DNA of 64,000 nucleotides from Meghimatium bilineatum. Taxonomy: Eukaryota > Mollusca > Gastropoda > Stylommatophora > Philomycidae. How positions within the stretch are numbered: the stretch's first letter is position 1; the number at the start of each line of letters is the position of its first letter. Of this stretch, positions 1 through 64,000 are shown one piece after another. A model generated the notes under the pieces. It did no database searches and was not told the DNA's origin. It saw only the letters and a program-made list of their open reading frames with translations. Both the position numbers and the translations under genes were made by a program. Location: assembly GCA_034231615.1 (NCBI GenBank), contig CM067317.1:46061876-46125875 (forward strand). Direction: 5' to 3'.

Positions 1-702
1 TTTCTCTCTGCAAGTGTACTTCCGGTATAGGAAACCTTGACAGTAGAGTTGGACCAGGACTACCATCGTTGTCCCTTTCTTGCCTAAGCCCATCGGGTAC
101 AGAACCCTTTCTCTTTGCGAGCATATTTCCGGGTTAGAAAGGCTCGACATTAGAGTTGGATTAGGTCTTCTTGCTTTACCAAACGCCAATGAATGGGTCT
201 GGGGCTCTGTCTGTAAGGAACACAGGTAACTAGAAGCTCGCCTCGAGCTGACGGAGCTTGTAATTCCCCTTTCCTATGGACTTTTCACTTTCTATTTGCA
301 GTTCGCGCTGCCCTCTAGCGCTGTTCTGCCCTTTCATTGTTTCATTGTACTCGGTATGAAATATTTTTTGTCTCTCGCCATGCATCTACCTTTACATGCA
401 TTTTACATTGGCCGCCCCTCCAATGTTCGGACTGGACTGACTAGCTTCACTGTATGTAGACAGTGTCGCTATATGTGGTGATGCTGGTGGTGTCGGAGAT
501 ATTGTCTGTCTCTTGTGCAGTCAAATCTCTTTCCATCTGCTACCTCCACATTCTCGGACACGATCCCCAAATGATTTGGCCAGAATCAGCTCGAGCTGCT
601 GTATTTCTGTTTCCAGGGTGCACCTCGTGGAGGTACATTTGGGATCTTGGTTATCTGCTAGCCCTGGGTCCGCCTAGAGCAATGCGTTCCCTTTGCACCC
701 CA
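1..702 (-). mobile_element. 1.3 kb retroposon, copy 1 (3' part cut by window edge)
   Basis: This stretch is the reverse complement of the blocks at 40746-41965 and 46412-47746. It covers their 5' part, from the internal ~106 bp tandem units out to the 5' terminus, which reads TGGGGTGCAAAGGG on the minus strand and ends at about 702. The 3' end lies off-window. It carries short open stretches on the plus strand, but the same stretches recur as antisense ORFs in the other two copies, so they are not taken as genes. It abuts LINE RNase H coding sequence directly, which indicates insertion into a LINE. Confidence 0.8.
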
Positions 703-1460
703 CAAAACGCAGTAAAAAATGGAGGAAGTGGTGTATATGTAGAATATCCAGATGGCACAACTGATACCACATGTATACCAACAGGGAATTACTGCAACAG
801 CTATGACTCTGAAGTCAAAGCTATTTATACAGCTGCAGAGAAACTGTTAACATTGGACAGGACCTCGCACTCTATTGTAATACTTACAGACGCAAGGTCA
901 GTACAAGAGGCACTACAATCCAATAAACTTCCAGAGTTAAAAGAAGTATTGTCCATAGTACAAAATAGGTGTAGAGTTATACTGCAATGGATTTCATCAC
1001 ACTGTGGAATAGCAGGAAATGAGAGAGCTCACCAAGGAAGGTGCTAACATGCAGCAACCGGATGTACCAATCAGCTATCACCAAAAGAAATCCATGATAA
1101 AGGCACAAAGAAAGTGTAACTTACCTCCACGGGACGACTATCACCTACTTAAAAGACAATAACAGGTCATCATATTTCGACTCAGAACTTGACATAATAG
1201 ACTAAACAGCCATATGTATACAAAATTTAACATTGGTACAACACAAAGTGTATTTGTGGACAAGCCAACCAGACTTCAGAACATAGCCTTCAAGAATGTA
1301 CAAATTATGACACATTAAGGTGCACACACTGGTCTTCTGATACACCAATGAATGTTAAACTTTATGGTACAAAACAAGAAATGGAAAACACTGTCCTATT
1401 TATACAAGAAACAGCACTGCAGATATAGACATTATTAGCGAACGAAAGAAGAAGAAAAAA
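703..1460 (+). pseudogene. LINE 3' end: RNase H domain and C-terminal tail, degenerate
   Basis: The reading frame from about 705 to 1047 encodes an RNase H-like segment. It has the acidic DSEVKAI and LTDARS motifs and a WISSHCGIAGNERA block, the usual last RNase H motif of LINEs of the I/Jockey type. A one-base frameshift near 1030 breaks the protein. The next frame continues with TKEGAN and then, past a stop, with an RLRT-x-HNRLN-type and Cys/His-containing tail typical of LINE ORF2 C-termini. The relic ends in a GAA-rich tail near 1446-1460. The 5' side is lost to the retroposon insertion at 1-702. Function would have been reverse transcription of its own RNA; this copy is dead. Confidence 0.75.
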
Positions 1461-1735
1461 AGTATAATTTATATTTGCCTTCTTAATATCCATTTCACAA
1501 CCTTATGTGGGTGAGGGTTATCATTGTGTGTGCAAGATGCTCGTTTGTGTGAAGACATATATAATGGTACATATGTTTTATTCACATAACTATACATATG
1601 GCTAATACAACATCCAATGTAGTTGGTGCTATTTGTCAGCTACTGATCGACATAACCGTTCTCTGTAACCTGTAGTTGGTTAGTCGAGTAAAATCTGGAG
1701 GTAGACTAGTGATCTGCTTAACCATTCTCTGTAAC

Positions 1736-1902
1736 CAGGGCCGGCCCATACAACTGCGGGGTACAATGCGAAACGGATTGCGCGGGGTCTAGTCTGGGTA
1801 GGGAAGAGGATAATAAAATAAATTCTAATATGAATTTATGGGCCTATGAAATGCGGGGCCCACTGCGGCCGCATAGGTTGCAATGGCCTAAGACCGGCCC
1901 TG
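1736..1902. mobile_element. Non-autonomous hAT-type MITE, 167 bp
   Basis: The element starts CAGGGCCGGCCC and ends GACCGGCCCTG, so the termini are inverted repeats. It is flanked by 8 bp direct repeats, TCTGTAAC (1728-1735) and TCTGTAAA (1903-1910), with one mismatch. CAGGG-type ends plus an 8 bp duplication are the hallmark of hAT transposons. There is no coding capacity. It sits inside one unit of a ~75 bp local duplication whose shared motif is GTAGTTGGTTAGTCGAGTAA. Confidence 0.75.
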
Positions 1903-2170
1903 TCTGTAAACTGTAGTTGGTTAGTCGAGTAAAAATCACATGGCTCGTACAGATGTAGCTCTAGCAAGGACGTTCTCCTCGGGTGGTGGTTGAGGGTTTA
2001 AAAAAAAAAAACACATAGGTCATTCGTGCTTATTTGTGTGCCAGATCTTCATTTTGATGACAAATCTGACAGTTATTTGATAATTCTATGGGGGGGGGGG
2101 GAGGATTTTGATCTGCATTGTGACCAAGTTCATCGTACTGAAAGTCATGTTCCGATCTCCTCCCTCCCTC

Positions 2171-2445
2171 CCGTTAAGTCTTTGTCAAAAATAGACAAAG
2201 CAAACAGTGAAAAGACAATAAAAACAATGTTTCCACCACAGAGGCATTAGAATGTAGACATGTAAACAATACAAAGTTCAAGATGACAATGATCGGATAC
2301 ATCCATTGTATCCATTGTCACTGTCACCTTGAACTTTGTATTGTTTGCATGTCCACATTCTAGTGGTCTGTGGTGGAAACATTATTTTTACTGTTTTTAT
2401 TGTTTTTTTCACTGTTTTGTCTTATTCTTGACAAAGACCTAACGG
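2171..2445. mobile_element. Foldback/MITE-like inverted repeat, ~133 bp arms
   Basis: The left arm (2171-2303) is the near-exact reverse complement of the right arm (2313-2445), with a small central palindrome near 2308. Matching blocks include GTCTTTGTCAA with TTGACAAAGAC and GTTTCCACCACAG with CTGTGGTGGAAAC. There is no ORF of note. Confidence 0.7.
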
Positions 2446-2483
2446 TTAGAAACGTTGAAAATGAGTAATAACGTGGGAGAAAA

Positions 2484-2625
2484 TATGGCCTACTGAGACG
2501 GCACTGCTTCCAGACTTGAGGGGTTCCATGGATGACCTGAAGCGAATCACACAATTCATTGAAGCTATTGGTGCTGTAACATGATGTCTGACTGAAGAAC
2601 GATGAAGAAGAAGAAGAAGAAGTAA
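2484..2625 (+). pseudogene. LINE C-terminal fragment with GAA tail
   Basis: One frame reads through a D-L-R-G-S-M-D-D-L ... F-I-E-A-I-G segment. This resembles the extreme C-terminus of the other LINE relics here (for example LWG..D......F at 8640-8750). It is followed by a run of GAA triplets (about 2605-2622), the same tail as the SINEs in this window. Confidence 0.5.
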
Positions 2626-2739
2626 TAACGTGTACTGTTTTTTGTATCCTTTACTGATTACGCACAATAGCTCCTTAGTGATTGTCTGGTGTGTTCAAGT
2701 GAAACATCAAAATCATGTATTCTACGTAGGTACTATACA

Positions 2740-2825
2740 CATGTGGTTTAGTCTGTGGGTCTCACAAATGGCCCACTAGACATACCACCCATGCAACAGA
2801 AAATCTAGTAGATGACATGCCGTTA
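2740..2825 (-). repeat. Unclassified dispersed repeat (pair with 38205-38285)
   Basis: The reverse complement closely matches 38205-38285; shared blocks include TTTTCTGTTGCATGG and GTCTAGTGGGCCATT. No family recognised. Confidence 0.6.
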
Positions 2826-2899
2826 TATTGAGGTTATCTTCTAGAGAAGCTTCATGGCACATCATATATACAATTATGCTTTTATTTTGTTATTTAAAT

Positions 2900-3830
2900 G
2901 TGTTTCATGTTTACTTGAATATATATGTATGCACTCTCTGTGGTTGGGATGGAGCCAGAGATGTACTGTGCATCACTGGGGAGGAGGAAACTGACAGCAC
3001 TGTTTTTTCCTATGGCTGAGGCCCATCATAGAGGCACAGTGACTCAGGACATGACAATCATTTTGACTTGAACATTTGGTTGCATGCCTGGAGCAATAGA
3101 GAAGTTCGGCATAACCAGTAGTCAATTGGTGGCGGGGAATGAGCACAGTGAACCCTATCTTGGCTACAGTGACTAGGAGCAGTGCATAGATTGAAACCTA
3201 CCTTCCTGGAGGTGTGATAGTTATTCTCTGGCTCTGTCCCGGGGTGGATCGAAAATCCACAGACTTCCCAGCAATATAATGTCATTTAATGGCATTAGGT
3301 CAAAGGGCATGAGCCCATGGACCGCTGGATCAGCAACCAACCAACCAACGTAGGTACTATTGTTACTTCCTTTCATAGCAGTATATATTTTATTACTTGT
3401 CTTATTACATTTCTGGTATTACTAATTTAGTGTGAATATGGCAGAAGGAATTATAACACTATTATACGGTGAACTTGGTAGGGAGAACTACTGAGTTCGT
3501 TCTCAAAATCCTGTTGGTTACCATGATGTAGGTCCCATGGCAAAAACCCGCCATCGGCCAAGCAGATTATTTTTCATGTACTAAGCCGTCGCAGGTGGGG
3601 TGGCCAGTTCCCTTTCTTGCTGTCTTTTTATCTTCCCCAACGCACGAGTCATTTATATCTTAATCGGCTGGAGGAGTGGTAGTGTCAAGTGAGAAATCAC
3701 AACTTGATATCACCGGATTTTTTAATTATCCGGACCTAATTTTGAACTTGGCACGCTGTAACACCGTTCTCCTATTTTAAGCAATAGTTGACTTAGTGTT
3801 CAACTTAAAAAGTTGACTTAATGATCCATA
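2900..3830. other. Non-coding stretch, no feature supported
   Basis: No convincing exon or RNA gene was seen. The part around 3290-3350 ends in ACCAACCAACCAA and may be the tail of an unrecognised SINE. The rest is unassigned. Confidence 0.4.
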
Positions 3831-3832
3831 AA

Positions 3833-4258
3833 GAGTTAGTGACTCTTATAGTTCATACAGTGAGTTAGTGACTCTTATAGTTCATACAGTGAGTTAAGGA
3901 CTCTTATAGTTCATACGGTGAGTTAGTGACTCTTATAGTTCATACGGTGAGTTAGTGACTCTTATAGTTCATACAGTGAGTTAGTGACTCTTATAGTTCA
4001 TAGAGTGAGTTAGTGACTCTTATAGTTCATAGAGTGAGTTAGTGACTCTTATAGTTCATACGGTGAATTAGTGACTCGTATAGCTCATACAGTGAGTTAG
4101 TGACTCTTATAGTTCATACGGTGAGTTAGTGACTCGTATAGCTCATACAGTGAGTTAGTGACTCTTATAGTTCATACAGTGAGTTAGTGACTCTTATAGT
4201 TCTTACAGTGAGTTAGTGACTCTTATAGTTCATACAGTGAGTTAGTGACTCGTATAGG
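3833..4258. repeat. Minisatellite, 29 bp unit, ~15 copies
   Basis: Tandem copies of GTTAGTGACTCTTATAGTTC followed by ATACAGTGA, with point variants (ATAGAGTGA, ATACGGTGA, CGTATAGCTC). Confidence 0.95.
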
Positions 4259-4274
4259 GCATTATTCGTATGTG

Positions 4275-4470
4275 TTCGTTCTCAAAGTCCTACAAATTAG
4301 CAGAGTGTAATCAGGAGAAGTATGGCTTCTGTGTCACTTTGACCCTCTATGTGATGTACAGCCAGCTCCACCCCATAGCCTCCATAGTCGCCTAGTTCGA
4401 AATGTATGGAAGATAAACAATGGTGCTATTCTTTACCTTCCCCCTTTCGGGCCCCGGCATTGAACGGGAC
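4275..4470 (-). mobile_element. SINE family A, reverse, diverged
   Basis: It reads in reverse GTTCTCAAAGTCCTACAAATT, then a block like CCTCCATAGTCGCC, and ends with a CGGGCCCCGG 5' terminus. All are blocks of the ~290 bp family best seen at 10549-10841 and 47955-48247. Confidence 0.7.
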
Positions 4471-4669
4471 ATTGATTTTCAGCTCTTGTTGCGGGTATAC
4501 CCCCAAACTCATACATACACAGCATGTTAGGTGACACGATGACAAACTCATACATACACTCACAGCATGTTAGGTGACACGATGATAATCTCGTACGAGG
4601 TTATGGCATGTTTGATGTTTCAGTCTGTTCCGTTCTCTGTTTTATTATATAGCAATGCCCTGCATACGC

Positions 4670-4905
4670 CAGGAATCTTATGCATTGAATATTTGATGCC
4701 TTGAATGCATGATGCCCCGAATGCGTGATGCCCAGAACGTCTGATTTCCTGAATGCCTGATACCCGGATATTTGATGCTCTAAGTGCCTGATGTCTGGAA
4801 TACCTAATGTCCTAAATATGTGATGCCCGGAATGTCTGATACCTTGAATGTCTGATTTCTAAATGTCTAATTCCTCGAATATATGATGCCCTGAATGCAG
4901 CTGTA
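4670..4905. repeat. Degenerate short tandem repeat (~15-21 bp, GAATGCCTGATGCC-like)
   Basis: Repeated TGAATGCCTGATGCC-like words with heavy divergence; no coding content. Confidence 0.6.
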
Positions 4906-4989
4906 TTTCTCCAATTTTTAACCTCCGCCATTTTCAACGAGTAGTCAAGAATTCAGGGACATCCCTGCTTAAGTATGTCATAACCACCG

Positions 4990-5940
4990 CCTCCCTGTCA
5001 TGTGACGTATTCCTTCCAGAACGTTGTCTTCCCAATGAACTCTCTGAACCCCTCTCTGTCTTGGGCGATGTGGCTTGCATTTTCTAGCGATGTATTCATG
5101 TTATCTTTAATGTCGTCAGTCCATCGTCTTCTTGGTCTGCCCTTTCTCCTCTTTCCAGGTACTCTTCCCTCCATTATTTGTCTCTCTAAACAGTTGTGTC
5201 TCTTTATATGACCAAACAGGCGTGGTTTTCTTTTTGTTATTGTGTTTAGTAACCAACACTCTGGAATATTCAATGTGTTTATAATATCTGAGTTTCTGAT
5301 TTTATCCTTCCATGATATTCTAAGTATCTTCCTGTAGCATTTCAGCTTGAAGGCGTTGATATTCTTTGCCGCTGTTTACATAATGTCCATGTTTCACAGC
5401 CGCATGTTGCAACAGGAAAAATATAAGTTCGTAACATTTAGCACTTTCGTTTCTATTTTGTTGTTTTTCCATATATTTTTCAGCCGTATTATTTTGCAAT
5501 ATGCCATTGCCAATCTCTTCTGCCATGCAGTCTCCTGCATCGTTGATGTTTGCTCCTAAGTATTCAAATTTATCCACACATTCTATCTCGGTATTGTCTA
5601 TTCTGATTTTTGGTTGTTGTGTTGTTATATCTGTTGACATGATTTTTGTTTTCTGTGTGTTTAAATACAAATTTTGTGCTTCGCTATATTTCTTTGTGTT
5701 CGTGATTACTTGATCCAATCCCTTTATATCATTTGAAAGAAGCACTGTGTCGTCTGCGTAGCGTAGTTTCGGGATTAGAAATCCACCTATGTTTAAAGCG
5801 TGGTAGTCAGCGTTGTGTTGTCTTCTCTCACGTTCCTCATTATTATACTTTCTGCATAGATGTTGAACAGGTATGGTGAGAGTGTGCATCCCTGTCTTAC
5901 TCCACTCTGTACCTCAAACCACTCTGAGAGATCGTCTTAA
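4990..5940 (-). pseudogene. LINE reverse transcriptase remnant (YADD motif)
   Basis: The minus strand encodes the catalytic palm motif LRYADDTVLLS (within 5320-5889). This is followed by a K-T-K-I-M and F-E-Y-L-G block, as in LINE reverse transcriptases after motif C. In another frame (4998-5273) comes a C-terminal GKRRKGRPRRRWTDDIK motif and a T-T-F-x-K-E-Y-V-T ending. The pieces are out of frame and the N-terminal part is absent, so this is a dead fragment. Related fragments lie at 9478-9690, 13325-13515, 19395-19860 and 38800-39170. Confidence 0.8.
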
Positions 5941-7125
5941 AATATGTTAATAGGAAGGATATGAAAAAACTATAACATTGATCAGATATTTTTAATATAA
6001 TTCCAAATTCACAGAATTACATAAAACAGTTTTGTTTACGTCAACCCCCCACTCCTTTGTCAAGCTTTTTAATACCCCCTCCCCATCCCAATTGTTAACC
6101 TAATTAATAGACAGCCCCCTAATATCACACAACCCGTCCTTTCTCTCTTAGACATTGACAAGTTGTGAAAACATATGTTAAGGGACATAACAATTAAATA
6201 TAGTAAGATCACCAGGTAATTACATCTGTTGCTTCCCTTTATTTAAATAATGTGCAATCATCGACACAAAACAGATATTCATTATTTTTGTATTTAGCAT
6301 GTCATTAGAAGAAAGACTTTAAGCACATCGTGACAAATAGTAAAATGAATGGTATATGAATCATAGGACGATAGAAATATAACATTCTGGATAGCTTAAG
6401 TGTCTTGGTATCCATCCAACTATATACCCATAACCTGGATGTAAGCATACACAGCGACGTCCATTCAGTTGACTACATCCTGGTAGTTGGTAGGAGTTTG
6501 AGAATAGCCATTGAAGAAAAAACACGCTATAATTCAATGATCATCTTTGTCCTATTGTTGCTAGGGACATAATGGAATAAAAAAATATCGACACGATGAT
6601 CTGTCGTGCATGTCGAAAGAGGCAACTAAGGAGGTGGAGTTGACTTTTCCACACCATAGATCAAAGTGAAACAAGGCTCATGATGAAGTCGGATGTGTCA
6701 GAAAGAAAGGAATGTATATCGCAGATAAGATGTAAGCAAGAAATTCCGTCTCCTGACGTAACCAGCAAGTATTTTGAGAGCGTAACAGACGATTGACAGT
6801 CTTATCCTATGCTCTATACTATCAATACTAAACATAATCTTACATACGACATGGACAGGGCTCATGGCTATTATCTTGCCAAAGAGAGTAATAAACTTGT
6901 AATATTGCAAGACTCATTATCGAGGGGTCTCAAAATATTTTTGTTGATGGGGGCATGATAAGAACATACGTCTAAATGCAGCTCGTAGTCCACATAAATA
7001 TAAACCCTTACAGTACTGGGCGATGCTCAGGATAAACACCGCAGAACAAGAACTTGTCGCTTTAGAGGGGTGCTATTTCGACGATTCGGCGTCAGTAACA
7101 TCTCTTTCAACTTAAATACGTGTGG
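5940..7125. other. AT-rich intergenic stretch
   Basis: Apart from a SINE A fragment near 6590-6715, with GTCGAAAGAGGCAACTAAGG and GAAGTCGGATGTGTCAGA blocks, nothing is supported here. Confidence 0.4.
6590..6715 (+). mobile_element. SINE family A fragment
   Basis: Contains the CATGTCGAAAGAGGCAACTA central block and the AAGTCGGATGTGTCAGA block of family A. The 3' end is missing. Confidence 0.55.
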
Positions 7126-7127
7126 CC

Positions 7128-7292
7128 CGCCGAAGACTGATGTGTCGGGCCATTGGCGCAAATAAAACGGCGACACAACGCATTTCCATTCTCTGGACTA
7201 TATCCTGCTGGAAATCTGAAAGGGCCATTGTCCTACTGCAATAGAGATCCAGCAGGAGTTTGAGAATGAACGCTGAAGAAGAAGAAGAAATA
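7128..7292 (+). mobile_element. SINE family B, ~160 bp
   Basis: Starts with CGAAGACTGATGTGTCGGGC, contains GGCGCAAATAAAACGGCGAC, and ends GTTTGAGAATGAACGCTGAA plus GAA repeats. Seven further copies occur in the window, so the boundaries are comparative. Confidence 0.8.
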
Positions 7293-7424
7293 CGTGTGGA
7301 AAAATGAACGTTTATTTACGAGGGACAGAAATATACTTCCGACATGTATAGCATCCCCACCTATCACATTTGAGTGTTGAAGTGTTACAATTGAGTCCCC
7401 CGTCATTTATACAGTCACGTGGAC

Positions 7425-7625
7425 TCATTGGTTATATCCTTCAGAAGTAGCCTTATTCGACTTTTCCCGTGATTTCATTGATTGTGGACATAAAGTATAC
7501 ACAAAGTGACCAATAACAGTCACAGAAAAAAGTAAGGTAGCGTCACTTTTGAAGTATGATTTCCATGTGCTCTTCTTCCGTTCTTCAGCTTGGAGGGAAT
7601 TCAAAGATGAGTCAGACATTTTCAT
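7425..7625 (-). CDS. Candidate 3'-terminal exon, unknown product
   Basis: On the minus strand a strong acceptor-like CATTTTTTACAG is followed directly by an open frame. It starts M-K-M-S-D-S-S-L and runs 66 residues to a TGA at 7425. Residues about 30-46 (ATLLFSVTVIGHFVYTL) could be one membrane span, followed by a basic tail. A second acceptor-like site upstream, near 7980, is followed by a charged open stretch (S-K-E-Q-E-K-N-Q). No protein family is recognised and no complete gene model can be drawn. This may be chance. Confidence 0.25.
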   Translation of the reverse strand: MKMSDSSLNSLQAEERKKSTWKSYFKSDATLLFSVTVIGHFVYTLCPQSMKSREKSNKATSEGYNQ

Positions 7626-8049
7626 CTGTAAAAAATGCTTCGTGTCATTTTCCATTGCGAATGTCACAGAAGAAATCTGACAACAATAGACCGCTACTGG
7701 GAAAAAATATACCTTCTTAATACACGATAACTTCAAAAATGTCCCGGGTTAGTCGACTAGCGTTTGAATGAAAGATGATATTCGATTATATGTTTCGACA
7801 TTTGTAATGATCTTGACGAAAGGACATAGCAGACGTGACCTTTACATATACTTTCTAAGAGAAGATACAGATGTTTATTTGTGTGTTGTAGTAGTTGCAT
7901 CGTCGGCATCTTGGAACAGCCTCCATATTCTCCCGAATTTGCACTTGTTGATTTTTCTCTTGTTCCTTCGACTGAAATCAGCACTGAACGGACATCGATT
8001 CAAAGATGTAGATGGCGTTATCAGTAATGCGATAGACAGCTGAGAGAGG

Positions 8050-8420
8050 TGTTAAAGAATGGGTTCCATGAATGTTTCAAGCAGTTGGATGCACGTTGGC
8101 AAAAGTGAGTAGAACTTTGAAGGAAATGTAATGTAGATAATTCTATTGTTACTTATATACTTAAATACTTATATACTTATATATAATGCACTAATTCCTG
8201 GAACTTTCTGAAGCTTCCTCGTATTTGTAGCTTTGTTAAGTAACGTAATATTCACTGACTGCAGATCCTTATTGGAAACATTACAAAGCAAAAAAAAATG
8301 AAAGCACTGATACCCTGGCAAAAACAGGAGGTAAAATGGAAGAATTCAGCTATCCTCTGCTGTACAGTGAGGCAAGAACACGAATCCGCTACCGTTTTAC
8401 ATCACAGTGGGGGAAAAAAG
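8050..8420. other. Intergenic stretch, no feature supported
   Basis: AT-rich with short TATA-like runs near 8155-8185; no exon, RNA gene or repeat family recognised. Confidence 0.4.
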
Positions 8421-8424
8421 ATAT

Positions 8425-8780
8425 GGATGCTGATTAGAAACTAGACCCCATACACCAACTTCATAAACAACAACAGACCATCATCTTTCGACTTAGAACT
8501 GGCCACTGCAGACTACATGGCCACATGTTCCGGATCAGAGTGGCCCACACAATTGAATGTCAATGCCGAACTGGCATACAGAACCTGAACAGATACTGCA
8601 AGACTGTCCAGATTTCAAAGAATTTCGAGGCAAGACATGAGCACACTGGACTCAACTGAGGCAAAAACTTTGGGGCGGCTGCTCTGACCCGGAGACGACT
8701 GGGAGCTTCGTCCTGGCGACTGACGCGAAAATCTAGCAAGACCAAACGAATCATGAAAAATGAAGAAGAAAAGAAGAAAT
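8425..8780 (+). pseudogene. LINE C-terminal fragment with GAA-rich tail
   Basis: The plus strand encodes, with frameshifts, the block IIFRLRTGHCRLHGHMF and then a Cys-containing segment, matching the LINE tail at 1160-1320. Next comes a K-L-W-G-x-x-x-D segment and a GAAGAAGAAA tail near 8760-8780. The RT and RNase H domains are missing. Confidence 0.7.
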
Positions 8781-9184
8781 ATTTTTTAGCGTTTTTTTAA
8801 AACTCCCGCAGGATTTGAAATATCTAGATTTTTAGCAGAACTTAGTCAGAGATAGATGTTTTGTCTCGTCTTCTCATTTGCAACAATGCCCGACACATCC
8901 GACCTCGGCCAGTGGTAACTAATACCAATACATTCAACGTTTTTACTATTTCACTGATATGTGAACTCCCGTAGACATACCGACAGCAGGTCAGATTAAA
9001 GTCGCAACATGTTTATAAGCATTGTTCGTACTGCTTGCTGGTCACCAATCTAAATGCTATGCGCGGTCAAACTTGCTTGATTATTTATCACTATCGTCCT
9101 GAATACATACGCCCATATATGCGCTAGAAATACTGAAATACTGTTCTTTTTACAATAAAAAAAACAAAACACAATTTAGATCCA

Positions 9185-9235
9185 TTAAGTGTACGCACAC
9201 ACGGACACTCACACGCGCACACACATATATAACAT
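9185..9235. repeat. CA-rich low-complexity tract
   Basis: ACACACGGACACTCACACGC-like alternating CA sequence. Confidence 0.7.
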
Positions 9236-9477
9236 ACGCACACTTCAATGCATATACACATAACGTCACAACGTATGTCGATAACATACATTATAATGTA
9301 TCGTCTCATCCGGCAGGCGAATATGAAAAAGAAATCTATGGCACACGTGCTGCATTAAAATTAGCGTGGGTTCTTGGAAAACAACAAAGTATTTCAAACT
9401 GTTTTCCGTAAATGACGTATAGGGGATTTCCCTTGAGAACATGAAATTTTGAGACTTTCTTAGAATATGTCACCTCT

Positions 9478-9690
9478 TCTTCATGTGACTTATTCTTTCC
9501 AGAACGTAGTCTTCTTTATGGACCGCCCGAAATTCTCACATTTCTGGGAGAGTTGACATGCCTCAGTGAGGGACACGTTTAAACAATTTGTGATGTCTCT
9601 TATCTGTTGTCGTCTTGGGTGACTTTCGCCTCTGCTACCAGCAAACATTATTAATTTTTCTATGCTTTTATGTCTCTTTACATGACAAAA
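9478..9690 (-). pseudogene. LINE reverse transcriptase C-terminal fragment
   Basis: On the minus strand the block with TTCTGGAAAGAATAAGTCAC matches the end of the LINE relic at 4990-5273 (F-x-K-E-Y-V-T ending). It is heavily diverged and runs into the minisatellite at 9705. Confidence 0.5.
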
Positions 9691-9704
9691 AACAAAGTGA
9701 ATCT

Positions 9705-10090
9705 GTATTTCAGTATTTTTCTAATGTTGTTTGTGTACCTCAACATTTTTCTAATGTTGTTTGTTTACCTCATCATTTTTCTAATATTGTTTGTTTACCT
9801 CATCATTTTTCTAATGTTGTTTGTTTACCTCATCATTTTTCTAATGTTGTTTGTTTACATAATCATTTTTCTAATGTTGTTTGTTTACCTCATCATTTTT
9901 CTAATGTTGTTTGTTTACCTCAGCATTTTTCTAATGTTGTTTGTGTACCTCAGCATTTTTCTAATGTTGTTTGTTTACCTCAGCATTGTTCTAATGTTGT
10001 TTGTTTACCTCAGCATTGTTCTAATGTTGTTTGTTTACCTCAGCATTGTTCTAATGTTGTTTGTTTACCTCAGCATTGTTCTAATGTTGC
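9705..10090. repeat. Minisatellite, 30 bp unit, ~13 copies
   Basis: Tandem TTTTTCTAATGTTGTTTGTT plus TACCTCATCA. Because 30 is divisible by three, two plus-strand frames stay open and encode 10-residue repeats; no protein is implied. The array at 11430-11575 has a closely related unit. Confidence 0.95.
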
Positions 10091-10224
10091 ACACCGGCCA
10101 CGTCCAAAGAGGATATCCTAGACATGTATCAAACAAATCACTAAAGTCACGAAAGATGTTGTTTCAAGGGATAATATTTTGGAACGTGGGTGGCGGAAGA
10201 TTATGATAGAACACCGAGTGGAAA

Positions 10225-11370
10225 GAGTTAATAGGTGCTCAGATCTCCGCTTCAGTAAATCTCTCAGGGTATAATGGCTGATGGTTCCGGTTCATCTTTG
10301 TCAGGCGTTCTCTACGGGCCGCGCCCATTCTCACTCTCAATTCACACATTCTCGATATTGATTCGTACATCTCAAAATCCTCTGATCGCGAGGACTCACG
10401 AAGAGCAATGACTATATCTGCTCGGTCCATAAACTGACCGTCTGTTGTGGTGGAGAGGCCAGCTAGTCAACCCGTTCTTTTTCCTCCACGCCCGTGTGTC
10501 CGGGGACAAAAATACGAGTGAGTTTTCGCAGTGATGCCCGCATTTTAATCTCTCTCGTCTGTGTGTTGCCGGGGCCCGAAAGGGGAGCAAAGAATAGCAA
10601 CATTGTTTACCTTCCACGCATGTCGTAAAAGGAGACTAGGGAGTTTATGGGATGGAGATGGCTGCCCCATCCTATATAGGGTCAGTGACCCAAAGCCACG
10701 CTGAAGTCGGATGTGTCAGACCGAAAGGCGCAGATATCGCAGCAATGCTGTAAACCATAACACAACGCATTCCGTTCTCCGGACTACATCCTGCTAATCT
10801 GCAGGAGTTTGAGAACGAAGAAGAAGAAGAAGAAGAAGAAGCTCTCTCTAATGACTCCGCCCATTCCCTACGTACATCACATGTTTTTATTTTCTGAATC
10901 ATATTCAGTTAGTCACTTAGTATGCACGCACGGGATTATGCTTGCGATTTCAGCCAGTAAAGTGCCCGTGTTAAGGTGAATACTTCCATTGTTAGACTAC
11001 TCGTTGTTGCGGTAAAGGCACCACTGGCTTCGTGTACTGTTTTTTTTCTTCCCTTTTCATCTGGTAGTAAAGGCCCATTCGCATCGATGGTGACGGATGA
11101 CTGACCTGTCCGTGTAAATCACAACATATCTGTCATCGGTATTCTCGCAGACTAGTGCCTTGACCTCAGCATCCACGCTCACGGGGCTGTGTTTCCTGCA
11201 CTCTCTGTTGAGTGTAATGACGGTCTTGACTGCCTCTTGGAAGAACATAGGAATAGGTATCCATTCCTCGCCAGGAATTATATCTTCTGGCGCGCAGATA
11301 TAGTTAACGGTTTCATCGGCCTGACCCATCCACGATTTGCCTCTCTTGAGCCTGCGTCTCTTCACACGAG
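10225..11370 (-). pseudogene. LINE RNase H and C-terminal region, split by a SINE
   Basis: The minus strand encodes, from high to low coordinate, a V-V-I-Y-T-D-R-S-V block (first RNase H Asp, around 11080-11130). Next is the M-I-Q-K-I-K-T-C-D-V-R-R-E-W segment (around 10845-10900). After the SINE insert come a PGHTG-like block (near 10490) and the M-D-R-A-D-I-V-I-A-L-R-E-S tail (10239-10430). The same blocks occur in the LINE relics at 25945-26470 and 28920-30610. Family A SINE 10549-10841 interrupts it, flanked by CTCTCTC-like repeats. Internal deletions and frameshifts make it a dead copy. Confidence 0.75.
10549..10841 (+). mobile_element. SINE family A, near full length
   Basis: From the 5' end: TGTTGCCGGGGCCCGAAAGG, then CATGTCGTAAAAGGAGACTA, a hairpin-prone GGATGGAGATGGCTGCCCC segment, GAAGTCGGATGTGTCAGACC, CATTCCGTTCTCCGGACTAC, and GTTTGAGAACGAA followed by GAA repeats. 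It sits inside an antisense LINE and is bordered by CTCTCTC (left) and CTCTCTCT (right), a plausible short target duplication. It has no coding potential. An internal Pol III promoter was not clearly identified. Confidence 0.85.
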
Positions 11371-11429
11371 CTATCTTATAATGTTTATATATATATAATC
11401 TTTTGTTTTTTTATATGGCAAAAAATCAG

Positions 11430-11575
11430 CTTTCTTCTAATGTTGTTGTTATATCTCAGCTTTCTTCTAATGTTGTTGTTATATCTCATCTTTCTTCTAA
11501 TGTTGTTTGTATATCTCAACTTTCTTATGTTGTTTGTGTACCTCAGATATCTTATAATGTTTTTTTGTGTATCTC
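11430..11575. repeat. Minisatellite, ~30 bp unit, ~5 copies
   Basis: TCTTCTAATGTTGTTGTTAT-type units, related to the 9705-10090 array. It directly follows the start of the antisense LINE relic. Confidence 0.85.
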
Positions 11576-11889
11576 ACAGGCAAAGCTTGGAGCATGGTAG
11601 TTTTGATAATCACTGGAAACACACATAATAACACACACATACAAATCGACGTTTCGATCAAAAGACCATTATCAAGACTCCATACACAACACACAAAAAC
11701 GACGAGTAAGAACAGCTCTACTGGTGTTCACATGGCAGAGCATAATATGAATACCAACTTTACTGTTGCTGGTGTATCTCAGCTTTCGTATAATATTGTT
11801 GAAGAGCCAACCCTTTTCGACGCTTCATGTCTACTAAGAATATCTAGGTACTCCCGCAGTTTGTAAATGATATCACTGCACGTTAGAGA

Positions 11890-12240
11890 AGTGTGTACTG
11901 AACGACTACTGAACTTGACTACTTACATTCTGTTCGACTACTGAACTTGACTACTTACATTCTGTTCGACTACTGAACTTGACTACTGACATTCTGTTTG
12001 ACTACTGAACTTGACTACTTACATTCTGTTCGACTACTGAACTTGACTACTTACATTCTGTTCGACTACTGAACTTGAACTACTGACATTCTGTTTGACT
12101 ACTGAACTTGACTACTGACATTCTGTTCGACTACTGAACTTGACTACTGACATTCTGTTCAACTACTGAACTTGACTACTGACATTCTGTTCAACTACTG
12201 AACTTTATTACTGACATTCTATTCGACTACACCGGATTTC
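11890..12240. repeat. Minisatellite, 32 bp unit, ~11 copies
   Basis: Tandem TTCGACTACTGAACTTGACT plus ACTTACATTCTG, with T/G variants. Confidence 0.95.
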
Positions 12241-13035
12241 ATATAAGTAGTTTTTATTTGCTATATATTAGATTTTTCTTTTATTATACTTGCTCTGTTA
12301 CTTTTCCACCGATTACTATTTCTTCTGTTCTTGCCGTTTTTGTCTCCTTTCTCATTTTTTTCATTGTCTCATGTTTTCTCCCGCATGATCTTATTTTGCT
12401 ACTCTCTTACGTTATGATTCTCTTTTGTAAAATTCATTTATTGTTGTTTATTTTTTGTCCCGATGAAGAAGTTTTAGTCAAAACGTCATTTGTGTCTATT
12501 GATGTCGTTAGTGTGTTTTGTATTTGTTGCAACACTACTTACATATCTCTGTGTGTTTCCTTTTTTCCCAAGGAGTGTTTGAACACCCCCCCCCTCCCTC
12601 TATCTATGAGATCGCATGAAGCATCAGCGGTCCCCTTGTCATTGCTAATTAATTAGCACAATTTTTTGTCAAGGACAAAGCCCATGAAACACAATAAAGT
12701 CACAGAGAACTTGTATTTTATCGATTAAGTGACCTACAATTTTTTATGGAAAACCAGTAGTAGCATTTTCTATGTTTTGCACGTGCATTCTTTAATAACA
12801 TCCACATGTGGAAAAAAAATTCACATAAATATCTTGTATGAAATGCATCGTAGTAAAACTCGTCTGTGCGGATGCAAATAATGTGGTAGAATAATGTTAG
12901 AAGAACACAACGTAGACTTGTATACAGAAGTCTAGTCACAGGTAAGGCACTTTTTCTAGATGCCAGGTCGATATCTCAGTCACTTTTCAAAACAAGGCAC
13001 ATGATGATGGTGATGTGTGGCACCACTGTCAAAAG
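12240..13035. other. AT-rich stretch downstream of the USP exon
   Basis: No exon supported. This lies 3' of the minus-strand USP stop codon and would hold its 3' UTR, but no clear AATAAA close to the stop was found on the minus strand. A CCCGATGAAGAAG-type word near 12460 recurs near 38395 and may be a transposon remnant. Confidence 0.4.
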
Positions 13036-13230
13036 TTAGTGTCGTTGACATGTTATGACAGGCACAGAAGAGTTATGTAACACGTAATCACTAACACTGC
13101 CAAGAAGTGCACGCTTGAGCTTGCTGAGGCCTCTAGTTCCGGTCACTATCATGGTGGCGCCCTCTTCATTGGCCGCTCTGACGATTGCCTCCCCTGGTTT
13201 GCCACACCCATGACGTATTTTGCCTTTTAT
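13036..13230 (-). CDS. USP family, terminal coding exon
   Basis: Phase 0 start after TTTGTTTCAG; 64 codons and TAA at 13036-13038. It holds the entire G-2x-G-9x-G-S nucleotide-binding loop and the last beta strand. Confidence 0.85.
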   Translation of the reverse strand: MKGKIRHGCGKPGEAIVRAANEEGATMIVTGTRGLSKLKRALLGSVSDYVLHNSSVPVITCQRH

Positions 13231-15202
13231 CTGAAACAAACCACGAATGACATGGGGATCATGAGAACGTCAAGAAAGTAGACATTCATCTGTTTATTAA
13301 CATGACATCCATTCAAAGGACATTTAACAATTGAATAAGAAGATTCTGGAGGGCAGTGCCAGGAGAAACAGAAGAAGAGGACGAACAAGAAGACGATGGA
13401 CAAGCGACAATGAAGATGTCTCTGGTAAATGCCGGCCTTCATGCCCAGGACAGAAAGTCGTTCAGAGTATCCACGACAAAAACAACGTTCCAGAAAGAAT
13501 ATGTCACTTGATATATATTCTGAAAATATTCAAACAGTTCCAAAAACATTCAACATTTTATTCATAATACATTTAACATGTCATTCAGACCATATTCAAC
13601 ATCTCATTCAGACCATATCAACATCTCATTCACACCATATTCAACATCTCATTCAGACCATATCAACATCTCATTCACACCATATTCAACATCTCATTCA
13701 GACCATATCAACATCTCATTCACACCATATTCAACATCTCATTCAGACCATATCAACATCTCATTCACACCATATTCAACATCTCATTCAGACCATATTC
13801 AACATCTCATTCAGACCATATTCAACATCTCATTCACACCATATTCAACATCTCATTCAGACCATATCAACATCTCATTCACACCATATTCAACATCTCA
13901 TTCAGACCATATTCAACATCTCATTCAGACCATATTCAACATCTCATTCAGACCATATTCAACATCTCATTCACACCATATTCAACATCTCATTCAGACC
14001 ATATTCAACATCTCATTCAGACCATATTCAACATCTCATTCAGACCATATTCAACATCTCATTCATAATACATTCAACATCTCATTCAGACCATATTCAA
14101 CATCTCATTCAGACCATATTCAACATCTCATTCACACCATATTCAACATCTCATTCAGACCATATTTAACATCTCATTCAGAATACACCCGACATCTCAT
14201 TTAGAAGAATACAACATTGAATGCAACATTGAATCTTGAATGCAACATCTCATTCAGAATACATTCAACTTCTCATTCAGAATACATTTACCAACTCATT
14301 CAGAATATATTGAATAAATCATTCATATGATATTTACTAGCTCATTCAGAAAATATTAAGGCAACATTAAAAAAACTGGAACAATCTTTAGTTCATGCAC
14401 ACTGAAACGACAAAGAACGTTATGCCAATCAGGCCCATAGGTTGTGGGAGGGAGTTGGGGTTAAAACCTTTCGCTAGGCAAATCAAAACATAGCTTTTAG
14501 CACTAGGTACTTGGTCAAAAGACGGGTCAAATGACCAACTCCCTTTTAACCGATTTTTCACTAAAATATCACCAAATCTTTCACTAAAAAAAGAATGTGG
14601 CACACAAAACGCATGAATGATATTTTTATGGTAAACTACCCTTAACGAGAATGTATCTACAGGCCTGATGACAAGCAACATTAGAACAACGACATATAAC
14701 ATTATGACAATGACAAGTAACAGGAGGACAATGACAAATACAATTATGAGAATGAAATGTAACAGGAGAACAATGACAAGTAACAGGACAATAACATGCA
14801 ACATTATGACAATGACAAGTAACAAGAAGACAATGACAAGTAACAGGACAGCAAAGACAAGTAAAGGGAGGCCAATCATAACTAATAGGACAATGACAAT
14901 TAACATTATGACAACAACATGTAACATTATGACAATGACAAGTATCAGGAAGACAATGACAAGTAACAGGACAGCAATGGCAATTAACATTATGACAACA
15001 ATATGTAACATTATAATAAAAACAAGTAATATTATGACAATCACAAGTAACATGTGGACAATAACAAATAACATAACAATAACAAATGGTAGTAGGACGT
15101 TAAAATGTACCCCATTGATCTCCATTAGTCGTCCAAATGTGTCCTCGATCTTCCTCATTCTCTCCGACATCTCCTTGACAACCTTCCCAGATTTTGCATG
15201 AG
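13036..15202 (-). CDS. Universal stress protein (UspA) family, last two coding exons
   Basis: Two minus-strand exons join in phase: 15111-15202 (2 nt completing a codon, then 30 codons) and 13036-13230 (64 codons plus TAA). The upstream acceptor is TTTCTTAG, the donor GG|GTACAT, and the second acceptor TTTGTTTCAG. The first exon encodes a helix with E-M-S-E-R-M-R-K-I-E-D. The last encodes the Usp core: GKPGEAIVRAANEEGATMIV, then G-T-R-G-(9 residues)-G-S, an exact G-2x-G-9x-G-(S/T) ATP-binding motif, then SDYVLHNSSVPVI, the usual final strand. Family members bind ATP and act in stress response in the cytosol; the animal role is poorly defined. These ~94 residues are the C-terminal 60 percent of a typical ~150-residue domain. 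The 5' exon(s), which must end with one extra nucleotide, were not found. The 1.9 kb intron holds two minisatellites and a LINE fragment. Confidence 0.85.
13325..13515 (+). pseudogene. LINE RT C-terminal fragment inside USP intron region
   Basis: Plus strand encodes R-R-R-G-R-T-R-R-R-W-T-S-D and, one frameshift later, K-T-T-F-Q-K-E-Y-V-T and a stop. This is the same C-terminal motif as in the minus-strand LINE at 4998-5273. Confidence 0.7.
13575..14172. repeat. Minisatellite, 23 bp unit (22 bp variants), ~26 copies
   Basis: Tandem CATATTCAACATCTCATTCA plus GAC (or CAC). Unit length is 1 or 2 mod 3, so long ORFs appear in several frames with the same peptide repeat; these are not genes. It lies in the USP intron. 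Degenerate copies continue to about 14350. Confidence 0.95.
14420..14555. repeat. Unclassified dispersed repeat (pair with 42235-42320)
   Basis: Shares a block of the type CTTTTAGCACTAGGTACTTGG with CTTTTAGTACTAGGGACTTAG near 42290. No family known. Confidence 0.45.
14660..15075. repeat. Minisatellite, ~20-21 bp degenerate unit
   Basis: Repeated ATGACAAGTAACAGGACAAT and AACATTATGACAATGACAAG words, in the USP intron and ending about 35 bp from the exon 15111-15202. Long ORFs on both strands here are products of the repeat. Confidence 0.9.
15111..15202 (-). CDS. USP family, penultimate known exon
   Basis: 92 nt; begins with CT completing a split codon and ends at GGG before GTACAT. Encodes H-A-K-S-G-K-V-V-K-E-M-S, a charged helix that in the Usp fold precedes the strand feeding the nucleotide-binding loop. 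Phase matches the next exon. Confidence 0.75.
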
Positions 15203-15524
15203 CTAAGAAACGTGGATAAGAAAACGTGGATGAGAACAAATATGGCAGTGAAATATTTTATGACTAAAGATACAATGAATCTGAAAATATATCGCTAGTG
15301 ACATGGCGAAAAGAATATAAGCAGTTCATCCTCGCTGCACATCGAACTATTGGTCCATACGCGCTCGGATCTCCTCCTCAAGATATCACGCAGCATGTAG
15401 CGATTGACCACACCTACACCGTGTTGGCTTTACTCGAGATCGTCGGCAGTAAAGATATCTGTACAGAAAGTAAACAATCCTTCATTCGTTACGTTTTTGA
15501 GTCGTGCTTTTCGTATAGGGTATC

Positions 15525-16410
15525 CTGCGGTAAGACGACGCACGGGGTAAGATGACGCAGCGGGTTTTCCCCAAGTCTATGGGGTTTTCCGATAGTACAC
15601 ATGACTATATAGGTCAGACGCCAACATTCCAATCTTTAACACAACGAAATTTGATAGGCCAAGGACGAGTCAATTTTCAACAATGTGGAATAATATTTCT
15701 TTTACAGTGTTGGATCTATTTTTTGTGCAACTTCTTGCATTCTGCCTGCTGTTATCATTAAACTCGTGATTTAAAAAAATGTTGAAACTGAAATATATGT
15801 TGTGTTGTTAAGTTCTTAAGCACATTATCTTGTCAGGCTACTTTGTTTTCCATCGGAATTTATGATTGTTGCTCAAAGTGTGATTTGGGGAAAGATGGCG
15901 CACGTTTATTGGGATAAGATGGCGTGTTTAAAACTTATGAAAAAATACCGATGTCATGAGGAAGGTGTAGATGCCGATTTACAGCTGACTGAGACCGTTA
16001 TATATGGTTATAACAAGCATTCAACCGTACACAGGCATTGTTAGCTTTACAATGAGACTTACAAACTATTTTTTATTTGAACTTTTTTTTCTCAACGTAA
16101 AGCTACGAAACTAGGTCAATCTATTTATTATATCTTTTCATACAACACATTTACACATTTCCGGTGTGCCAGATCTGTCGCAGTAGCGATCGCCCTCAAT
16201 TTTATAATGGTTTGTATCGCCTTATTTGCCTGCTCCATCTTTTTCATTCTACTATATACATGCAGCTGTATGTTTTCAGTACTTTCACTAATGTTAGATG
16301 GATGGATAAGATATACACTGATGGCAGTTTGGTCTCTCATAGTTAAGTCTAGTTGTCAGAATACGCTAAAACGAAAAATGTGCGCCACTTTACCCAAGGC
16401 TTCCCCATAC
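15525..16410. mobile_element. Possible DNA-transposon relic with GGGTAAGATG-type ends
   Basis: CACGGGGTAAGATGACGCAG (about 15540) and GGGAAAGATGGCGCACG (about 15888) are inward-facing versions of a block whose reverse complement, GCGCCACTTTACCC, lies at about 16382. This suggests decayed inverted termini. No transposase motif was found. Confidence 0.35.
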
Positions 16411-16534
16411 TTGGAGTCGTATTCCAAAAAAAAAAAGCCAAGTGCGACTAGCGATATGCACGAAAATATTAAAAAATTAGCCTTTCAGATTATGTTTACT
16501 TTCTTTACACGGGTCGTTAATGGGACATGGCTTA

Positions 16535-16612
16535 CTAGTCGCAGTGACCAAATTAATGGTCAACGCAGTGACCAAATTAATGGTCAACCCAGTGACCAAA
16601 TTAATGGTCACT
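16535..16612. repeat. Short tandem repeat, 24 bp, 3 copies
   Basis: GCAGTGACCAAATTAATGGT is repeated three times, followed by CAA, CAA/CCC or CAC. Confidence 0.9.
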
Positions 16613-16619
16613 TTGTGTA

Positions 16620-17305
16620 CCTTTTATGTAGACAGGAAATGAACATCACAGGAAGAATAAAATAACGGATTGAGTGATGGGGACTGTGCGGTAAAACTGT
16701 ACACCGCAAAATAACGCTACATTTGTAGGATTGAGTGATGGGGATTGTGCAGTAAAACTACACTTCATTGTATGTAAATACTGATTTAAACAATATAAAG
16801 GGTTAAATAGCAGTTTTACGTTGATCAATATACAATATCGCTTTTTCGAACAAAAGGTCTTTATCACAAAAGGGACCAAAAAAAGAGAAAGGAACCATAG
16901 AATCAAATTAAGACTACACGTAAGCACTCATTACTACTGCTAGGTAATAGAGTAATGTTAGAATATACTGTATTCTTGTATTAAAATAATAGACAAGAAC
17001 GACAGAGATGTGATTACTTGACGAGAAAGTGCAGTAGGGCACAAACAAAACATGAAAAAAAATTGAAAACAAACATATACTGTACTTTCCACTATGCTTT
17101 CCTCCGGTCATGTAATTAATTACATTTCCTTGGCATCTGTCCATCTCTATGTGTTGTTTTCCCAGACATGCATACTGTATATTATAACATTATTTTAGTG
17201 TTGCATGTAGTCTAGGTTTTATTTTGTGGTTTCATTCTGTGTTTGTTCGTCCCTTACTTGATAAAAACTTTGTGTGCTGACCAACTTGAAACTGCTATCT
17301 TTACC
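16620..17305. other. Intergenic AT-rich stretch
   Basis: A 45 bp near-duplication around GGATTGAGTGATGGGGA occurs at 16664 and 16728; otherwise nothing supported. Confidence 0.4.
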
Positions 17306-17307
17306 CG

Positions 17308-17382
<75 letters not shown>
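17308..17382. repeat. (TA)n microsatellite
   Basis: About 37 uninterrupted TA dinucleotides. Confidence 0.98.
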
Positions 17383-17385
<3 letters not shown>

Positions 17386-17744
17386 TTTAGAAAATGTATA
17401 AATGATTCCACAATACTGTCTGGTTACCGCGGGACTCGGTACAATTGACGAGGGACTCCATAAGCTATACACGCGTTGGCTATAACTAGATAATTACATG
17501 TGGTCGAAACGTTGGGCAGGTTAATTAGCAAGTTGACAGTTGTTTAAGAAACATGACCATATGAGCTGAAGGTGGAAGATGCCGGGGAAGTTTTTCAAGT
17601 GGATTTATGTGTTGTTGTTTCTCCGTCGTAGGCGACTATGACCATTTATCTTAACTGGGGTGATGAAGAAAATTCTTCTATCTGAGGTGTGCCTGCTATG
17701 ACTAATGAGTCCCATGCATGCCTGGAATTGCCTACCGCACTCTG

Positions 17745-18397
17745 AGCATGTGTGGGAGGAGTCTGTGGGGTAATGAGCAGCTCTTGTCCTAGCGTGTGTG
17801 GGAGGAGTCTGTGGAGCAATGATCAGCTCGTGTCCTAGCGTGTGTGGGAGGAGCCTGTGGGGCGATGATCAGCTCTTGTCCTAGCGTGTGTGGTAGGAGT
17901 CTGTAGGGCAATAGTCAGCTCTTGTCCTAGCGTGTGTGGGAGGAGTCTGTGGGGCGATGATCAGCTCGTGTCCTAGCGTGTGTGGGAGGAGTCTGTGGAG
18001 CAATGATCAGCTCGTGTCCTAGCGTGTGTGGGAGGAGCCTGTGGGGCGATGATCAGCTCTTGTCCTAGCGTGTGTGGTAGGAGTCTGTAGGGCAATAGTC
18101 AGCTCTTGTCCTAGCGTGTGTGGGAGGAGTCTGTGGAGCAATGATCAGCTCGTGTCCTAGCGTGTGTGGGAGGAGCCTGTGGGGCGATGATCAGCTCTTG
18201 TCCTAGCGTGTGTGGTAGGAGTCTGTAGGGCAATAGTCAGCTCTTGTCCTAGCGTGTGTGGGAGGAGTCCGTGGAGCAATTATCAGCTCGTGTCCTAGCG
18301 TGTGTGGTAGGAGTCTGTAGGGCAATAGTCATCTCTTGTCCTAGCGTGTGTGGGAGGAGTCTGTGGGGCAATAATCAGCTCTTGTCTTAGCGTGTTT
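17745..18397. repeat. Minisatellite, 46 bp unit, ~14 copies
   Basis: Units of TCCTAGCGTGTGTGGGAGGA followed by GTCTGTGGGGCAATGATCAG and CTCGTG. Variants (GGTAGG, GCGATG, AATAGTCA) recur in a higher-order order. Confidence 0.95.
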
Positions 18398-18414
18398 TGT
18401 TGTACAGCATGATA

Positions 18415-18590
18415 TTCTTCTTCTTCAGCGTTCATTCTCAAACTCCCGCTTGTTCTCTCTTAAATCACGACAATGGTCCTACCAAGAGTCCAGCAAGATG
18501 TAGTCCAGAGAATGGAGATACACTGTGGCGCACTTTTATTTGCGGTAATGGTCCAATACATCCGTTCTCAGAGATGTACATCATCATTTA
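18415..18590 (-). mobile_element. SINE family B, reverse
   Basis: Begins with TTCTTCTTCAGCGTTCATTC, the reverse of the family B tail, and includes the reverse of the GGACTACATCCTGCTGG and GCGCAAATAAAA blocks. Confidence 0.7.
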
Positions 18591-18685
18591 TAAGGTTCTT
18601 CGCAGCTGATGCACTACTCTTGATTCTGAGACGCCAGTCATATCTGTCTTCTGAAATATTTCCCCATGATTATGTGTCTCCACCT

Positions 18686-18843
18686 AAGACGGATGTGTCG
18701 GGCCATTGACGCAAATAAAACGGCGACACAACTCATTTCCATTCTCTGGACTACATTCTGCTGGAAATCATCTAGTAGGATCATTATCCTGCTACAAGAG
18801 AGATCCAGCGGGAGTTTGAGAATTAACGCCGAAGAAGAAGAAT
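18686..18843 (+). mobile_element. SINE family B
   Basis: GACGGATGTGTCGGGCCATT, ACGCAAATAAAACGGCGACA and GAGAATTAACGCCGAAGAAG mark start, core and tail. Confidence 0.8.
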
Positions 18844-18849
18844 ATGTGT

Positions 18850-19290
18850 CTACGTTAAGTGAGTCAGTGATATCAAGAATGTCTTTAAAACTCTTCCATC
18901 CTCCGGCCTTGCCGGAGCCAGTCTGGAGTTATCCATACAACAATATTTTGTTTTAGACGATGATTTATCACGTGGACCATGTGACCTGCCCCTGTCACGT
19001 GACCTGAAGTGTGTATATGCCTTCATCAACCTTGTGTGTATGCTTACAGATTTAGATTTCTTGAGTAATTCACTGCCTGGTATTTTATCCTCAGAATAGA
19101 TGTTAAGTATCATCTTAAGACGGCTGATTAGGTGGAAATGATTGAGTCTTCTAGCGTGTTGTGGCGTCTACTGTCCATGTTTCACAGGCATAAAGTAGTG
19201 ATGACATTACAGTTGCCAGGTAAACGATGAGTTTGGTGGTAGTCGTTATTCCCTTTCTGTCCCATACATTTATGTACAAAGTTGCAAATT
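18850..19290 (-). pseudogene. LINE-encoded C-terminal RT fragment
   Basis: The minus strand encodes V-W-D-R-K-G-I, then S-S-L-L-Y-A-C-E-T-W-T-V and, after a frameshift, D-K-I-P-G-S-E-L-L-K-K. These are blocks found after the RT domain of endonuclease-type LINEs. Frameshifts and stops show it is dead. Confidence 0.7.
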
Positions 19291-19394
19291 ATACTATAAA
19301 ATAATACTGTATTGAAATATTCAATAGCGAATTACATTAATCATACCACATTGTACTTGTTGAACATCAGTAGGAATAATTTATAATTTATCAG

Positions 19395-19860
19395 TCATGT
19401 AACGCATTCTCTCACGAACGTTGTCTTCCCAATGAACTCCCAAACCTCTCTGTCTTGGGTCATGTGGTTTATATTTTCCAACGACGTATTCATCTTATCT
19501 TTAATATCGTCAGTCCACAGTCTTCTTGGTTTGCCCTTTCGTGTTCTCCCAGAAGCTCTTGTCCTCTATTACTTATCTTTTTAAACATTTGTATCTCTTT
19601 ATATGACTAAGCAAGTAAAGTTTTCTTTTTGTTATTGTGTTTAGTAACCAAACACTCTGACACCTTCAATGTGTTTATAATATCTAAGTGTATGTTTTTT
19701 TCCTTCCATGATTTTCTAAGTATCTTTCTGAAGCATTTCATCTTAGAAGCGTTGATCTTCTTTGCCACTGTTTTACGTCAGGTCCATGTTTCACAGCCGT
19801 ATGTTGAACCGGAAAAATAAAAGTTCTTAGCATTAGCAGTGTCGTTGCTATTCTTTTTTT
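19395..19860 (-). pseudogene. LINE RT remnant, second copy of the 4990-5940 type
   Basis: Nucleotide similarity to 5000-5440 is plain: AACGTTGTCTTCCCAATGAACTC and GTCTTCTTGGT-TTGCCCTTTC blocks, and TGTGTTTAGTAACCAA. The coding direction is minus and it is broken. Confidence 0.75.
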
Positions 19861-20390
19861 CCCCAATATGTTATTTTTATAATAAAAATAGATGGACTAA
19901 TAAAGAGTTAAATAAAAAGTTACAACTTTGATCTCGGTACATAACAAATAAAAAAAAAACCAAACATACATACACTATAGAATCCCAAACTGACAGAAAA
20001 ATAATATGTTTTGTTTTAAAACAATGAAAACAATCACATATTTTATACCAATAACACGAGAGTAGCTGCTACATCAGATAAATTGTTTCATTGGATAATT
20101 TTGGAAGTTTAGAACAGAGGTTATGTTAGTAACAAGTGAAGTAATTAGTGTATCACATGTCACGGAGTATTTTATGATGAATTACTTTGATGTGATTACT
20201 TTGTGTGCTGAACATGTAACCGCGCCAGAGCCGTTCTAAATTGACTGGCACGTCGGAATAGATGGTTCAAAAGATAGGCTGTCCTGGGTAAACAAGGATT
20301 CGTATACATAATTTCACTAAAAAGTGCGTATCCACAGCACGTCTCAACAGAACTGTACGCACAACGTCTCAACAGATATGTACACACAAC
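19860..20390. other. AT-rich intergenic stretch
   Basis: No exon or repeat family was supported. The last 60 bp contain ACGTCTCAACAGA-type near-repeats leading into the minisatellite. Confidence 0.4.
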
Positions 20391-20394
20391 GTCT

Positions 20395-21640
20395 CAGCAG
20401 ATATTTACACAAAATATCAACACATTCCTACATACAATATCATAAGAAATTCATATACACAAGGTCACAATGATCTCGCACACACAATGTTAAAATAATC
20501 TCGTACACACAATGTTAAAATAATCTCGTACACACAATGTTACAATAGTCTCGTACACACAATGTTACAATAATCTCGTACACACAATGTTACAATAATC
20601 TCGTACATACAATGTTACAATAACTCGTACACACAATGTTACAATAATCTCGTACACACAATGTTACAATAATCTCGTACATACAATGTTACAATAATCT
20701 CGTACACACAATCTTACAATAATCTCGTACACACAATCTTACAATAATCTCGTACATACAATGTTACAATAACTCGTACACACAATGTTACAATGATCTC
20801 GTACACACAATGTTACAATAATCTCGTACACACAATGTTACAATAATCTCGTACACACAATGTTACAATAATCTCGTACATACAATGTTACAATAACTCG
20901 TACACACAATGTTACAATAATCTCGTACACACAATGTTACAATAATCTCGTACATACAATGTTACAATAATCTCGTACACACAATCTTACAATAATCTCG
21001 TACACACAATCTTACAATAATCTCGTACATACAATGTTACAATAACTCGTACACACAATGTTACAATGATCTCGTACACACAATGTTACAATAATCTCGT
21101 ACATACAATGTTACAATAACTCGTACACACAATGTTACAATGATCTCGTACACACAATGTTACAATAATCTCGTACACACAATGCTACAATAATCTCGTA
21201 CACACAATGTTACAATAACTCGTACACACAATGTTACAATAACTCGTACACACAATGTTACAATAATCTCGTACACACAATGTTACAATAATCTCGTACA
21301 CACAATGTTACAATAATCTCGTACACACAATGTTACAATAATCTCGTACACACAATGCTACAATAATCTCGTACACACAATGTTACAATAACTCGTACAC
21401 ACAATGTTACAATAACTCGTACACACAATGTTACAATAATCTCGTACACACAATGTTACAATAATCTCGTACACACAATGCTACAATAATCTCGTACACA
21501 CAATGTTAAAATAGTCTCGTACACACAATGTTACAATAATCTCGTACACACAATGTTACAATAATCTCGTACACACAATGTTACAATAATCTCGTACACA
21601 CAATGTTACAATAATCTCGTACACACAATGTCTCAAAACA
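20395..21640. repeat. Minisatellite, 25 bp unit (23 bp variant), ~48 copies
   Basis: Tandem ACAATGTTACAATAATCTCG plus TACAC; the shorter variant lacks TC. A block of several variant units is itself repeated, indicating higher-order expansion. It is the largest array of the window. The repeats have no spacers, so this is not a CRISPR array. Confidence 0.97.
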
Positions 21641-21647
21641 ACATTAC

Positions 21648-21916
21648 AAACTTCTTCTTTGTTTCATTCTCAAACTCCTGCAGATTAGCAGGATGTAGTC
21701 CTGAGAGCTGTATGCATTATGTCATGATTTACACTTTAGCTGCAATACCTGAGCCTGACCCGCCTGACACATCCGAATTCAGCATGCGTCCTTCATCACT
21801 TTGACTCTTTATGAATGTGACTGTCGACTCCACCCCCAAACTCATTAGTCGACTCTTACGATGTGACTGGCAGGTAACTGGCTCTATTCTTTATGCCCCG
21901 TCAACACACGGGCAAT
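21648..21916 (-). mobile_element. SINE family A, reverse
   Basis: Reverse tail CTTCTTCTTTGTTTCATTCT, reverse AAACTCCTGCAGATTAGCAGG block, ending with GTCAACACACGGGC at the 5' side of the element. Confidence 0.75.
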
Positions 21917-22044
21917 CATGACACGTAATGCCACAATAGATATGTAAACAACGACACGATATATCCGTACATACAAGGTCTCGTGGTCCCATATACTGTT
22001 TAATTGGAAACCGCACCTAACTTTTAGGATTGGGTAGTTTAAAA

Positions 22045-22338
22045 AAATAATATCGACAGTGTGTTGTCGAGGTTGGAAAGGGGAGCAAAGAATAGCAACA
22101 CTGTTTACCTTCCATGCATGTCGTACGAGGTGACTAAGGAGGTTATGGGATGGAGTTGACTGTCCCATCCCATATAGGGTTAGTGACCCAAAGCCATGCT
22201 GAAGTCGAATGTGTCAGGCCGAAATGCGCAGATATCGCAGCAATGATGCAAACCACGACACACCGCATTCCGTTCTCCGGACTACATCCTGCTGATCTGC
22301 AGGAGTTTGAGAACGAACTCAGAAGAAGAAGAAAAAAA
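22045..22338 (+). mobile_element. SINE family A, near full length
   Basis: GGAAAGGGGAGCAAAGAATA, CATGTCGTACGAGGTGACTA, GAAGTCGAATGTGTCAGGCC, GACTACATCCTGCTGATCTG and a GAAGAAGAAG tail. Confidence 0.85.
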
Positions 22339-22804
22339 ATATTTATCATCCTTTAAAAAAAATTATTGGTGGTTAGAAGCGCAAAACCGGTACATGTAGA
22401 CGTCATCAAAAACGTTAAACCGGACAGTGTTGAAAATCTGGATTGTCTTAGGAAACCGGTACGCCTGGGAGCTATAAAAGTGTCACAACAAATTACATAT
22501 ATATTCTCATTGATGGGGTCTTTGTTACCTCTAATATTTTATGGTAGTGTGTCCTGATATAACCTAATTGGACTTTGTCCGCTGGTTGAAAGGGGCACGC
22601 CTCTCCAAAAGAGAGGCAAACTCATTAACTACTACATATATATTCTACAATTACGTGCGCATGCATTTACGTTATACAGACCCGCACTAAATACCCACAA
22701 TTCATGTAATGTTGTCCCAGAAGCAATATAAATGAGTGTGTGGACGTCTGTGACTACGCCGATAGCGATACAGACAGCAGAAAAAAATACCAAGCATGAT
22801 TGAT

Positions 22805-23550
22805 ACTGGTTAGCTTTGAGCATGGTAACCGGCGTGTAAGTACATAAACCCAGCGATGGATTTGAGCATGGTAACCAGCCTGTAAGTATATAAACCCAGC
22901 GATAGATTTGAGCATGGTAACCAGAGTGTAAGTACATAAACCCAGCGATGGATTTGAGCATGGTAACCAGCGTGTAAGTATATAAACCCAGCGATAGATT
23001 TGAGCATGGTAACCAGCGTGTAAGTACATAAACCCAGCGATAGATTTGAGCATGGTAACCAGCGTGTAAGTATATAAACCCAGCGATAGATTTGAGCATG
23101 GTAACCAGCGTGTAAGTATATAAACCCAGCGACAGATTTGAGCATGGTAACCAGCGTGTAAGTACATAAACCCAGCGATAGATTTGAGCATGGTAACCAG
23201 CGTGTAAGTACATAAACCCAGCGATGGATTTGAGCATGGTAACCAGCGTGTAAGTATATAAACCCAGCGATAGATTTGAGCATGGTAACCAGCGTGTAAG
23301 TACATAAACCCAGCGATAGATTTGAGCATGGTAACCAGCGTGTAAGTATATAAACCCAGCGATAGATTTGAGCATGGTAACCAGCGTGTAAGTACATAAA
23401 CCCAGCGATAGATTTGAGCATGGTAACCAGCGTGTAAGTATATAAACCCAGCGACAGATTTGAGCATGGTAACCAGCGTGTAAGTACATAAACCCAGCGA
23501 TAGATTTGAGCATGGTAACCAGCGTGTAAGTACATAAACCCAGCGAACAC
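22805..23550. repeat. Minisatellite, 46 bp unit, ~16 copies
   Basis: Tandem TTTGAGCATGGTAACCAGCG, TGTAAGTATATAAACCCAGC, GATAGA. Because 46 is 1 mod 3, the minus strand is open in all three frames (22632-23611), each giving the same 46-residue peptide repeat. No real gene is implied. Confidence 0.96.
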
Positions 23551-23627
23551 TTTCTTTTTCTAGCAAAATGGTTACAGTTGTCCACCTTTTACTGCAAGTA
23601 GTTAAAAACACTGAACGTATTAGTTAT

Positions 23628-23785
23628 CGACGCCGAAATCGGATGTGTAGGGTCATTGGCGCAAATAAAACGGCGACACCACGCCTTTCCGTTCTGTAGA
23701 GTACGTCCTATTGAAAATCTAGTAGGAACATCCTGCTATAAGAGAACTCATAATGGGAGTTTGAGCACGAAAGCGAAATAATAAT
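23628..23785 (+). mobile_element. SINE family B
   Basis: GCCGAAATCGGATGTGTAGG, GGCGCAAATAAAACGGCGAC and GGGAGTTTGAGCACGAAAGC. Its first 20 bases are also found in the 1.3 kb retroposon. Confidence 0.75.
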
Positions 23786-23989
23786 ACAAATAAATGAGTG
23801 CACAGCGACATGACAGACACCCTGTACATATCGCTTACCGGAGAGTGTCTCATAAAAGAACCAGGATATTCATTATGTTTGCCAATGTCAACAGTTTTCA
23901 TGTGAATCTAAAGTGCATTTTCTTTGTAGCATGTATAAAACAGAACTTAAGTCAGTAGCACAGGATAGGTACAGAAAATGTCACGATCA

Positions 23990-24150
23990 ATATCTATATG
24001 TCTGACATCATAGATGACACTTTCTATGTTTGACATCACTGATATCACTTTCTATGTTTGATAACATTCTATATGTTTGAAATAAGCAATGTCATTTTTT
24101 ATGTTTCACATAATTTTTGTCAGTTTCTATGTATGACATCATGGCTGTCA
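23990..24150. repeat. Degenerate tandem repeat, ~27 bp
   Basis: TCTATGTTTGACATCACTGA-like units, four to five diverged copies. Confidence 0.6.
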
Positions 24151-24177
24151 TTTCTATATTATTTACATCCCGTGTCT

Positions 24178-24275
24178 TGCCCGGATCTCAAATGGGAGCA
24201 AATAATAATAATAGTGTCACTTGTCAAGCATGTTGTAAAACGCGACTAAGGAAGTTGGAAATGGGGGTTTGTCGC
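24178..24275 (+). mobile_element. SINE family A, 5' fragment
   Basis: CATGTTGTAAAACGCGACTA with the upstream GGGAGCAAA block; the rest is lost. Confidence 0.55.
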
Positions 24276-24404
24276 GCTCTGTGATCTCCGCTGTGATGAA
24301 GCATGCTGAGAACCCATGACTGGGCTGCTTGGACGGAATCACCCTTTATTCTTACAACATCCCCCCCCCTGCTCTCTGAATAGATGTATTTTACAAGACA
24401 TTGC

Positions 24405-24560
24405 ACGACGCCGACATAGGATGTGTAGGGCCATTTATGCAAATAAAACGGTTGTACAACGCACTTAGGTTTACTGGACCACATCCTACTAAAAATCTTG
24501 TAGGGCTATTGTCCAGCTACAAGAGAGATCCAGAGGGAGTTTGAGAAGGAATAGAAAAAT
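24405..24560 (+). mobile_element. SINE family B
   Basis: GACGCCGACATAGGATGTGT, GCAAATAAAACGG, CCACATCCTACTAAAAATC and GAGTTTGAGAAGGAA blocks. Confidence 0.7.
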
Positions 24561-24634
24561 AGCATCGCACACTGCAGAGATCTGGATGCTTCTGGTTATG
24601 AAATATAGCTCCGGAGAAACCACCTCATTGCACT

Positions 24635-24872
24635 TAATATGTAAGATGTAATATGTAATATGCAAGATGTAATATGTAATATGTAAGATGTAATATGTAA
24701 GATGCAAGATGTAATATGTAAGCTGTAATATGTAATATGTAAGATGTAATATGTAAGATGCAAGATGTAATATGCAAGATGTAAGATGTAATATGCAAGA
24801 TGTAAGATATAATTTGTAAGATGTAATATGTAAGATGCAAGATATAAGATGCAAGATGTAAGATGTAAGATC
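24635..24872. repeat. Minisatellite of ATGTAAGATGTAATATG words (7-21 bp)
   Basis: Interleaved GTAAGAT, GTAATAT and GCAAGAT heptads; ORFs on the minus strand are repeat artefacts. Confidence 0.9.
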
Positions 24873-25104
24873 TAATCGCTGGTAATTCCTGGGGATCGAT
24901 GCAACATTTACAGCATGTCTCAGATTTCACGAAAAATCGCGACAAATCCCCCATTTGCAGAAGAAGAATGCTCAGCTCATGATATTAAATTCTACAGTTA
25001 TATTGTACACAGTTTTCATCCTGGACATACACAAATTGTGGAAGTTCTCAACATACATAGATTGCGGGAGACCTCACAATACAAACATTGAGGAAGACAT
25101 GACA

Positions 25105-25525
25105 ATAAAAAAGCCATGGAATACATCACAATACAAAAGATGTGGAAGACATCACAATACAAAAACTGTGGAAGACATCACAATACACAAACTGTGGAAG
25201 ACATCACAATACAAAAACTGTGGAAGACATCAAAATACAAAAACTGTGGAAGACATCACAATACAAAAGATGTGGAAGACATCACAATACAAAAACTGTG
25301 GAAGACATCACAATACAAAAACTGTGGAAGACATCACAATACAAAAACTGTGGAAGACATCACAATACAAAAACTGTGGAAGACATCACAATACAAAAAC
25401 TGTGGAAGACATCACAATACAAAAACTGTGGAAGACATCACAATACAAAAACTGTGGAAGACATCACAATACAAAACTGTGGAAGACATCACAATACAAA
25501 AACTGTGGAAGACCTCTTCATACAA
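25105..25525. repeat. Minisatellite, 26 bp unit, ~16 copies
   Basis: Tandem GACATCACAATACAAAAACT plus GTGGAA. The 26 bp period keeps all plus-strand frames open (three overlapping ORFs of 134-223 codons). Confidence 0.95.
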
Positions 25526-25641
25526 AAATTGTGGCAGATTATTTAAAAGAGAGCCACAGAATCATGAATCTAGATCTGAAAGTAAAACTACTGCACCGGA
25601 TAAAGAATCCCATGCGTGCATACTAAGTGACTCAATGAACA

Positions 25642-25765
25642 TCTTCTTCTTCTTCTTTGTCGTTCGTCCTGAAAAGGACGTTTGTGGCGCGTTATGTCTG
25701 TTTACAGCTTTGCTGCGATACTGCAGCTTCTGGTCGACATATCCGACATCTGCATGGTTATTTTT
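25642..25765 (-). mobile_element. SINE family A, 3' fragment, reverse
   Basis: CTTCTTCTTCTTTGTCGTTC tail and the reverse of the AAGCTGTAAAC and CGGATGTGTC-like blocks. Confidence 0.65.
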
Positions 25766-25944
25766 GTTGATATAATGTCTTTCCCTCTTCGATCCCTAGA
25801 ACTTGGCCAGGCTTCATTACTGTACTCCTGTTTCCAGACCCACTGCGTGGAAGTGTCCTAGGGTCTTTGTCAGTTTTGGTTCGCTGACCCTGATGCGCAG
25901 TTACTAGCTATGTGTCGCTAGTCCCTAGCACTCTGGTGTGCTTG

Positions 25945-26470
25945 GCATCTTGGGTCCACTCAATGAACATGATTCAGAAAATCAAAACAAGTTATGTACG
26001 TAGGGGATGGACGGAGTCATTAGAGAGAGCTAAGACGCGGGCATCACTAGGAAAATTAACGCTTATCTCTATCCCGGGACACGCAGGCGTGTTGGGAAAC
26101 GAACTGGCCGACCAATGATCTAGCCTCGCCACCACAACAGATGGTCAGTATATGGACCGAACAGACATGCTCATTGCACTTCGTGAGTCAGCACGATCAG
26201 AGGATTTTGAGATGAATGAGCGTGAATCAATATCGAGAATGCGCGAATTGGGAGTGAGGATGGGCGTGGCCCGTGGAGAACCCCTGACAAAGATTTCAAA
26301 AAGAGCATTGAACCAACACAGAACCGGAGCCATCGGCCGTCATACCCTGAGAGATTTACTGAAGTGGAGATCTGAGCATCAATGGACTCTTTCCACTCGG
26401 GGTTCTAAGGGGTTCTATCATATTCTTCCACCACCCACATTCCAAAATATTCTCCCTTAAAACAACATTT
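25945..26470 (+). pseudogene. LINE RNase H C-terminus and tail, one in-frame stop
   Basis: Plus-strand frame from 25969 encodes M-I-Q-K-I-K-T-S-Y-V-R-R-G-W, then ISIPGHAGVLGNELADQ (last RNase H motif with conserved H and D), then TGA at 26116. The tail continues as M-D-R-T-D-M-L-I-A-L-R-E-S to a stop at about 26458. The same tail occurs at 10239-10430 (minus) and 30345-30590. The RT domain is missing. Confidence 0.75.
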
Positions 26471-26524
26471 TTCGTGACTTTATTGATTTGCTTGATATAT
26501 GTCCATGATTGACGTCTATATGTG

Positions 26525-26800
26525 CTACTCTTCTTCTCGTTCGCAGTTTAACATGTCTACATAGCAAGTTTTGTTGTGAAGACATGTTATCTACTTGCGT
26601 TACGTGATACTAATGTTGCTAGTGTGCCTTCTTGCCTGGAATCTCCGACTTCAGCACTTGTGTTTGCTTGGGCAGGACTCTAGTTCTGCTCGATGTAGTG
26701 GATCCTCATCGACATTAGTTTTCAGCCACTATTGGCAGGACTTAGCCTCATCTGCACTTCATGGAGTTGACTTCGATGAGGGATCTATATGTTAAATCCT
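26525..26800 (-). pseudogene. Possible LINE fragment, reverse
   Basis: CTTCTTCTCGTTCGCAGTTT and ACATGTCTACA blocks also occur at 52032-52075, at the 3' end of the LINE relic there. The rest is not assignable. Confidence 0.35.
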
Positions 26801-26802
26801 CT

Positions 26803-27085
26803 TCTTCTGCGTTCTTTCTCAATCTCCTGCAAATTAACAGTATGTAGTCTGGAGAACGGAATGGGTTGTGTCATGGTTTACAGCTTTGCTGCGATATCTT
26901 CGTCTTTCGGTCTGATACGTTTGTCTTCAGCATGACTTCTAGGTAACTTTGACCCTATATTGGATGGGACAGCTAGCTCCAATTTACTATCCACTCCATA
27001 CTCTCCGTAGTCACCTCTTACGACATCCATGAAAGATAAACATTGCTGTTATTCTTTGCACCCCTTTCGGGCTTAGGTAATACAT
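26803..27085 (-). mobile_element. SINE family A, reverse
   Basis: CTTCTTCTGCGTTCTTTCTC tail, TGTAGTCTGGAGAACGGAAT block and CACCCCTTTCGGGC 5' end, all in reverse. Confidence 0.8.
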
Positions 27086-27214
27086 GGGTCATAAGCTAGA
27101 TCTTATTAGCAAAAGAACAAGTTACTATTTGGATAGAGTGACGCATGAAATACTGTGGTGTTTACTTTCATATTAAGCTAGAATGACGGTCTTAGTGTGC
27201 CTATTTTTTTAGGG

Positions 27215-27475
27215 ACTCTAATGGGGAGTAAAAACAAGAGGCACACTTCGTCTTCCATGCATGTCGTAAGATGCGACTAAGAGTTGGGGAGAGATATTGT
27301 CCCACCCCATATAGAATCAACGTGACCCATAAGCCTAGATGATTTCGGATTTAGATTTGTCAGACCGAAAGGCGCAGCTATCACAGATAAGCTGTAAATC
27401 ATGACACAACGCATTTCATTCTCGGTACTACAGCCTGATAATCTTCAGGAGTTTGAGAACGAACGCAGAAGAGAA
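27215..27475 (+). mobile_element. SINE family A
   Basis: CATGTCGTAAGATGCGACTA, GACCGAAAGGCGCAGCTATC, and GTTTGAGAACGAACGCAGAA tail. Confidence 0.75.
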
Positions 27476-27739
27476 GGCTGTCTTAAATTTGTCCACATAA
27501 CCAAAGATAGCGGCCAGTTACCAGATTCAATATTTACGGTAATTAAAATTGATTTTCACAAATTACAATATAAGATTCAATGTCTTCATGAACGTGTTGC
27601 TTCTGTGTGTGATCTTACGTGATGGTTAGTAGCACGTCCATACATTGTCACGTTCATATGAACTGCGTTAGTCCAAACATCTAGGCCGGATCGTGATATC
27701 TATAACTGCAACACCAATGCAGCTTTAACACAGACTAGT

Positions 27740-28405
27740 GGGCATTTATAGTTTTAATACACTCGGATATAACACAGACAAGTGAAGATTTATAGTTTGA
27801 TTACACTCGGATATAGAGCAGACATGTGAAAATTTAATTTATAGTTTACACTTGGATATAGAGTAAACATGTGAAGATGTATAGTTTTATTACACTCGGA
27901 TATAACACAGACAAGTGAAGATTTATAGTTTGATTACTCTCGGTTATAGAGCAGACAAGAGAAAATATATAGTTTAATTACTATTGGATATAGAGCAGAC
28001 ATGTGAAAATGTATAGTTTTAATGAACTCGGACATACCACAGACAAGTGGACATTTATAGTTTAATACACTCGGATATTAGAGCACTTGCTTCGCATATG
28101 AGTGGTCCTGGATTCATTCCCCAGTTGAGGCGGAAATGTTTTTCAGATCGCAACGGCTCCCGGGTCGACCCAGCCTTAAATTGGTACCGGATTAATCCGG
28201 GAAGCAAAGACTGCTAGGGAGAGGAGATGGCTACCGCTTTCATTTGCAGAGCCTCTGAAATGTGAGATCGCTAACATCTTACATCCCTGCGGCATTAACA
28301 CATGCTATGGGTTACTGTACTTTTGTACACTCCGATATAGAGCAGACAAAAGAAAATTTATAGTTTTAATTAACATCGGACATACCATAGACAAGTGGAC
28401 ATTTC
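27740..28405. repeat. Minisatellite, ~44 bp unit, interrupted by a tRNA-derived SINE
   Basis: Units ACACTCGGATATAACACAGA, CAAGTGAAGATTTATAGTTT, GATT run from 27740 to 28080 and resume at about 28330 with CACTCCGATATAGAGCAGAC. Confidence 0.85.
28076..28312 (+). mobile_element. SINE with tRNA-Ala-like head
   Basis: GAGCACTTGCTTCGCATATG followed by AGTGGTCCTGGATTCATTCC matches the anticodon-arm and T-arm half of a tRNA-Ala, with a TGC anticodon context. The A box is missing or degraded. The body continues to about 28310. It splits a minisatellite. This is not a functional tRNA. Confidence 0.6.
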
Positions 28406-28419
28406 CCCCATTTATTGAC

Positions 28420-28680
28420 AGCACCCGATAGGGGAGCATAAAATAGCGGTAATATTTGCCTGCCATGCAGAGACGACTAAGGAGGTTATAGGTTGGAGTT
28501 GGCTGCCCATCTCATATAGTATCAAAGTGACCCAGAAGTCATGCTGATGTCGAATGTCCCAGACCGAATTGCGTAGATATCACAGCAAAGCTGTAAACCT
28601 GACGCAACACATTCCGTTCTACGGACTACTTCCTGTTAATTTGCAGGAGTTTGAGAACGAACTCAGAAGAAGTAGAAGAG
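28420..28680 (+). mobile_element. SINE family A
   Basis: GGGGAGCATAAAATAGCGGT, GAGACGACTAAGGAGGTTAT, GATGTCGAATGTCCCAGACC, and GTTTGAGAACGAACTCAGAA plus GAA tail. Confidence 0.8.
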
Positions 28681-28724
28681 TACTCTCTATATGCGTAGAA
28701 AAGCAGAAAACATAAGACAACTAT

Positions 28725-28918
28725 CATCTACACTTAATACTTTTTCCTAACATCCTCTAAACTATAAGCTACACTTAATACTTTTTCCTAACATCCTCTA
28801 AACTATAAGCTACACTTAATACTTTCTCCTACAAACTTCATATAAACTATAAGCTACACTTAATACTTTCTCCTACAAACTTCATATAAACTATAAGCTA
28901 CACTGAATACTTTCTCCG
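28725..28918. repeat. Minisatellite, ~44 bp unit (left part of a split array)
   Basis: AAACTATAAGCTACACTTAA, TACTTTCTCCTACAAACTTC, ATAT units; the same family resumes at 30625 beyond the LINE. Confidence 0.9.
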
Positions 28919-28919
28919 A

Positions 28920-30610
28920 CCACGGGACTCCTACCATGGGAATCGTATCACGTGCAGCGGATCTTCCAGTATAACTCGGGTCTTGACAGGATAAGCAAAA
29001 TTAGGTGCAGCAAGCGGCAGGTCAAGCACTCAAGGTGCAGTGACCTGAACCAGCTACCATGGTGGAATAACGGCAGAGAAGAAACAAACGGCAGGCCATC
29101 AAGGCGTGGCAGAAAGCACGCAACTACGACAGCGCACCATCCAATAACGTAACGACATTGAAGCAGACCGTAGACAACACTATGTTACTCTTTAAGATAT
29201 GATCTCAGCAAGCCAAGGAAGAAAAATGGAATGAATTCTGCAAGCAGATCAGTTCAAACAAATCTTTTAAGACTTTCTGGCGTTTTCAGCGAAGCATGAA
29301 CGGAAATGTACAAACATTCGGTATATCTGATTTTAAATCCACTGATCTGACATGGTAGAAATCAGACGAAGATAAGGGGAATATATTTCCTTGAGCAAAT
29401 CTAGACTACGTAGTTCAACTGACGGACCAAAACAACGTAGATGTCAGGCGGAGAATTATGACAACTCTATCTGGTCTATGTACAGAGCCTGAGTGGAATG
29501 AGAGCATACACATCCCTGCAGAGACTGTCCACCACTCTTTAATGGTCGCGGAACACCGTCCCAGGCACTGGCGGTATTCGATATTAGGACTTCGCCATCC
29601 ATAAGGAGAGTGGCACACGACTTGGTTCGTGAGTTTAACGAAAACATCAAGAACGGTATTATCAAAGAAGAATGATTACTTAGCTACCTATTTTTCTGCC
29701 ACTAAAGAAGCCCAATGAACACCACGTCCGGATCAACGGATACCGAATCATAACGATGAAGAACACCACGAGCAAACTCATTGAGAAGATTGTAGCACAC
29801 CATCTCGCTCGAGACCTGGAAGAGAGCCACATTTTCCCGGTCACGCTCGGAGGTTACAGATGTCAGAAAGAAACATGGCGCAACGTCGCTGTTTTCGCCT
29901 ACGACGTATTTGAGGGCTTCCATGCATGTCTGAAAATGTGTACTGTTGTGATTGACTTGGAGTACGCGTATAACAGAATGCCGTTCGAGTACCTCATCAA
30001 CATTCTCTTGCTCTTTAATGTTGACCCTTTTTTAGTTTACTACACTCGAATAATGCTATGGGTTCATAGCAGTCCCACAAAGGAAGTATTTGATGTAACG
30101 CAGGAACTTAACAGATTGGAATCGCAAGCCTATTTCCATGCGTACATACTAAGTGACTCAATATGATTCAGAAAGTCAAAACAGGTTATGTGCGTAGAGG
30201 ATGGATAGAGTCATTAGAGAGAGCTAAAATGTGGACATCACTACAAAAACTAACCATTATCTTTGTTCCTGGACACACGGGCGCGGAGGGAAACGAATGA
30301 GTCGACCAATTAGCTTGCCTCACCACCATACCAGATGGTCAGCCTATAGACCGAGAGGACATACTCATTGCTCTTCGTGAGTCCGCTCGATCAGAGGATT
30401 TTGAGATGAATGAGCATGAATCAATGTCTAGAATGCGGAAATTGGAAGTGAAGTTGAGAGTGGCAGGTAGAGAACACCTGACAAAGATTTCAAAAATAGC
30501 AATGAACCACCATAGAACAGGAACCATCAGCCGTTATACCCTGAGAGATTTATTGAAACGGAGACCTGAGCACATATGGACATGGCTGGTGTGCGAGGAG
30601 GATATAATCA
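28920..30610 (+). pseudogene. Degenerate LINE (RT, RNase H and C-terminal tail)
   Basis: The order of parts matches a LINE ORF2. First is a linker with W-N-E-F-C-K-Q-I-S-S-N-K-S (29222-29270). Then an RT with N-T-T-S-K-L-I-E-K-I-V-A-H-H-L and the palm motif A block V-V-I-D-L-E-Y-A-Y-N-R-M (29756-30166). Then I-E-S-L-E-R-A-K and VPGHTGAEGNE of RNase H, and the A-L-R-E-S-A-R-S-E-D-F-E-M tail (30350-30590). There are several stops and a deletion between RT motif A and RNase H, which removes the catalytic YxDD. It sits inside a minisatellite, which flanks it on both sides. It has no endonuclease domain and is not functional. Confidence 0.8.
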
Positions 30611-30621
30611 ATAAACTAATA

Positions 30622-31062
30622 TCTAATACTTTCTTCTACAAACTTAATCTAAACTATAAGTTACACTTACTACTTTCTACAAACTTAATATAAACTATAA
30701 GTTACACTTACTACTTTCTACAAACTTAATCTAAACTATAAGTTACACTTACTACTTTCTACAAACTTAATCTAAACTATAAGTTACACCTAATACTTTC
30801 TTCTACAAACTTAATCTAAACTTAAGTTACACTTAATACTTTCTACAAATTTAATCTAAACTATAAGTTACATCTAATACTTTCTACAAACTTAATCTAA
30901 ACTATAAGTTACACTTACTACTTTCTACAAACTTAATATAAACTATAAGTTACACTTAATACTTTCTACAAATTTAATCTAAACTATAAGTTACATCTAA
31001 TACTTTCTACAAACTTAATCTAAACTATAAATTACACTGAATACTCTCTCCTACAAACTTAT
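30622..31062. repeat. Minisatellite, 37-41 bp unit (right part of the split array)
   Basis: ACAAACTTAATCTAAACTAT, AAGTTACACTTACTACTTTC units, about 11 copies, ending ~230 bp before the TATA box of the ependymin-related gene. Confidence 0.93.
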
Positions 31063-31291
31063 CCAAACTTGATAATTTTAAAACAAACAAGCGTGTCACT
31101 AACTCGTCAGGCATTTAGTTCCTGTTTACAGGTTGAACATGAGACATCAACGACGCATTTGACAAGGAGTGATCTGTTATCTATTTGTTTGTGTATGTGA
31201 CATTATTGTTCAGTCGACGTTTCCTGAGAGGTTTTCTAGAGTTGGATAAAACCAACAGGATCTTGGTAAAGATTTTCCTGGAGACCTACCT

Positions 31292-31298
31292 TATAAAA
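31292..31298 (+). promoter_or_regulatory. TATA box of the ependymin-related gene
   Basis: TATAAAA lies 97 bp upstream of the ATG; a start near 31320-31325 (ACAGTAGTTAAC) would fit the usual 30 bp spacing. Inferred from position only. Confidence 0.55.
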
Positions 31299-31394
31299 AC
31301 AGAACGTCTAAACAGACAGTAGTTAACTTTGAGAAAACGTTATCACTGGGCGATATCTTAATTAATACTTTAGTCACATCAACACTGTGCCACT

Positions 31395-31514
31395 ATGATT
31401 TTCTTCGTATTTTCAATATTTGTAGTAACCCTTCTAGGGGTTAACGGACAGGACCCAACAGCAGTGTGTTATCCACCGCTCTTCCAGATGTCATATCTCA
31501 ACATGTTGACAGAG
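31395..31514 (+). CDS. Ependymin-related gene, exon 1 (residues 1-40)
   Basis: ATG at 31395, signal peptide and first cysteine (C25). Donor ACAGAG|GTAGGA. The first ATG after the TATA box is used. Confidence 0.85.
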
Positions 31515-34500
31515 GTAGGACCCCTAGACTATAGATGTTCGTGTGATATTACTAGGTGAATGTGATATCGAAGGTAGACTAGACTTGTTATTACGGTATT
31601 GGAGGTAAGAAATCTAGACTAGACTTGTTATTACGGTATTAGAAATAGGAAATCTAGACTAGACTTGTTATTACGGTATTAGAAATAGGAAATCTAGACT
31701 AGACTTGTTATTACGGTATTGGAGATAGGAAATCTAGACTAGACTTGTTATTACGGTATTGGAGATAGGAAATCTAGACTAGACTTGTTATTACGGTATT
31801 GGAGGCAGGGAATGTAGTCCAGGCAAGTCATGACATCGAAGAACAACCTTGCTAGTATGATATCGAAGGTAAAGACATCTAGATTAGGCTTGCTAAGGTA
31901 GGAATAGGAATGTCCGGCTTTGTGGTACACTGCTCATCTGTGACGGCAAAAGTACAGAGTTCGATCCTCGCCACTGGCACTTATGCATCCGGACTATTAA
32001 GAAAGCAATGGCTAATTAATAAACGTATTTATATTGCTTAGGGAAAAAATCACTACAGCCAAAAAATGTTGGGTTGATGGCTACGTCCTGAATAGCATAC
32101 GCTACCAAATTGAAGGTAGGACGTCTAGACCTGGTTTGCTAATATGATATCGAAGGTAGGACATCTAGACTAGACTCGTTAATATGATATCGAAGGTAGG
32201 ACATCTAGACTAGACTTGTTAATATGATATCCAAGGTAGGACATCTAGACTAGACTTGTTAATATGATATCCAAGGAAGGACATCTAGACCTTTTTAAAT
32301 GATACAATTTAGAATACCTAGACTAGATTTTTATACAATGATATATAAAGTAGGGCATCTAGACTAGAAATATTATAATGTTATATAAGGTAGGGCATCT
32401 AGTTTGGACCTGTTAATGATTTTACAATAAACAGAGACCGTACGTTGACGGGGTCCGAAAAGAAGTAAAGAAAAGCAGCACTGTTTACCTTCCATGTATG
32501 TCGTAAGAGGTGACTAAGGAAAGTTGGGTGTGTAGTTGGTCGTTTTTCATATAGATACGCAGAAGTCATGCAGATTTCCTATGTGTAAAGGTAAAGATAT
32601 GGTCCATGGCAGAAACCTGACGTCCCAAAACTACCAGACATCCGACAATAACTATTACCACCACTTCCAGCTAAACACAACACACTCTACACAACTGCAC
32701 CACAACTGAGGAAAACCTGTGCATTCGCCAGAAGGGCTATGGGCTGTCAAGAGCTTCCTGCTCACAGCGAAAGGGATTGAATCCTCATCATCATTATTAT
32801 CGTTGTCGTATACGTAAACACCAACACTACCCCCACCACCATCATCATTATCATCGCTACTACCGCCATCCTCATCATCAATATGTATGCCTTAACATGC
32901 TAATAAAAGTTCTCATATTTCCACAGGACAAAGGTACCATATTTGCCGACTTCAGCAAACAGAAGTATGTTGAGGTGTCCTCTATCAGCAACTACCGATA
33001 CGTTCACGATTTTGCTAATGTAAGTGAAACATGATTCTCTAAATCAGTGGTTCTCAACCTGTTTTGTGTGAACCGTGGTTCCTCCTCTTCGGACACATTT
33101 TCTTCTGATTCCCCCCCCCCCAACGAGTTAAACAACTTTACAAACATTATAAAAGGTGTATTAACTTTTTTTTATAAGTCACTAATCATTCATAAACCAC
33201 AAATCCTTTATGTCACCAACTCTTTATAAGTCACCAATTCTTTATGTCACCAATTCCTTATAATTCATCAATTCTGTTTGAATCACCAATTCCTTATTAG
33301 TCACCAATTCTGTATAAGTCACCAATTCTGTATAAGTCACCAATTTTGTATGAGTCACCAATTCTGTATAAATCACCAATTCTGTATAAGTCACCAATTC
33401 TGTATGTCACCAATTCATTATAATTCACCAATTCCTTATGATTCATCAATTCTGTATGAGTCACCAATTCTGTATAAGTCACCAATTCTGTATAAGTCAC
33501 CAATTCTAGAGTTATACGAAATATTTAATCAATATTCTTCTATTGAAATGAATTATTTAACTAATTTCAATAGGCAAGATTGGTTAAATGCTTAGGAAAT
33601 CATGGTAACTACATTACCAGAGCCACGACCTCTACTATCTTTGATGGTTAAAAGCTCTGATATAGCCAATTTGGACTAACGTCCGTGGTTGAAAGAAACG
33701 TACCTTGTCATAAGAGGTACATTTTACTTTACCAAATAAATAAGTCATCAATTCTGTATAACCCACCAATCCCTTATAAGTCAACAATTCTGTATAAATC
33801 AACAATTCTGTATAAATCAACAATTCTGTATAAATCAACAATTCTGTATAAGTCAACAATTCTGTATAAGTCAACAATTCTATATAAGTCAACAATTCTG
33901 TATAAGTCAACAATTCTATGTAAGTCAACAATTCTGTTATATTTTTTCGCTATAATTCTTCGTGTTTATCTTTCAAGTGGTTATCTTCCCATGTCTTCTT
34001 CCTTGAAAGGTTTGTGGGTCCTATTTCATTCACTTCTTCTTCTGCGCTCGCTCTCCAACTCCTGCAGACTATCAGGATATACTCCATATACTCCAGAGAA
34101 CAGAATGCATTGTGACATGATTAACAGCATAGCTGTGATATCTACGCCTTTTGGTCAGATACATGCGACTTCAGCATGGCTTCTGGATCACTTTGAGCCT
34201 AAATTGAAAAAGGGCAGGTAACTCCACCTCATAACCTCTTCCTTAGTCGCCTCTGTTGACATGCATGGAAGGCAAACAGTACTGCTATTCTTTGCTACCC
34301 TTTCGGTCTCGGAAACTTACACACGTGTGGTCCCAAAATTTTAAAATTTTTCTCTATGCCCCTCCCTCATAAGTCTCCGTTACTCCAACGGGAGTTATAT
34401 GATACACGGTGAGGCTCCCTGATCTATATAGCGTATGTTTTTTTAAAGAAACATATACTATTATATACGGTGAAGCATCCATGAGCATATCTGTGGTGAC

Positions 34501-37500
34501 CAGCAGTTAGGTACAGTAACCACTTCTCTTGGACGGCTGACCGACTATACTATACTACTGTTATGGTTACAGATGTCCACCATTCAGTGGAATGGTAGAG
34601 GCACGGAAATGTATTAATTACCAACACCAATGTCGGATGTATTGGGCCAGCGGCGCATACACAACGTCTACATAACACATTTCCGTTCTCTAGACTACGT
34701 CGTATTGTAAATTTTGTAGGACCACTGTTCTAAGACAGACCCGGTGGGGGTTTGAGAAAGAACGCTCTAGAAGTAGTTTGAAGTATCTAAAATTTGAAGT
34801 GTGGCGTAGCAATACCGTATCATGCCATGCATATCATAAAAGTCGACTAATAAGAGTTGGTCGTGATGGAAGCTACCCATCAAGTAGACGTCCAAAGTGA
34901 CAGAGAATGTGTTTCTGAAGTCGGATGTATCCGCACGAACGCCAAAAATAGGACATTAGCTAAGCCTGCTGGGCCAGAAAAATAATTTGGCGAGCTTGAT
35001 TTGACACACGGACCGTATTTGGCGCAAAACTGATGTGCAATGTGCTGCCATTAGACATACCTTTACTATAGGTGCAAATTGTCTTCCGTGCACCCTCCAC
35101 CGGTGTCAAAATAAAAGTACCGGTAATTAATTCTCTGATAATTCACTTACGTTTTATCGTCATGCTTCGCATTCCGTTCTCCGGACTGCATCCTGTCAAC
35201 TTGCAGAAGTATGAGAACGAACGCAGCAAATAAGAAGAAATACTGGGATCCTTGCGTGAAGTTACGGAGGTACGTGCTATGAGTGGTACTCTCGACAGGC
35301 GACTTGCAGATTCTTTGAAAATTGGCAACCTAAGTAAAATTAAGTCAGTCCTCTACACCTTGTCAACTCTTTATTTCTATTACACATACACATGACCGTA
35401 GATATAAATTAGGTAGGGGAGGGGGAGGGGTGTATTTATATTTTTTTTACTTGTTTCTGAATACAATATGCCATTAACTGTTTACTTGTTTCTGAATATA
35501 ATATACCATTAACTGTTTTACTTGTTTCTGAATACAATATGCCATTAACTGTTTACTTGTTTCTGAATACAATATGTCATTCACTGTTTTACTTGTTTCT
35601 AAATACAATATAACATTACCGTAATTGTTTTATTTATTTCTGAATACAATATGTCATTCACTGTTTTACTTGTTTCTAAATACAATATGTCATTCACTGT
35701 TTTAGTTGTTTCTAAATACAATATGTCATTCACTGTTTTAGTTGGTTTTGAATACAACATGTCATTAACTATTTTATTTGTTTCTGAATACAATATGTCA
35801 TTCACTGTTTTACTTGCTTTTGAATACAATATGTCATTCACTGTTTTACGAAGGGGATGTTTTACTTGTTTCTAAATACAATTAAGACTTTAAGAAGGGG
35901 GTGTGTTAACCCCCACAATCTCCCTCTTACAAACGGTCCTGCACACAAATGATATAGGACGATAGATGAAGAATACAATACACATCCCACAGAACATTAT
36001 ATGACAACTTTGTTTTCACAGTTAAAATCTTACGCCATCTTGGTGGAGGGAAACTCCACAACTTGCAAGTCATACACCTTACAACAAAGTCAAGTGATGT
36101 ACAAATGTTTACCACGTAAGTACATTTTAAATGTGTAATACGTAAATACATTTCAAATGTCTCTATCTATCTATTTATCTATTCGCTAAATCCTTTATTG
36201 CCTTTCAGCGTCAGGGGTAGAAGAGTTTTCTGGAGATGACTCGTGTGTGTGCTGAGTATATTGTGGAATTTGTCGCCTCTTTTTTTCGGTGATCCATCGT
36301 TTTTGTGGTCGGCCACTAAGTCTGCCTTCACTGTATCCGTGTAGCATAGCTTGCTGTGGTATGCTGTATAATGGTAGTCTGCTGATGTGTGCAAACCATT
36401 TGATCTGTTGTCTCTTAATGTATTCCAAGATTGGGGCGGTGCCGGTTCTTTGTCTAATGTCCTCATTCCTCACTCTGACTCATTTCTTATAACGATATTT
36501 CTAGGATATTTCTAGCATACCATTTCAGCTGTCACAAGTTTACGATTGTCTTGTGCTATCGTCCATGTTCGGCATTCCAAATGTATACCAAGTAAATGTA
36601 TTTCAAATTTATATCACGTAAATACATTATAAATTTATACCATGTATTAATTTATTCCACATCTTTACCCCAGTAAATGCATTTCAAACGTTCGCAAGAG
36701 CTGTAACATTCCATATATTTACATTCCACATATTTACATAGTAAGTACATTACACATATTTACATCGTAAGTACATTCCACATATTTAAATCGTAAGTAC
36801 ATTTCACATATTTACATCGTAAGTACATTCCGGTAACAAAAATGGCGTAGAAAATGAATGTGTTTTATTTTGTGTGCTTTTCGGTAAATGGGATTTTCCC
36901 ATGAAAGCAACGGCAAACTACATAAGCAATGTTCTCAGTTTAAATAAAACAGTAGCAAAGAAAATCGCTGCTTGCGAAATGAGATGCTACAGAAGATTTT
37001 TACGTTTACCATGGACAGTTAGAAATGTAAATCAAGAAGTGTTAAGATTCATTAAACGTGGAAGAGGGTTGGCTCCTTAACATCATCATAGCAAGAAAAA
37101 TGAGGTTTTTTTTATCATATAAAGAGATACTGCAGCATGGAAAGATTAATAGCTGAGTTAACGGCAACAGGGGAAGCGGGCACCCAAGACAATGATGGTG
37201 CAGTGATATATCAGATTGCTTAAACATGTCTCTAGTTGCGGCATGTAAACTCGCCTATAATCACGGAGTGTTCTGAGTGTTCACGCTCGCAATTCCTGGG
37301 GTTCTCAAACAATTTTAGGACATGCAATGTAAAATGTGATGTGACACGCAGAATTCACTTCGGGTAGGGAGATATGAACTATGGATAACACATAAAGAGA
37401 TAAAACTTCAGTGTCTGTCAACAACCAAACGCACTAGAGATGTGAGGGCTGGGGCAACACCCTTTCTTTTTCTACTGTTATTGTGAACTTTGTTTACGAT

Positions 37501-40500
37501 CTGTATTCCGACTGACCATTTATTTTGAGCATGATTTAGTTCTACCTATCAGTGCAATATTACTCGATAACATTATTTCGTTATTTAGATAAGTAATCTT
37601 GTCTTTTATTATACTCTAGATTTTGCTTTTAATTTTACTTCTTCTCCGTCGAAGACGTATGTGTCGGGCCATTGGCGCAAATAAAGCGGCGGCACAACGC
37701 ATTTCCACTGTGTGGATTATATCATGCTGGAAATCTAGTAGGAAAATGTTCCTGTTACAAGATAGATCCAGCGGGAGCTTGAGAATGAACGCTAAAGAGG
37801 AATACTCTTCTTAACTTGTTGTACTTGTATTCCGTCTTCTTTTTCTTTCTCTCATCCCTTCTTTATTATCTACTTTTGCTCCTCTATGTTCTTATTGATT
37901 CTTGATTAGAAACTGGCCTCACAGCACGTGGGGCATTCCCATAAGTGCTCCGCCCTCTATTCCAACAGACATCCAACTCAATGGTATTTCGAGTCTAATG
38001 TCGCCGAAACAGACGTAGACATCAGGGCACAACTCTGGCCTTGCGACAGGTTTCTCTGTTCTTCCTCCCACCCACGTCGTGCACGTAACTAGTTCAAGCA
38101 CAACGTCGGTCTGTCGGAACAACATGGTAACTGTTATCGAAGATTACGACTACGGGATTGTATAGATGACATGTCATGAAGCTTCTATAAGAAGTTAACC
38201 CCAATATAAAGGCATGTCATACACTAAGGTTTTCTGTTGCATGGTTGGTTTGTCTAGTGGGCCATTGGTGAGACCAACAGACGCAACCGCATGCACTGCT
38301 CCTCTATGTAATATATACATACATGCCCCTCTATGTATCATATCATATTATGTGTCCTTTTTTGTAATATCCATTTTGTTGTTGCCTATTTGTGTCCCGA
38401 TGAAGACCTTTGAGTCAAAATGTCTGTATTTGTGGACGTTGTCAGGATCGTAAAAACGTTTCCATTGAGGTATGGTTTTACCTGAAAAAGGTATTTCGTC
38501 ATTTTTCTACACTAAACCCTCTTTATTAGAAAAATGTGATGATCTTCATGAGAAAAATTGCCAATTTAGGGGCACCTACGTTTTGGCTACTTTTTTAGTA
38601 TTAAAAATCATGTTACGATTTGCTAAGCCTCCCTCCCGTTATCTACGTGCTTAGATGTTGTTACTGTGTTATGTTCTTTGATATTGGCAACACTCCTTAC
38701 ATATTTCTATTCTTTTCTTATGATTCTATGTTTCGTGCCTATTACAGAACGTTGTACTCACTGCCACTCTGTAATTATTTCAGTTCTGTGAAAGCTGCCA
38801 TCTCCCTCAGCTTCTCCTAGTGTCATGTTCAGAAGGTCTTCGATGTCATGTGTCCATCGTTGTTGTGGTTTGCCTCTTGTTCTCTTTAGTGAAAGTTTTA
38901 CCTCCATGATTAATGTTTCTAAAACATTGTGTCTCTTTATATGTCCGAAATATTTTAGCTTGTGTCTCTTTATATGTCCGAAATATTTTAGCTTGTGTCT
39001 CTTTATATGTCCGAAATATGTTAGCTTGTGTCTCTTTATATGTCCGAAATATTTTAGCTTGCGTTTTTTTTATATCACCGAAGAGCGAGTCTTCTTCTAT
39101 GCTCAGGTTGTTGCAGCCATCTGTGTTGTTTCGTCTTTCTGTCCATGATATTCTTAGACTTACGTAAAACACCGGTTTATATATCGCTTCAATGAGACAC
39201 GACAGACTATAGCTAAAACTAGTAGGTAATGATGCGCACACAAGAAATAATAAAAATTACAATACACACACCACATTCAACGTTTCAACCAAAACGTCTT
39301 TAACAAGACACAAACAAAACATCAAAAGACGACGAATGGAAAAATTATCACAACATCCAACGGAAATATGGAAATGAGATTCCGGAAGGTCAGAAAGTAC
39401 ATAAAAAAGGTAAATATATGTGGAAACGAGACGAACAAAAAGATAAGTAAATGACGGAACAAAAAGAATTAAGACAAAGACCACACCAACCCATTACCAA
39501 CGCAGTTACCTTGTAATAATATTCTTAGGACCTTTCTAAAACATTTCATTTCTAACATATTTATTTTCCTTATGATTAACATCTATATTATCGTGTTTTT
39601 TTCTTCACGACAGCATACGCCAAACTAGTCAATACAGCTACTGGGTATCTGCATTATATTACTGCAAACCGGATGTACATACAAACATGGGACATTGAAT
39701 CTGATTCTGATATTGTCTATAGAGTTGTATTCTCTGTGGTTGGTGGACAGCCTTTCTGGCCAATCATGTCTCAGGAGTTTGGTAAGTTGCCCAATCATTG
39801 ATTAAGGAATGTAGTGAGTTGATCATTAATTGTCTCAAGATTATAGTATTTATAAACCGACCAATCAGTGTCGCAGGAATATGGAAGCTCATATAATGAC
39901 CAATCGCAATCCCAGTAATGTAGTGATATATTAACCAATCTCCAGCTCACGGATGTGGTAAGTTGACCAATCATTGCTTAAAGAATGTAGTGAGTTGATC
40001 AATTGTTGTCCCACGAATACAATATTTATAATCTGACCAATCATTATCTCGGGAATATTATAAACACATTTAGTCACCAATCATTATCTCGGAAATATAA
40101 GCCCACATAGTGATCAATCATTATCGAGTCAGATGACTGTGGACAGACATGATAACCATGTGGACAGACGTGATAACCATGTGGACAGACGTGATAACCA
40201 TGTGGACAGACATCATCCTGCAAGTCCTGAAAATATCCTGCAAGTCTGCAGAACACTAAACAAAAGAGATAAGTATATTATTCTTGAATAAATTACATGT
40301 ATGTCTATAGCACATTTAGTCAAGAAAATTGTATTTGTTGTGTAGACAAAGTTAAAGAAATACATACAGGACGATGGAGACAAGAAAATATGTAACAAAA
40401 ATAAATGACCATTTGAGGAGACGGTTGGTTTTAGAAAACCTATGTACATAATTAATTAGGACATCATTCGTCGTTACGTTTTTAATTATTGTCGTGTTTT

Positions 40501-43500
40501 TCGCTGTCACTTTTTATATAATTGGAAGTGACCTGACAATAATAGCCAAGGCGATTCCAAGTACGAGTATATAAAAGTGAAAAACGAAATCTAGACAATA
40601 ATACAAAACATTACCAATAAAGTCCTAATTAATTTTGTACACAGGTTTTATAGTATTTTCGAAGGTCACGTCTTTTGAGTTTACAAAACTTGACATAGCA
40701 GAACTCATCCTTACAGCAGGTACCCGAAACAATCACGTGACCGTTGGGGTGCAAAGGGAACGCATTGCTCTAGGCGGACCCAGGGTTAGCAGATAACCAA
40801 GATCCCAAATGTACCTCCACGCGGTGCACCCTGGAAACAGAAATACAGCAGCTCGAGCTGATTCTGGCCAAATCTTTTGGGGATCGTGTCCGAGAATGTG
40901 GAGGTAGCAGATGGAAAGAGATTTGACTGCACAAAAGACAGACAATATCTCCGACACCACCAGTATCACCACATATAGCGACACTGTCTACATACAGTGA
41001 AGCTAGTCAGTCCAGTCCGAACATTGGAGGGACGGCCAATGTAAAATGCATGTAAAGGTAGATGCATGGCGAGAGACAAAAAAGATTTCATACCGAGTAC
41101 AATGAAACAATGAAAGGGCAGAACAGCGCTAGAGGGCAGCGCGAACTGCAAATAGAAAGTGAAAAGTCCATAGGAAAGGGGAATTACAAGCTCCGTCAGC
41201 TCGAGGCGAGCTTCTAGTTACCTGTGTTCCTTACAGACAGAGCCCCAGGCCCATTCATTGGCGTTTGGTAAAGCAAGAAGACCTAATCCAACTCTAATGT
41301 CGAGCCTTTCTAAACCGGAAATATGCTCGCGAAGAGAAAGGGTTCCGTACCCGATGGGCTTAGGCAAGAAAGGGACAACGATGGTAGTCCTGGTCCAACT
41401 CTAATGTCAAGGTTTCCTATACCGGAAGTAAACTTGAAGAGAGAAAGGGTTCAGTACCTGATGGGCTCAGGCGCTATTGGGACAAGGACGCCTTGCTCTC
41501 AAACGCGTGGTGTGAGACTCGATCTTGGACAAGGGGTACACGATGTCGGTGAATGACACTTCGGCTAAGAGGGCGAAAGAGCCAGGGTCCAACTCCTCTG
41601 TTGAGTTCTTCCCCTTAAGGAACCAGGCTCACGGATGAGAAACGGTTCAGTACCCAATGGGCACAGGCACAGCACGTCCAATTACACAAGGCAAGTTCAT
41701 AGACAGTGGAACACCTCGTTCGAGTCAGACGAGAGCAAAAAATCGTCTTGGCGAAGAGTCTCCACTACGCGTGCTTGGAGACATATATAGAGGCTGTCAC
41801 AGGCTAAGGGTAGCCCACCCGAATTGTCAAGGCATGCCGAAATCGGATGTGCTAGGCCTACAAGGCGCATAACGGTGGCACAACGTAATCACGCTCCCGG
41901 CGAAAATCGCACGGATATCCGTGATGGTTACAATGGAGCGAACGAAAAACAAAACAAACAAACAAACGTGACTGTTATCTGTATGTAAAAGTTAACAATA
42001 TCCATTTATGGCGCCCTCGAGAACTGGCCTAGTAACGTCATTCCCGAATGTTTTCTTCCTCTGATAACCTTCATTCATTGTTGACGGGAAATATGTTTAT
42101 ACGTCACAAAAGTACACATAAGGAAATACGAGGTCAGTAGTTGTAACTATGCCTAAAGCGACAACACAATATTAAATTTATGTAAGTTGTAGAGGATTGT
42201 CTTAAAGTTCGTTGATAAGAGATGGGGGTTTAAGGTGTTGAAATCCCCTATCCCTTCCCCTTAGCAAATAAGAACATGACTTTTAGTACTAGGGACTTAG
42301 CCAAGAGGTCGGTAACTTATCTTCATCAGCATTGATGAAGGTAGAAATTCCCGGATTCTATATTGTACCCCTTGACCCTGACAGGATCTGGGTATATGGA
42401 TTTATGTGGATGTACGGATGAGTTCAGATGAAGAATTGCAAGATCACATAACCATACTCAACGAAAGTTGTCTCAATCTCAACATGAATACCAACACAGA
42501 AAAAACAACAGAAGTGATTGTCTATAGGAAGAAAACTGAATACAATCAACATAAAAATAAATGTTCAACAACTGAAACAAGTTTAGGAATTTAAATATCT
42601 AGGAGCATGTTTACAGCCGATAGAAGAATGAACAGAGAGCTCGATAACAAGAATTCAAAAAGCCAACTACTTAAATTATTAACTTACACAAATGTTGAAA
42701 CACACATCTATCCCGACGGAAACAAAAAGGCAAATCATAAATTCAATATTCATCCCAACATTCTGTTTTCAATGTCAGACATAATGAATATTGCAAGAGA
42801 AAAGGAGAACATCAACATACAGATAAATAATAAACAACTAAAACAAGTAGATGAATTCAAATATCTGGGCAGCACATTGAGATATGACAACAAACAAGAA
42901 GCAGAAATAAACGCAAGATGTAATAAGGCCTGTCAGATCATTGGTCAATTAACACCTTTACTAAGAAACAAAGATATTACACTAGAAACAAAGAAAGCGC
43001 TTTTCAACACCATTTTCTTACCAACATTGTGTTATCAGTGTCAAACTTGGACATTAGATTCTAGAACGATTCCATAAGATTAACACCACTGAAATGAAAT
43101 GTGTGAGGCATATCATTGGAGTTAGTTTGAGAGACAAAATCAGGAATGAAGCACTAAGGAAACAATTAGGGATCAAGCCAACAATAGAATACATACAGAA
43201 ACAACAAGTTAAATGGTACGGCCACATAACCAGACAGAAAGAGCAAAGTATTATCCAAAAAACACTTAACAAACGATACGAAAACTATTGGACCTATTGG
43301 ACGCCCTCGTAAAAGGTGGATAGATAGTGTATTAGAGACACTCGGAAATATAACAGCAGAGGAGGCACATAGAAGGGCAAAAGACCGTACACTCACTCTC
43401 CCCTCAACACCGAAAGGTAGATGAGGACAGAAAGAAGAAGAAGAAAAAAAAATGTCAGACATGGACACTAACTAAAGAACAAGAGAGAAAGCTTAATTCG

Positions 43501-45262
43501 TGTGAAATGAGATGTCTAAGAAAAGCAGCAAACAGAACAAGAAGAGATCATGTGAGAAATGAGATTACAAGAACTGTTGGAACAACATCAGTGGTCAAAT
43601 ATATTGAAAAACTGAGACTGAAATGGTTCGGTCACCTAATGAGAATGAACAGTTATTGGCCATCGGCAAGAGGATACAACATGAAAATGGAAACAGCAAG
43701 ATACAGAGGCAGACAAGAAGAAGGAGTTACCAACGTTCGGATACGACAGAGTATTACTGCGTATCAAGTGAACAAACTTGACACAGCCCGAAAACCGATC
43801 GTCATTAAATCCTGCGACACCTCACAGCATAAGCAGAGAAAAGACAATATACGGATGCTGATGTACATAGCAAAGAAATATGTCTACCCTCATATGGGAA
43901 AACATGTATACAAAATACATCATTATAATCGTTCCATAAACATGAAATAAGACTATACTCACTAATGCATTGATAAAGTTGACAATATTCAAAGACTTGG
44001 AAGAAAGGAATATTTTAAAAAATGAGAACATGCGACACCAGTCTCAAACAACACATGTATGAAAGGCTTGTAATTGGCAACACCGATACGTGCCCATGTG
44101 ATTGATCTGCAGAAAACACAAAACATATTTTAGAGAAGTGCCCACTGTACTACACCTCTTGTTTAGTGCTACGAACTAGTAAGACGAACCTCCATCGTGG
44201 TAGAGGTGAATCTCTCTATAGCGCATCCTTTTATAACAAATCTCCCTCAACAACAACACTTTTCAAAGTTTCCATTTATATTTATTCTTGATTGTTTGTA
44301 CTGTATATAGAGACACTCGGTTATTACATACATATTTTATCGGTCCGGATCAAGTCGTTATAACGGGATTTGATTGTAACATTATAACTTATCTGATAAT
44401 ACGTGTCAACTAGTATGGATTTTCCGTATTTATATAGAAAATACTCGGGTTTCATAAATATTGCCCATATTGGTCTTTAATATTTACCTTCAGTAGAGTA
44501 CAATTGTACAGAGAGCAATGGCAAGCTACTTCTTCTTCTGCGTTCAGCATCCGTGTTCAAATTATATTGCCAGGCCTGTCATCAGGGTGAAGTCCACTGT
44601 CTTCTCCAGGTCAGAGCGGCTGCCCCATAGCTTTTGCCGCAAGTCTGTATCCTCTGTCTAGGTTTGCTGTCTCTGCTCTTTGTATGTTGGCAATCCAGAT
44701 GTATGTGTTCAAGAGTTTGAGTTGCGGATCCACGTGGTCATTCATTTGTGTATGAGATCCTCTATCGGTAAAGGTGACCCAACAGCCTGCAGTGGCTTGT
44801 TCTAAGGTGACATTTTGATATCAAAATAAAACTCAAGTAGTCTTCAACAAGGTGCCATATGACTGTTAATGTCCAAAATACTTTATTTCTTTTAATCTTA
44901 TTTTCTTTCATACAAAGTGTTAAAACCTCTTTGCTATTTTTTTCTTCTTCCCATTACGTTCTCCCTATTATTCTATATATCCGCATCTCAAAGGCACCAA
45001 TCTTGTCTTGTTTAAGAGCTAATCACTCGAGATTACCAGGGTTCGACAAGAAGAAGAAGAGCCAGACATCAATATAGAATAGATGTCGAATTTTATAATT
45101 AGTAAAATTAAATTTTATATGTGTTTTCTTGCAGGTTACCACGGCACCAACAACATGTACTTGTACGTAAACCCTGCACCAACCATCGCCAACCAGAGTG
45201 TCTTTACGATTCCAGCCTCATGTATTCAACACGAAGTCAACATTAAACCAATCATTGGCTAG
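31395..45262 (+). CDS. Ependymin-related secreted protein, complete, five exons
   Basis: Exons 31395-31514, 32927-33019, 36022-36115, 39614-39781 and 45135-45262 join in phase (603 nt) to 200 residues. All introns are GT-AG. Residues 1-18 form a signal peptide (hydrophobic 2-16, cleavage likely after G18). Four cysteines (25, 86, 100, 188) match the ependymin-family pattern: C-Y-P-P-L-F near the N-terminus, C-K-S-Y-T-L-(7)-C-L-P-P in the middle, and S-V-F-T-I-P-A-S-C at the end. N82-S-T and N178-Q-S are N-glycosylation sequons. The family comprises small secreted or lysosomal glycoproteins of the LolA-like fold that bind hydrophobic ligands; they are expanded in molluscs, and the ligand here is unknown. 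There is a TATA box at 31292 and an AATAAA at 45602. The introns (1.4, 3.0, 3.5, 5.4 kb) are mostly repeats. Family assignment rests on recognised motifs, not a search. Confidence 0.88.
31545..31812. repeat. Minisatellite, 40 bp unit, ~6 copies (intron 1)
   Basis: GGAAATCTAGACTAGACTTG, TTATTACGGTATTAGAAATA. Its motif CTAGACTAGACTTGTTA is shared with the array at 32105-32410. Confidence 0.93.
31915..32095 (+). mobile_element. tRNA-like SINE (intron 1)
   Basis: GCTTTGTGGTACACTGC resembles an A box and GAGTTCGATCCTCGCC a B box, 35-40 bp apart. The body runs to about 32095. It separates two related minisatellites. Not a folded functional tRNA. Confidence 0.5.
32105..32410. repeat. Minisatellite, 40 bp unit, ~7 copies (intron 1)
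   Basis: GGTAGGACATCTAGACTAGA, CTTGTTAATATGATATCGAA, decaying to the right. Confidence 0.9.
32445..32620 (+). mobile_element. SINE family A, 5' fragment (intron 1)
   Basis: GGGTCCGAAAAGAAGTAAAG and CATGTATGTCGTAAGAGGTGA blocks; the tail is absent. Confidence 0.65.
32775..32885. repeat. CATCAT/CACCACC-rich low-complexity tract (intron 1)
   Basis: ATCATCATTATTATCG and CCACCACCATCATCATTATC runs just before exon 2. Confidence 0.7.
32927..33019 (+). CDS. Ependymin-related gene, exon 2 (residues 41-71)
   Basis: Acceptor TTTCCACAG|GAC, donor GCTAAT|GTAAGT; 31 codons, phase 0 both ends, containing the R-Y-V-H-D-F segment. Confidence 0.85.
33185..33512. repeat. Minisatellite, 18 bp unit, ~18 copies (intron 2)
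   Basis: CACCAATTCTGTATAAGT repeated with variants; related to 33745-33945. Confidence 0.93.
33745..33947. repeat. Minisatellite, 18 bp unit, ~11 copies (intron 2)
   Basis: CAACAATTCTGTATAAGT (one base different from the previous array). Confidence 0.93.
34037..34330 (-). mobile_element. SINE family A, reverse (intron 2)
   Basis: CTTCTTCTGCGCTCGCTCTC tail, CTGCAGACTATCAGGATATA, and CCCTTTCGGTCTCGG at the 5' end of the element. Confidence 0.8.
34632..34772 (+). mobile_element. SINE family B (intron 2)
   Basis: AATGTCGGATGTATTGGGCC, ACACATTTCCGTTCTC, and GGGTTTGAGAAAGAACGC. Confidence 0.65.
34800..35245 (+). mobile_element. Two SINE family A pieces (intron 2)
   Basis: A 5' piece (34800-34970, with CATATCATAAAAGTCGACTA and GAAGTCGGATGTATCCG) and a 3' piece (35150-35245, with TCCGTTCTCCGGACTGCATC and GAGAACGAACGCAGCAAATA). 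Between them is unrelated sequence, so this may be one split copy or two. Confidence 0.55.
35440..35885. repeat. Minisatellite, ~36 bp unit, ~12 copies (intron 2)
   Basis: TTTACTTGTTTCTGAATACA, ATATGTCATTCACTGT; ends about 135 bp before exon 3. Confidence 0.93.
36022..36115 (+). CDS. Ependymin-related gene, exon 3 (residues 72-102 plus 1 nt)
   Basis: Acceptor TTTTCACAG|TTA, donor ACCAC|GTAAGT. Carries Cys86 and Cys100 (C-K-S-Y-T-L ... K-C-L-P) and the N82-S-T sequon. The extra C joins CA of exon 4 to encode Pro103. Confidence 0.85.
36190..36570 (-). pseudogene. LINE RT C-terminal fragment (intron 3)
   Basis: Minus strand encodes M-R-N-E-D-I-R-Q-R-T-G-T-A-P-I-L-E-Y-I and Q-I-K-W-F-A-H-I-S-R-L, then G-R-P-Q-K-R-W, the post-RT helical tail of endonuclease-type LINEs. 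One frame is open for 92 codons but lacks the rest of the protein. Confidence 0.7.
36590..36832. repeat. Minisatellite, ~26-30 bp degenerate unit (intron 3)
   Basis: ACATCGTAAGTACATTCCAC ATATTT units. The motif GTAAGTACATT recurs and looks like the exon 3 donor region (CACGTAAGTACATTT at 36114), so the array may have grown from the sequence just downstream of exon 3. Confidence 0.8.
36920..37085 (+). pseudogene. LINE RT C-terminal fragment (intron 3)
   Basis: Plus strand encodes A-C-E-M-R-C-Y-R-R-F-L-R-L-P-W-T-V-R-N, the conserved Cys-Tyr-Arg-Arg block after the RT domain. Confidence 0.7.
37645..37808 (+). mobile_element. SINE family B (intron 3)
   Basis: CGAAGACGTATGTGTCGGGC, GGCGCAAATAAAGCGGCGGC, GAGAATGAACGCTAAAG. 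Confidence 0.8.
37885..37975. repeat. Unclassified dispersed repeat (pair with 49300-49385)
   Basis: GATTCTTGATTAGAAACT followed by CACAGCACGTGGGGCA and CCCATAAGTG also occurs at 49303-49355. The open frame antisense to it (37919-38125) is not recognised. Confidence 0.55.
38205..38285 (+). repeat. Unclassified dispersed repeat (pair with 2740-2825)
   Basis: See the inverted partner near 2.8 kb; TTTTCTGTTGCATGG and GTCTAGTGGGCCATT are common. Confidence 0.6.
38800..39170 (-). pseudogene. LINE RT C-terminal fragment with internal tandem expansion
   Basis: Similarity to the 4990-5273 and 19395-19600 relics (CATCGTTGTTGTGGTTTGCC; TGTGTCTCTTTATATG). A 33 bp piece of this LINE is repeated four times at 38930-39062. 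Confidence 0.7.
38930..39062. repeat. Minisatellite, 33 bp unit, 4 copies, inside a LINE relic
   Basis: TGTGTCTCTTTATATGTCCG AAATATTTTAGCT repeated. The single-copy form is present in other LINE relics (5190-5215, 19590-19610). Confidence 0.95.
39614..39781 (+). CDS. Ependymin-related gene, exon 4 (residues 103-159)
   Basis: Acceptor CTTCACGACAG|CA, donor GAGTTTG|GTAAGT. Encodes 55 whole codons rich in beta-strand-like sequence (I-V-Y-R-V-V-F-S-V-V). Only the +2 frame is open, and it fits both neighbours. Confidence 0.87.
39785..40110. repeat. Degenerate tandem repeat (~60 bp, intron 4)
   Basis: TTGACCAATCATTGNTTAAG and TGACCAATCATTATCTCGGG-type words recur about six times. Confidence 0.6.
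40138..40218. repeat. Minisatellite, 21 bp unit, 4 copies (intron 4)
   Basis: GTGGACAGACGTGATAACCAT repeats. Confidence 0.93.
40746..41965 (+). mobile_element. 1.2 kb retroposon, copy 2, full length (intron 4)
   Basis: Starts GGGGTGCAAAGGGAACGC and ends in an A/C-rich tail (AAACAAACAAACAA). It is flanked by 11 bp direct repeats ACGTGACCGTT (40735-40745) and ACGTGACTGTT (41966-41976). It holds two ~106 bp tandem units (ACCGGAAATATGCTCGCG, GAGAAAGGGTTCCGTACC) and, near its 3' end, GAAATCGGATGTGCTAGGCC, a core shared with SINE families A and B. No conserved protein is encoded. The polarity, with the tail at right, is inferred from the tail and the SINE core. Confidence 0.85.
42235..42320. repeat. 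Unclassified dispersed repeat (pair with 14420-14555)
   Basis: CTTTTAGTACTAGGGACTTA block; in intron 4. Confidence 0.45.
42400..43435 (+). pseudogene. LINE RT post-catalytic region (intron 4)
   Basis: Plus-strand pieces encode E-E-L-Q-D-H-I-T-I-L-N (after the lost YADD), D-E-F-K-Y-L-G-S-T-L (42850-42880), L-P-T-L-C-Y-Q-C-Q-T-W-T-L (43020-43060), M-K-C-V-R-H-I-I-G-V (43094-) and Q-V-K-W-Y-G-H-I-T-R (43205-43235). The order is that of a LINE RT thumb and C-terminal tail. Several frameshifts. Ends with GAAGAAGAAGAAAA near 43435. Confidence 0.8.
43445..44170 (+). pseudogene. Further LINE C-terminal fragments (intron 4)
   Basis: 43445-43740 restarts at the C-Q-T-W-T-L block and runs through M-R-C-L-R-K-A and R-L-K-W-F-G-H-L-M-R-M, so it is a second copy of the 43050-43300 region placed head to tail. 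43950-44170 encodes a different LINE tail (S-L-K-Q-H-M-Y-E-R-L-V-I-G-N-T-D-T-C-P-C). Confidence 0.75.
44525..44830 (-). pseudogene. LINE C-terminal fragment with GAA tail (intron 4)
   Basis: Minus strand encodes Y-I-W-I-A-N-I-Q-R-A-E-T-A-N and K-L-W-G-S-R-S-D-L-E-K-T-V-D-F and ends in AGAAGAAG at about 44528, the same C-terminus as at 8640-8780. Confidence 0.7.
45135..45262 (+). CDS. Ependymin-related gene, exon 5 (residues 159-200 and stop)
   Basis: Acceptor TTTTCTTGCAG|GT; ends TAG at 45260-45262. Carries the family's C-terminal S-V-F-x-I-P-x-S-C block with Cys188 and the N178-Q-S sequon. Confidence 0.88.
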
Positions 45263-45601
45263 AAATCCAGTCACGTGTGGTAAATCTTGTCAACAATGAA
45301 CTATTACAGATGACATCACGTTGTCACCAATTGTAGATTATAAACAATCTGAGACAGCACGCGACATTATGTGTGACAGAATAAGACATTGTGGAACTAA
45401 TTATAAATTTACAATCTGTTTGTTATTAACCAATAAGATTGTGAACATTGTAAATATATTTACAACTGCATTTGATAGTGGACGTCAGAAGTCTATGAAA
45501 AAATCAACTGTTTGTCATGTATTAACAGAACGCTGTTGAATGATTATTATGTATGATGTTTGAATTAGTGGTGTTATGATTGTAAAACTGATATTATTGA
45601 T

Positions 45602-45607
45602 AATAAA
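45602..45607 (+). terminator. Poly(A) signal of the ependymin-related gene
   Basis: AATAAA 340 bp after the stop codon, in an AT-rich 3' UTR with no other gene between. Confidence 0.6.
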
Positions 45608-45704
45608 ACTTGATAGGATTGGTTACAATCTCATTTGTGAAATCGTGTTTTGTCTATCAATGTGTGCCGTCTGTCTTTGTGTATGCGTTCAGTGTATTTT
45701 TATA

Positions 45705-46111
45705 CTTGAGACTAACGGGAATTGAAGCAGTCCGTTCAACGGCACATAAATCGCCTAGCAACTATTGCACACGCGTTCTTCCGTACTTGACTAACCGCAT
45801 CTCCAAAAATAAAAAGATGCGATTTCGTCAAGACATTCAAAGCGTGCACACAAAGTCACCCGAAAGGACCATTAGAGACAAGGACTATTACAACAACAAC
45901 AAACATCCCGTCCCATTTTGTTTGTTGTTGTTGTAATACTCCTTGTCTCGATTGTCCGTTCCGGTGACTGAGTGCACTCTTTGAATATCTTGACAAAATC
46001 GCATCTTTTTTTGGAGATGCGGTTAGTCAAGTACGTAAGAACGCGTGTGCAATAGTTGCTAGGCGATTTGGTGCCGTTGTACGGACTGCTTCAATTCCCG
46101 TTAGTCTCAAG
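45705..46111. mobile_element. Foldback element, ~200 bp inverted arms
   Basis: CTTGAGACTAACGGGAATTG at the left is mirrored by CAATTCCCGTTAGTCTCAAG at the right, and the arms match with a few substitutions to a centre near 45908 (ACAACAACAAAC / GTTTGTTGTTGTTG). No ORF conserved. It lies about 100 bp after the poly(A) signal. Confidence 0.85.
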
Positions 46112-46411
46112 AATTTAAAAAAATTGTCCTCTGGCTTCCTACTTAAATTTACTTGTCTTTTTTATACGTACAGTGTGTCTGCGCATTGCCGGTTTGTCTT
46201 TGTATGAATCCATTCTATAATTGTGTCCATTACATCCTTTTTTGTGTGTGTTCGCGTCCAGTTGTTTTTATATGTCCAATCTGTCTATTTTGACATGACA
46301 ATGAAACTTGCTACAAGCCATAACAACAAACCACACACGTTCTAAATTACACGTACGCTCCACATTATACACTCTACATTATACAAACACTCTTCATTAT
46401 ACGTACACTCT

Positions 46412-47746
46412 TGGGGTGCAAAGGGAACGCATTGCTCTAGGCAGACCCAGGGTTAGCAGATAACCAAGATCCCAAATGTACCTCCACGCGGTGCACCCTG
46501 GAAACATAAATACAGCAGCTCGAGCTGATTCTGGCCAAATCATTTGGGGATCGTGTCCGAAAATGTGGAGGTAGCAGATGGAAAGAGATTTGCCTGCACA
46601 CGGACAGACATATCTCCGACACCACCAGCATCACCACATATAGCGACACTGTCGACATACAGTGAAGCTAGTCAGTCCAGTCCGAACATTGGAGGGGCGG
46701 CCAATGTAAAATGCACGTAAAGGTAGATAAATGGCGAGAGATATAGATTTTATACCGAGTACAATGAAACAATGAAAGGGCAGAACAGCGCTAGAGGGCA
46801 GCGCGAACTGCAAATAGAAAGTGAAAAGTCCCTAGGAAAGGGGGAGCTACAAGCTCCGTCAGCTCGAGAGGGGCTTCTAGTTACCTGAGTTCCTTACAGG
46901 CAGAGACCCAGACCCATCCACTGGCGTTTGGTAAAGCAAGAAGACCTAACCCAACTCTAATGTCGAGCCTTCCTAAACCGGAAATATGCTCGCGAAGAGA
47001 AAGGGTTCTGTACCCGATGGGCTTAGGCAAGAAAGGGACAACGATGGTAGTCCTGGCCCAACTCTACTGTCAATGTTTCCTATACCGGAAGTACACTTGC
47101 AGAGAGAAAGGGTTCCGTACTCGATTCGCTCAGGCACAAAAGGGACAACGATTTAGCCCTGGCCCAACTCTACTGTCAAGTTTTCCTACACCGGAAATAC
47201 ACTTGAAGAGAGAAAGGGTTCAGTACCTGATGGGCTCAGGCGCTATTGGGACAAGGACACTCAGCTCGAGAACGCCTAGCTCTCAAACGCGTGGTGTGAG
47301 ACTCGAACTTGGACAAGGGGTACACGATGTCGGTGAATGACACCTCGGCTAAGAGGGCGAAAGAGCCAGGGTCCAACTCCTCTGTTGAGTTCTTCCCCTT
47401 AAGGAACCAGGCTCACGGATGAGAAACGGTTCAGTACCCAATGGGCACAGGCACAGCACGTCTAATTACACGAGGCAAGTTCATAGACAGTGGAACACCT
47501 CGTTTGAGTCAGACTAAGAGCAAGAAAATCGTCTGGGCGAAGAGTCTTCACTACGCGTGCCTGGAGACAGATATAGAGGCTGTCACAGGCTAAGGGTAGC
47601 CCACCCGAATTGTCAAGGCATGCCGAAATCGGATGTGCTAGGCCTACAAGGCGCATAACGGTGGCACAACGTAATCACGCTCCCGGCGGAAATCGCACGG
47701 ATATCCGTGATGGTTACAATGGAGCGAACGAAAAACAAACAAACAA
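46412..47746 (+). mobile_element. 1.3 kb retroposon, copy 3, full length
   Basis: Same termini as copy 2, flanked by 11 bp direct repeats ACGTACACTCT (46401-46411) and ACGTACACTCC (47747-47757). Contains three rather than two ~106 bp tandem units (around 46947-47270), so unit number varies between copies. Confidence 0.88.
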
Positions 47747-47954
47747 ACGTACACTCCAAATTACACTTGCGCATACACACCATGAGCACACAAATCACTG
47801 TAACAGTAAGAGACTCACAAACAAAACTTGGATAGTCACGAAACAACAAAACAATATCTAACACATATTATGTTTAGAAAGAATGCATACACATTTGGAC
47901 AACTGATGAGAATTACATATAACCACCCATATATATATCGACCGGGAGCGTTAA

Positions 47955-48247
47955 AAGGGAGCAAACGCCCGTGTGTTGCCGGGGCCCGAAAGGGGAGCAA
48001 AGTTTAGCAATACTGTTTACCTTCCACGCATGTCGTAAAAGGCGACTAAGGAGGTTATGGGATTGAGTTGGCTGTCTCATCCGATAGAGGGACAGTGACC
48101 CAAAGCCATTCTGAAGTCGGATGTGTCAGACCGAAATGCGCAGATATCGCAGCAATGCTATAAACCATGACACAACGCATTCCGTTCTCCGGACTGCATA
48201 CTGCTAATCTGCAGGAGTTTGAGAATGAACGCATAAAAAAAGAAGAA
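47955..48247 (+). mobile_element. SINE family A, full length
   Basis: CGCCCGTGTGTTGCCGGGGC 5' end, CATGTCGTAAAAGGCGACTA, GAAGTCGGATGTGTCAGACC, GTTTGAGAATGAACGCAT, A/G-rich tail. A second copy follows directly. Confidence 0.87.
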
Positions 48248-48512
48248 AAGGGAGCAAAGAATAGCAACACTGTTTACCTCTCATGTATGTCGTAAAAGGC
48301 GATTAAACCGTTTTGATGTAGAGTTGGCTATCCCGTCTCATATAGAGTCAAAGTTACTGCTACCCAGAAGTCATGCTGAGGTCGGATGTGACAGACCGAA
48401 AGTTGCACATATTGCAGTCAAGCTATAAACCATGGCACAATCTATTCCGTTCTCCGGACTATATTTTGCTAATCTGTGAAGTTGGTGAGCGAACGCAGAA
48501 GAAGAAGAAATA
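48248..48512 (+). mobile_element. SINE family A, second copy in tandem
   Basis: Starts inside the family at GGGAGCAAAGAATAGCAACA (5' truncated), continues through GAGGTCGGATGTGACAGACC to a GAACGCAGAAGAAGAAG tail. Confidence 0.85.
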
Positions 48513-48535
48513 CAATCGGTTACCAACAATATATA

Positions 48536-48645
48536 TGTGTGGCGCATGGCCGAGAGGTTAGAACGCTGGTCTCACACTAGTGAGATCTAGAGTTCCAACA
48601 GAAATATTCAAGGTGACGGCATGGTGAACCATACTTTTATATAGT
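48536..48645 (+). mobile_element. SINE head resembling tRNA-Leu/Ser
   Basis: GTGGCGCATGGCCGAGAGGT has an A-box-like start and TTAGAACGCTGGTCTCACAC follows as in class II tRNAs. The B box (GAGTTCCAAC) is degraded. A reverse copy lies at 50560-50690. Confidence 0.5.
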
Positions 48646-48774
48646 GTTCATAAATTAGTCAACAATTTCTTTTGTCAATTTTGACTCCTTCTCCATGTAT
48701 CAACAAACTGTCAAGAATTCTGGTACCTCTAGATTAATTATATCAGACTTTACCCCTCTCCGCTTGAAAATTAT

Positions 48775-48930
48775 TTTTTGTTGCAGAAAAAGAAGAAAAT
48801 CTACATTATTGTATTTTTTTCAGAAAAAGAAGAAAATGTATATGATTTTTTTTTCAGAAGGAAGAAAACCTACATAATTTATTTTGCAGAAAACGAAGAA
48901 AATCTATATTATTGTTTTTCTCCACATTTG
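48775..48930. repeat. Tandem repeat, ~38 bp, 4 diverged copies
   Basis: GCAGAAAAAGAAGAAAATCT and ACATTATTG units. Confidence 0.75.
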
Positions 48931-49299
48931 GAAAAAATGTTTTAAAATTTAAACTTTTACTTGGTGTATAGAAACAGTTTTGTTGGCGTCAAATTTTGTC
49001 AACGAACCTCCCCCTTCGCCCTTGTCATCAAATGTCAATTGTTTCTCAGTTCCCCCTCCCGGTTTATGTAATTAAATGTAATTAAAGGACATCCCATTTT
49101 GTGCTTGCGACTCGATTTCTCGAAGTTTCCCCGTTGTTGCAACCACCGAGTACTGTTGCTATAATGTTTGAATATGTTGATATGGTTCCTGAACTCAAAT
49201 ACTTGATTGAAATTGTGTATCGGACTCCTAGAAGGTACAGCACACAATAAAAGAAATGTTTATGGTAAGGATCCATATCGACAACGGACTTGTTGATTA

Positions 49300-49385
49300 T
49301 TTTTGATTCTTGATTAGAAACTAGCATCACAGCACGTGGGGCACTCCCATAAGTGTTCCGCTCTCCGTTCCAGTAGCCATCCCAG
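49300..49385. repeat. Unclassified dispersed repeat (pair with 37885-37975)
   Basis: GATTCTTGATTAGAAACT, CACAGCACGTGGGGCA, CCCATAAGTG. Confidence 0.55.
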
Positions 49386-49529
49386 TATATATATTCTCAG
49401 AGTCCCGGTCAGGTGTTGATTGCGTGATCTTCGGGACTTTCCCCAAAGATTACTTTTTCTTTTCTTCCCTCTCCTCCAGATACTCCCATTTCTGACATTC
49501 TCTGTATGTGTATGTTCTCAGCTTCATTG

Positions 49530-50160
49530 ACATCATCTTCATCTTGAAATGAATTCATTGCTTACTGCCTTGATCAAGTCTGCTTTATCTCTTCTCAGCA
49601 ATGTGCCGTCTATCGCCGCATTGCCTGCCAATATGTCGGCTCTCTCGTTTCCTCTGACCCCGGCATAACCAGAGCAGTATATCCATGTAATTCTCTGGCC
49701 AGTTAAGTTATTCAATAAATCCCATCATTCCTTTCGCAGCGTGTACTTTTCTATCTTGCGCAGCATACTTTGAGAGTCTGTGAGCATTACCGAGTGTATT
49801 GATGTATCAGTTATCAACCAATTATATGCTGTTGTAACTCCCTCTATCTCCATCACCAAGCTCGATGTACCAGTGAAACTTCACGCCGTATCTGTAGGCA
49901 ACAAAATCCCAACCGCTTTTATTTGTATTTCTGATAACTGAGCCATCTGTGTATATAATAATGTCTTGTGGTTTCGAGTGTAGATGGGCGAGTTCATGCA
50001 CTGTAACCTGGGCTCTGAAACCCGTTCATTTTCGGCACGCTTTATCTAGTTGTATTATTACTTTAGTCAGTGATTTCTTCCCAGTGTCTACCTCCATCAA
50101 TTCACTGCCTATTCCTATTTCTTCAAATTCATATAATCTTCACAGTGTATCTTCAGCATC
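49530..50160 (-). pseudogene. LINE RNase H domain remnant
   Basis: Minus strand encodes H-E-L-A-H-L-H and I-I-I-Y-T-D-G-S-V (first catalytic Asp, near 49950), L-T-D-S-Q-S-M (near 49775) and Y-A-G-V-R-G-N-E-R-A-D (near 49650), the ordered RNase H motifs of I/Jockey-type LINEs. Frames shift between them. Confidence 0.75.
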
Positions 50161-50424
50161 TGCCATCTATGATCTGCTACGTTTGATTCGTTTTCCCTTT
50201 GACTCATCTAGAAGTTGGTGTTATGGGTGGTGGTAGTATTCTGTCACTTTAAGGTACGACCTTACCTGTGCTACCTGATGTTGCACTCTAATGTTGCATG
50301 TTACTCGCTGACTGGTCATGGCAACTTAACAATGTGTGACTCAAACAAGCTGAGTCAGTCATGTTCAAATGTCTTCCACGTAAGTAAGCTACCATCTTCC
50401 TATAGTATCTCCACTCGATATTTC

Positions 50425-50530
50425 AAATATTGATTGTAAACCTCCACTCTGTATTTCAAATATTGATTGTAAACCTCCACTCTGTATTTCAAATATTGAT
50501 TGTAAACCTCCACTCTGTATTTCAAATATT
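50425..50530. repeat. Minisatellite, 32 bp unit, 3-4 copies
   Basis: ATATTGATTGTAAACCTCCA CTCTGTATTTCA. Confidence 0.93.
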
Positions 50531-50559
50531 TATCTCTCAATTGTCACCATCCTGTGTTG

Positions 50560-50695
50560 TCTCAGAAGAAAACTCTAGTCTTTACTGGGACTCGTACACT
50601 ATACCTCTCGGACGAGAGACCAATGCTCTAAACTCTCGGCCATGCGCCAGACATGTCTAACCAATAGTGCAAATAAAACTGCACAAAATCTATCA
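50560..50695 (-). mobile_element. SINE head resembling tRNA-Leu/Ser, reverse
   Basis: Reverse complement reads TGGCGCATGGCCGAGAGTTT then GAGCATTGGTCTCTCGTCCG, with a B-box-like ACGAGTCCC. Same family as 48536-48645. Confidence 0.55.
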
Positions 50696-50752
50696 CTGTT
50701 CTCCAAATTTCTTGCAGGAAATCTAGTAAGAGAACTGTCTATAGGAACATAT

Positions 50753-50784
50753 TATATAATAATAATAATAAGAATAAGAATAAG

Positions 50785-50816
<32 letters not shown>

Positions 50817-50833
50817 ATAATAATAATAATAAT

Positions 50834-50869
<36 letters not shown>

Positions 50870-50892
50870 TAATAAATAATAATAATAATAAG
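50753..50892. repeat. (AAT)n microsatellite, interrupted
   Basis: AATAATAATAAGAATAAG followed by long AAT runs. Confidence 0.97.
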
Positions 50893-50954
50893 TTTGGACA
50901 AATTGAAGAAGCATTTTTAAGTCTGGAGAGAAGGGAAAAAAATGTGTCTCAAAC

Positions 50955-51125
50955 AAAGGCTCTGCCGAAGAACGAATGCGTCGGGCTAATGGCGCAAAAA
51001 AAAAAAAAAAACGGTGACACAACGTATATCCATTTTCTGGACTACTTCCTGCTGGAAATCTAGTAGGAGCATCCTGCTACAAGAGAGATCCAGCGGGAGT
51101 TTGAGAATGAACAATGATGATGAAG
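50955..51125 (+). mobile_element. SINE family B
   Basis: CGAAGAACGAATGCGTCGGG, GGCGCAAAAAAAA (expanded A run), CAGCGGGAGTTTGAGAATGA. Confidence 0.8.
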
Positions 51126-51139
51126 AACAAGAAAGAAAT

Positions 51140-51392
51140 GTAACGTGTGGAAAACTGGGTGAGAACCACGGTTCTCTAATACAAGCTGTATCAAAACAAA
51201 AGTAACTGAGTGAGAACCATCGTTTTCTAATACAAACTGTATCAAACAGAGGTAACATGTGGAAAACTGAGTGAGAACCATCGTTTTCTAATACAAACTG
51301 TATCAAACAGAGGTAACATGTGGAAAACTGAGTGAGAACCATCGTTTTCTAATACAAACTGTATCAAACAGAGGTAACCACCGTTCTTTAAT
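51140..51392. repeat. Minisatellite, 61 bp unit, ~4 copies
   Basis: GTGAGAACCATCGTTTTCTA, ATACAAACTGTATCAAACAG, AGGTAACATGTGGAAAACTG, A. Confidence 0.93.
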
Positions 51393-51517
51393 ATAAACTG
51401 TGCTTTATGTTTATCTTGTTTGTGCCAGAAGAAATATCTTTGACTCTTTGAACTGTCAATTAATAAACAGAATTCAGGCAATTTTACCTGGAACAGAGGT
51501 GTGTGTGTGTATATTGC

Positions 51518-51625
51518 TTGTGAACATTCCGTTGTTGATATCTGTATATTGCTTGTGAACATTCCGTTGTTGATATCTGTATATTGCTTGTGAACATTCC
51601 GTTGTTGATATCTGTATATCTTTTT
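51518..51625. repeat. Minisatellite, 35 bp unit, 3 copies
   Basis: TGTATATTGCTTGTGAACAT TCCGTTGTTGATATC. Confidence 0.93.
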
Positions 51626-51885
51626 CTGGTACTATGATCGCAGTCCAACCACATTTTGGTTCTTGTTTGGCATTAGTGTCTACCTAAGTATTTTGTGGTT
51701 AACTATCTAAATATTATATCAATAAAAAATTAATTGAAATATTTTACATAACTAATCCTAACCCTAACCTAAAATATAATTATATTTAAATTAATAAATG
51801 ATAAACACAGGCAAGGTAAATAACCACACAGGTAGGCACTAATAGGTGCAACTAGGATTAGACTGTGATCATGAAACCATTTTTT

Positions 51886-52035
51886 TCCTTCTGCGTTCGA
51901 TCTCAAACTCTTGCAGATCAGCAGGATGTAGTCAGAAGAACGGAAAGCACTATGTCATGGTTTACAGCTTAGCTGCGATATCTGCGCAATATATTCGGCT
52001 TGACGTATCCGAATTCAGCATGGCTTGTAGGTTCT
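51886..52035 (-). mobile_element. SINE family A, 3' half, reverse
   Basis: CTTCTGCGTTCGATCTCAAA, CAGATCAGCAGGATGTAGTC, GACGTATCCGAATTCAGCAT in reverse of the family order. Confidence 0.75.
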
Positions 52036-52385
52036 TCTCGTTCGCAGTTTGACATGTCTACACAGTAAGTCCTGTTTTCTTATTAAATGCTGCTGTATTT
52101 GAAAGCTCCTCGGTGCTCCCATACATCTTTCTGTAGATATCCGCCTCTGCGGGCCAGTGTTCTTACCTTAGCTTGTTTAGTAAAATGTTGTCTTGCAGAA
52201 TATGTTCCACGATCCGTGATGCCTACCCACATGGACACATAGATGATGGAACCAGTCTTAGCATTTTTAAGTGGCTGTTTAGTCTTTTGTGTCCTGTCCT
52301 GATGCGAAAGATGATAACCTGGTTAGCTCTATCAATAACATGTACACACTTTAGCAAAACTGAAATGTAACAGATAAATCGGGAA
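52035..52385 (-). pseudogene. LINE C-terminal fragment
   Basis: Minus strand encodes R-I-R-T-G-H-K-R-L-N-S-H, S-S-M-C-P-C-G and V-E-H-I-L-Q-D, then E-H-W-P-A-E-A-D-I-Y-R-K-M-Y-G. This is the zinc-knuckle-like tail after RNase H, as at 1160-1330. Confidence 0.75.
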
Positions 52386-52439
52386 ACAGGGTAATACAGT
52401 TTTGATAATCACTGGAAACTCACGTAGTAACACACATAT

Positions 52440-52755
52440 CGTGTGTTACTATTTGTGTGTGTTACTATTTGTGTGTGTTACTATTTGTGTGTACTACTAT
52501 TTGTGTGTGTTACTATTTGTGTGTGTTACTATTTGTGTGTGCTAGTATTTGTGTGTGTTACTATTTGTGTGTGTTACTATTTGTTTGTGCTACTATCTGT
52601 GTGTGTTATTGTTTCTGAGTGTTACTATGTGTGGGTGTTACTATGTGTGTGTTACTATGTGTGTGTGTGTTTTACTGTTTCTGAGTGTTACTATGTGTGT
52701 GTGTTACTATGTGTGTGTGTTACTATGTGTGTGTGTGTTACTATGTCTGTTTCCA
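52440..52755. repeat. Minisatellite, ~16 bp unit (TGTGTGTTACTATTTG), ~19 copies
   Basis: Tandem copies drifting from TACTATTTGTGTG to TACTATGTGTGTG. Confidence 0.93.
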
Positions 52756-52789
52756 GTAATTACTCGTAGTAAAATATCATTACTCAGCT

Positions 52790-53005
52790 CTATCAACGGT
52801 TTCTGGGTCACTTTGGCCCTAAGAGATGAAATAGTCACCCCCCCCCTATGGGATTAAAAAGCCCACTTCACCCTATGGGATGAAACACTACACCCCAAAA
52901 AATCAAAACATTTCCTTAGTAGCATTTTACGACATGCTTGACAGCAAACAATATCGCTGTTATTTTCTCCCCTTTCGGGACCCGAAAATACACGGGCGCC
53001 ATCTG
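52790..53005 (-). mobile_element. SINE family A, 5' part, reverse
   Basis: Ends with CTCCCCTTTCGGGACCCGAA and ACACGGGCGCC, the reverse of the family 5' end; GGTCACTTTGGCCCTA block upstream. Confidence 0.65.
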
Positions 53006-53009
53006 TATA

Positions 53010-53985
53010 TTATGATACAATCTATATAGTTTGTCTCAATCAGAACTGTAATCATAAGACATTCCCACCAATAAATCTTTTGTATCATTTGTGTGCGACT
53101 GATTATTTCTGGGGGTGGGGGATGTGGGGGCGCGAGTGTGTTTCTTTAGAGTATTATTTCCTACCCAGGAGACACCATCCCTCAGCATCACCACTAGAAA
53201 GACCAGAAGAACCCGCAACCAACAACTGACTAGAACGGACACAGCTTTATATACTTTTAGATGGTTGACGTGCGGCTATGGTCGGTACTATATGAGTAGT
53301 TATGTAGGGATGGAACGAGCCGCGAGTGTGCTGGATGTGCCGAGTGTGCCGAGTGTGCAACCGAATGTGCAACCGAATGTGCCCGAATGTGCAACCGAAT
53401 GTGCAACCGAGTGTGCTCGCACATCCAATATGGTGGCGAAACATGTCAAAAAACGGTCGAAACCGGCCGAAATCGCGCGGTGTGTGTGTGCCCGGCCTAC
53501 GCGGGCGGGGTGGGGATCATGATATCGGTGGGGCCCACTGCCCTATTTAACTTTTGTTCAACCCGGTTGAAGAAAATATTGCTCTTTTTCACTTAAAAAT
53601 TTCCACTGTTTTATTTTGTTCTGGTTTAGAAGTAAACGGAAACTACCAGGTTGGCTGACCGGTTCAAGGTCGGTCATTCTCAACTAGGTCAGCGATATAA
53701 CAAAAGGTCAGCTGAACCGTAATTTTCCACTGAGTTACTTAGCGGTGGTCCACTTGATTGATGAAATACTACAGACGCGTACTTTTCCGTGTGAAAATCC
53801 TTACAAGATTTCCGCGATAACGACAGGTAGCAACATCTGGCATTAATAGCTTTCGCTTCACCCGCGTGCGTGTTAACCGCTCAAACAGTGCTCACCATAA
53901 CCATAAACCTGTTATCTGATTGTGGGAATTAATGGTATACTAGGATTTTAAAATAAGGAATTTAAATCGAATATATTTCAACCGT
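53010..53985. other. Non-coding stretch before the tandem arrays
   Basis: Contains a 12 bp tandem array (53330-53415, GAGTGTGC and CGAATGTGCAAC words) with a GC-rich flank. No exon supported. Confidence 0.4.
53330..53415. repeat. Short tandem repeat, 9-12 bp units
   Basis: GTGTGCCGAGTGTGCAACCG and AATGTGCAACCG repeats. Confidence 0.85.
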
Positions 53986-53986
53986 C

Positions 53987-53988
53987 TA

Positions 53989-54044
<56 letters not shown>

Positions 54045-54190
54045 CATACATACATACATACATACATACATACATACATACATACATACATACATACATA
54101 CATACATACATACATACATACATACATACATACATACATACATACATACATACATACATACATACACACACATACATACATACATACATA
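53987..54190. repeat. (TA)n followed by (TACA)n microsatellite
   Basis: About 25 TA units, then more than 35 TACA/CATA units; the ORFs across it are artefacts. Confidence 0.98.
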
Positions 54191-54224
54191 CCCTTATTTG
54201 TTTAGTGGGCATGTTTGGGATTTC

Positions 54225-55140
54225 CGCTTACATTCAAGTGGTTCTCAAATTGTAAAATACTGACCATAACAATGTAAACCCCGAGACATATAGACACCAC
54301 AAAAACTAATATTCTGCAAACATACTTCTGTGCCTTTGGCCAACGGTTCTCATTATTTCATACTTATATTCAAGTGGTTCTCAAATTGTAAAATCTTGAC
54401 CATGCAATGTAAAAACCCTGACATATAGACACCACAAAAGCTAATATTCTGCAAACATACTTCTGTGCCTTTGGCCAACGGTTCTCATTATATCCTACTT
54501 ATATTCAAGTGGTTCTCAAATTGTAAAATCTTGACCATGCAATGTAAAACCCCTGACATATAGACACCACAAAAGCTAATATTCTGCAAACATACTTCTG
54601 TGCCTCTGGCCAACGGTTCTCATTATTTCCTACTTATATTCAAGTGGTTCTCAAATTGTAAAATCTTGACCATGCAATGTAAAACCCCTGACATATAGAC
54701 ACCACAAAAGCTAATATTCTGCAAACATACTTCTGTGCCTCTGGCCAACGGTTCTCATTATTTTATGCTTATATTCAAGTGGTTGTCAAATTGTAAAAGC
54801 ATGACCATAACAATGTAAACCCCGTGACATATAGACACAACAAAAGCTATATTCTCCAAACATTCTTCTGTGCCTTTGGCCAATGATTATCATTATTTTA
54901 TGCTTATATTCAAGTGGTTCTCACATTGTAAAAACCTGACCACGAGAATGTAAAACTCGTAACATTGACACCACAAAAGAAAATATTCTGCAAACATTAT
55001 TCTGTGCCTTTGGCCAATAGTTCTCATTATTTTATGGTTATGATAAAGTGGTTCTCACATTGGCCAATCCTGACCATACTAATGTAAAACCCATGCCATA
55101 TATACAACACAAAAGCTAATATTCTCCAAACAGTCTTCTC
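54225..55140. repeat. Tandem array, ~135 bp unit, ~7 copies
   Basis: Units contain ATTCAAGTGGTTCTCAAATT, CTGACATATAGACACCACAA, AAGCTAATATTCTGCAAACA and CTGTGCCTTTGGCCAACGGT. Copies decay toward the right. No coding content. Confidence 0.93.
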
Positions 55141-55379
55141 TCAGGCCACGCTTCAGCCATGGTCGCTTGATGGTCTCTGTATGCTCTTCAACTATGTTCT
55201 ACCATATTATCATTATGGTCTCACTAGCTTCTAACAGGATCTACTTTGGGCCAATATATTCTTAGTATATTTTCGCTAGAGTCTTAAACTAGGTTCTCAT
55301 GTGCAGCTTCAATTATGTTCTCTCTGTGTTTTGAGTTATTTTTCTCTACTAAAAGGTTTCTTATTAACATATTTCATTA

Positions 55380-56330
55380 GCGCAAACGGCGTGTTTATCA
55401 GATGTCGAAATTAACAAGTCACACGAAAACACATTTCAACCCTTTCTCACTAACAACATAGTACATTTGAGAAGTTTTATTTGTGTAAATTTAACATTTA
55501 TTGGTGTTTTTTCACAACTAGATAAGCCACTTATACGGATTTTCGATGTTTTATTAGTTGTCTAAATTGTCATACGAAAATGCATTTCAGTATTTTTGTA
55601 GTAACAACATGACAAATTTTATCGTGTTTGTATTTGTGTGACTGTACCATGTACCATTTTCCACAATTAACCAATCTGCTTTTAGTGATTTTCATTATGT
55701 TTTATCATTTGTCTAAATTATCATACCACACGAAAGATATTTCAGTACTTTTACACAAACATTATAACACATTTTTAAAATTTGTGTAAGTACATCATTT
55801 ACAATTTTTTCACAAGTAACCAACCCGCTTTTACTATGTTATCATACTAAAAGAACCCATTTTTCAGTACGTTGCCACTAACAACATAACACATTTTGCC
55901 CTGTTTTTATTTGTGGGCCTGCGGCATTTATCAATTTTAGTGATGTTCGTTATGTTTTATCAGTAGTTATCTAAATTAGATACCATACAAACCCATATTT
56001 CAGTACTTTTTCACAAACATCATAACACATTTACCATGTTTTATTTATTCGCTTTCAACAGTTATTACTATTTTTGCAATTACACAAGCCGAATTGGGTG
56101 ATTTTCGTTATGTTTTATCAGATGTCTAAGTTATGATACCATACGAAGCTATTTTTCCTTACGTTTCCATTAACAACATAACAACTTTTGACATGTTTTT
56201 ATCTGTTGGACAATCACTTATCACTTTTTCACAACTAGGCAAGTTGGTGGTAGCACCTTTCAGTGTGATCAGACAGTATTTATCTCTTTTCTATACTTAC
56301 AGTTGCGCATTTCACGACATTTAGATACAA
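55380..56330. repeat. AT-rich degenerate tandem repeats at the palindrome shoulder
   Basis: Recurring words ACATAACACATTTT, TTTCAGTACTTTT, GTTTTATCAGTTGTCTAAAT at roughly 150 bp spacing. The part from 56070 on is mirrored in 63740-64000; whether the left part is mirrored is off-window. Confidence 0.6.
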
Positions 56331-56519
56331 AACATGGCTCCAATGAACTTATTTTCATATGGTAAACTGCATGTTTTAGCTGTTTTCAAAATTATTATCC
56401 CATCCGAAATAACATGCCAACACTTCTCACTAACCTCATACACCATTTTGACAAACTTCTGTATATGAAACAGCATCGTTGATCACTACTCATAGACAAT
56501 ACCAACACATTTCACACAT

Positions 56520-56832
56520 AGACCCTGTCAATATCCCGTACTGATAGTCCGTGCTTATCCCCCGTGCTTATACCGCGTTCTGATATCCCGTGCTGATATC
56601 ACCTGTCAAAATCCGCTGCTGATATCCGCTGTCAAGATCCGCTGCTATCGATTGTCAAAATCCGCTGCTATCATCTGGCAAGAACCGCTGTTGATATCTG
56701 CTGTCGAAATTCACTACTGATATCCCCTGTCAAAATCCGCTGGTGATATCCGTTGTCAAAATCCGCTGCTGATAGCTCTAGTCAAGAACTGATGCTGACA
56801 TCCCGTGTTGACAATCGCCGTGTTGTATCCCT
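56520..56832. repeat. Degenerate ~26 bp tandem repeat in the palindrome arm
   Basis: TCCGCTGCTGATATCCGCTG TCAAAA-type units, about 12 copies; mirrored at 63238-63550. Confidence 0.85.
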
Positions 56833-56939
56833 TTTCACAACTAGGCAAACAGCTTATAACACTTTTTGCTATAATCGAAAGCATTAGGCGTTGATTTTCT
56901 AAACATACAAGGTAAATGTTTCTATTTGTATATACCAAC

Positions 56940-57960
56940 GTCTCATATTACATATTTCCATATGACAAATTACCTGTTTAGCCCTTTTAACAGCTAGGCA
57001 AGTCGCTTTTAACACATTTACATATGATAAACGGCATGTTTTTTCACTTGTCACAGCCGCTTTTAACGCATTACCATTTGACAAACGGTATGTTTTATCA
57101 GTTATCACACCATATGAAAACCTATTACAAGGCGTTTACACTAAAAACACAACACATTTATTATTTTTTTACAGCTAGACATTTTGCTTTTCGTAGTTTT
57201 CACAATGAGTAAAGTTACTATTTCACCAGTGTCTAGACTTAGAATGACAAATTACATTGGTTTTATGTACCAACATGTTTAATATTACATATAGCCAAAT
57301 GACAGAAGTCATGTTTATCACTTTTCACAACTAGGCAAAGCCCTTTTAACACATTTTGCTATAATCAAAGACATTGGGTGGGGCCTTTCTAGACTTACAA
57401 TGCAAATTTCCTTATTTGTATGTACCAACAAGGTTCATATTACGTATTTCCATAGGACAACTTTCATGTTTTATCACTGTTCACAACTAGGCAAACCGCT
57501 TTTAACAATTGTTGGTATTACCAAAAGCTATGTGTGGTGGTTCTCTAGACTTACACTGTAAATTGTCCTATTTTTATGCACCAACCGGTTTCATATTGCA
57601 TATTTCCAAACGACAAAGTTCATGTTTTATCACTTTTCACAGCTAGCCAAAACGATTTTTAAATTCTTTTCATATGACAAACGACATGTTTTATTAGTTT
57701 TCTAAATTATCAGGTTATATGAAACCACATTACAATACGTTTACACTAAAAAACATAACGCATTTAAGTACTTTTCACAGCTAGACACAGCACCTTTCGA
57801 AGTTTTCGCAATGAGCAAAGACATTATTTTGCTCGTTGCTAGACTTACAAAGGCAAATTACCATACTTTTATGTACCAACAAGGTTCATATTATATATGT
57901 CCATATGACAAGCTTCAGGTTTATCGCTTTTCACAATTAGGCAAACCGCGTTTCGCAAAC
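56940..57960. repeat. Degenerate ~150-180 bp repeats in the palindrome arm
   Basis: TTCACAACTAGGCAAACCGC, TTTTAACACATTT, CTAGACTTACAATGCAAAT and TATGTACCAACAAGGTTCAT recur in the same order about six times. Mirrored at 62110-63130. No ORF above 70 codons. Confidence 0.8.
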
Positions 57961-58382
57961 TCCTAGCTATAACCCGGGTGATATCACATGACATTAGCCA
58001 AGGCAGATAGCCCCTGTTGATACCCAGGACACACCTACCAACTGCCTACGGGTAATGTTTGTGCCTATAAGAGTGAAGTGTATTATAGGGTTTGTGTGCC
58101 GCCTTCAACATTTAACCGCTACCAGTAATAATCTGCCGAACTAGCTAAACTCACCTGCACCGCATAAACAATAGCTAAACATATAGGGTAGCTTGTTATG
58201 GGGTTGTACCTGAGCAATACGTAGTGAAAATTGTATTAATGTGTAACCTATACATAAAGGATGAAAAAAGGCTAACCTTCGTCATTGTCTTAAACATGCG
58301 CATCTCTGGGAATGACATCTCAGCACGGGCTATAAATACGAAAGCATATGATTCTGATACTAACAAACGAGCAAACACCTAG

Positions 58383-58389
58383 TTTTATA
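58383..58389 (-). promoter_or_regulatory. Candidate outward TATA box, left arm
   Basis: TATAAAA on the minus strand (mirror 61681-61687, plus strand). It is followed 65 bp downstream by an ATG (58316-58318) and, after 14 codons (starting M-S-F-P-E-M), a donor-like AAG|GTTAGC at 58276. It would drive transcription away from the palindrome centre. No downstream exon found. Confidence 0.35.
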
Positions 58390-58507
58390 TACGAACCAGC
58401 TACACCAATCGATTGTATTGCACTTTTGAAGCACAATCGAATAGGCAATACAGGTTTGGTACTGTGCACACAATCGGAGTAACCCATTCATCCCATTGGG
58501 TGATGTG

Positions 58508-58514
58508 TATATAT
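58508..58514 (+). promoter_or_regulatory. Candidate TATA box of the zinc-finger gene, left arm
   Basis: TATATAT, 87 bp before the candidate first-exon ATG at 58595 and ~120 bp from the outward TATA, which makes a compact bidirectional promoter. Positional inference. Confidence 0.35.
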
Positions 58515-58998
58515 TTGTATTACCAAACATTTAAAAAAGCACACGTTATCGGCACTTACTAATAGAAACTACCGGAACTTTGTCATTTTGAAGAATGACT
58601 TATGTAAGTAATGTTGTTAATATCTGAATAGGTTGTTTGTTATTCTAACAGGATTTTCGATCATAGTCTTGTTTTGTCTCTTCTTCAGACATGCGTTAAC
58701 GGGCACATTCTCTACCTTTTCTATGATATTTTGATGTTAAATTTAATGTCTGACATGTGTGAAATTCTATAGGGTCTTGGTTGTTGGTCCGTTTTGGTAG
58801 TTGCCACCATGTGGGCGTGGAAACAAGTTGGTGTAAATGTGAATACATTTGTGTATTTTTTTTTTATTTTGGTGTGTATAGATACACTAACATCCCGGTG
58901 ATATATTGGGGTCTTATTTATTACTATTGTTGTGGTCGTTGTTTATGTATATTGTTTGAGTTGTGTATGTATAGCCTGAATATGAGTTAGGGCTAACT

Positions 58999-59712
58999 AT
59001 GTTAGGTATCTGCTTGGGAATTGGCTTATTTACGCAGTCCATCTATTCTCCACAGACCAAGACGTCCACCAAAACCTACCGGTGTGTTCAATGCTTGAAA
59101 CCATTTAGTCGCCTTTACACACTGCAAAGACATAAACAAGATCTTCACCTTAAAAAAAGACATAACTGTAATTTTTGTGTTAATGTTTACACAGATGCTT
59201 CAACATTAAGACAGCACAGGCAAAAATGTCATACGCCCCAATTAGTAACAACGGATGGAACTTTTAACCCTAGCGAGGGGCATCATAGTAATTTAACACC
59301 AACCAAGAACATGATACTAGTTGATCCCCAGGTGGTCGACGCCTTGCTGTATAAAACAGTCTATAAACCACCTGATTCTTTAACTGATTCTATGGGTGAG
59401 TTGGACCAAGAAATGCGGGCGGTTTTAGTTCGTGGTGATTTAACCAATCACGAAAAATCTAGACTATACCAAAAAACATTACAACAGTATTTGAATCGAC
59501 TCAGTCAATACAAAAACACACCTCTGAAGCTATTAGAGAGCACGCAGTGTTCGGTACCAAGTGCCTCAATACAGAAAGATGAAGAACCCACTGAGAAAAT
59601 TCCCGAGAAAGTCGAAGTGATGCCTAAGACGCCACGGCTTCAACATAGGCGGGCATCTAAAAGAACAAAAAGTAAAACAATGGCCAAAAGTCTGATTTGG
59701 GATAAGTGGTAG
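58999..59712 (+). CDS. C2H2 zinc-finger protein, left-arm copy
   Basis: The 237-codon frame encodes two C2H2 fingers: C29-x2-C32-x12-H45-x4-H50 and C57-x2-C60-x12-H73-x4-H78. A linker follows, then a likely helical segment (about 128-168) with L-D-Q-E-M and E-K-S-R-L-Y-Q-K-T-L-Q-Q-Y-L, and a basic C-terminus (R-R-A-S-K-R-T-K-S-K) that could be a nuclear signal. DNA or RNA binding is likely; the role is unknown. The helical motif looks like one seen in uncharacterised proteins of invertebrate mobile elements, but I cannot name a family. The first 13 residues may be intron. A phase-0 donor after ATG-ACT-TAT (58595-58603|GTAAGT) and acceptor TTACGCAG|TCC (exon from 59038) would give a 227-residue protein. 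AATAAA occurs at 59791. Transcribed toward the palindrome centre. Confidence 0.75.
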   Translation: MLGICLGIGLFTQSIYSPQTKTSTKTYRCVQCLKPFSRLYTLQRHKQDLHLKKRHNCNFCVNVYTDASTLRQHRQKCHTPQLVTTDGTFNPSEGHHSNLTPTKNMILVDPQVVDALLYKTVYKPPDSLTDSMGELDQEMRAVLVRGDLTNHEKSRLYQKTLQQYLNRLSQYKNTPLKLLESTQCSVPSASIQKDEEPTEKIPEKVEVMPKTPRLQHRRASKRTKSKTMAKSLIWDKW

Positions 59713-59790
59713 AAAAAATTGTAGAAGGCAACGCACCATTACACAACAAATTGTCAACTGTTTAAACAAATATGATACTTATATAACATT

Positions 59791-59810
59791 AATAAACAAA
59801 ATAAAATAAA
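59791..59810 (+). terminator. Poly(A) signals of the left zinc-finger gene
   Basis: AATAAA at 59791 and overlapping AATAAA words to 59810, about 80 bp after the stop. A (TG)n tract follows at 59844-59872. Confidence 0.6.
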
Positions 59811-59936
59811 ACCACAACGATGTTGTTGTATTTTATCTTTATTTGTGTATGTGTGTGTGTGTGTGTGTGTGTGACTATATGTAAAAAAAAAAAGATTGCT
59901 CATAAACATAAAAAACTAGGTCGATTTCCCTCCTAG

Positions 59937-60133
59937 CACGGGATCCCGTGTAACACGGGGGTCTTTCATCATGTATCTACACGGGAGCCATCGCTGCACG
60001 GGCCCCGTGTAACACGGGATCCCGTGTAGGTCCAATATGATAAAACAGGATCTCGTGTTACACGGGCCCCGTGTAGCGCTGGATCCCGTGTAGATACATG
60101 ATGAAAGACCCCCGTGTTACACGGGATCCCGTG
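59937..60133. repeat. Palindrome core with nested CACGGG/CCCGTG hairpins
   Basis: 197 bp hold seven ACGGG and seven CCCGT half-sites. CACGGGATCCCGTG forms a perfect 14 bp palindrome at 59937-59950 and mirrored at 60120-60133. CCCGTGTAACACGGG and GGGCCC units lie between. Outside about 59987/60083 the two halves pair perfectly; inside they mismatch at about seven places before a ~20 bp unpaired centre (TAGGTCCAATATGATAAAAC). Confidence 0.9.
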
Positions 60134-60273
60134 CTAGGAGGGAAATCGACCTAGTTTTTTTATGTTTATGAGCAATCTTTTTTTTTTACATATAGTCACA
60201 CACACACACACACACACACATACACAAATAAAGATAAAATACAACAACATCGTTGTGGTTTTATTTTATTTTG

Positions 60274-60279
60274 TTTATT
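60274..60279 (-). terminator. Poly(A) signal of the right zinc-finger gene
   Basis: Mirror of 59791-59796 (TTTATT on the plus strand). Confidence 0.6.
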
Positions 60280-60357
60280 AATGTTATATAAGTATCATAT
60301 TTGTTTAAACAGTTGACAATTTGTTGTGTAATGGTGCGTTGCCTTCTACAATTTTTT

Positions 60358-61071
60358 CTACCACTTATCCCAAATCAGACTTTTGGCCATTGTTTTACTT
60401 TTTGTTCTTTTAGATGCCCGCCTATGTTGAAGCCGTGGCGTCTTAGGCATCACTTCGACTTTCTCGGGAATTTTCTCAGTGGGTTCTTCATCTTTCTGTA
60501 TTGAGGCACTTGGTACCGAACACTGCGTGCTCTCTAATAGCTTCAGAGGTGTGTTTTTGTATTGACTGAGTCGATTCAAATACTGTTGTAATGTTTTTTG
60601 GTATAGTCTAGATTTTTCGTGATTGGTTAAATCACCACGAACTAAAACCGCCCGCATTTCTTGGTCCAACTCACCCATAGAATCAGTTAAAGAATCAGGT
60701 GGTTTATAGACTGTTTTATACAGCAAGGCGTCGACCACCTGGGGATCAACTAGTATCATGTTCTTGGTTGGTGTTAAATTACTATGATGCCCCTCGCTAG
60801 GGTTAAAAGTTCCATCCGTTGTTACTAATTGGGGCGTATGACATTTTTGCCTGTGCTGTCTTAATGTTGAAGCATCTGTGTAAACATTAACACAAAAATT
60901 ACAGTTATGTCTTTTTTTAAGGTGAAGATCTTGTTTATGTCTTTGCAGTGTGTAAAGGCGACTAAATGGTTTCAAGCATTGAACACACCGGTAGGTTTTG
61001 GTGGACGTCTTGGTCTGTGGAGAATAGATGGACTGCGTAAATAAGCCAATTCCCAAGCAGATACCTAACAT
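60358..61071 (-). CDS. C2H2 zinc-finger protein, right-arm copy
   Basis: Mirror image of 58999-59712; the 237-residue translation is identical, with both C2H2 fingers, the L-D-Q-E-M helical segment and the basic tail. The two copies are convergent, with the hairpin-rich core between their 3' ends. The alternative first exon would be 61467-61475, and the second exon would then be 60358-61032. Identity at all residues means the copies are either very young, kept alike by gene conversion, or a single copy read twice. Confidence 0.75.
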   Translation of the reverse strand: MLGICLGIGLFTQSIYSPQTKTSTKTYRCVQCLKPFSRLYTLQRHKQDLHLKKRHNCNFCVNVYTDASTLRQHRQKCHTPQLVTTDGTFNPSEGHHSNLTPTKNMILVDPQVVDALLYKTVYKPPDSLTDSMGELDQEMRAVLVRGDLTNHEKSRLYQKTLQQYLNRLSQYKNTPLKLLESTQCSVPSASIQKDEEPTEKIPEKVEVMPKTPRLQHRRASKRTKSKTMAKSLIWDKW

Positions 61072-61555
61072 AGTTAGCCCTAACTCATATTCAGGCTATA
61101 CATACACAACTCAAACAATATACATAAACAACGACCACAACAATAGTAATAAATAAGACCCCAATATATCACCGGGATGTTAGTGTATCTATACACACCA
61201 AAATAAAAAAAAAATACACAAATGTATTCACATTTACACCAACTTGTTTCCACGCCCACATGGTGGCAACTACCAAAACGGACCAACAACCAAGACCCTA
61301 TAGAATTTCACACATGTCAGACATTAAATTTAACATCAAAATATCATAGAAAAGGTAGAGAATGTGCCCGTTAACGCATGTCTGAAGAAGAGACAAAACA
61401 AGACTATGATCGAAAATCCTGTTAGAATAACAAACAACCTATTCAGATATTAACAACATTACTTACATAAGTCATTCTTCAAAATGACAAAGTTCCGGTA
61501 GTTTCTATTAGTAAGTGCCGATAACGTGTGCTTTTTTAAATGTTTGGTAATACAA

Positions 61556-61562
61556 ATATATA
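61556..61562 (-). promoter_or_regulatory. Candidate TATA box of the zinc-finger gene, right arm
   Basis: Mirror of 58508-58514. Confidence 0.35.
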
Positions 61563-61680
61563 CACATCACCCAATGGGATGAATGGGTTACTCCGATTGT
61601 GTGCACAGTACCAAACCTGTATTGCCTATTCGATTGTGCTTCAAAAGTGCAATACAATCGATTGGTGTAGCTGGTTCGTA

Positions 61681-61687
61681 TATAAAA
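61681..61687 (+). promoter_or_regulatory. Candidate outward TATA box, right arm
   Basis: TATAAAA followed by an ATG at 61752 and donor-like AAG|GTTAGC at 61793. A second strong donor-like GTGCAG|GTGAGT lies at 61915. Downstream exons, if any, would be at or beyond the window edge. Confidence 0.35.
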
Positions 61688-64000
61688 CTAGGTGTTTGCT
61701 CGTTTGTTAGTATCAGAATCATATGCTTTCGTATTTATAGCCCGTGCTGAGATGTCATTCCCAGAGATGCGCATGTTTAAGACAATGACGAAGGTTAGCC
61801 TTTTTTCATCCTTTATGTATAGGTTACACATTAATACAATTTTCACTACGTATTGCTCAGGTACAACCCCATAACAAGCTACCCTATATGTTTAGCTATT
61901 GTTTATGCGGTGCAGGTGAGTTTAGCTAGTTCGGCAGATTATTACTGGTAGCGGTTAAATGTTGAAGGCGGCACACAAACCCTATAATACACTTCACTCT
62001 TATAGGCACAAACATTACCCGTAGGCAGTTGGTAGGTGTGTCCTGGGTATCAACAGGGGCTATCTGCCTTGGCTAATGTCATGTGATATCACCCGGGTTA
62101 TAGCTAGGAGTTTGCGAAACGCGGTTTGCCTAATTGTGAAAAGCGATAAACCTGAAGCTTGTCATATGGACATATATAATATGAACCTTGTTGGTACATA
62201 AAAGTATGGTAATTTGCCTTTGTAAGTCTAGCAACGAGCAAAATAATGTCTTTGCTCATTGCGAAAACTTCGAAAGGTGCTGTGTCTAGCTGTGAAAAGT
62301 ACTTAAATGCGTTATGTTTTTTAGTGTAAACGTATTGTAATGTGGTTTCATATAACCTGATAATTTAGAAAACTAATAAAACATGTCGTTTGTCATATGA
62401 AAAGAATTTAAAAATCGTTTTGGCTAGCTGTGAAAAGTGATAAAACATGAACTTTGTCGTTTGGAAATATGCAATATGAAACCGGTTGGTGCATAAAAAT
62501 AGGACAATTTACAGTGTAAGTCTAGAGAACCACCACACATAGCTTTTGGTAATACCAACAATTGTTAAAAGCGGTTTGCCTAGTTGTGAACAGTGATAAA
62601 ACATGAAAGTTGTCCTATGGAAATACGTAATATGAACCTTGTTGGTACATACAAATAAGGAAATTTGCATTGTAAGTCTAGAAAGGCCCCACCCAATGTC
62701 TTTGATTATAGCAAAATGTGTTAAAAGGGCTTTGCCTAGTTGTGAAAAGTGATAAACATGACTTCTGTCATTTGGCTATATGTAATATTAAACATGTTGG
62801 TACATAAAACCAATGTAATTTGTCATTCTAAGTCTAGACACTGGTGAAATAGTAACTTTACTCATTGTGAAAACTACGAAAAGCAAAATGTCTAGCTGTA
62901 AAAAAATAATAAATGTGTTGTGTTTTTAGTGTAAACGCCTTGTAATAGGTTTTCATATGGTGTGATAACTGATAAAACATACCGTTTGTCAAATGGTAAT
63001 GCGTTAAAAGCGGCTGTGACAAGTGAAAAAACATGCCGTTTATCATATGTAAATGTGTTAAAAGCGACTTGCCTAGCTGTTAAAAGGGCTAAACAGGTAA
63101 TTTGTCATATGGAAATATGTAATATGAGACGTTGGTATATACAAATAGAAACATTTACCTTGTATGTTTAGAAAATCAACGCCTAATGCTTTCGATTATA
63201 GCAAAAAGTGTTATAAGCTGTTTGCCTAGTTGTGAAAAGGGATACAACACGGCGATTGTCAACACGGGATGTCAGCATCAGTTCTTGACTAGAGCTATCA
63301 GCAGCGGATTTTGACAACGGATATCACCAGCGGATTTTGACAGGGGATATCAGTAGTGAATTTCGACAGCAGATATCAACAGCGGTTCTTGCCAGATGAT
63401 AGCAGCGGATTTTGACAATCGATAGCAGCGGATCTTGACAGCGGATATCAGCAGCGGATTTTGACAGGTGATATCAGCACGGGATATCAGAACGCGGTAT
63501 AAGCACGGGGGATAAGCACGGACTATCAGTACGGGATATTGACAGGGTCTATGTGTGAAATGTGTTGGTATTGTCTATGAGTAGTGATCAACGATGCTGT
63601 TTCATATACAGAAGTTTGTCAAAATGGTGTATGAGGTTAGTGAGAAGTGTTGGCATGTTATTTCGGATGGGATAATAATTTTGAAAACAGCTAAAACATG
63701 CAGTTTACCATATGAAAATAAGTTCATTGGAGCCATGTTTTGTATCTAAATGTCGTGAAATGCGCAACTGTAAGTATAGAAAAGAGATAAATACTGTCTG
63801 ATCACACTGAAAGGTGCTACCACCAACTTGCCTAGTTGTGAAAAAGTGATAAGTGATTGTCCAACAGATAAAAACATGTCAAAAGTTGTTATGTTGTTAA
63901 TGGAAACGTAAGGAAAAATAGCTTCGTATGGTATCATAACTTAGACATCTGATAAAACATAACGAAAATCACCCAATTCGGCTTGTGTAATTGCAAAAAT

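Follow-up and report, generated by a model that had tools for sequence, protein, structure and literature searches.

What kind of sequence is a palindrome of many kilobases on an assembled chromosome, and what keeps its two arms alike? The locus that raises this question lies in Meghimatium bilineatum (assembly GCA_034231615.1; 1.61 Gb, 32 contigs), in a stretch of 64,000 nt from contig CM067317.1 (C20, positions 46061876-46125875) that we refer to as the window. The window falls within the 68.5 Mb of C20, so the palindrome is not at a contig end. The original prediction described a giant near-perfect palindrome with arms of at least 3.9 kb, in which each left-arm ORF recurs on the opposite strand at 120070 minus its coordinate. 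Our analysis bears this out: among 61 symmetry sums (120040-120100), the sum 120070 pairs 3,937 of 3,964 positions correctly and the runner-up only 31%, and the arm parts outside the core, 56070-59892 and 60178-64000 (3,823 bp each), are identical. Between them (59893-60177), one A-run is 1 base shorter on one side, which is offset by a second run a few bases on. Although the symmetry does reach 64000, that position is merely the window edge. With flanking DNA added, as had been proposed as a check, the symmetry is seen to extend from 53295 to 66791, and the palindrome proves larger than claimed, at 13,497 bp (C20:46115170-46128666), of which 53295-64000 lies in the window. The left arm (53295-60035, forward strand) measures 6,741 bp and the right arm, which occupies 60036-64000 of the window on the reverse strand, 6,756 bp in full. 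Further than 200 bp from the axis, the arms show a single substitution; four gap runs interrupt their alignment, and 13 mismatches lie no more than 48 bp from the axis, besides the unpaired centre base.

The palindrome in the window is a mobile element that has inserted here; its symmetry spans its full length, and it has relatives at many sites in the genome. The left end reads AGTAGT (53295-53300, forward strand), the (AGT)2 motif of Maverick termini, and the right end its mirror, ACTACT; the element is bounded by the target-site duplication (TSD) TATATG at 53289-53294, with the right copy outside the window at 66792-66797 (C20:46128667-46128672). We fetched ten loci and located their ends via the motif. 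At all nine with resolved ends, AGTAGT/ACTACT termini stand where arm similarity stops, and eight of these nine have a perfect, locus-specific 6-bp TSD, C21 being the one with no matching TSD; the tenth, C25, was excluded from the end analysis by an N gap, and its arms were compared over 4,683 bp only. The elements total 13.4-14.6 kb at the nine loci, with arms of 6.7-7.0 kb and one of 7.7 kb. Our data thus establish both mobility and palindromy, the latter at the sequence level for ten loci and through gene order for many more. When 150 of 1,873 first-look candidates for the arm-borne zinc-finger gene were scored, 128 matches formed 64 head-to-head pairs genome-wide, and 22 had no partner among the matches listed. 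The search for a PC4-like gene scored 150 of 667 first-look candidates; the first 73 of these 150 matches revealed 30 loci at which PC4-like and zinc-finger ORFs are symmetrically arranged, with midpoints within 0-5.5 bp, and 9 further hand-picked loci have the same symmetric order with midpoints in the same range. Searches for P0003-type genes and for the terminal inverted repeat (TIR) scored 150 of 577 and 40 of 395 first-look candidates, respectively. The terminus matches listed (100 of 134) form at least 40 pairs, of which 16 were classified, 8 enclosing a zinc-finger pair and 8 a single P0003-type match.

These copies bear directly on whether the palindrome is real. A fold-back artefact of long-read sequencing or assembly, as the original prediction also considered, might leave homopolymer-length differences close to the axis such as those in the window. 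However, the ten loci differ from one another and are palindromic nonetheless, two have clearly drifted arms, TSDs flank both sides at eight of the nine loci with resolved ends, the asymmetric axis is held in common, and there are at least 64 head-to-head gene pairs, which makes an artefact scarcely credible. The copies and TSDs likewise rule out a single-locus artefact, a very recent inverted duplication as a one-off event, and a hairpin at a chromosome end. The last had been put forward together with virus-like DNA under the heading of a covalently closed hairpin; the virus-like lead was a good one, and a closed-hairpin form may exist at an extrachromosomal stage. An inserted mobile element was not among the readings first proposed.

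The arms of a given copy resemble each other far more than those of other copies. At the ten loci read, 1.64 kb of arm sequence shows 0-9 substitutions between the two arms of a locus and 2-42 between loci. The ten within-locus pairs total 23 differences over ~1,640 bp versus a mean of 222 for re-paired arms, and none of 10,000 re-pairing shuffles was as low as 23. Arm divergence is 0-0.02% at six loci and 0.15-0.20% at two, and reaches 0.76% at C21 and 1.17% at C9b, with changes scattered along the arms. Such near-identity at six of ten loci could be expected if the element were an ordinary cut-and-paste transposon, its terminal inverted repeats being very long and kept equal by chromosomal gene conversion, the process that keeps palindromes alike on chromosomes elsewhere (e.g. 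sex chromosomes) and that the original prediction had listed. This explanation is quite unlikely here, as the drift at C9b and C21 is spread over the arms and has not been erased, and both end motif and TSD match Mavericks; conversion is not needed, and the drifted arms at two loci disfavour it as the sole cause. Instead, the arms, almost alike in young copies but diverged in two older ones, indicate that equalisation apparently takes place in the mobile phase and not on the chromosome, which would make it part of the mobile cycle. In addition, differences between subfamilies come as blocks present in both arms of the same locus, and these mirrored blocks point to inter-arm copying during the mobile cycle. 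C2a and C14 are separated by as few as 2 substitutions, and a young parent may therefore also have handed down the equal arms of these two loci. A tree of the loci was set aside, as it includes the core, whose orientation separates C2a and C14.

The axis forms an imperfect hairpin of 251 nt (59910-60160) with a 17-nt central loop and a z of -27.7 versus shuffles. The asymmetric loop is kept in 17 of the 18 cores compared, where it occurs in both orientations; C9a is without it, and several cores have one-sided deletions. L050 and L051 each have a single mismatch, 91.5 and 120.5 bp out, respectively, and mismatches further out, beside a CA repeat, are found in L048, L049 and the C12 reference (the ungapped symmetry test of cores leaves out L053-L055). 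One explanation is that palindromes arise repeatedly, each when an asymmetric parent element primes its own copying by folding back at a short inverted repeat inside it, and that the palindrome itself does not propagate. Near-axis mismatches confined to 48 bp in the window are what a fold-back primer would leave, and asymmetric-looking sisters with the same ends and similar length do exist. However, finding one asymmetric loop in 17 of 18 cores, even though the proteins differ by up to 11%, indicates that a single junction has been inherited; moreover, no asymmetric zinc-finger element was recognised (the 22 unpaired matches lie outside this comparison), and the gene of the sisters is only distantly related. 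We therefore regard repeated formation as unlikely.

The asymmetric sisters, elements of ~14 kb, have the palindromes' terminal 18-mer and carry the distantly related gene near one end. In one of them, C1:17980772-17994791, the TIR is identical over the 308 bp read and the TSD is GACATA; its first 213 bp are 88% identical to the first 201 bp of the window element, and its TIR matches the palindrome at C18:22030673 at its left end, with 93% identity over 308 bp. Palindromes and asymmetric sisters of the same genome have cis ends in common, as expected of a satellite mobilised in trans. A polymerase B (PF03175) gave 19 matches at twelve loci, including a 1,236-aa open stretch (E 8e-37); by eye, none of the 19 lies in the ten elements read, or in palindromes or same-ended pairs among those listed. 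Because no match lies in these copies, we do not class the palindromes as autonomous Mavericks.

These observations make it probable that the family is a non-autonomous satellite of Maverick/Polinton-type elements, palindromic over its whole length and replicated through a snap-back intermediate. We infer both the helper and the replication route, in all four steps of the cycle. The end repeat motif is thought to serve protein-primed replication, and the 6-bp TSDs are such as Maverick integration leaves. In the first step, a helper polymerase B would initiate at the AGTAGT ends and displace a single strand. Being self-complementary, this strand would snap back at the axial hairpin into a duplex of half the length, closed by the hairpin on one side and open on the other. 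The two arms would then be paired, allowing mismatch repair or arm-to-arm copying to clear differences, except near the loop. Finally, copying through the loop would restore the 13-14 kb palindrome, which could integrate by its two identical ends. More tentatively, the family may be a new kind of mobile replicon, a palindromic and virus-like satellite. Its actual genome would be a 'clothespin' of half the length, closed by a hairpin on one side and primed by a protein on the other; packaging would hold it to a constant ~14 kb, and each cycle would correct one arm against its partner. Were this so, every insertion would start with two identical copies per gene and have its own insertion clock. 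Palindromes this large are usually deemed unstable or artefacts, whereas in this genome an entire family has that form and spreads in it, a warning for assemblers that such palindromes may be genuine sequence. Arm divergence could serve a DNA element as a clock in the manner of LTRs. Snap-back replication becomes directly testable for DNA of the Maverick type, and our results suggest that such virus-transposons have satellites.

Individual features of the element have parallels in known systems. Parvovirus rolling-hairpin genomes and self-complementary AAV dimers also pass through a hairpin to a palindromic duplex; in contrast, the hairpin here lies at the axis and the ends are Maverick-like. 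Foldback/Galileo transposons and MITEs are likewise non-autonomous with long inverted repeats but differ in ends and TSD, and we know of none with two 6.7 kb gene-bearing arms and no unique middle. Vertebrate Mavericks have (AGT)2//(ACT)2 as their commonest end motif and, in intact elements, lengths of 12.7-24.6 kb, TIRs of 46-1,447 bp and a 6-bp TSD (PMC8097293). The palindromes agree in end motif, TSD and length; in contrast, their TIR is the entire element, the copies listed contain no polymerase B match, and no integrase or capsid gene was recognised in them by eye. Among the matches listed from the open-access literature, no title or abstract concerned palindromic Mavericks. The pFOXC clothespin linear plasmids are closed by a hairpin on one side and carry iterated terminal repeats and a linked protein on the opposite side (PMC3035579), a shape that half of the palindrome would take if its extrachromosomal form is as we propose; however, they are mitochondrial plasmids of ~1.9 kb with a reverse transcriptase (PMC3035579). 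KolobokP is also a composite DNA transposon, especially rich in bivalves, but has direct rather than inverted long repeats, TSDs of 3-5 bp and a Kolobok transposase (PMC9587614).

Left-arm ORFs of at least 100 aa at the ten loci include none that by eye resembles an integrase, ATPase, protease or capsid protein (Pfam was run on P0001 and three ORFs of one arm). The window element has one zinc-finger gene per arm, a 237-aa ORF (P0001, 58999-59712, forward strand) with its mirror copy in the ORF list at 60358-61071 on the reverse strand; a sister subfamily has a PC4-like gene per arm besides. P0001 contains a C2H2-like zinc finger, a stretch that by eye resembles a second finger, and a C-terminal domain that is also conserved in P0002 and P0003, the only relatives of P0001 in protein searches (69%, and 36% over 62%, respectively); scans of IMG/VR with P0001 and with alignment A2 returned no relative. 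Its structure model is poor (mean pLDDT 44.9), with 35 residues at 70-90, around 126-172. The PC4-like ORF had no relative in protein searches, and its assignment (E 2e-4) is under the Pfam cut-off; searching its sequence against solved structures lent the assignment no support. Perhaps the two proteins bind DNA at the ends or on single strands. The zinc-finger ORF is full-length in 18 of 20 arms, with a pN/pS of 0.38. The arms also hold tandem arrays, one of 156-bp units at 57232-57651 (mirrored at 62411-62838) and one of 135-bp units in the outer arm at 54227-55139, where sister subfamily C2b has an unrelated outer arm that carries the PC4-like ORF.

The original prediction placed a mirror at 120070 minus each coordinate, and it is borne out: about the axis a+b=120070, 3,937 of 3,964 window positions pair. 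In the window, the left and right arms are identical everywhere except 59893-60177, where 13 mismatches lie within 48 bp of the axis around an unpaired centre, and an A-run falls short by one base on one side, which is made up for a few bases on. The window corresponds to C20:46061876-46125875; with the next 20 kb of flank added, the symmetry goes on past 64000 and ends at 66791. The full palindrome therefore occupies 53295-66791 (window coordinates), with arms of 6,741 and 6,756 bp. The claim that the arms lack indels and substitutions outside the core stands for the window outside 59893-60177, but over the full arms it has to admit a single substitution farther than 200 bp from the axis.

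This palindromic element moves. Across the assembly (1.61 Gb, 32 contigs), a 601-bp arm piece has 41 matches, of which 36 form 18 head-to-head pairs and five are single. A search with the 237-aa zinc-finger ORF of each arm (150 matches scored of 1,873 first-look candidates) returned 64 head-to-head pairs with a median gap of 618 bp, together with 22 scored matches that have no partner among those listed. All ten axes that we read for 10 kb to either side are palindromic. Where the ends are resolved (nine loci), elements total 13.4-14.6 kb and arms measure 6.7-7.0 kb, apart from one arm of 7.7 kb that carries an extra 0.8 kb; at the tenth (C25, on contig 25), the arm is at least 4.7 kb and an N gap intervenes. 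The similarity of both arms stops at a common terminus, AGTAGT (read inward), at 9 of 10 loci. Perfect 6-bp repeats flank eight of these nine on both sides, each locus having its own sequence: TATATG at the window locus, and TACATT, CTCCGA, GACGCA, CGTGTC, TATGTA, TAACGG and CACTTT elsewhere. At C21, the flanks compared on both sides are unlike, with no matching target-site duplication (TSD). According to the passages on vertebrate Mavericks in PMC8097293, those elements are 12.7-24.6 kb long, with 6-bp TSDs and (AGT)2//(ACT)2 as their commonest end motif. Our element agrees with them in ends and TSD, but the terminal inverted repeats (TIRs) given there are 46-1,447 bp, whereas here the whole element is a TIR.

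The axis itself appears to be inherited. An asymmetric loop is common to 9 of 10 cores, in either orientation and in some with one-sided deletions; the C9a core has lost it. It is kept in all eight further cores, from copies 5-11% off the window protein, with changed stems, giving 17 of 18 cores in total. In an ungapped symmetry test, five of those eight score as symmetric and the other three are not scorable. The copies thus seem to have inherited a single ancestral axial junction. As single-stranded DNA, 59910-60160 folds into a single hairpin whose loop has 17 nt (-140 kcal/mol vs -34 for shuffles). Core mismatches are concentrated at no more than about 60 bp from the turn, though some lie further out; this is the pattern expected if arm paired with arm everywhere except round the loop.

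Over the inner 1,640 bp or so, substitutions between arms number 0-9 within a locus and 2-42 between loci, the minimum of the latter being C2a vs C14. True arm pairing sums to 23 differences vs a mean of 222 when shuffled, and none of 10,000 shuffles was as low. Outside the core, arm divergence is 0-0.02% at six loci and 0.15% and 0.20% at two others. Loci diverge by up to 2.6% over the inner bp and up to 11% in the protein matches listed, and most still have near-equal arms. Subfamilies are mosaic: the inner 2 kb is common (96-99%), outer blocks are different or shared patchwise, and the pattern is the same in both arms of a locus. The simplest reading of these arm-difference counts would make equalisation part of the mobile cycle. 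Conversion on the chromosome, the other way in which arms might be equalised, loses weight, though not all of it, to two old loci with drifted arms; the arms of old copies do drift apart, as C21 (0.76%) and C9b (1.17%) demonstrate.

Each arm of the window element carries one above-background ORF, the 237-aa protein. One finger in it is C2H2-like (Pfam zf-C2H2, E 2e-4, below cut-off), residues 19-79 match a zinc-finger structure by sequence (E 1.3e-10), and a further stretch looks finger-like by eye; its C-terminal domain is conserved in its database relatives P0002 and P0003. Of 20 arms, 18 keep the ORF at full length; when the pairs among ten copies are summed, its pN/pS is 0.38. A sister subfamily (C2b, C25) has an extra 171-aa PC4-like ORF (Pfam E 2e-4, below cut-off), a resemblance for which a PDB search gave no support. 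Among 150 PC4-like matches scored of 667 candidates, outward pairs flank at least 30 zinc-finger pairs, with midpoints 0-5.5 bp apart; at nine further loci the two midpoints are 0-3.5 bp apart. Among the PC4-like matches listed, none at 86% identity or less is free of in-frame stops, and in many such pairs both arms have the same stops, so the gene seems to have been broken when it was amplified. From about 2.0 kb off the axis outward, the arms of the window element and C2b are unrelated, with tandem repeats making up 42% vs 16% there.

The same termini also bound asymmetric elements. The terminal 18-mer CATCCCTATATAACTACT has 134 genome matches (reversed control 0; expected 0.12), and 80 of the 100 listed form 40 (-,+) pairs with a median of 14.0 kb, 26 of them at 13-15.5 kb. 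Eight pairs enclose a zinc-finger pair 0-16 bp off the element midpoint, another eight contain exactly one scored P0003-type match, 1.2-1.9 kb inside one end, and 24 are unclassified. The P0003-type elements (14.0-15.5 kb, or 19.3-19.6 kb in two) look asymmetric, because an equal-scoring mirror copy would have been listed. In the sister C1:17980772-17994791, the two TIR copies agree throughout the 308 bp read, the TSD is GACATA, and the first 213 bp are 88% identical to the window element end. A search with this TIR (40 scored of 395 candidates) yielded at least nine pairs 13.5-14.7 kb long, one of them belonging to the query, and 93% matches at a terminus of palindrome C18:22030673 and also at C25:7647794. 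At the latter, the zinc-finger and PC4-like ORFs are ordered as in a palindrome, the other arm being absent among the matches listed. In both ends and size, then, the palindromes agree with the asymmetric elements. It is tempting to speculate that a fixed size of ~14 kb with tandem-repeat filler would suit packaging.

Polymerase B (PF03175) has 19 genome matches at twelve loci, some with long open stretches; compared by eye, none lies inside the palindromes or same-ended pairs listed, and the element is therefore not classed as an autonomous Maverick. It works like a Maverick satellite, for which a putative helper would supply replication proteins in trans. Taken whole, including the proposed cycle, a non-autonomous, fully palindromic satellite of Maverick/Polinton type is the best explanation, and a reasonably probable one. 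Among the matches listed from open-access literature (subscription journals and Repbase lay outside the search), there were no palindromic Mavericks or mobile elements of the same design; the nearest shape was the clothespin plasmid, as portrayed in PMC3035579.

Inverted P0003-type gene pairs occur at C23:68763634/68776591 (13.0 kb apart), C25:77851624/77862998 (11.4 kb, inside a 14,264-bp TIR pair) and C2:21323526/21332643 (9.1 kb), and possibly represent a second lineage, either palindromic or with very long TIRs. At C22:51804773-52201485, eight scored P0003-type matches follow one another on the same strand at intervals of about 53-59 kb, which suggests a tandem array of segments with a sister-element relative inside. 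Elsewhere in the window, a repeated block occupies 1-702, 40745-41446 and 46412-47109, with inverted copies at 98% and 95% and a weak RNase H match in it (E 0.0016, below cut-off). Small self-inverted, MITE-like palindromes lie at 18412-18845 (73%) and 45705-46121 (87%). Reverse transcriptase fragments (RVT_1) are found at 5320-5910 (- strand, above the Pfam cut-off) and 29687-30163 (+ strand, just below it). Large tandem arrays occupy 20457-21631 (25 bp x47), 22811-23546 (46 bp x16) and 13548-14182 (23 bp x28), the last two giving long ORFs.
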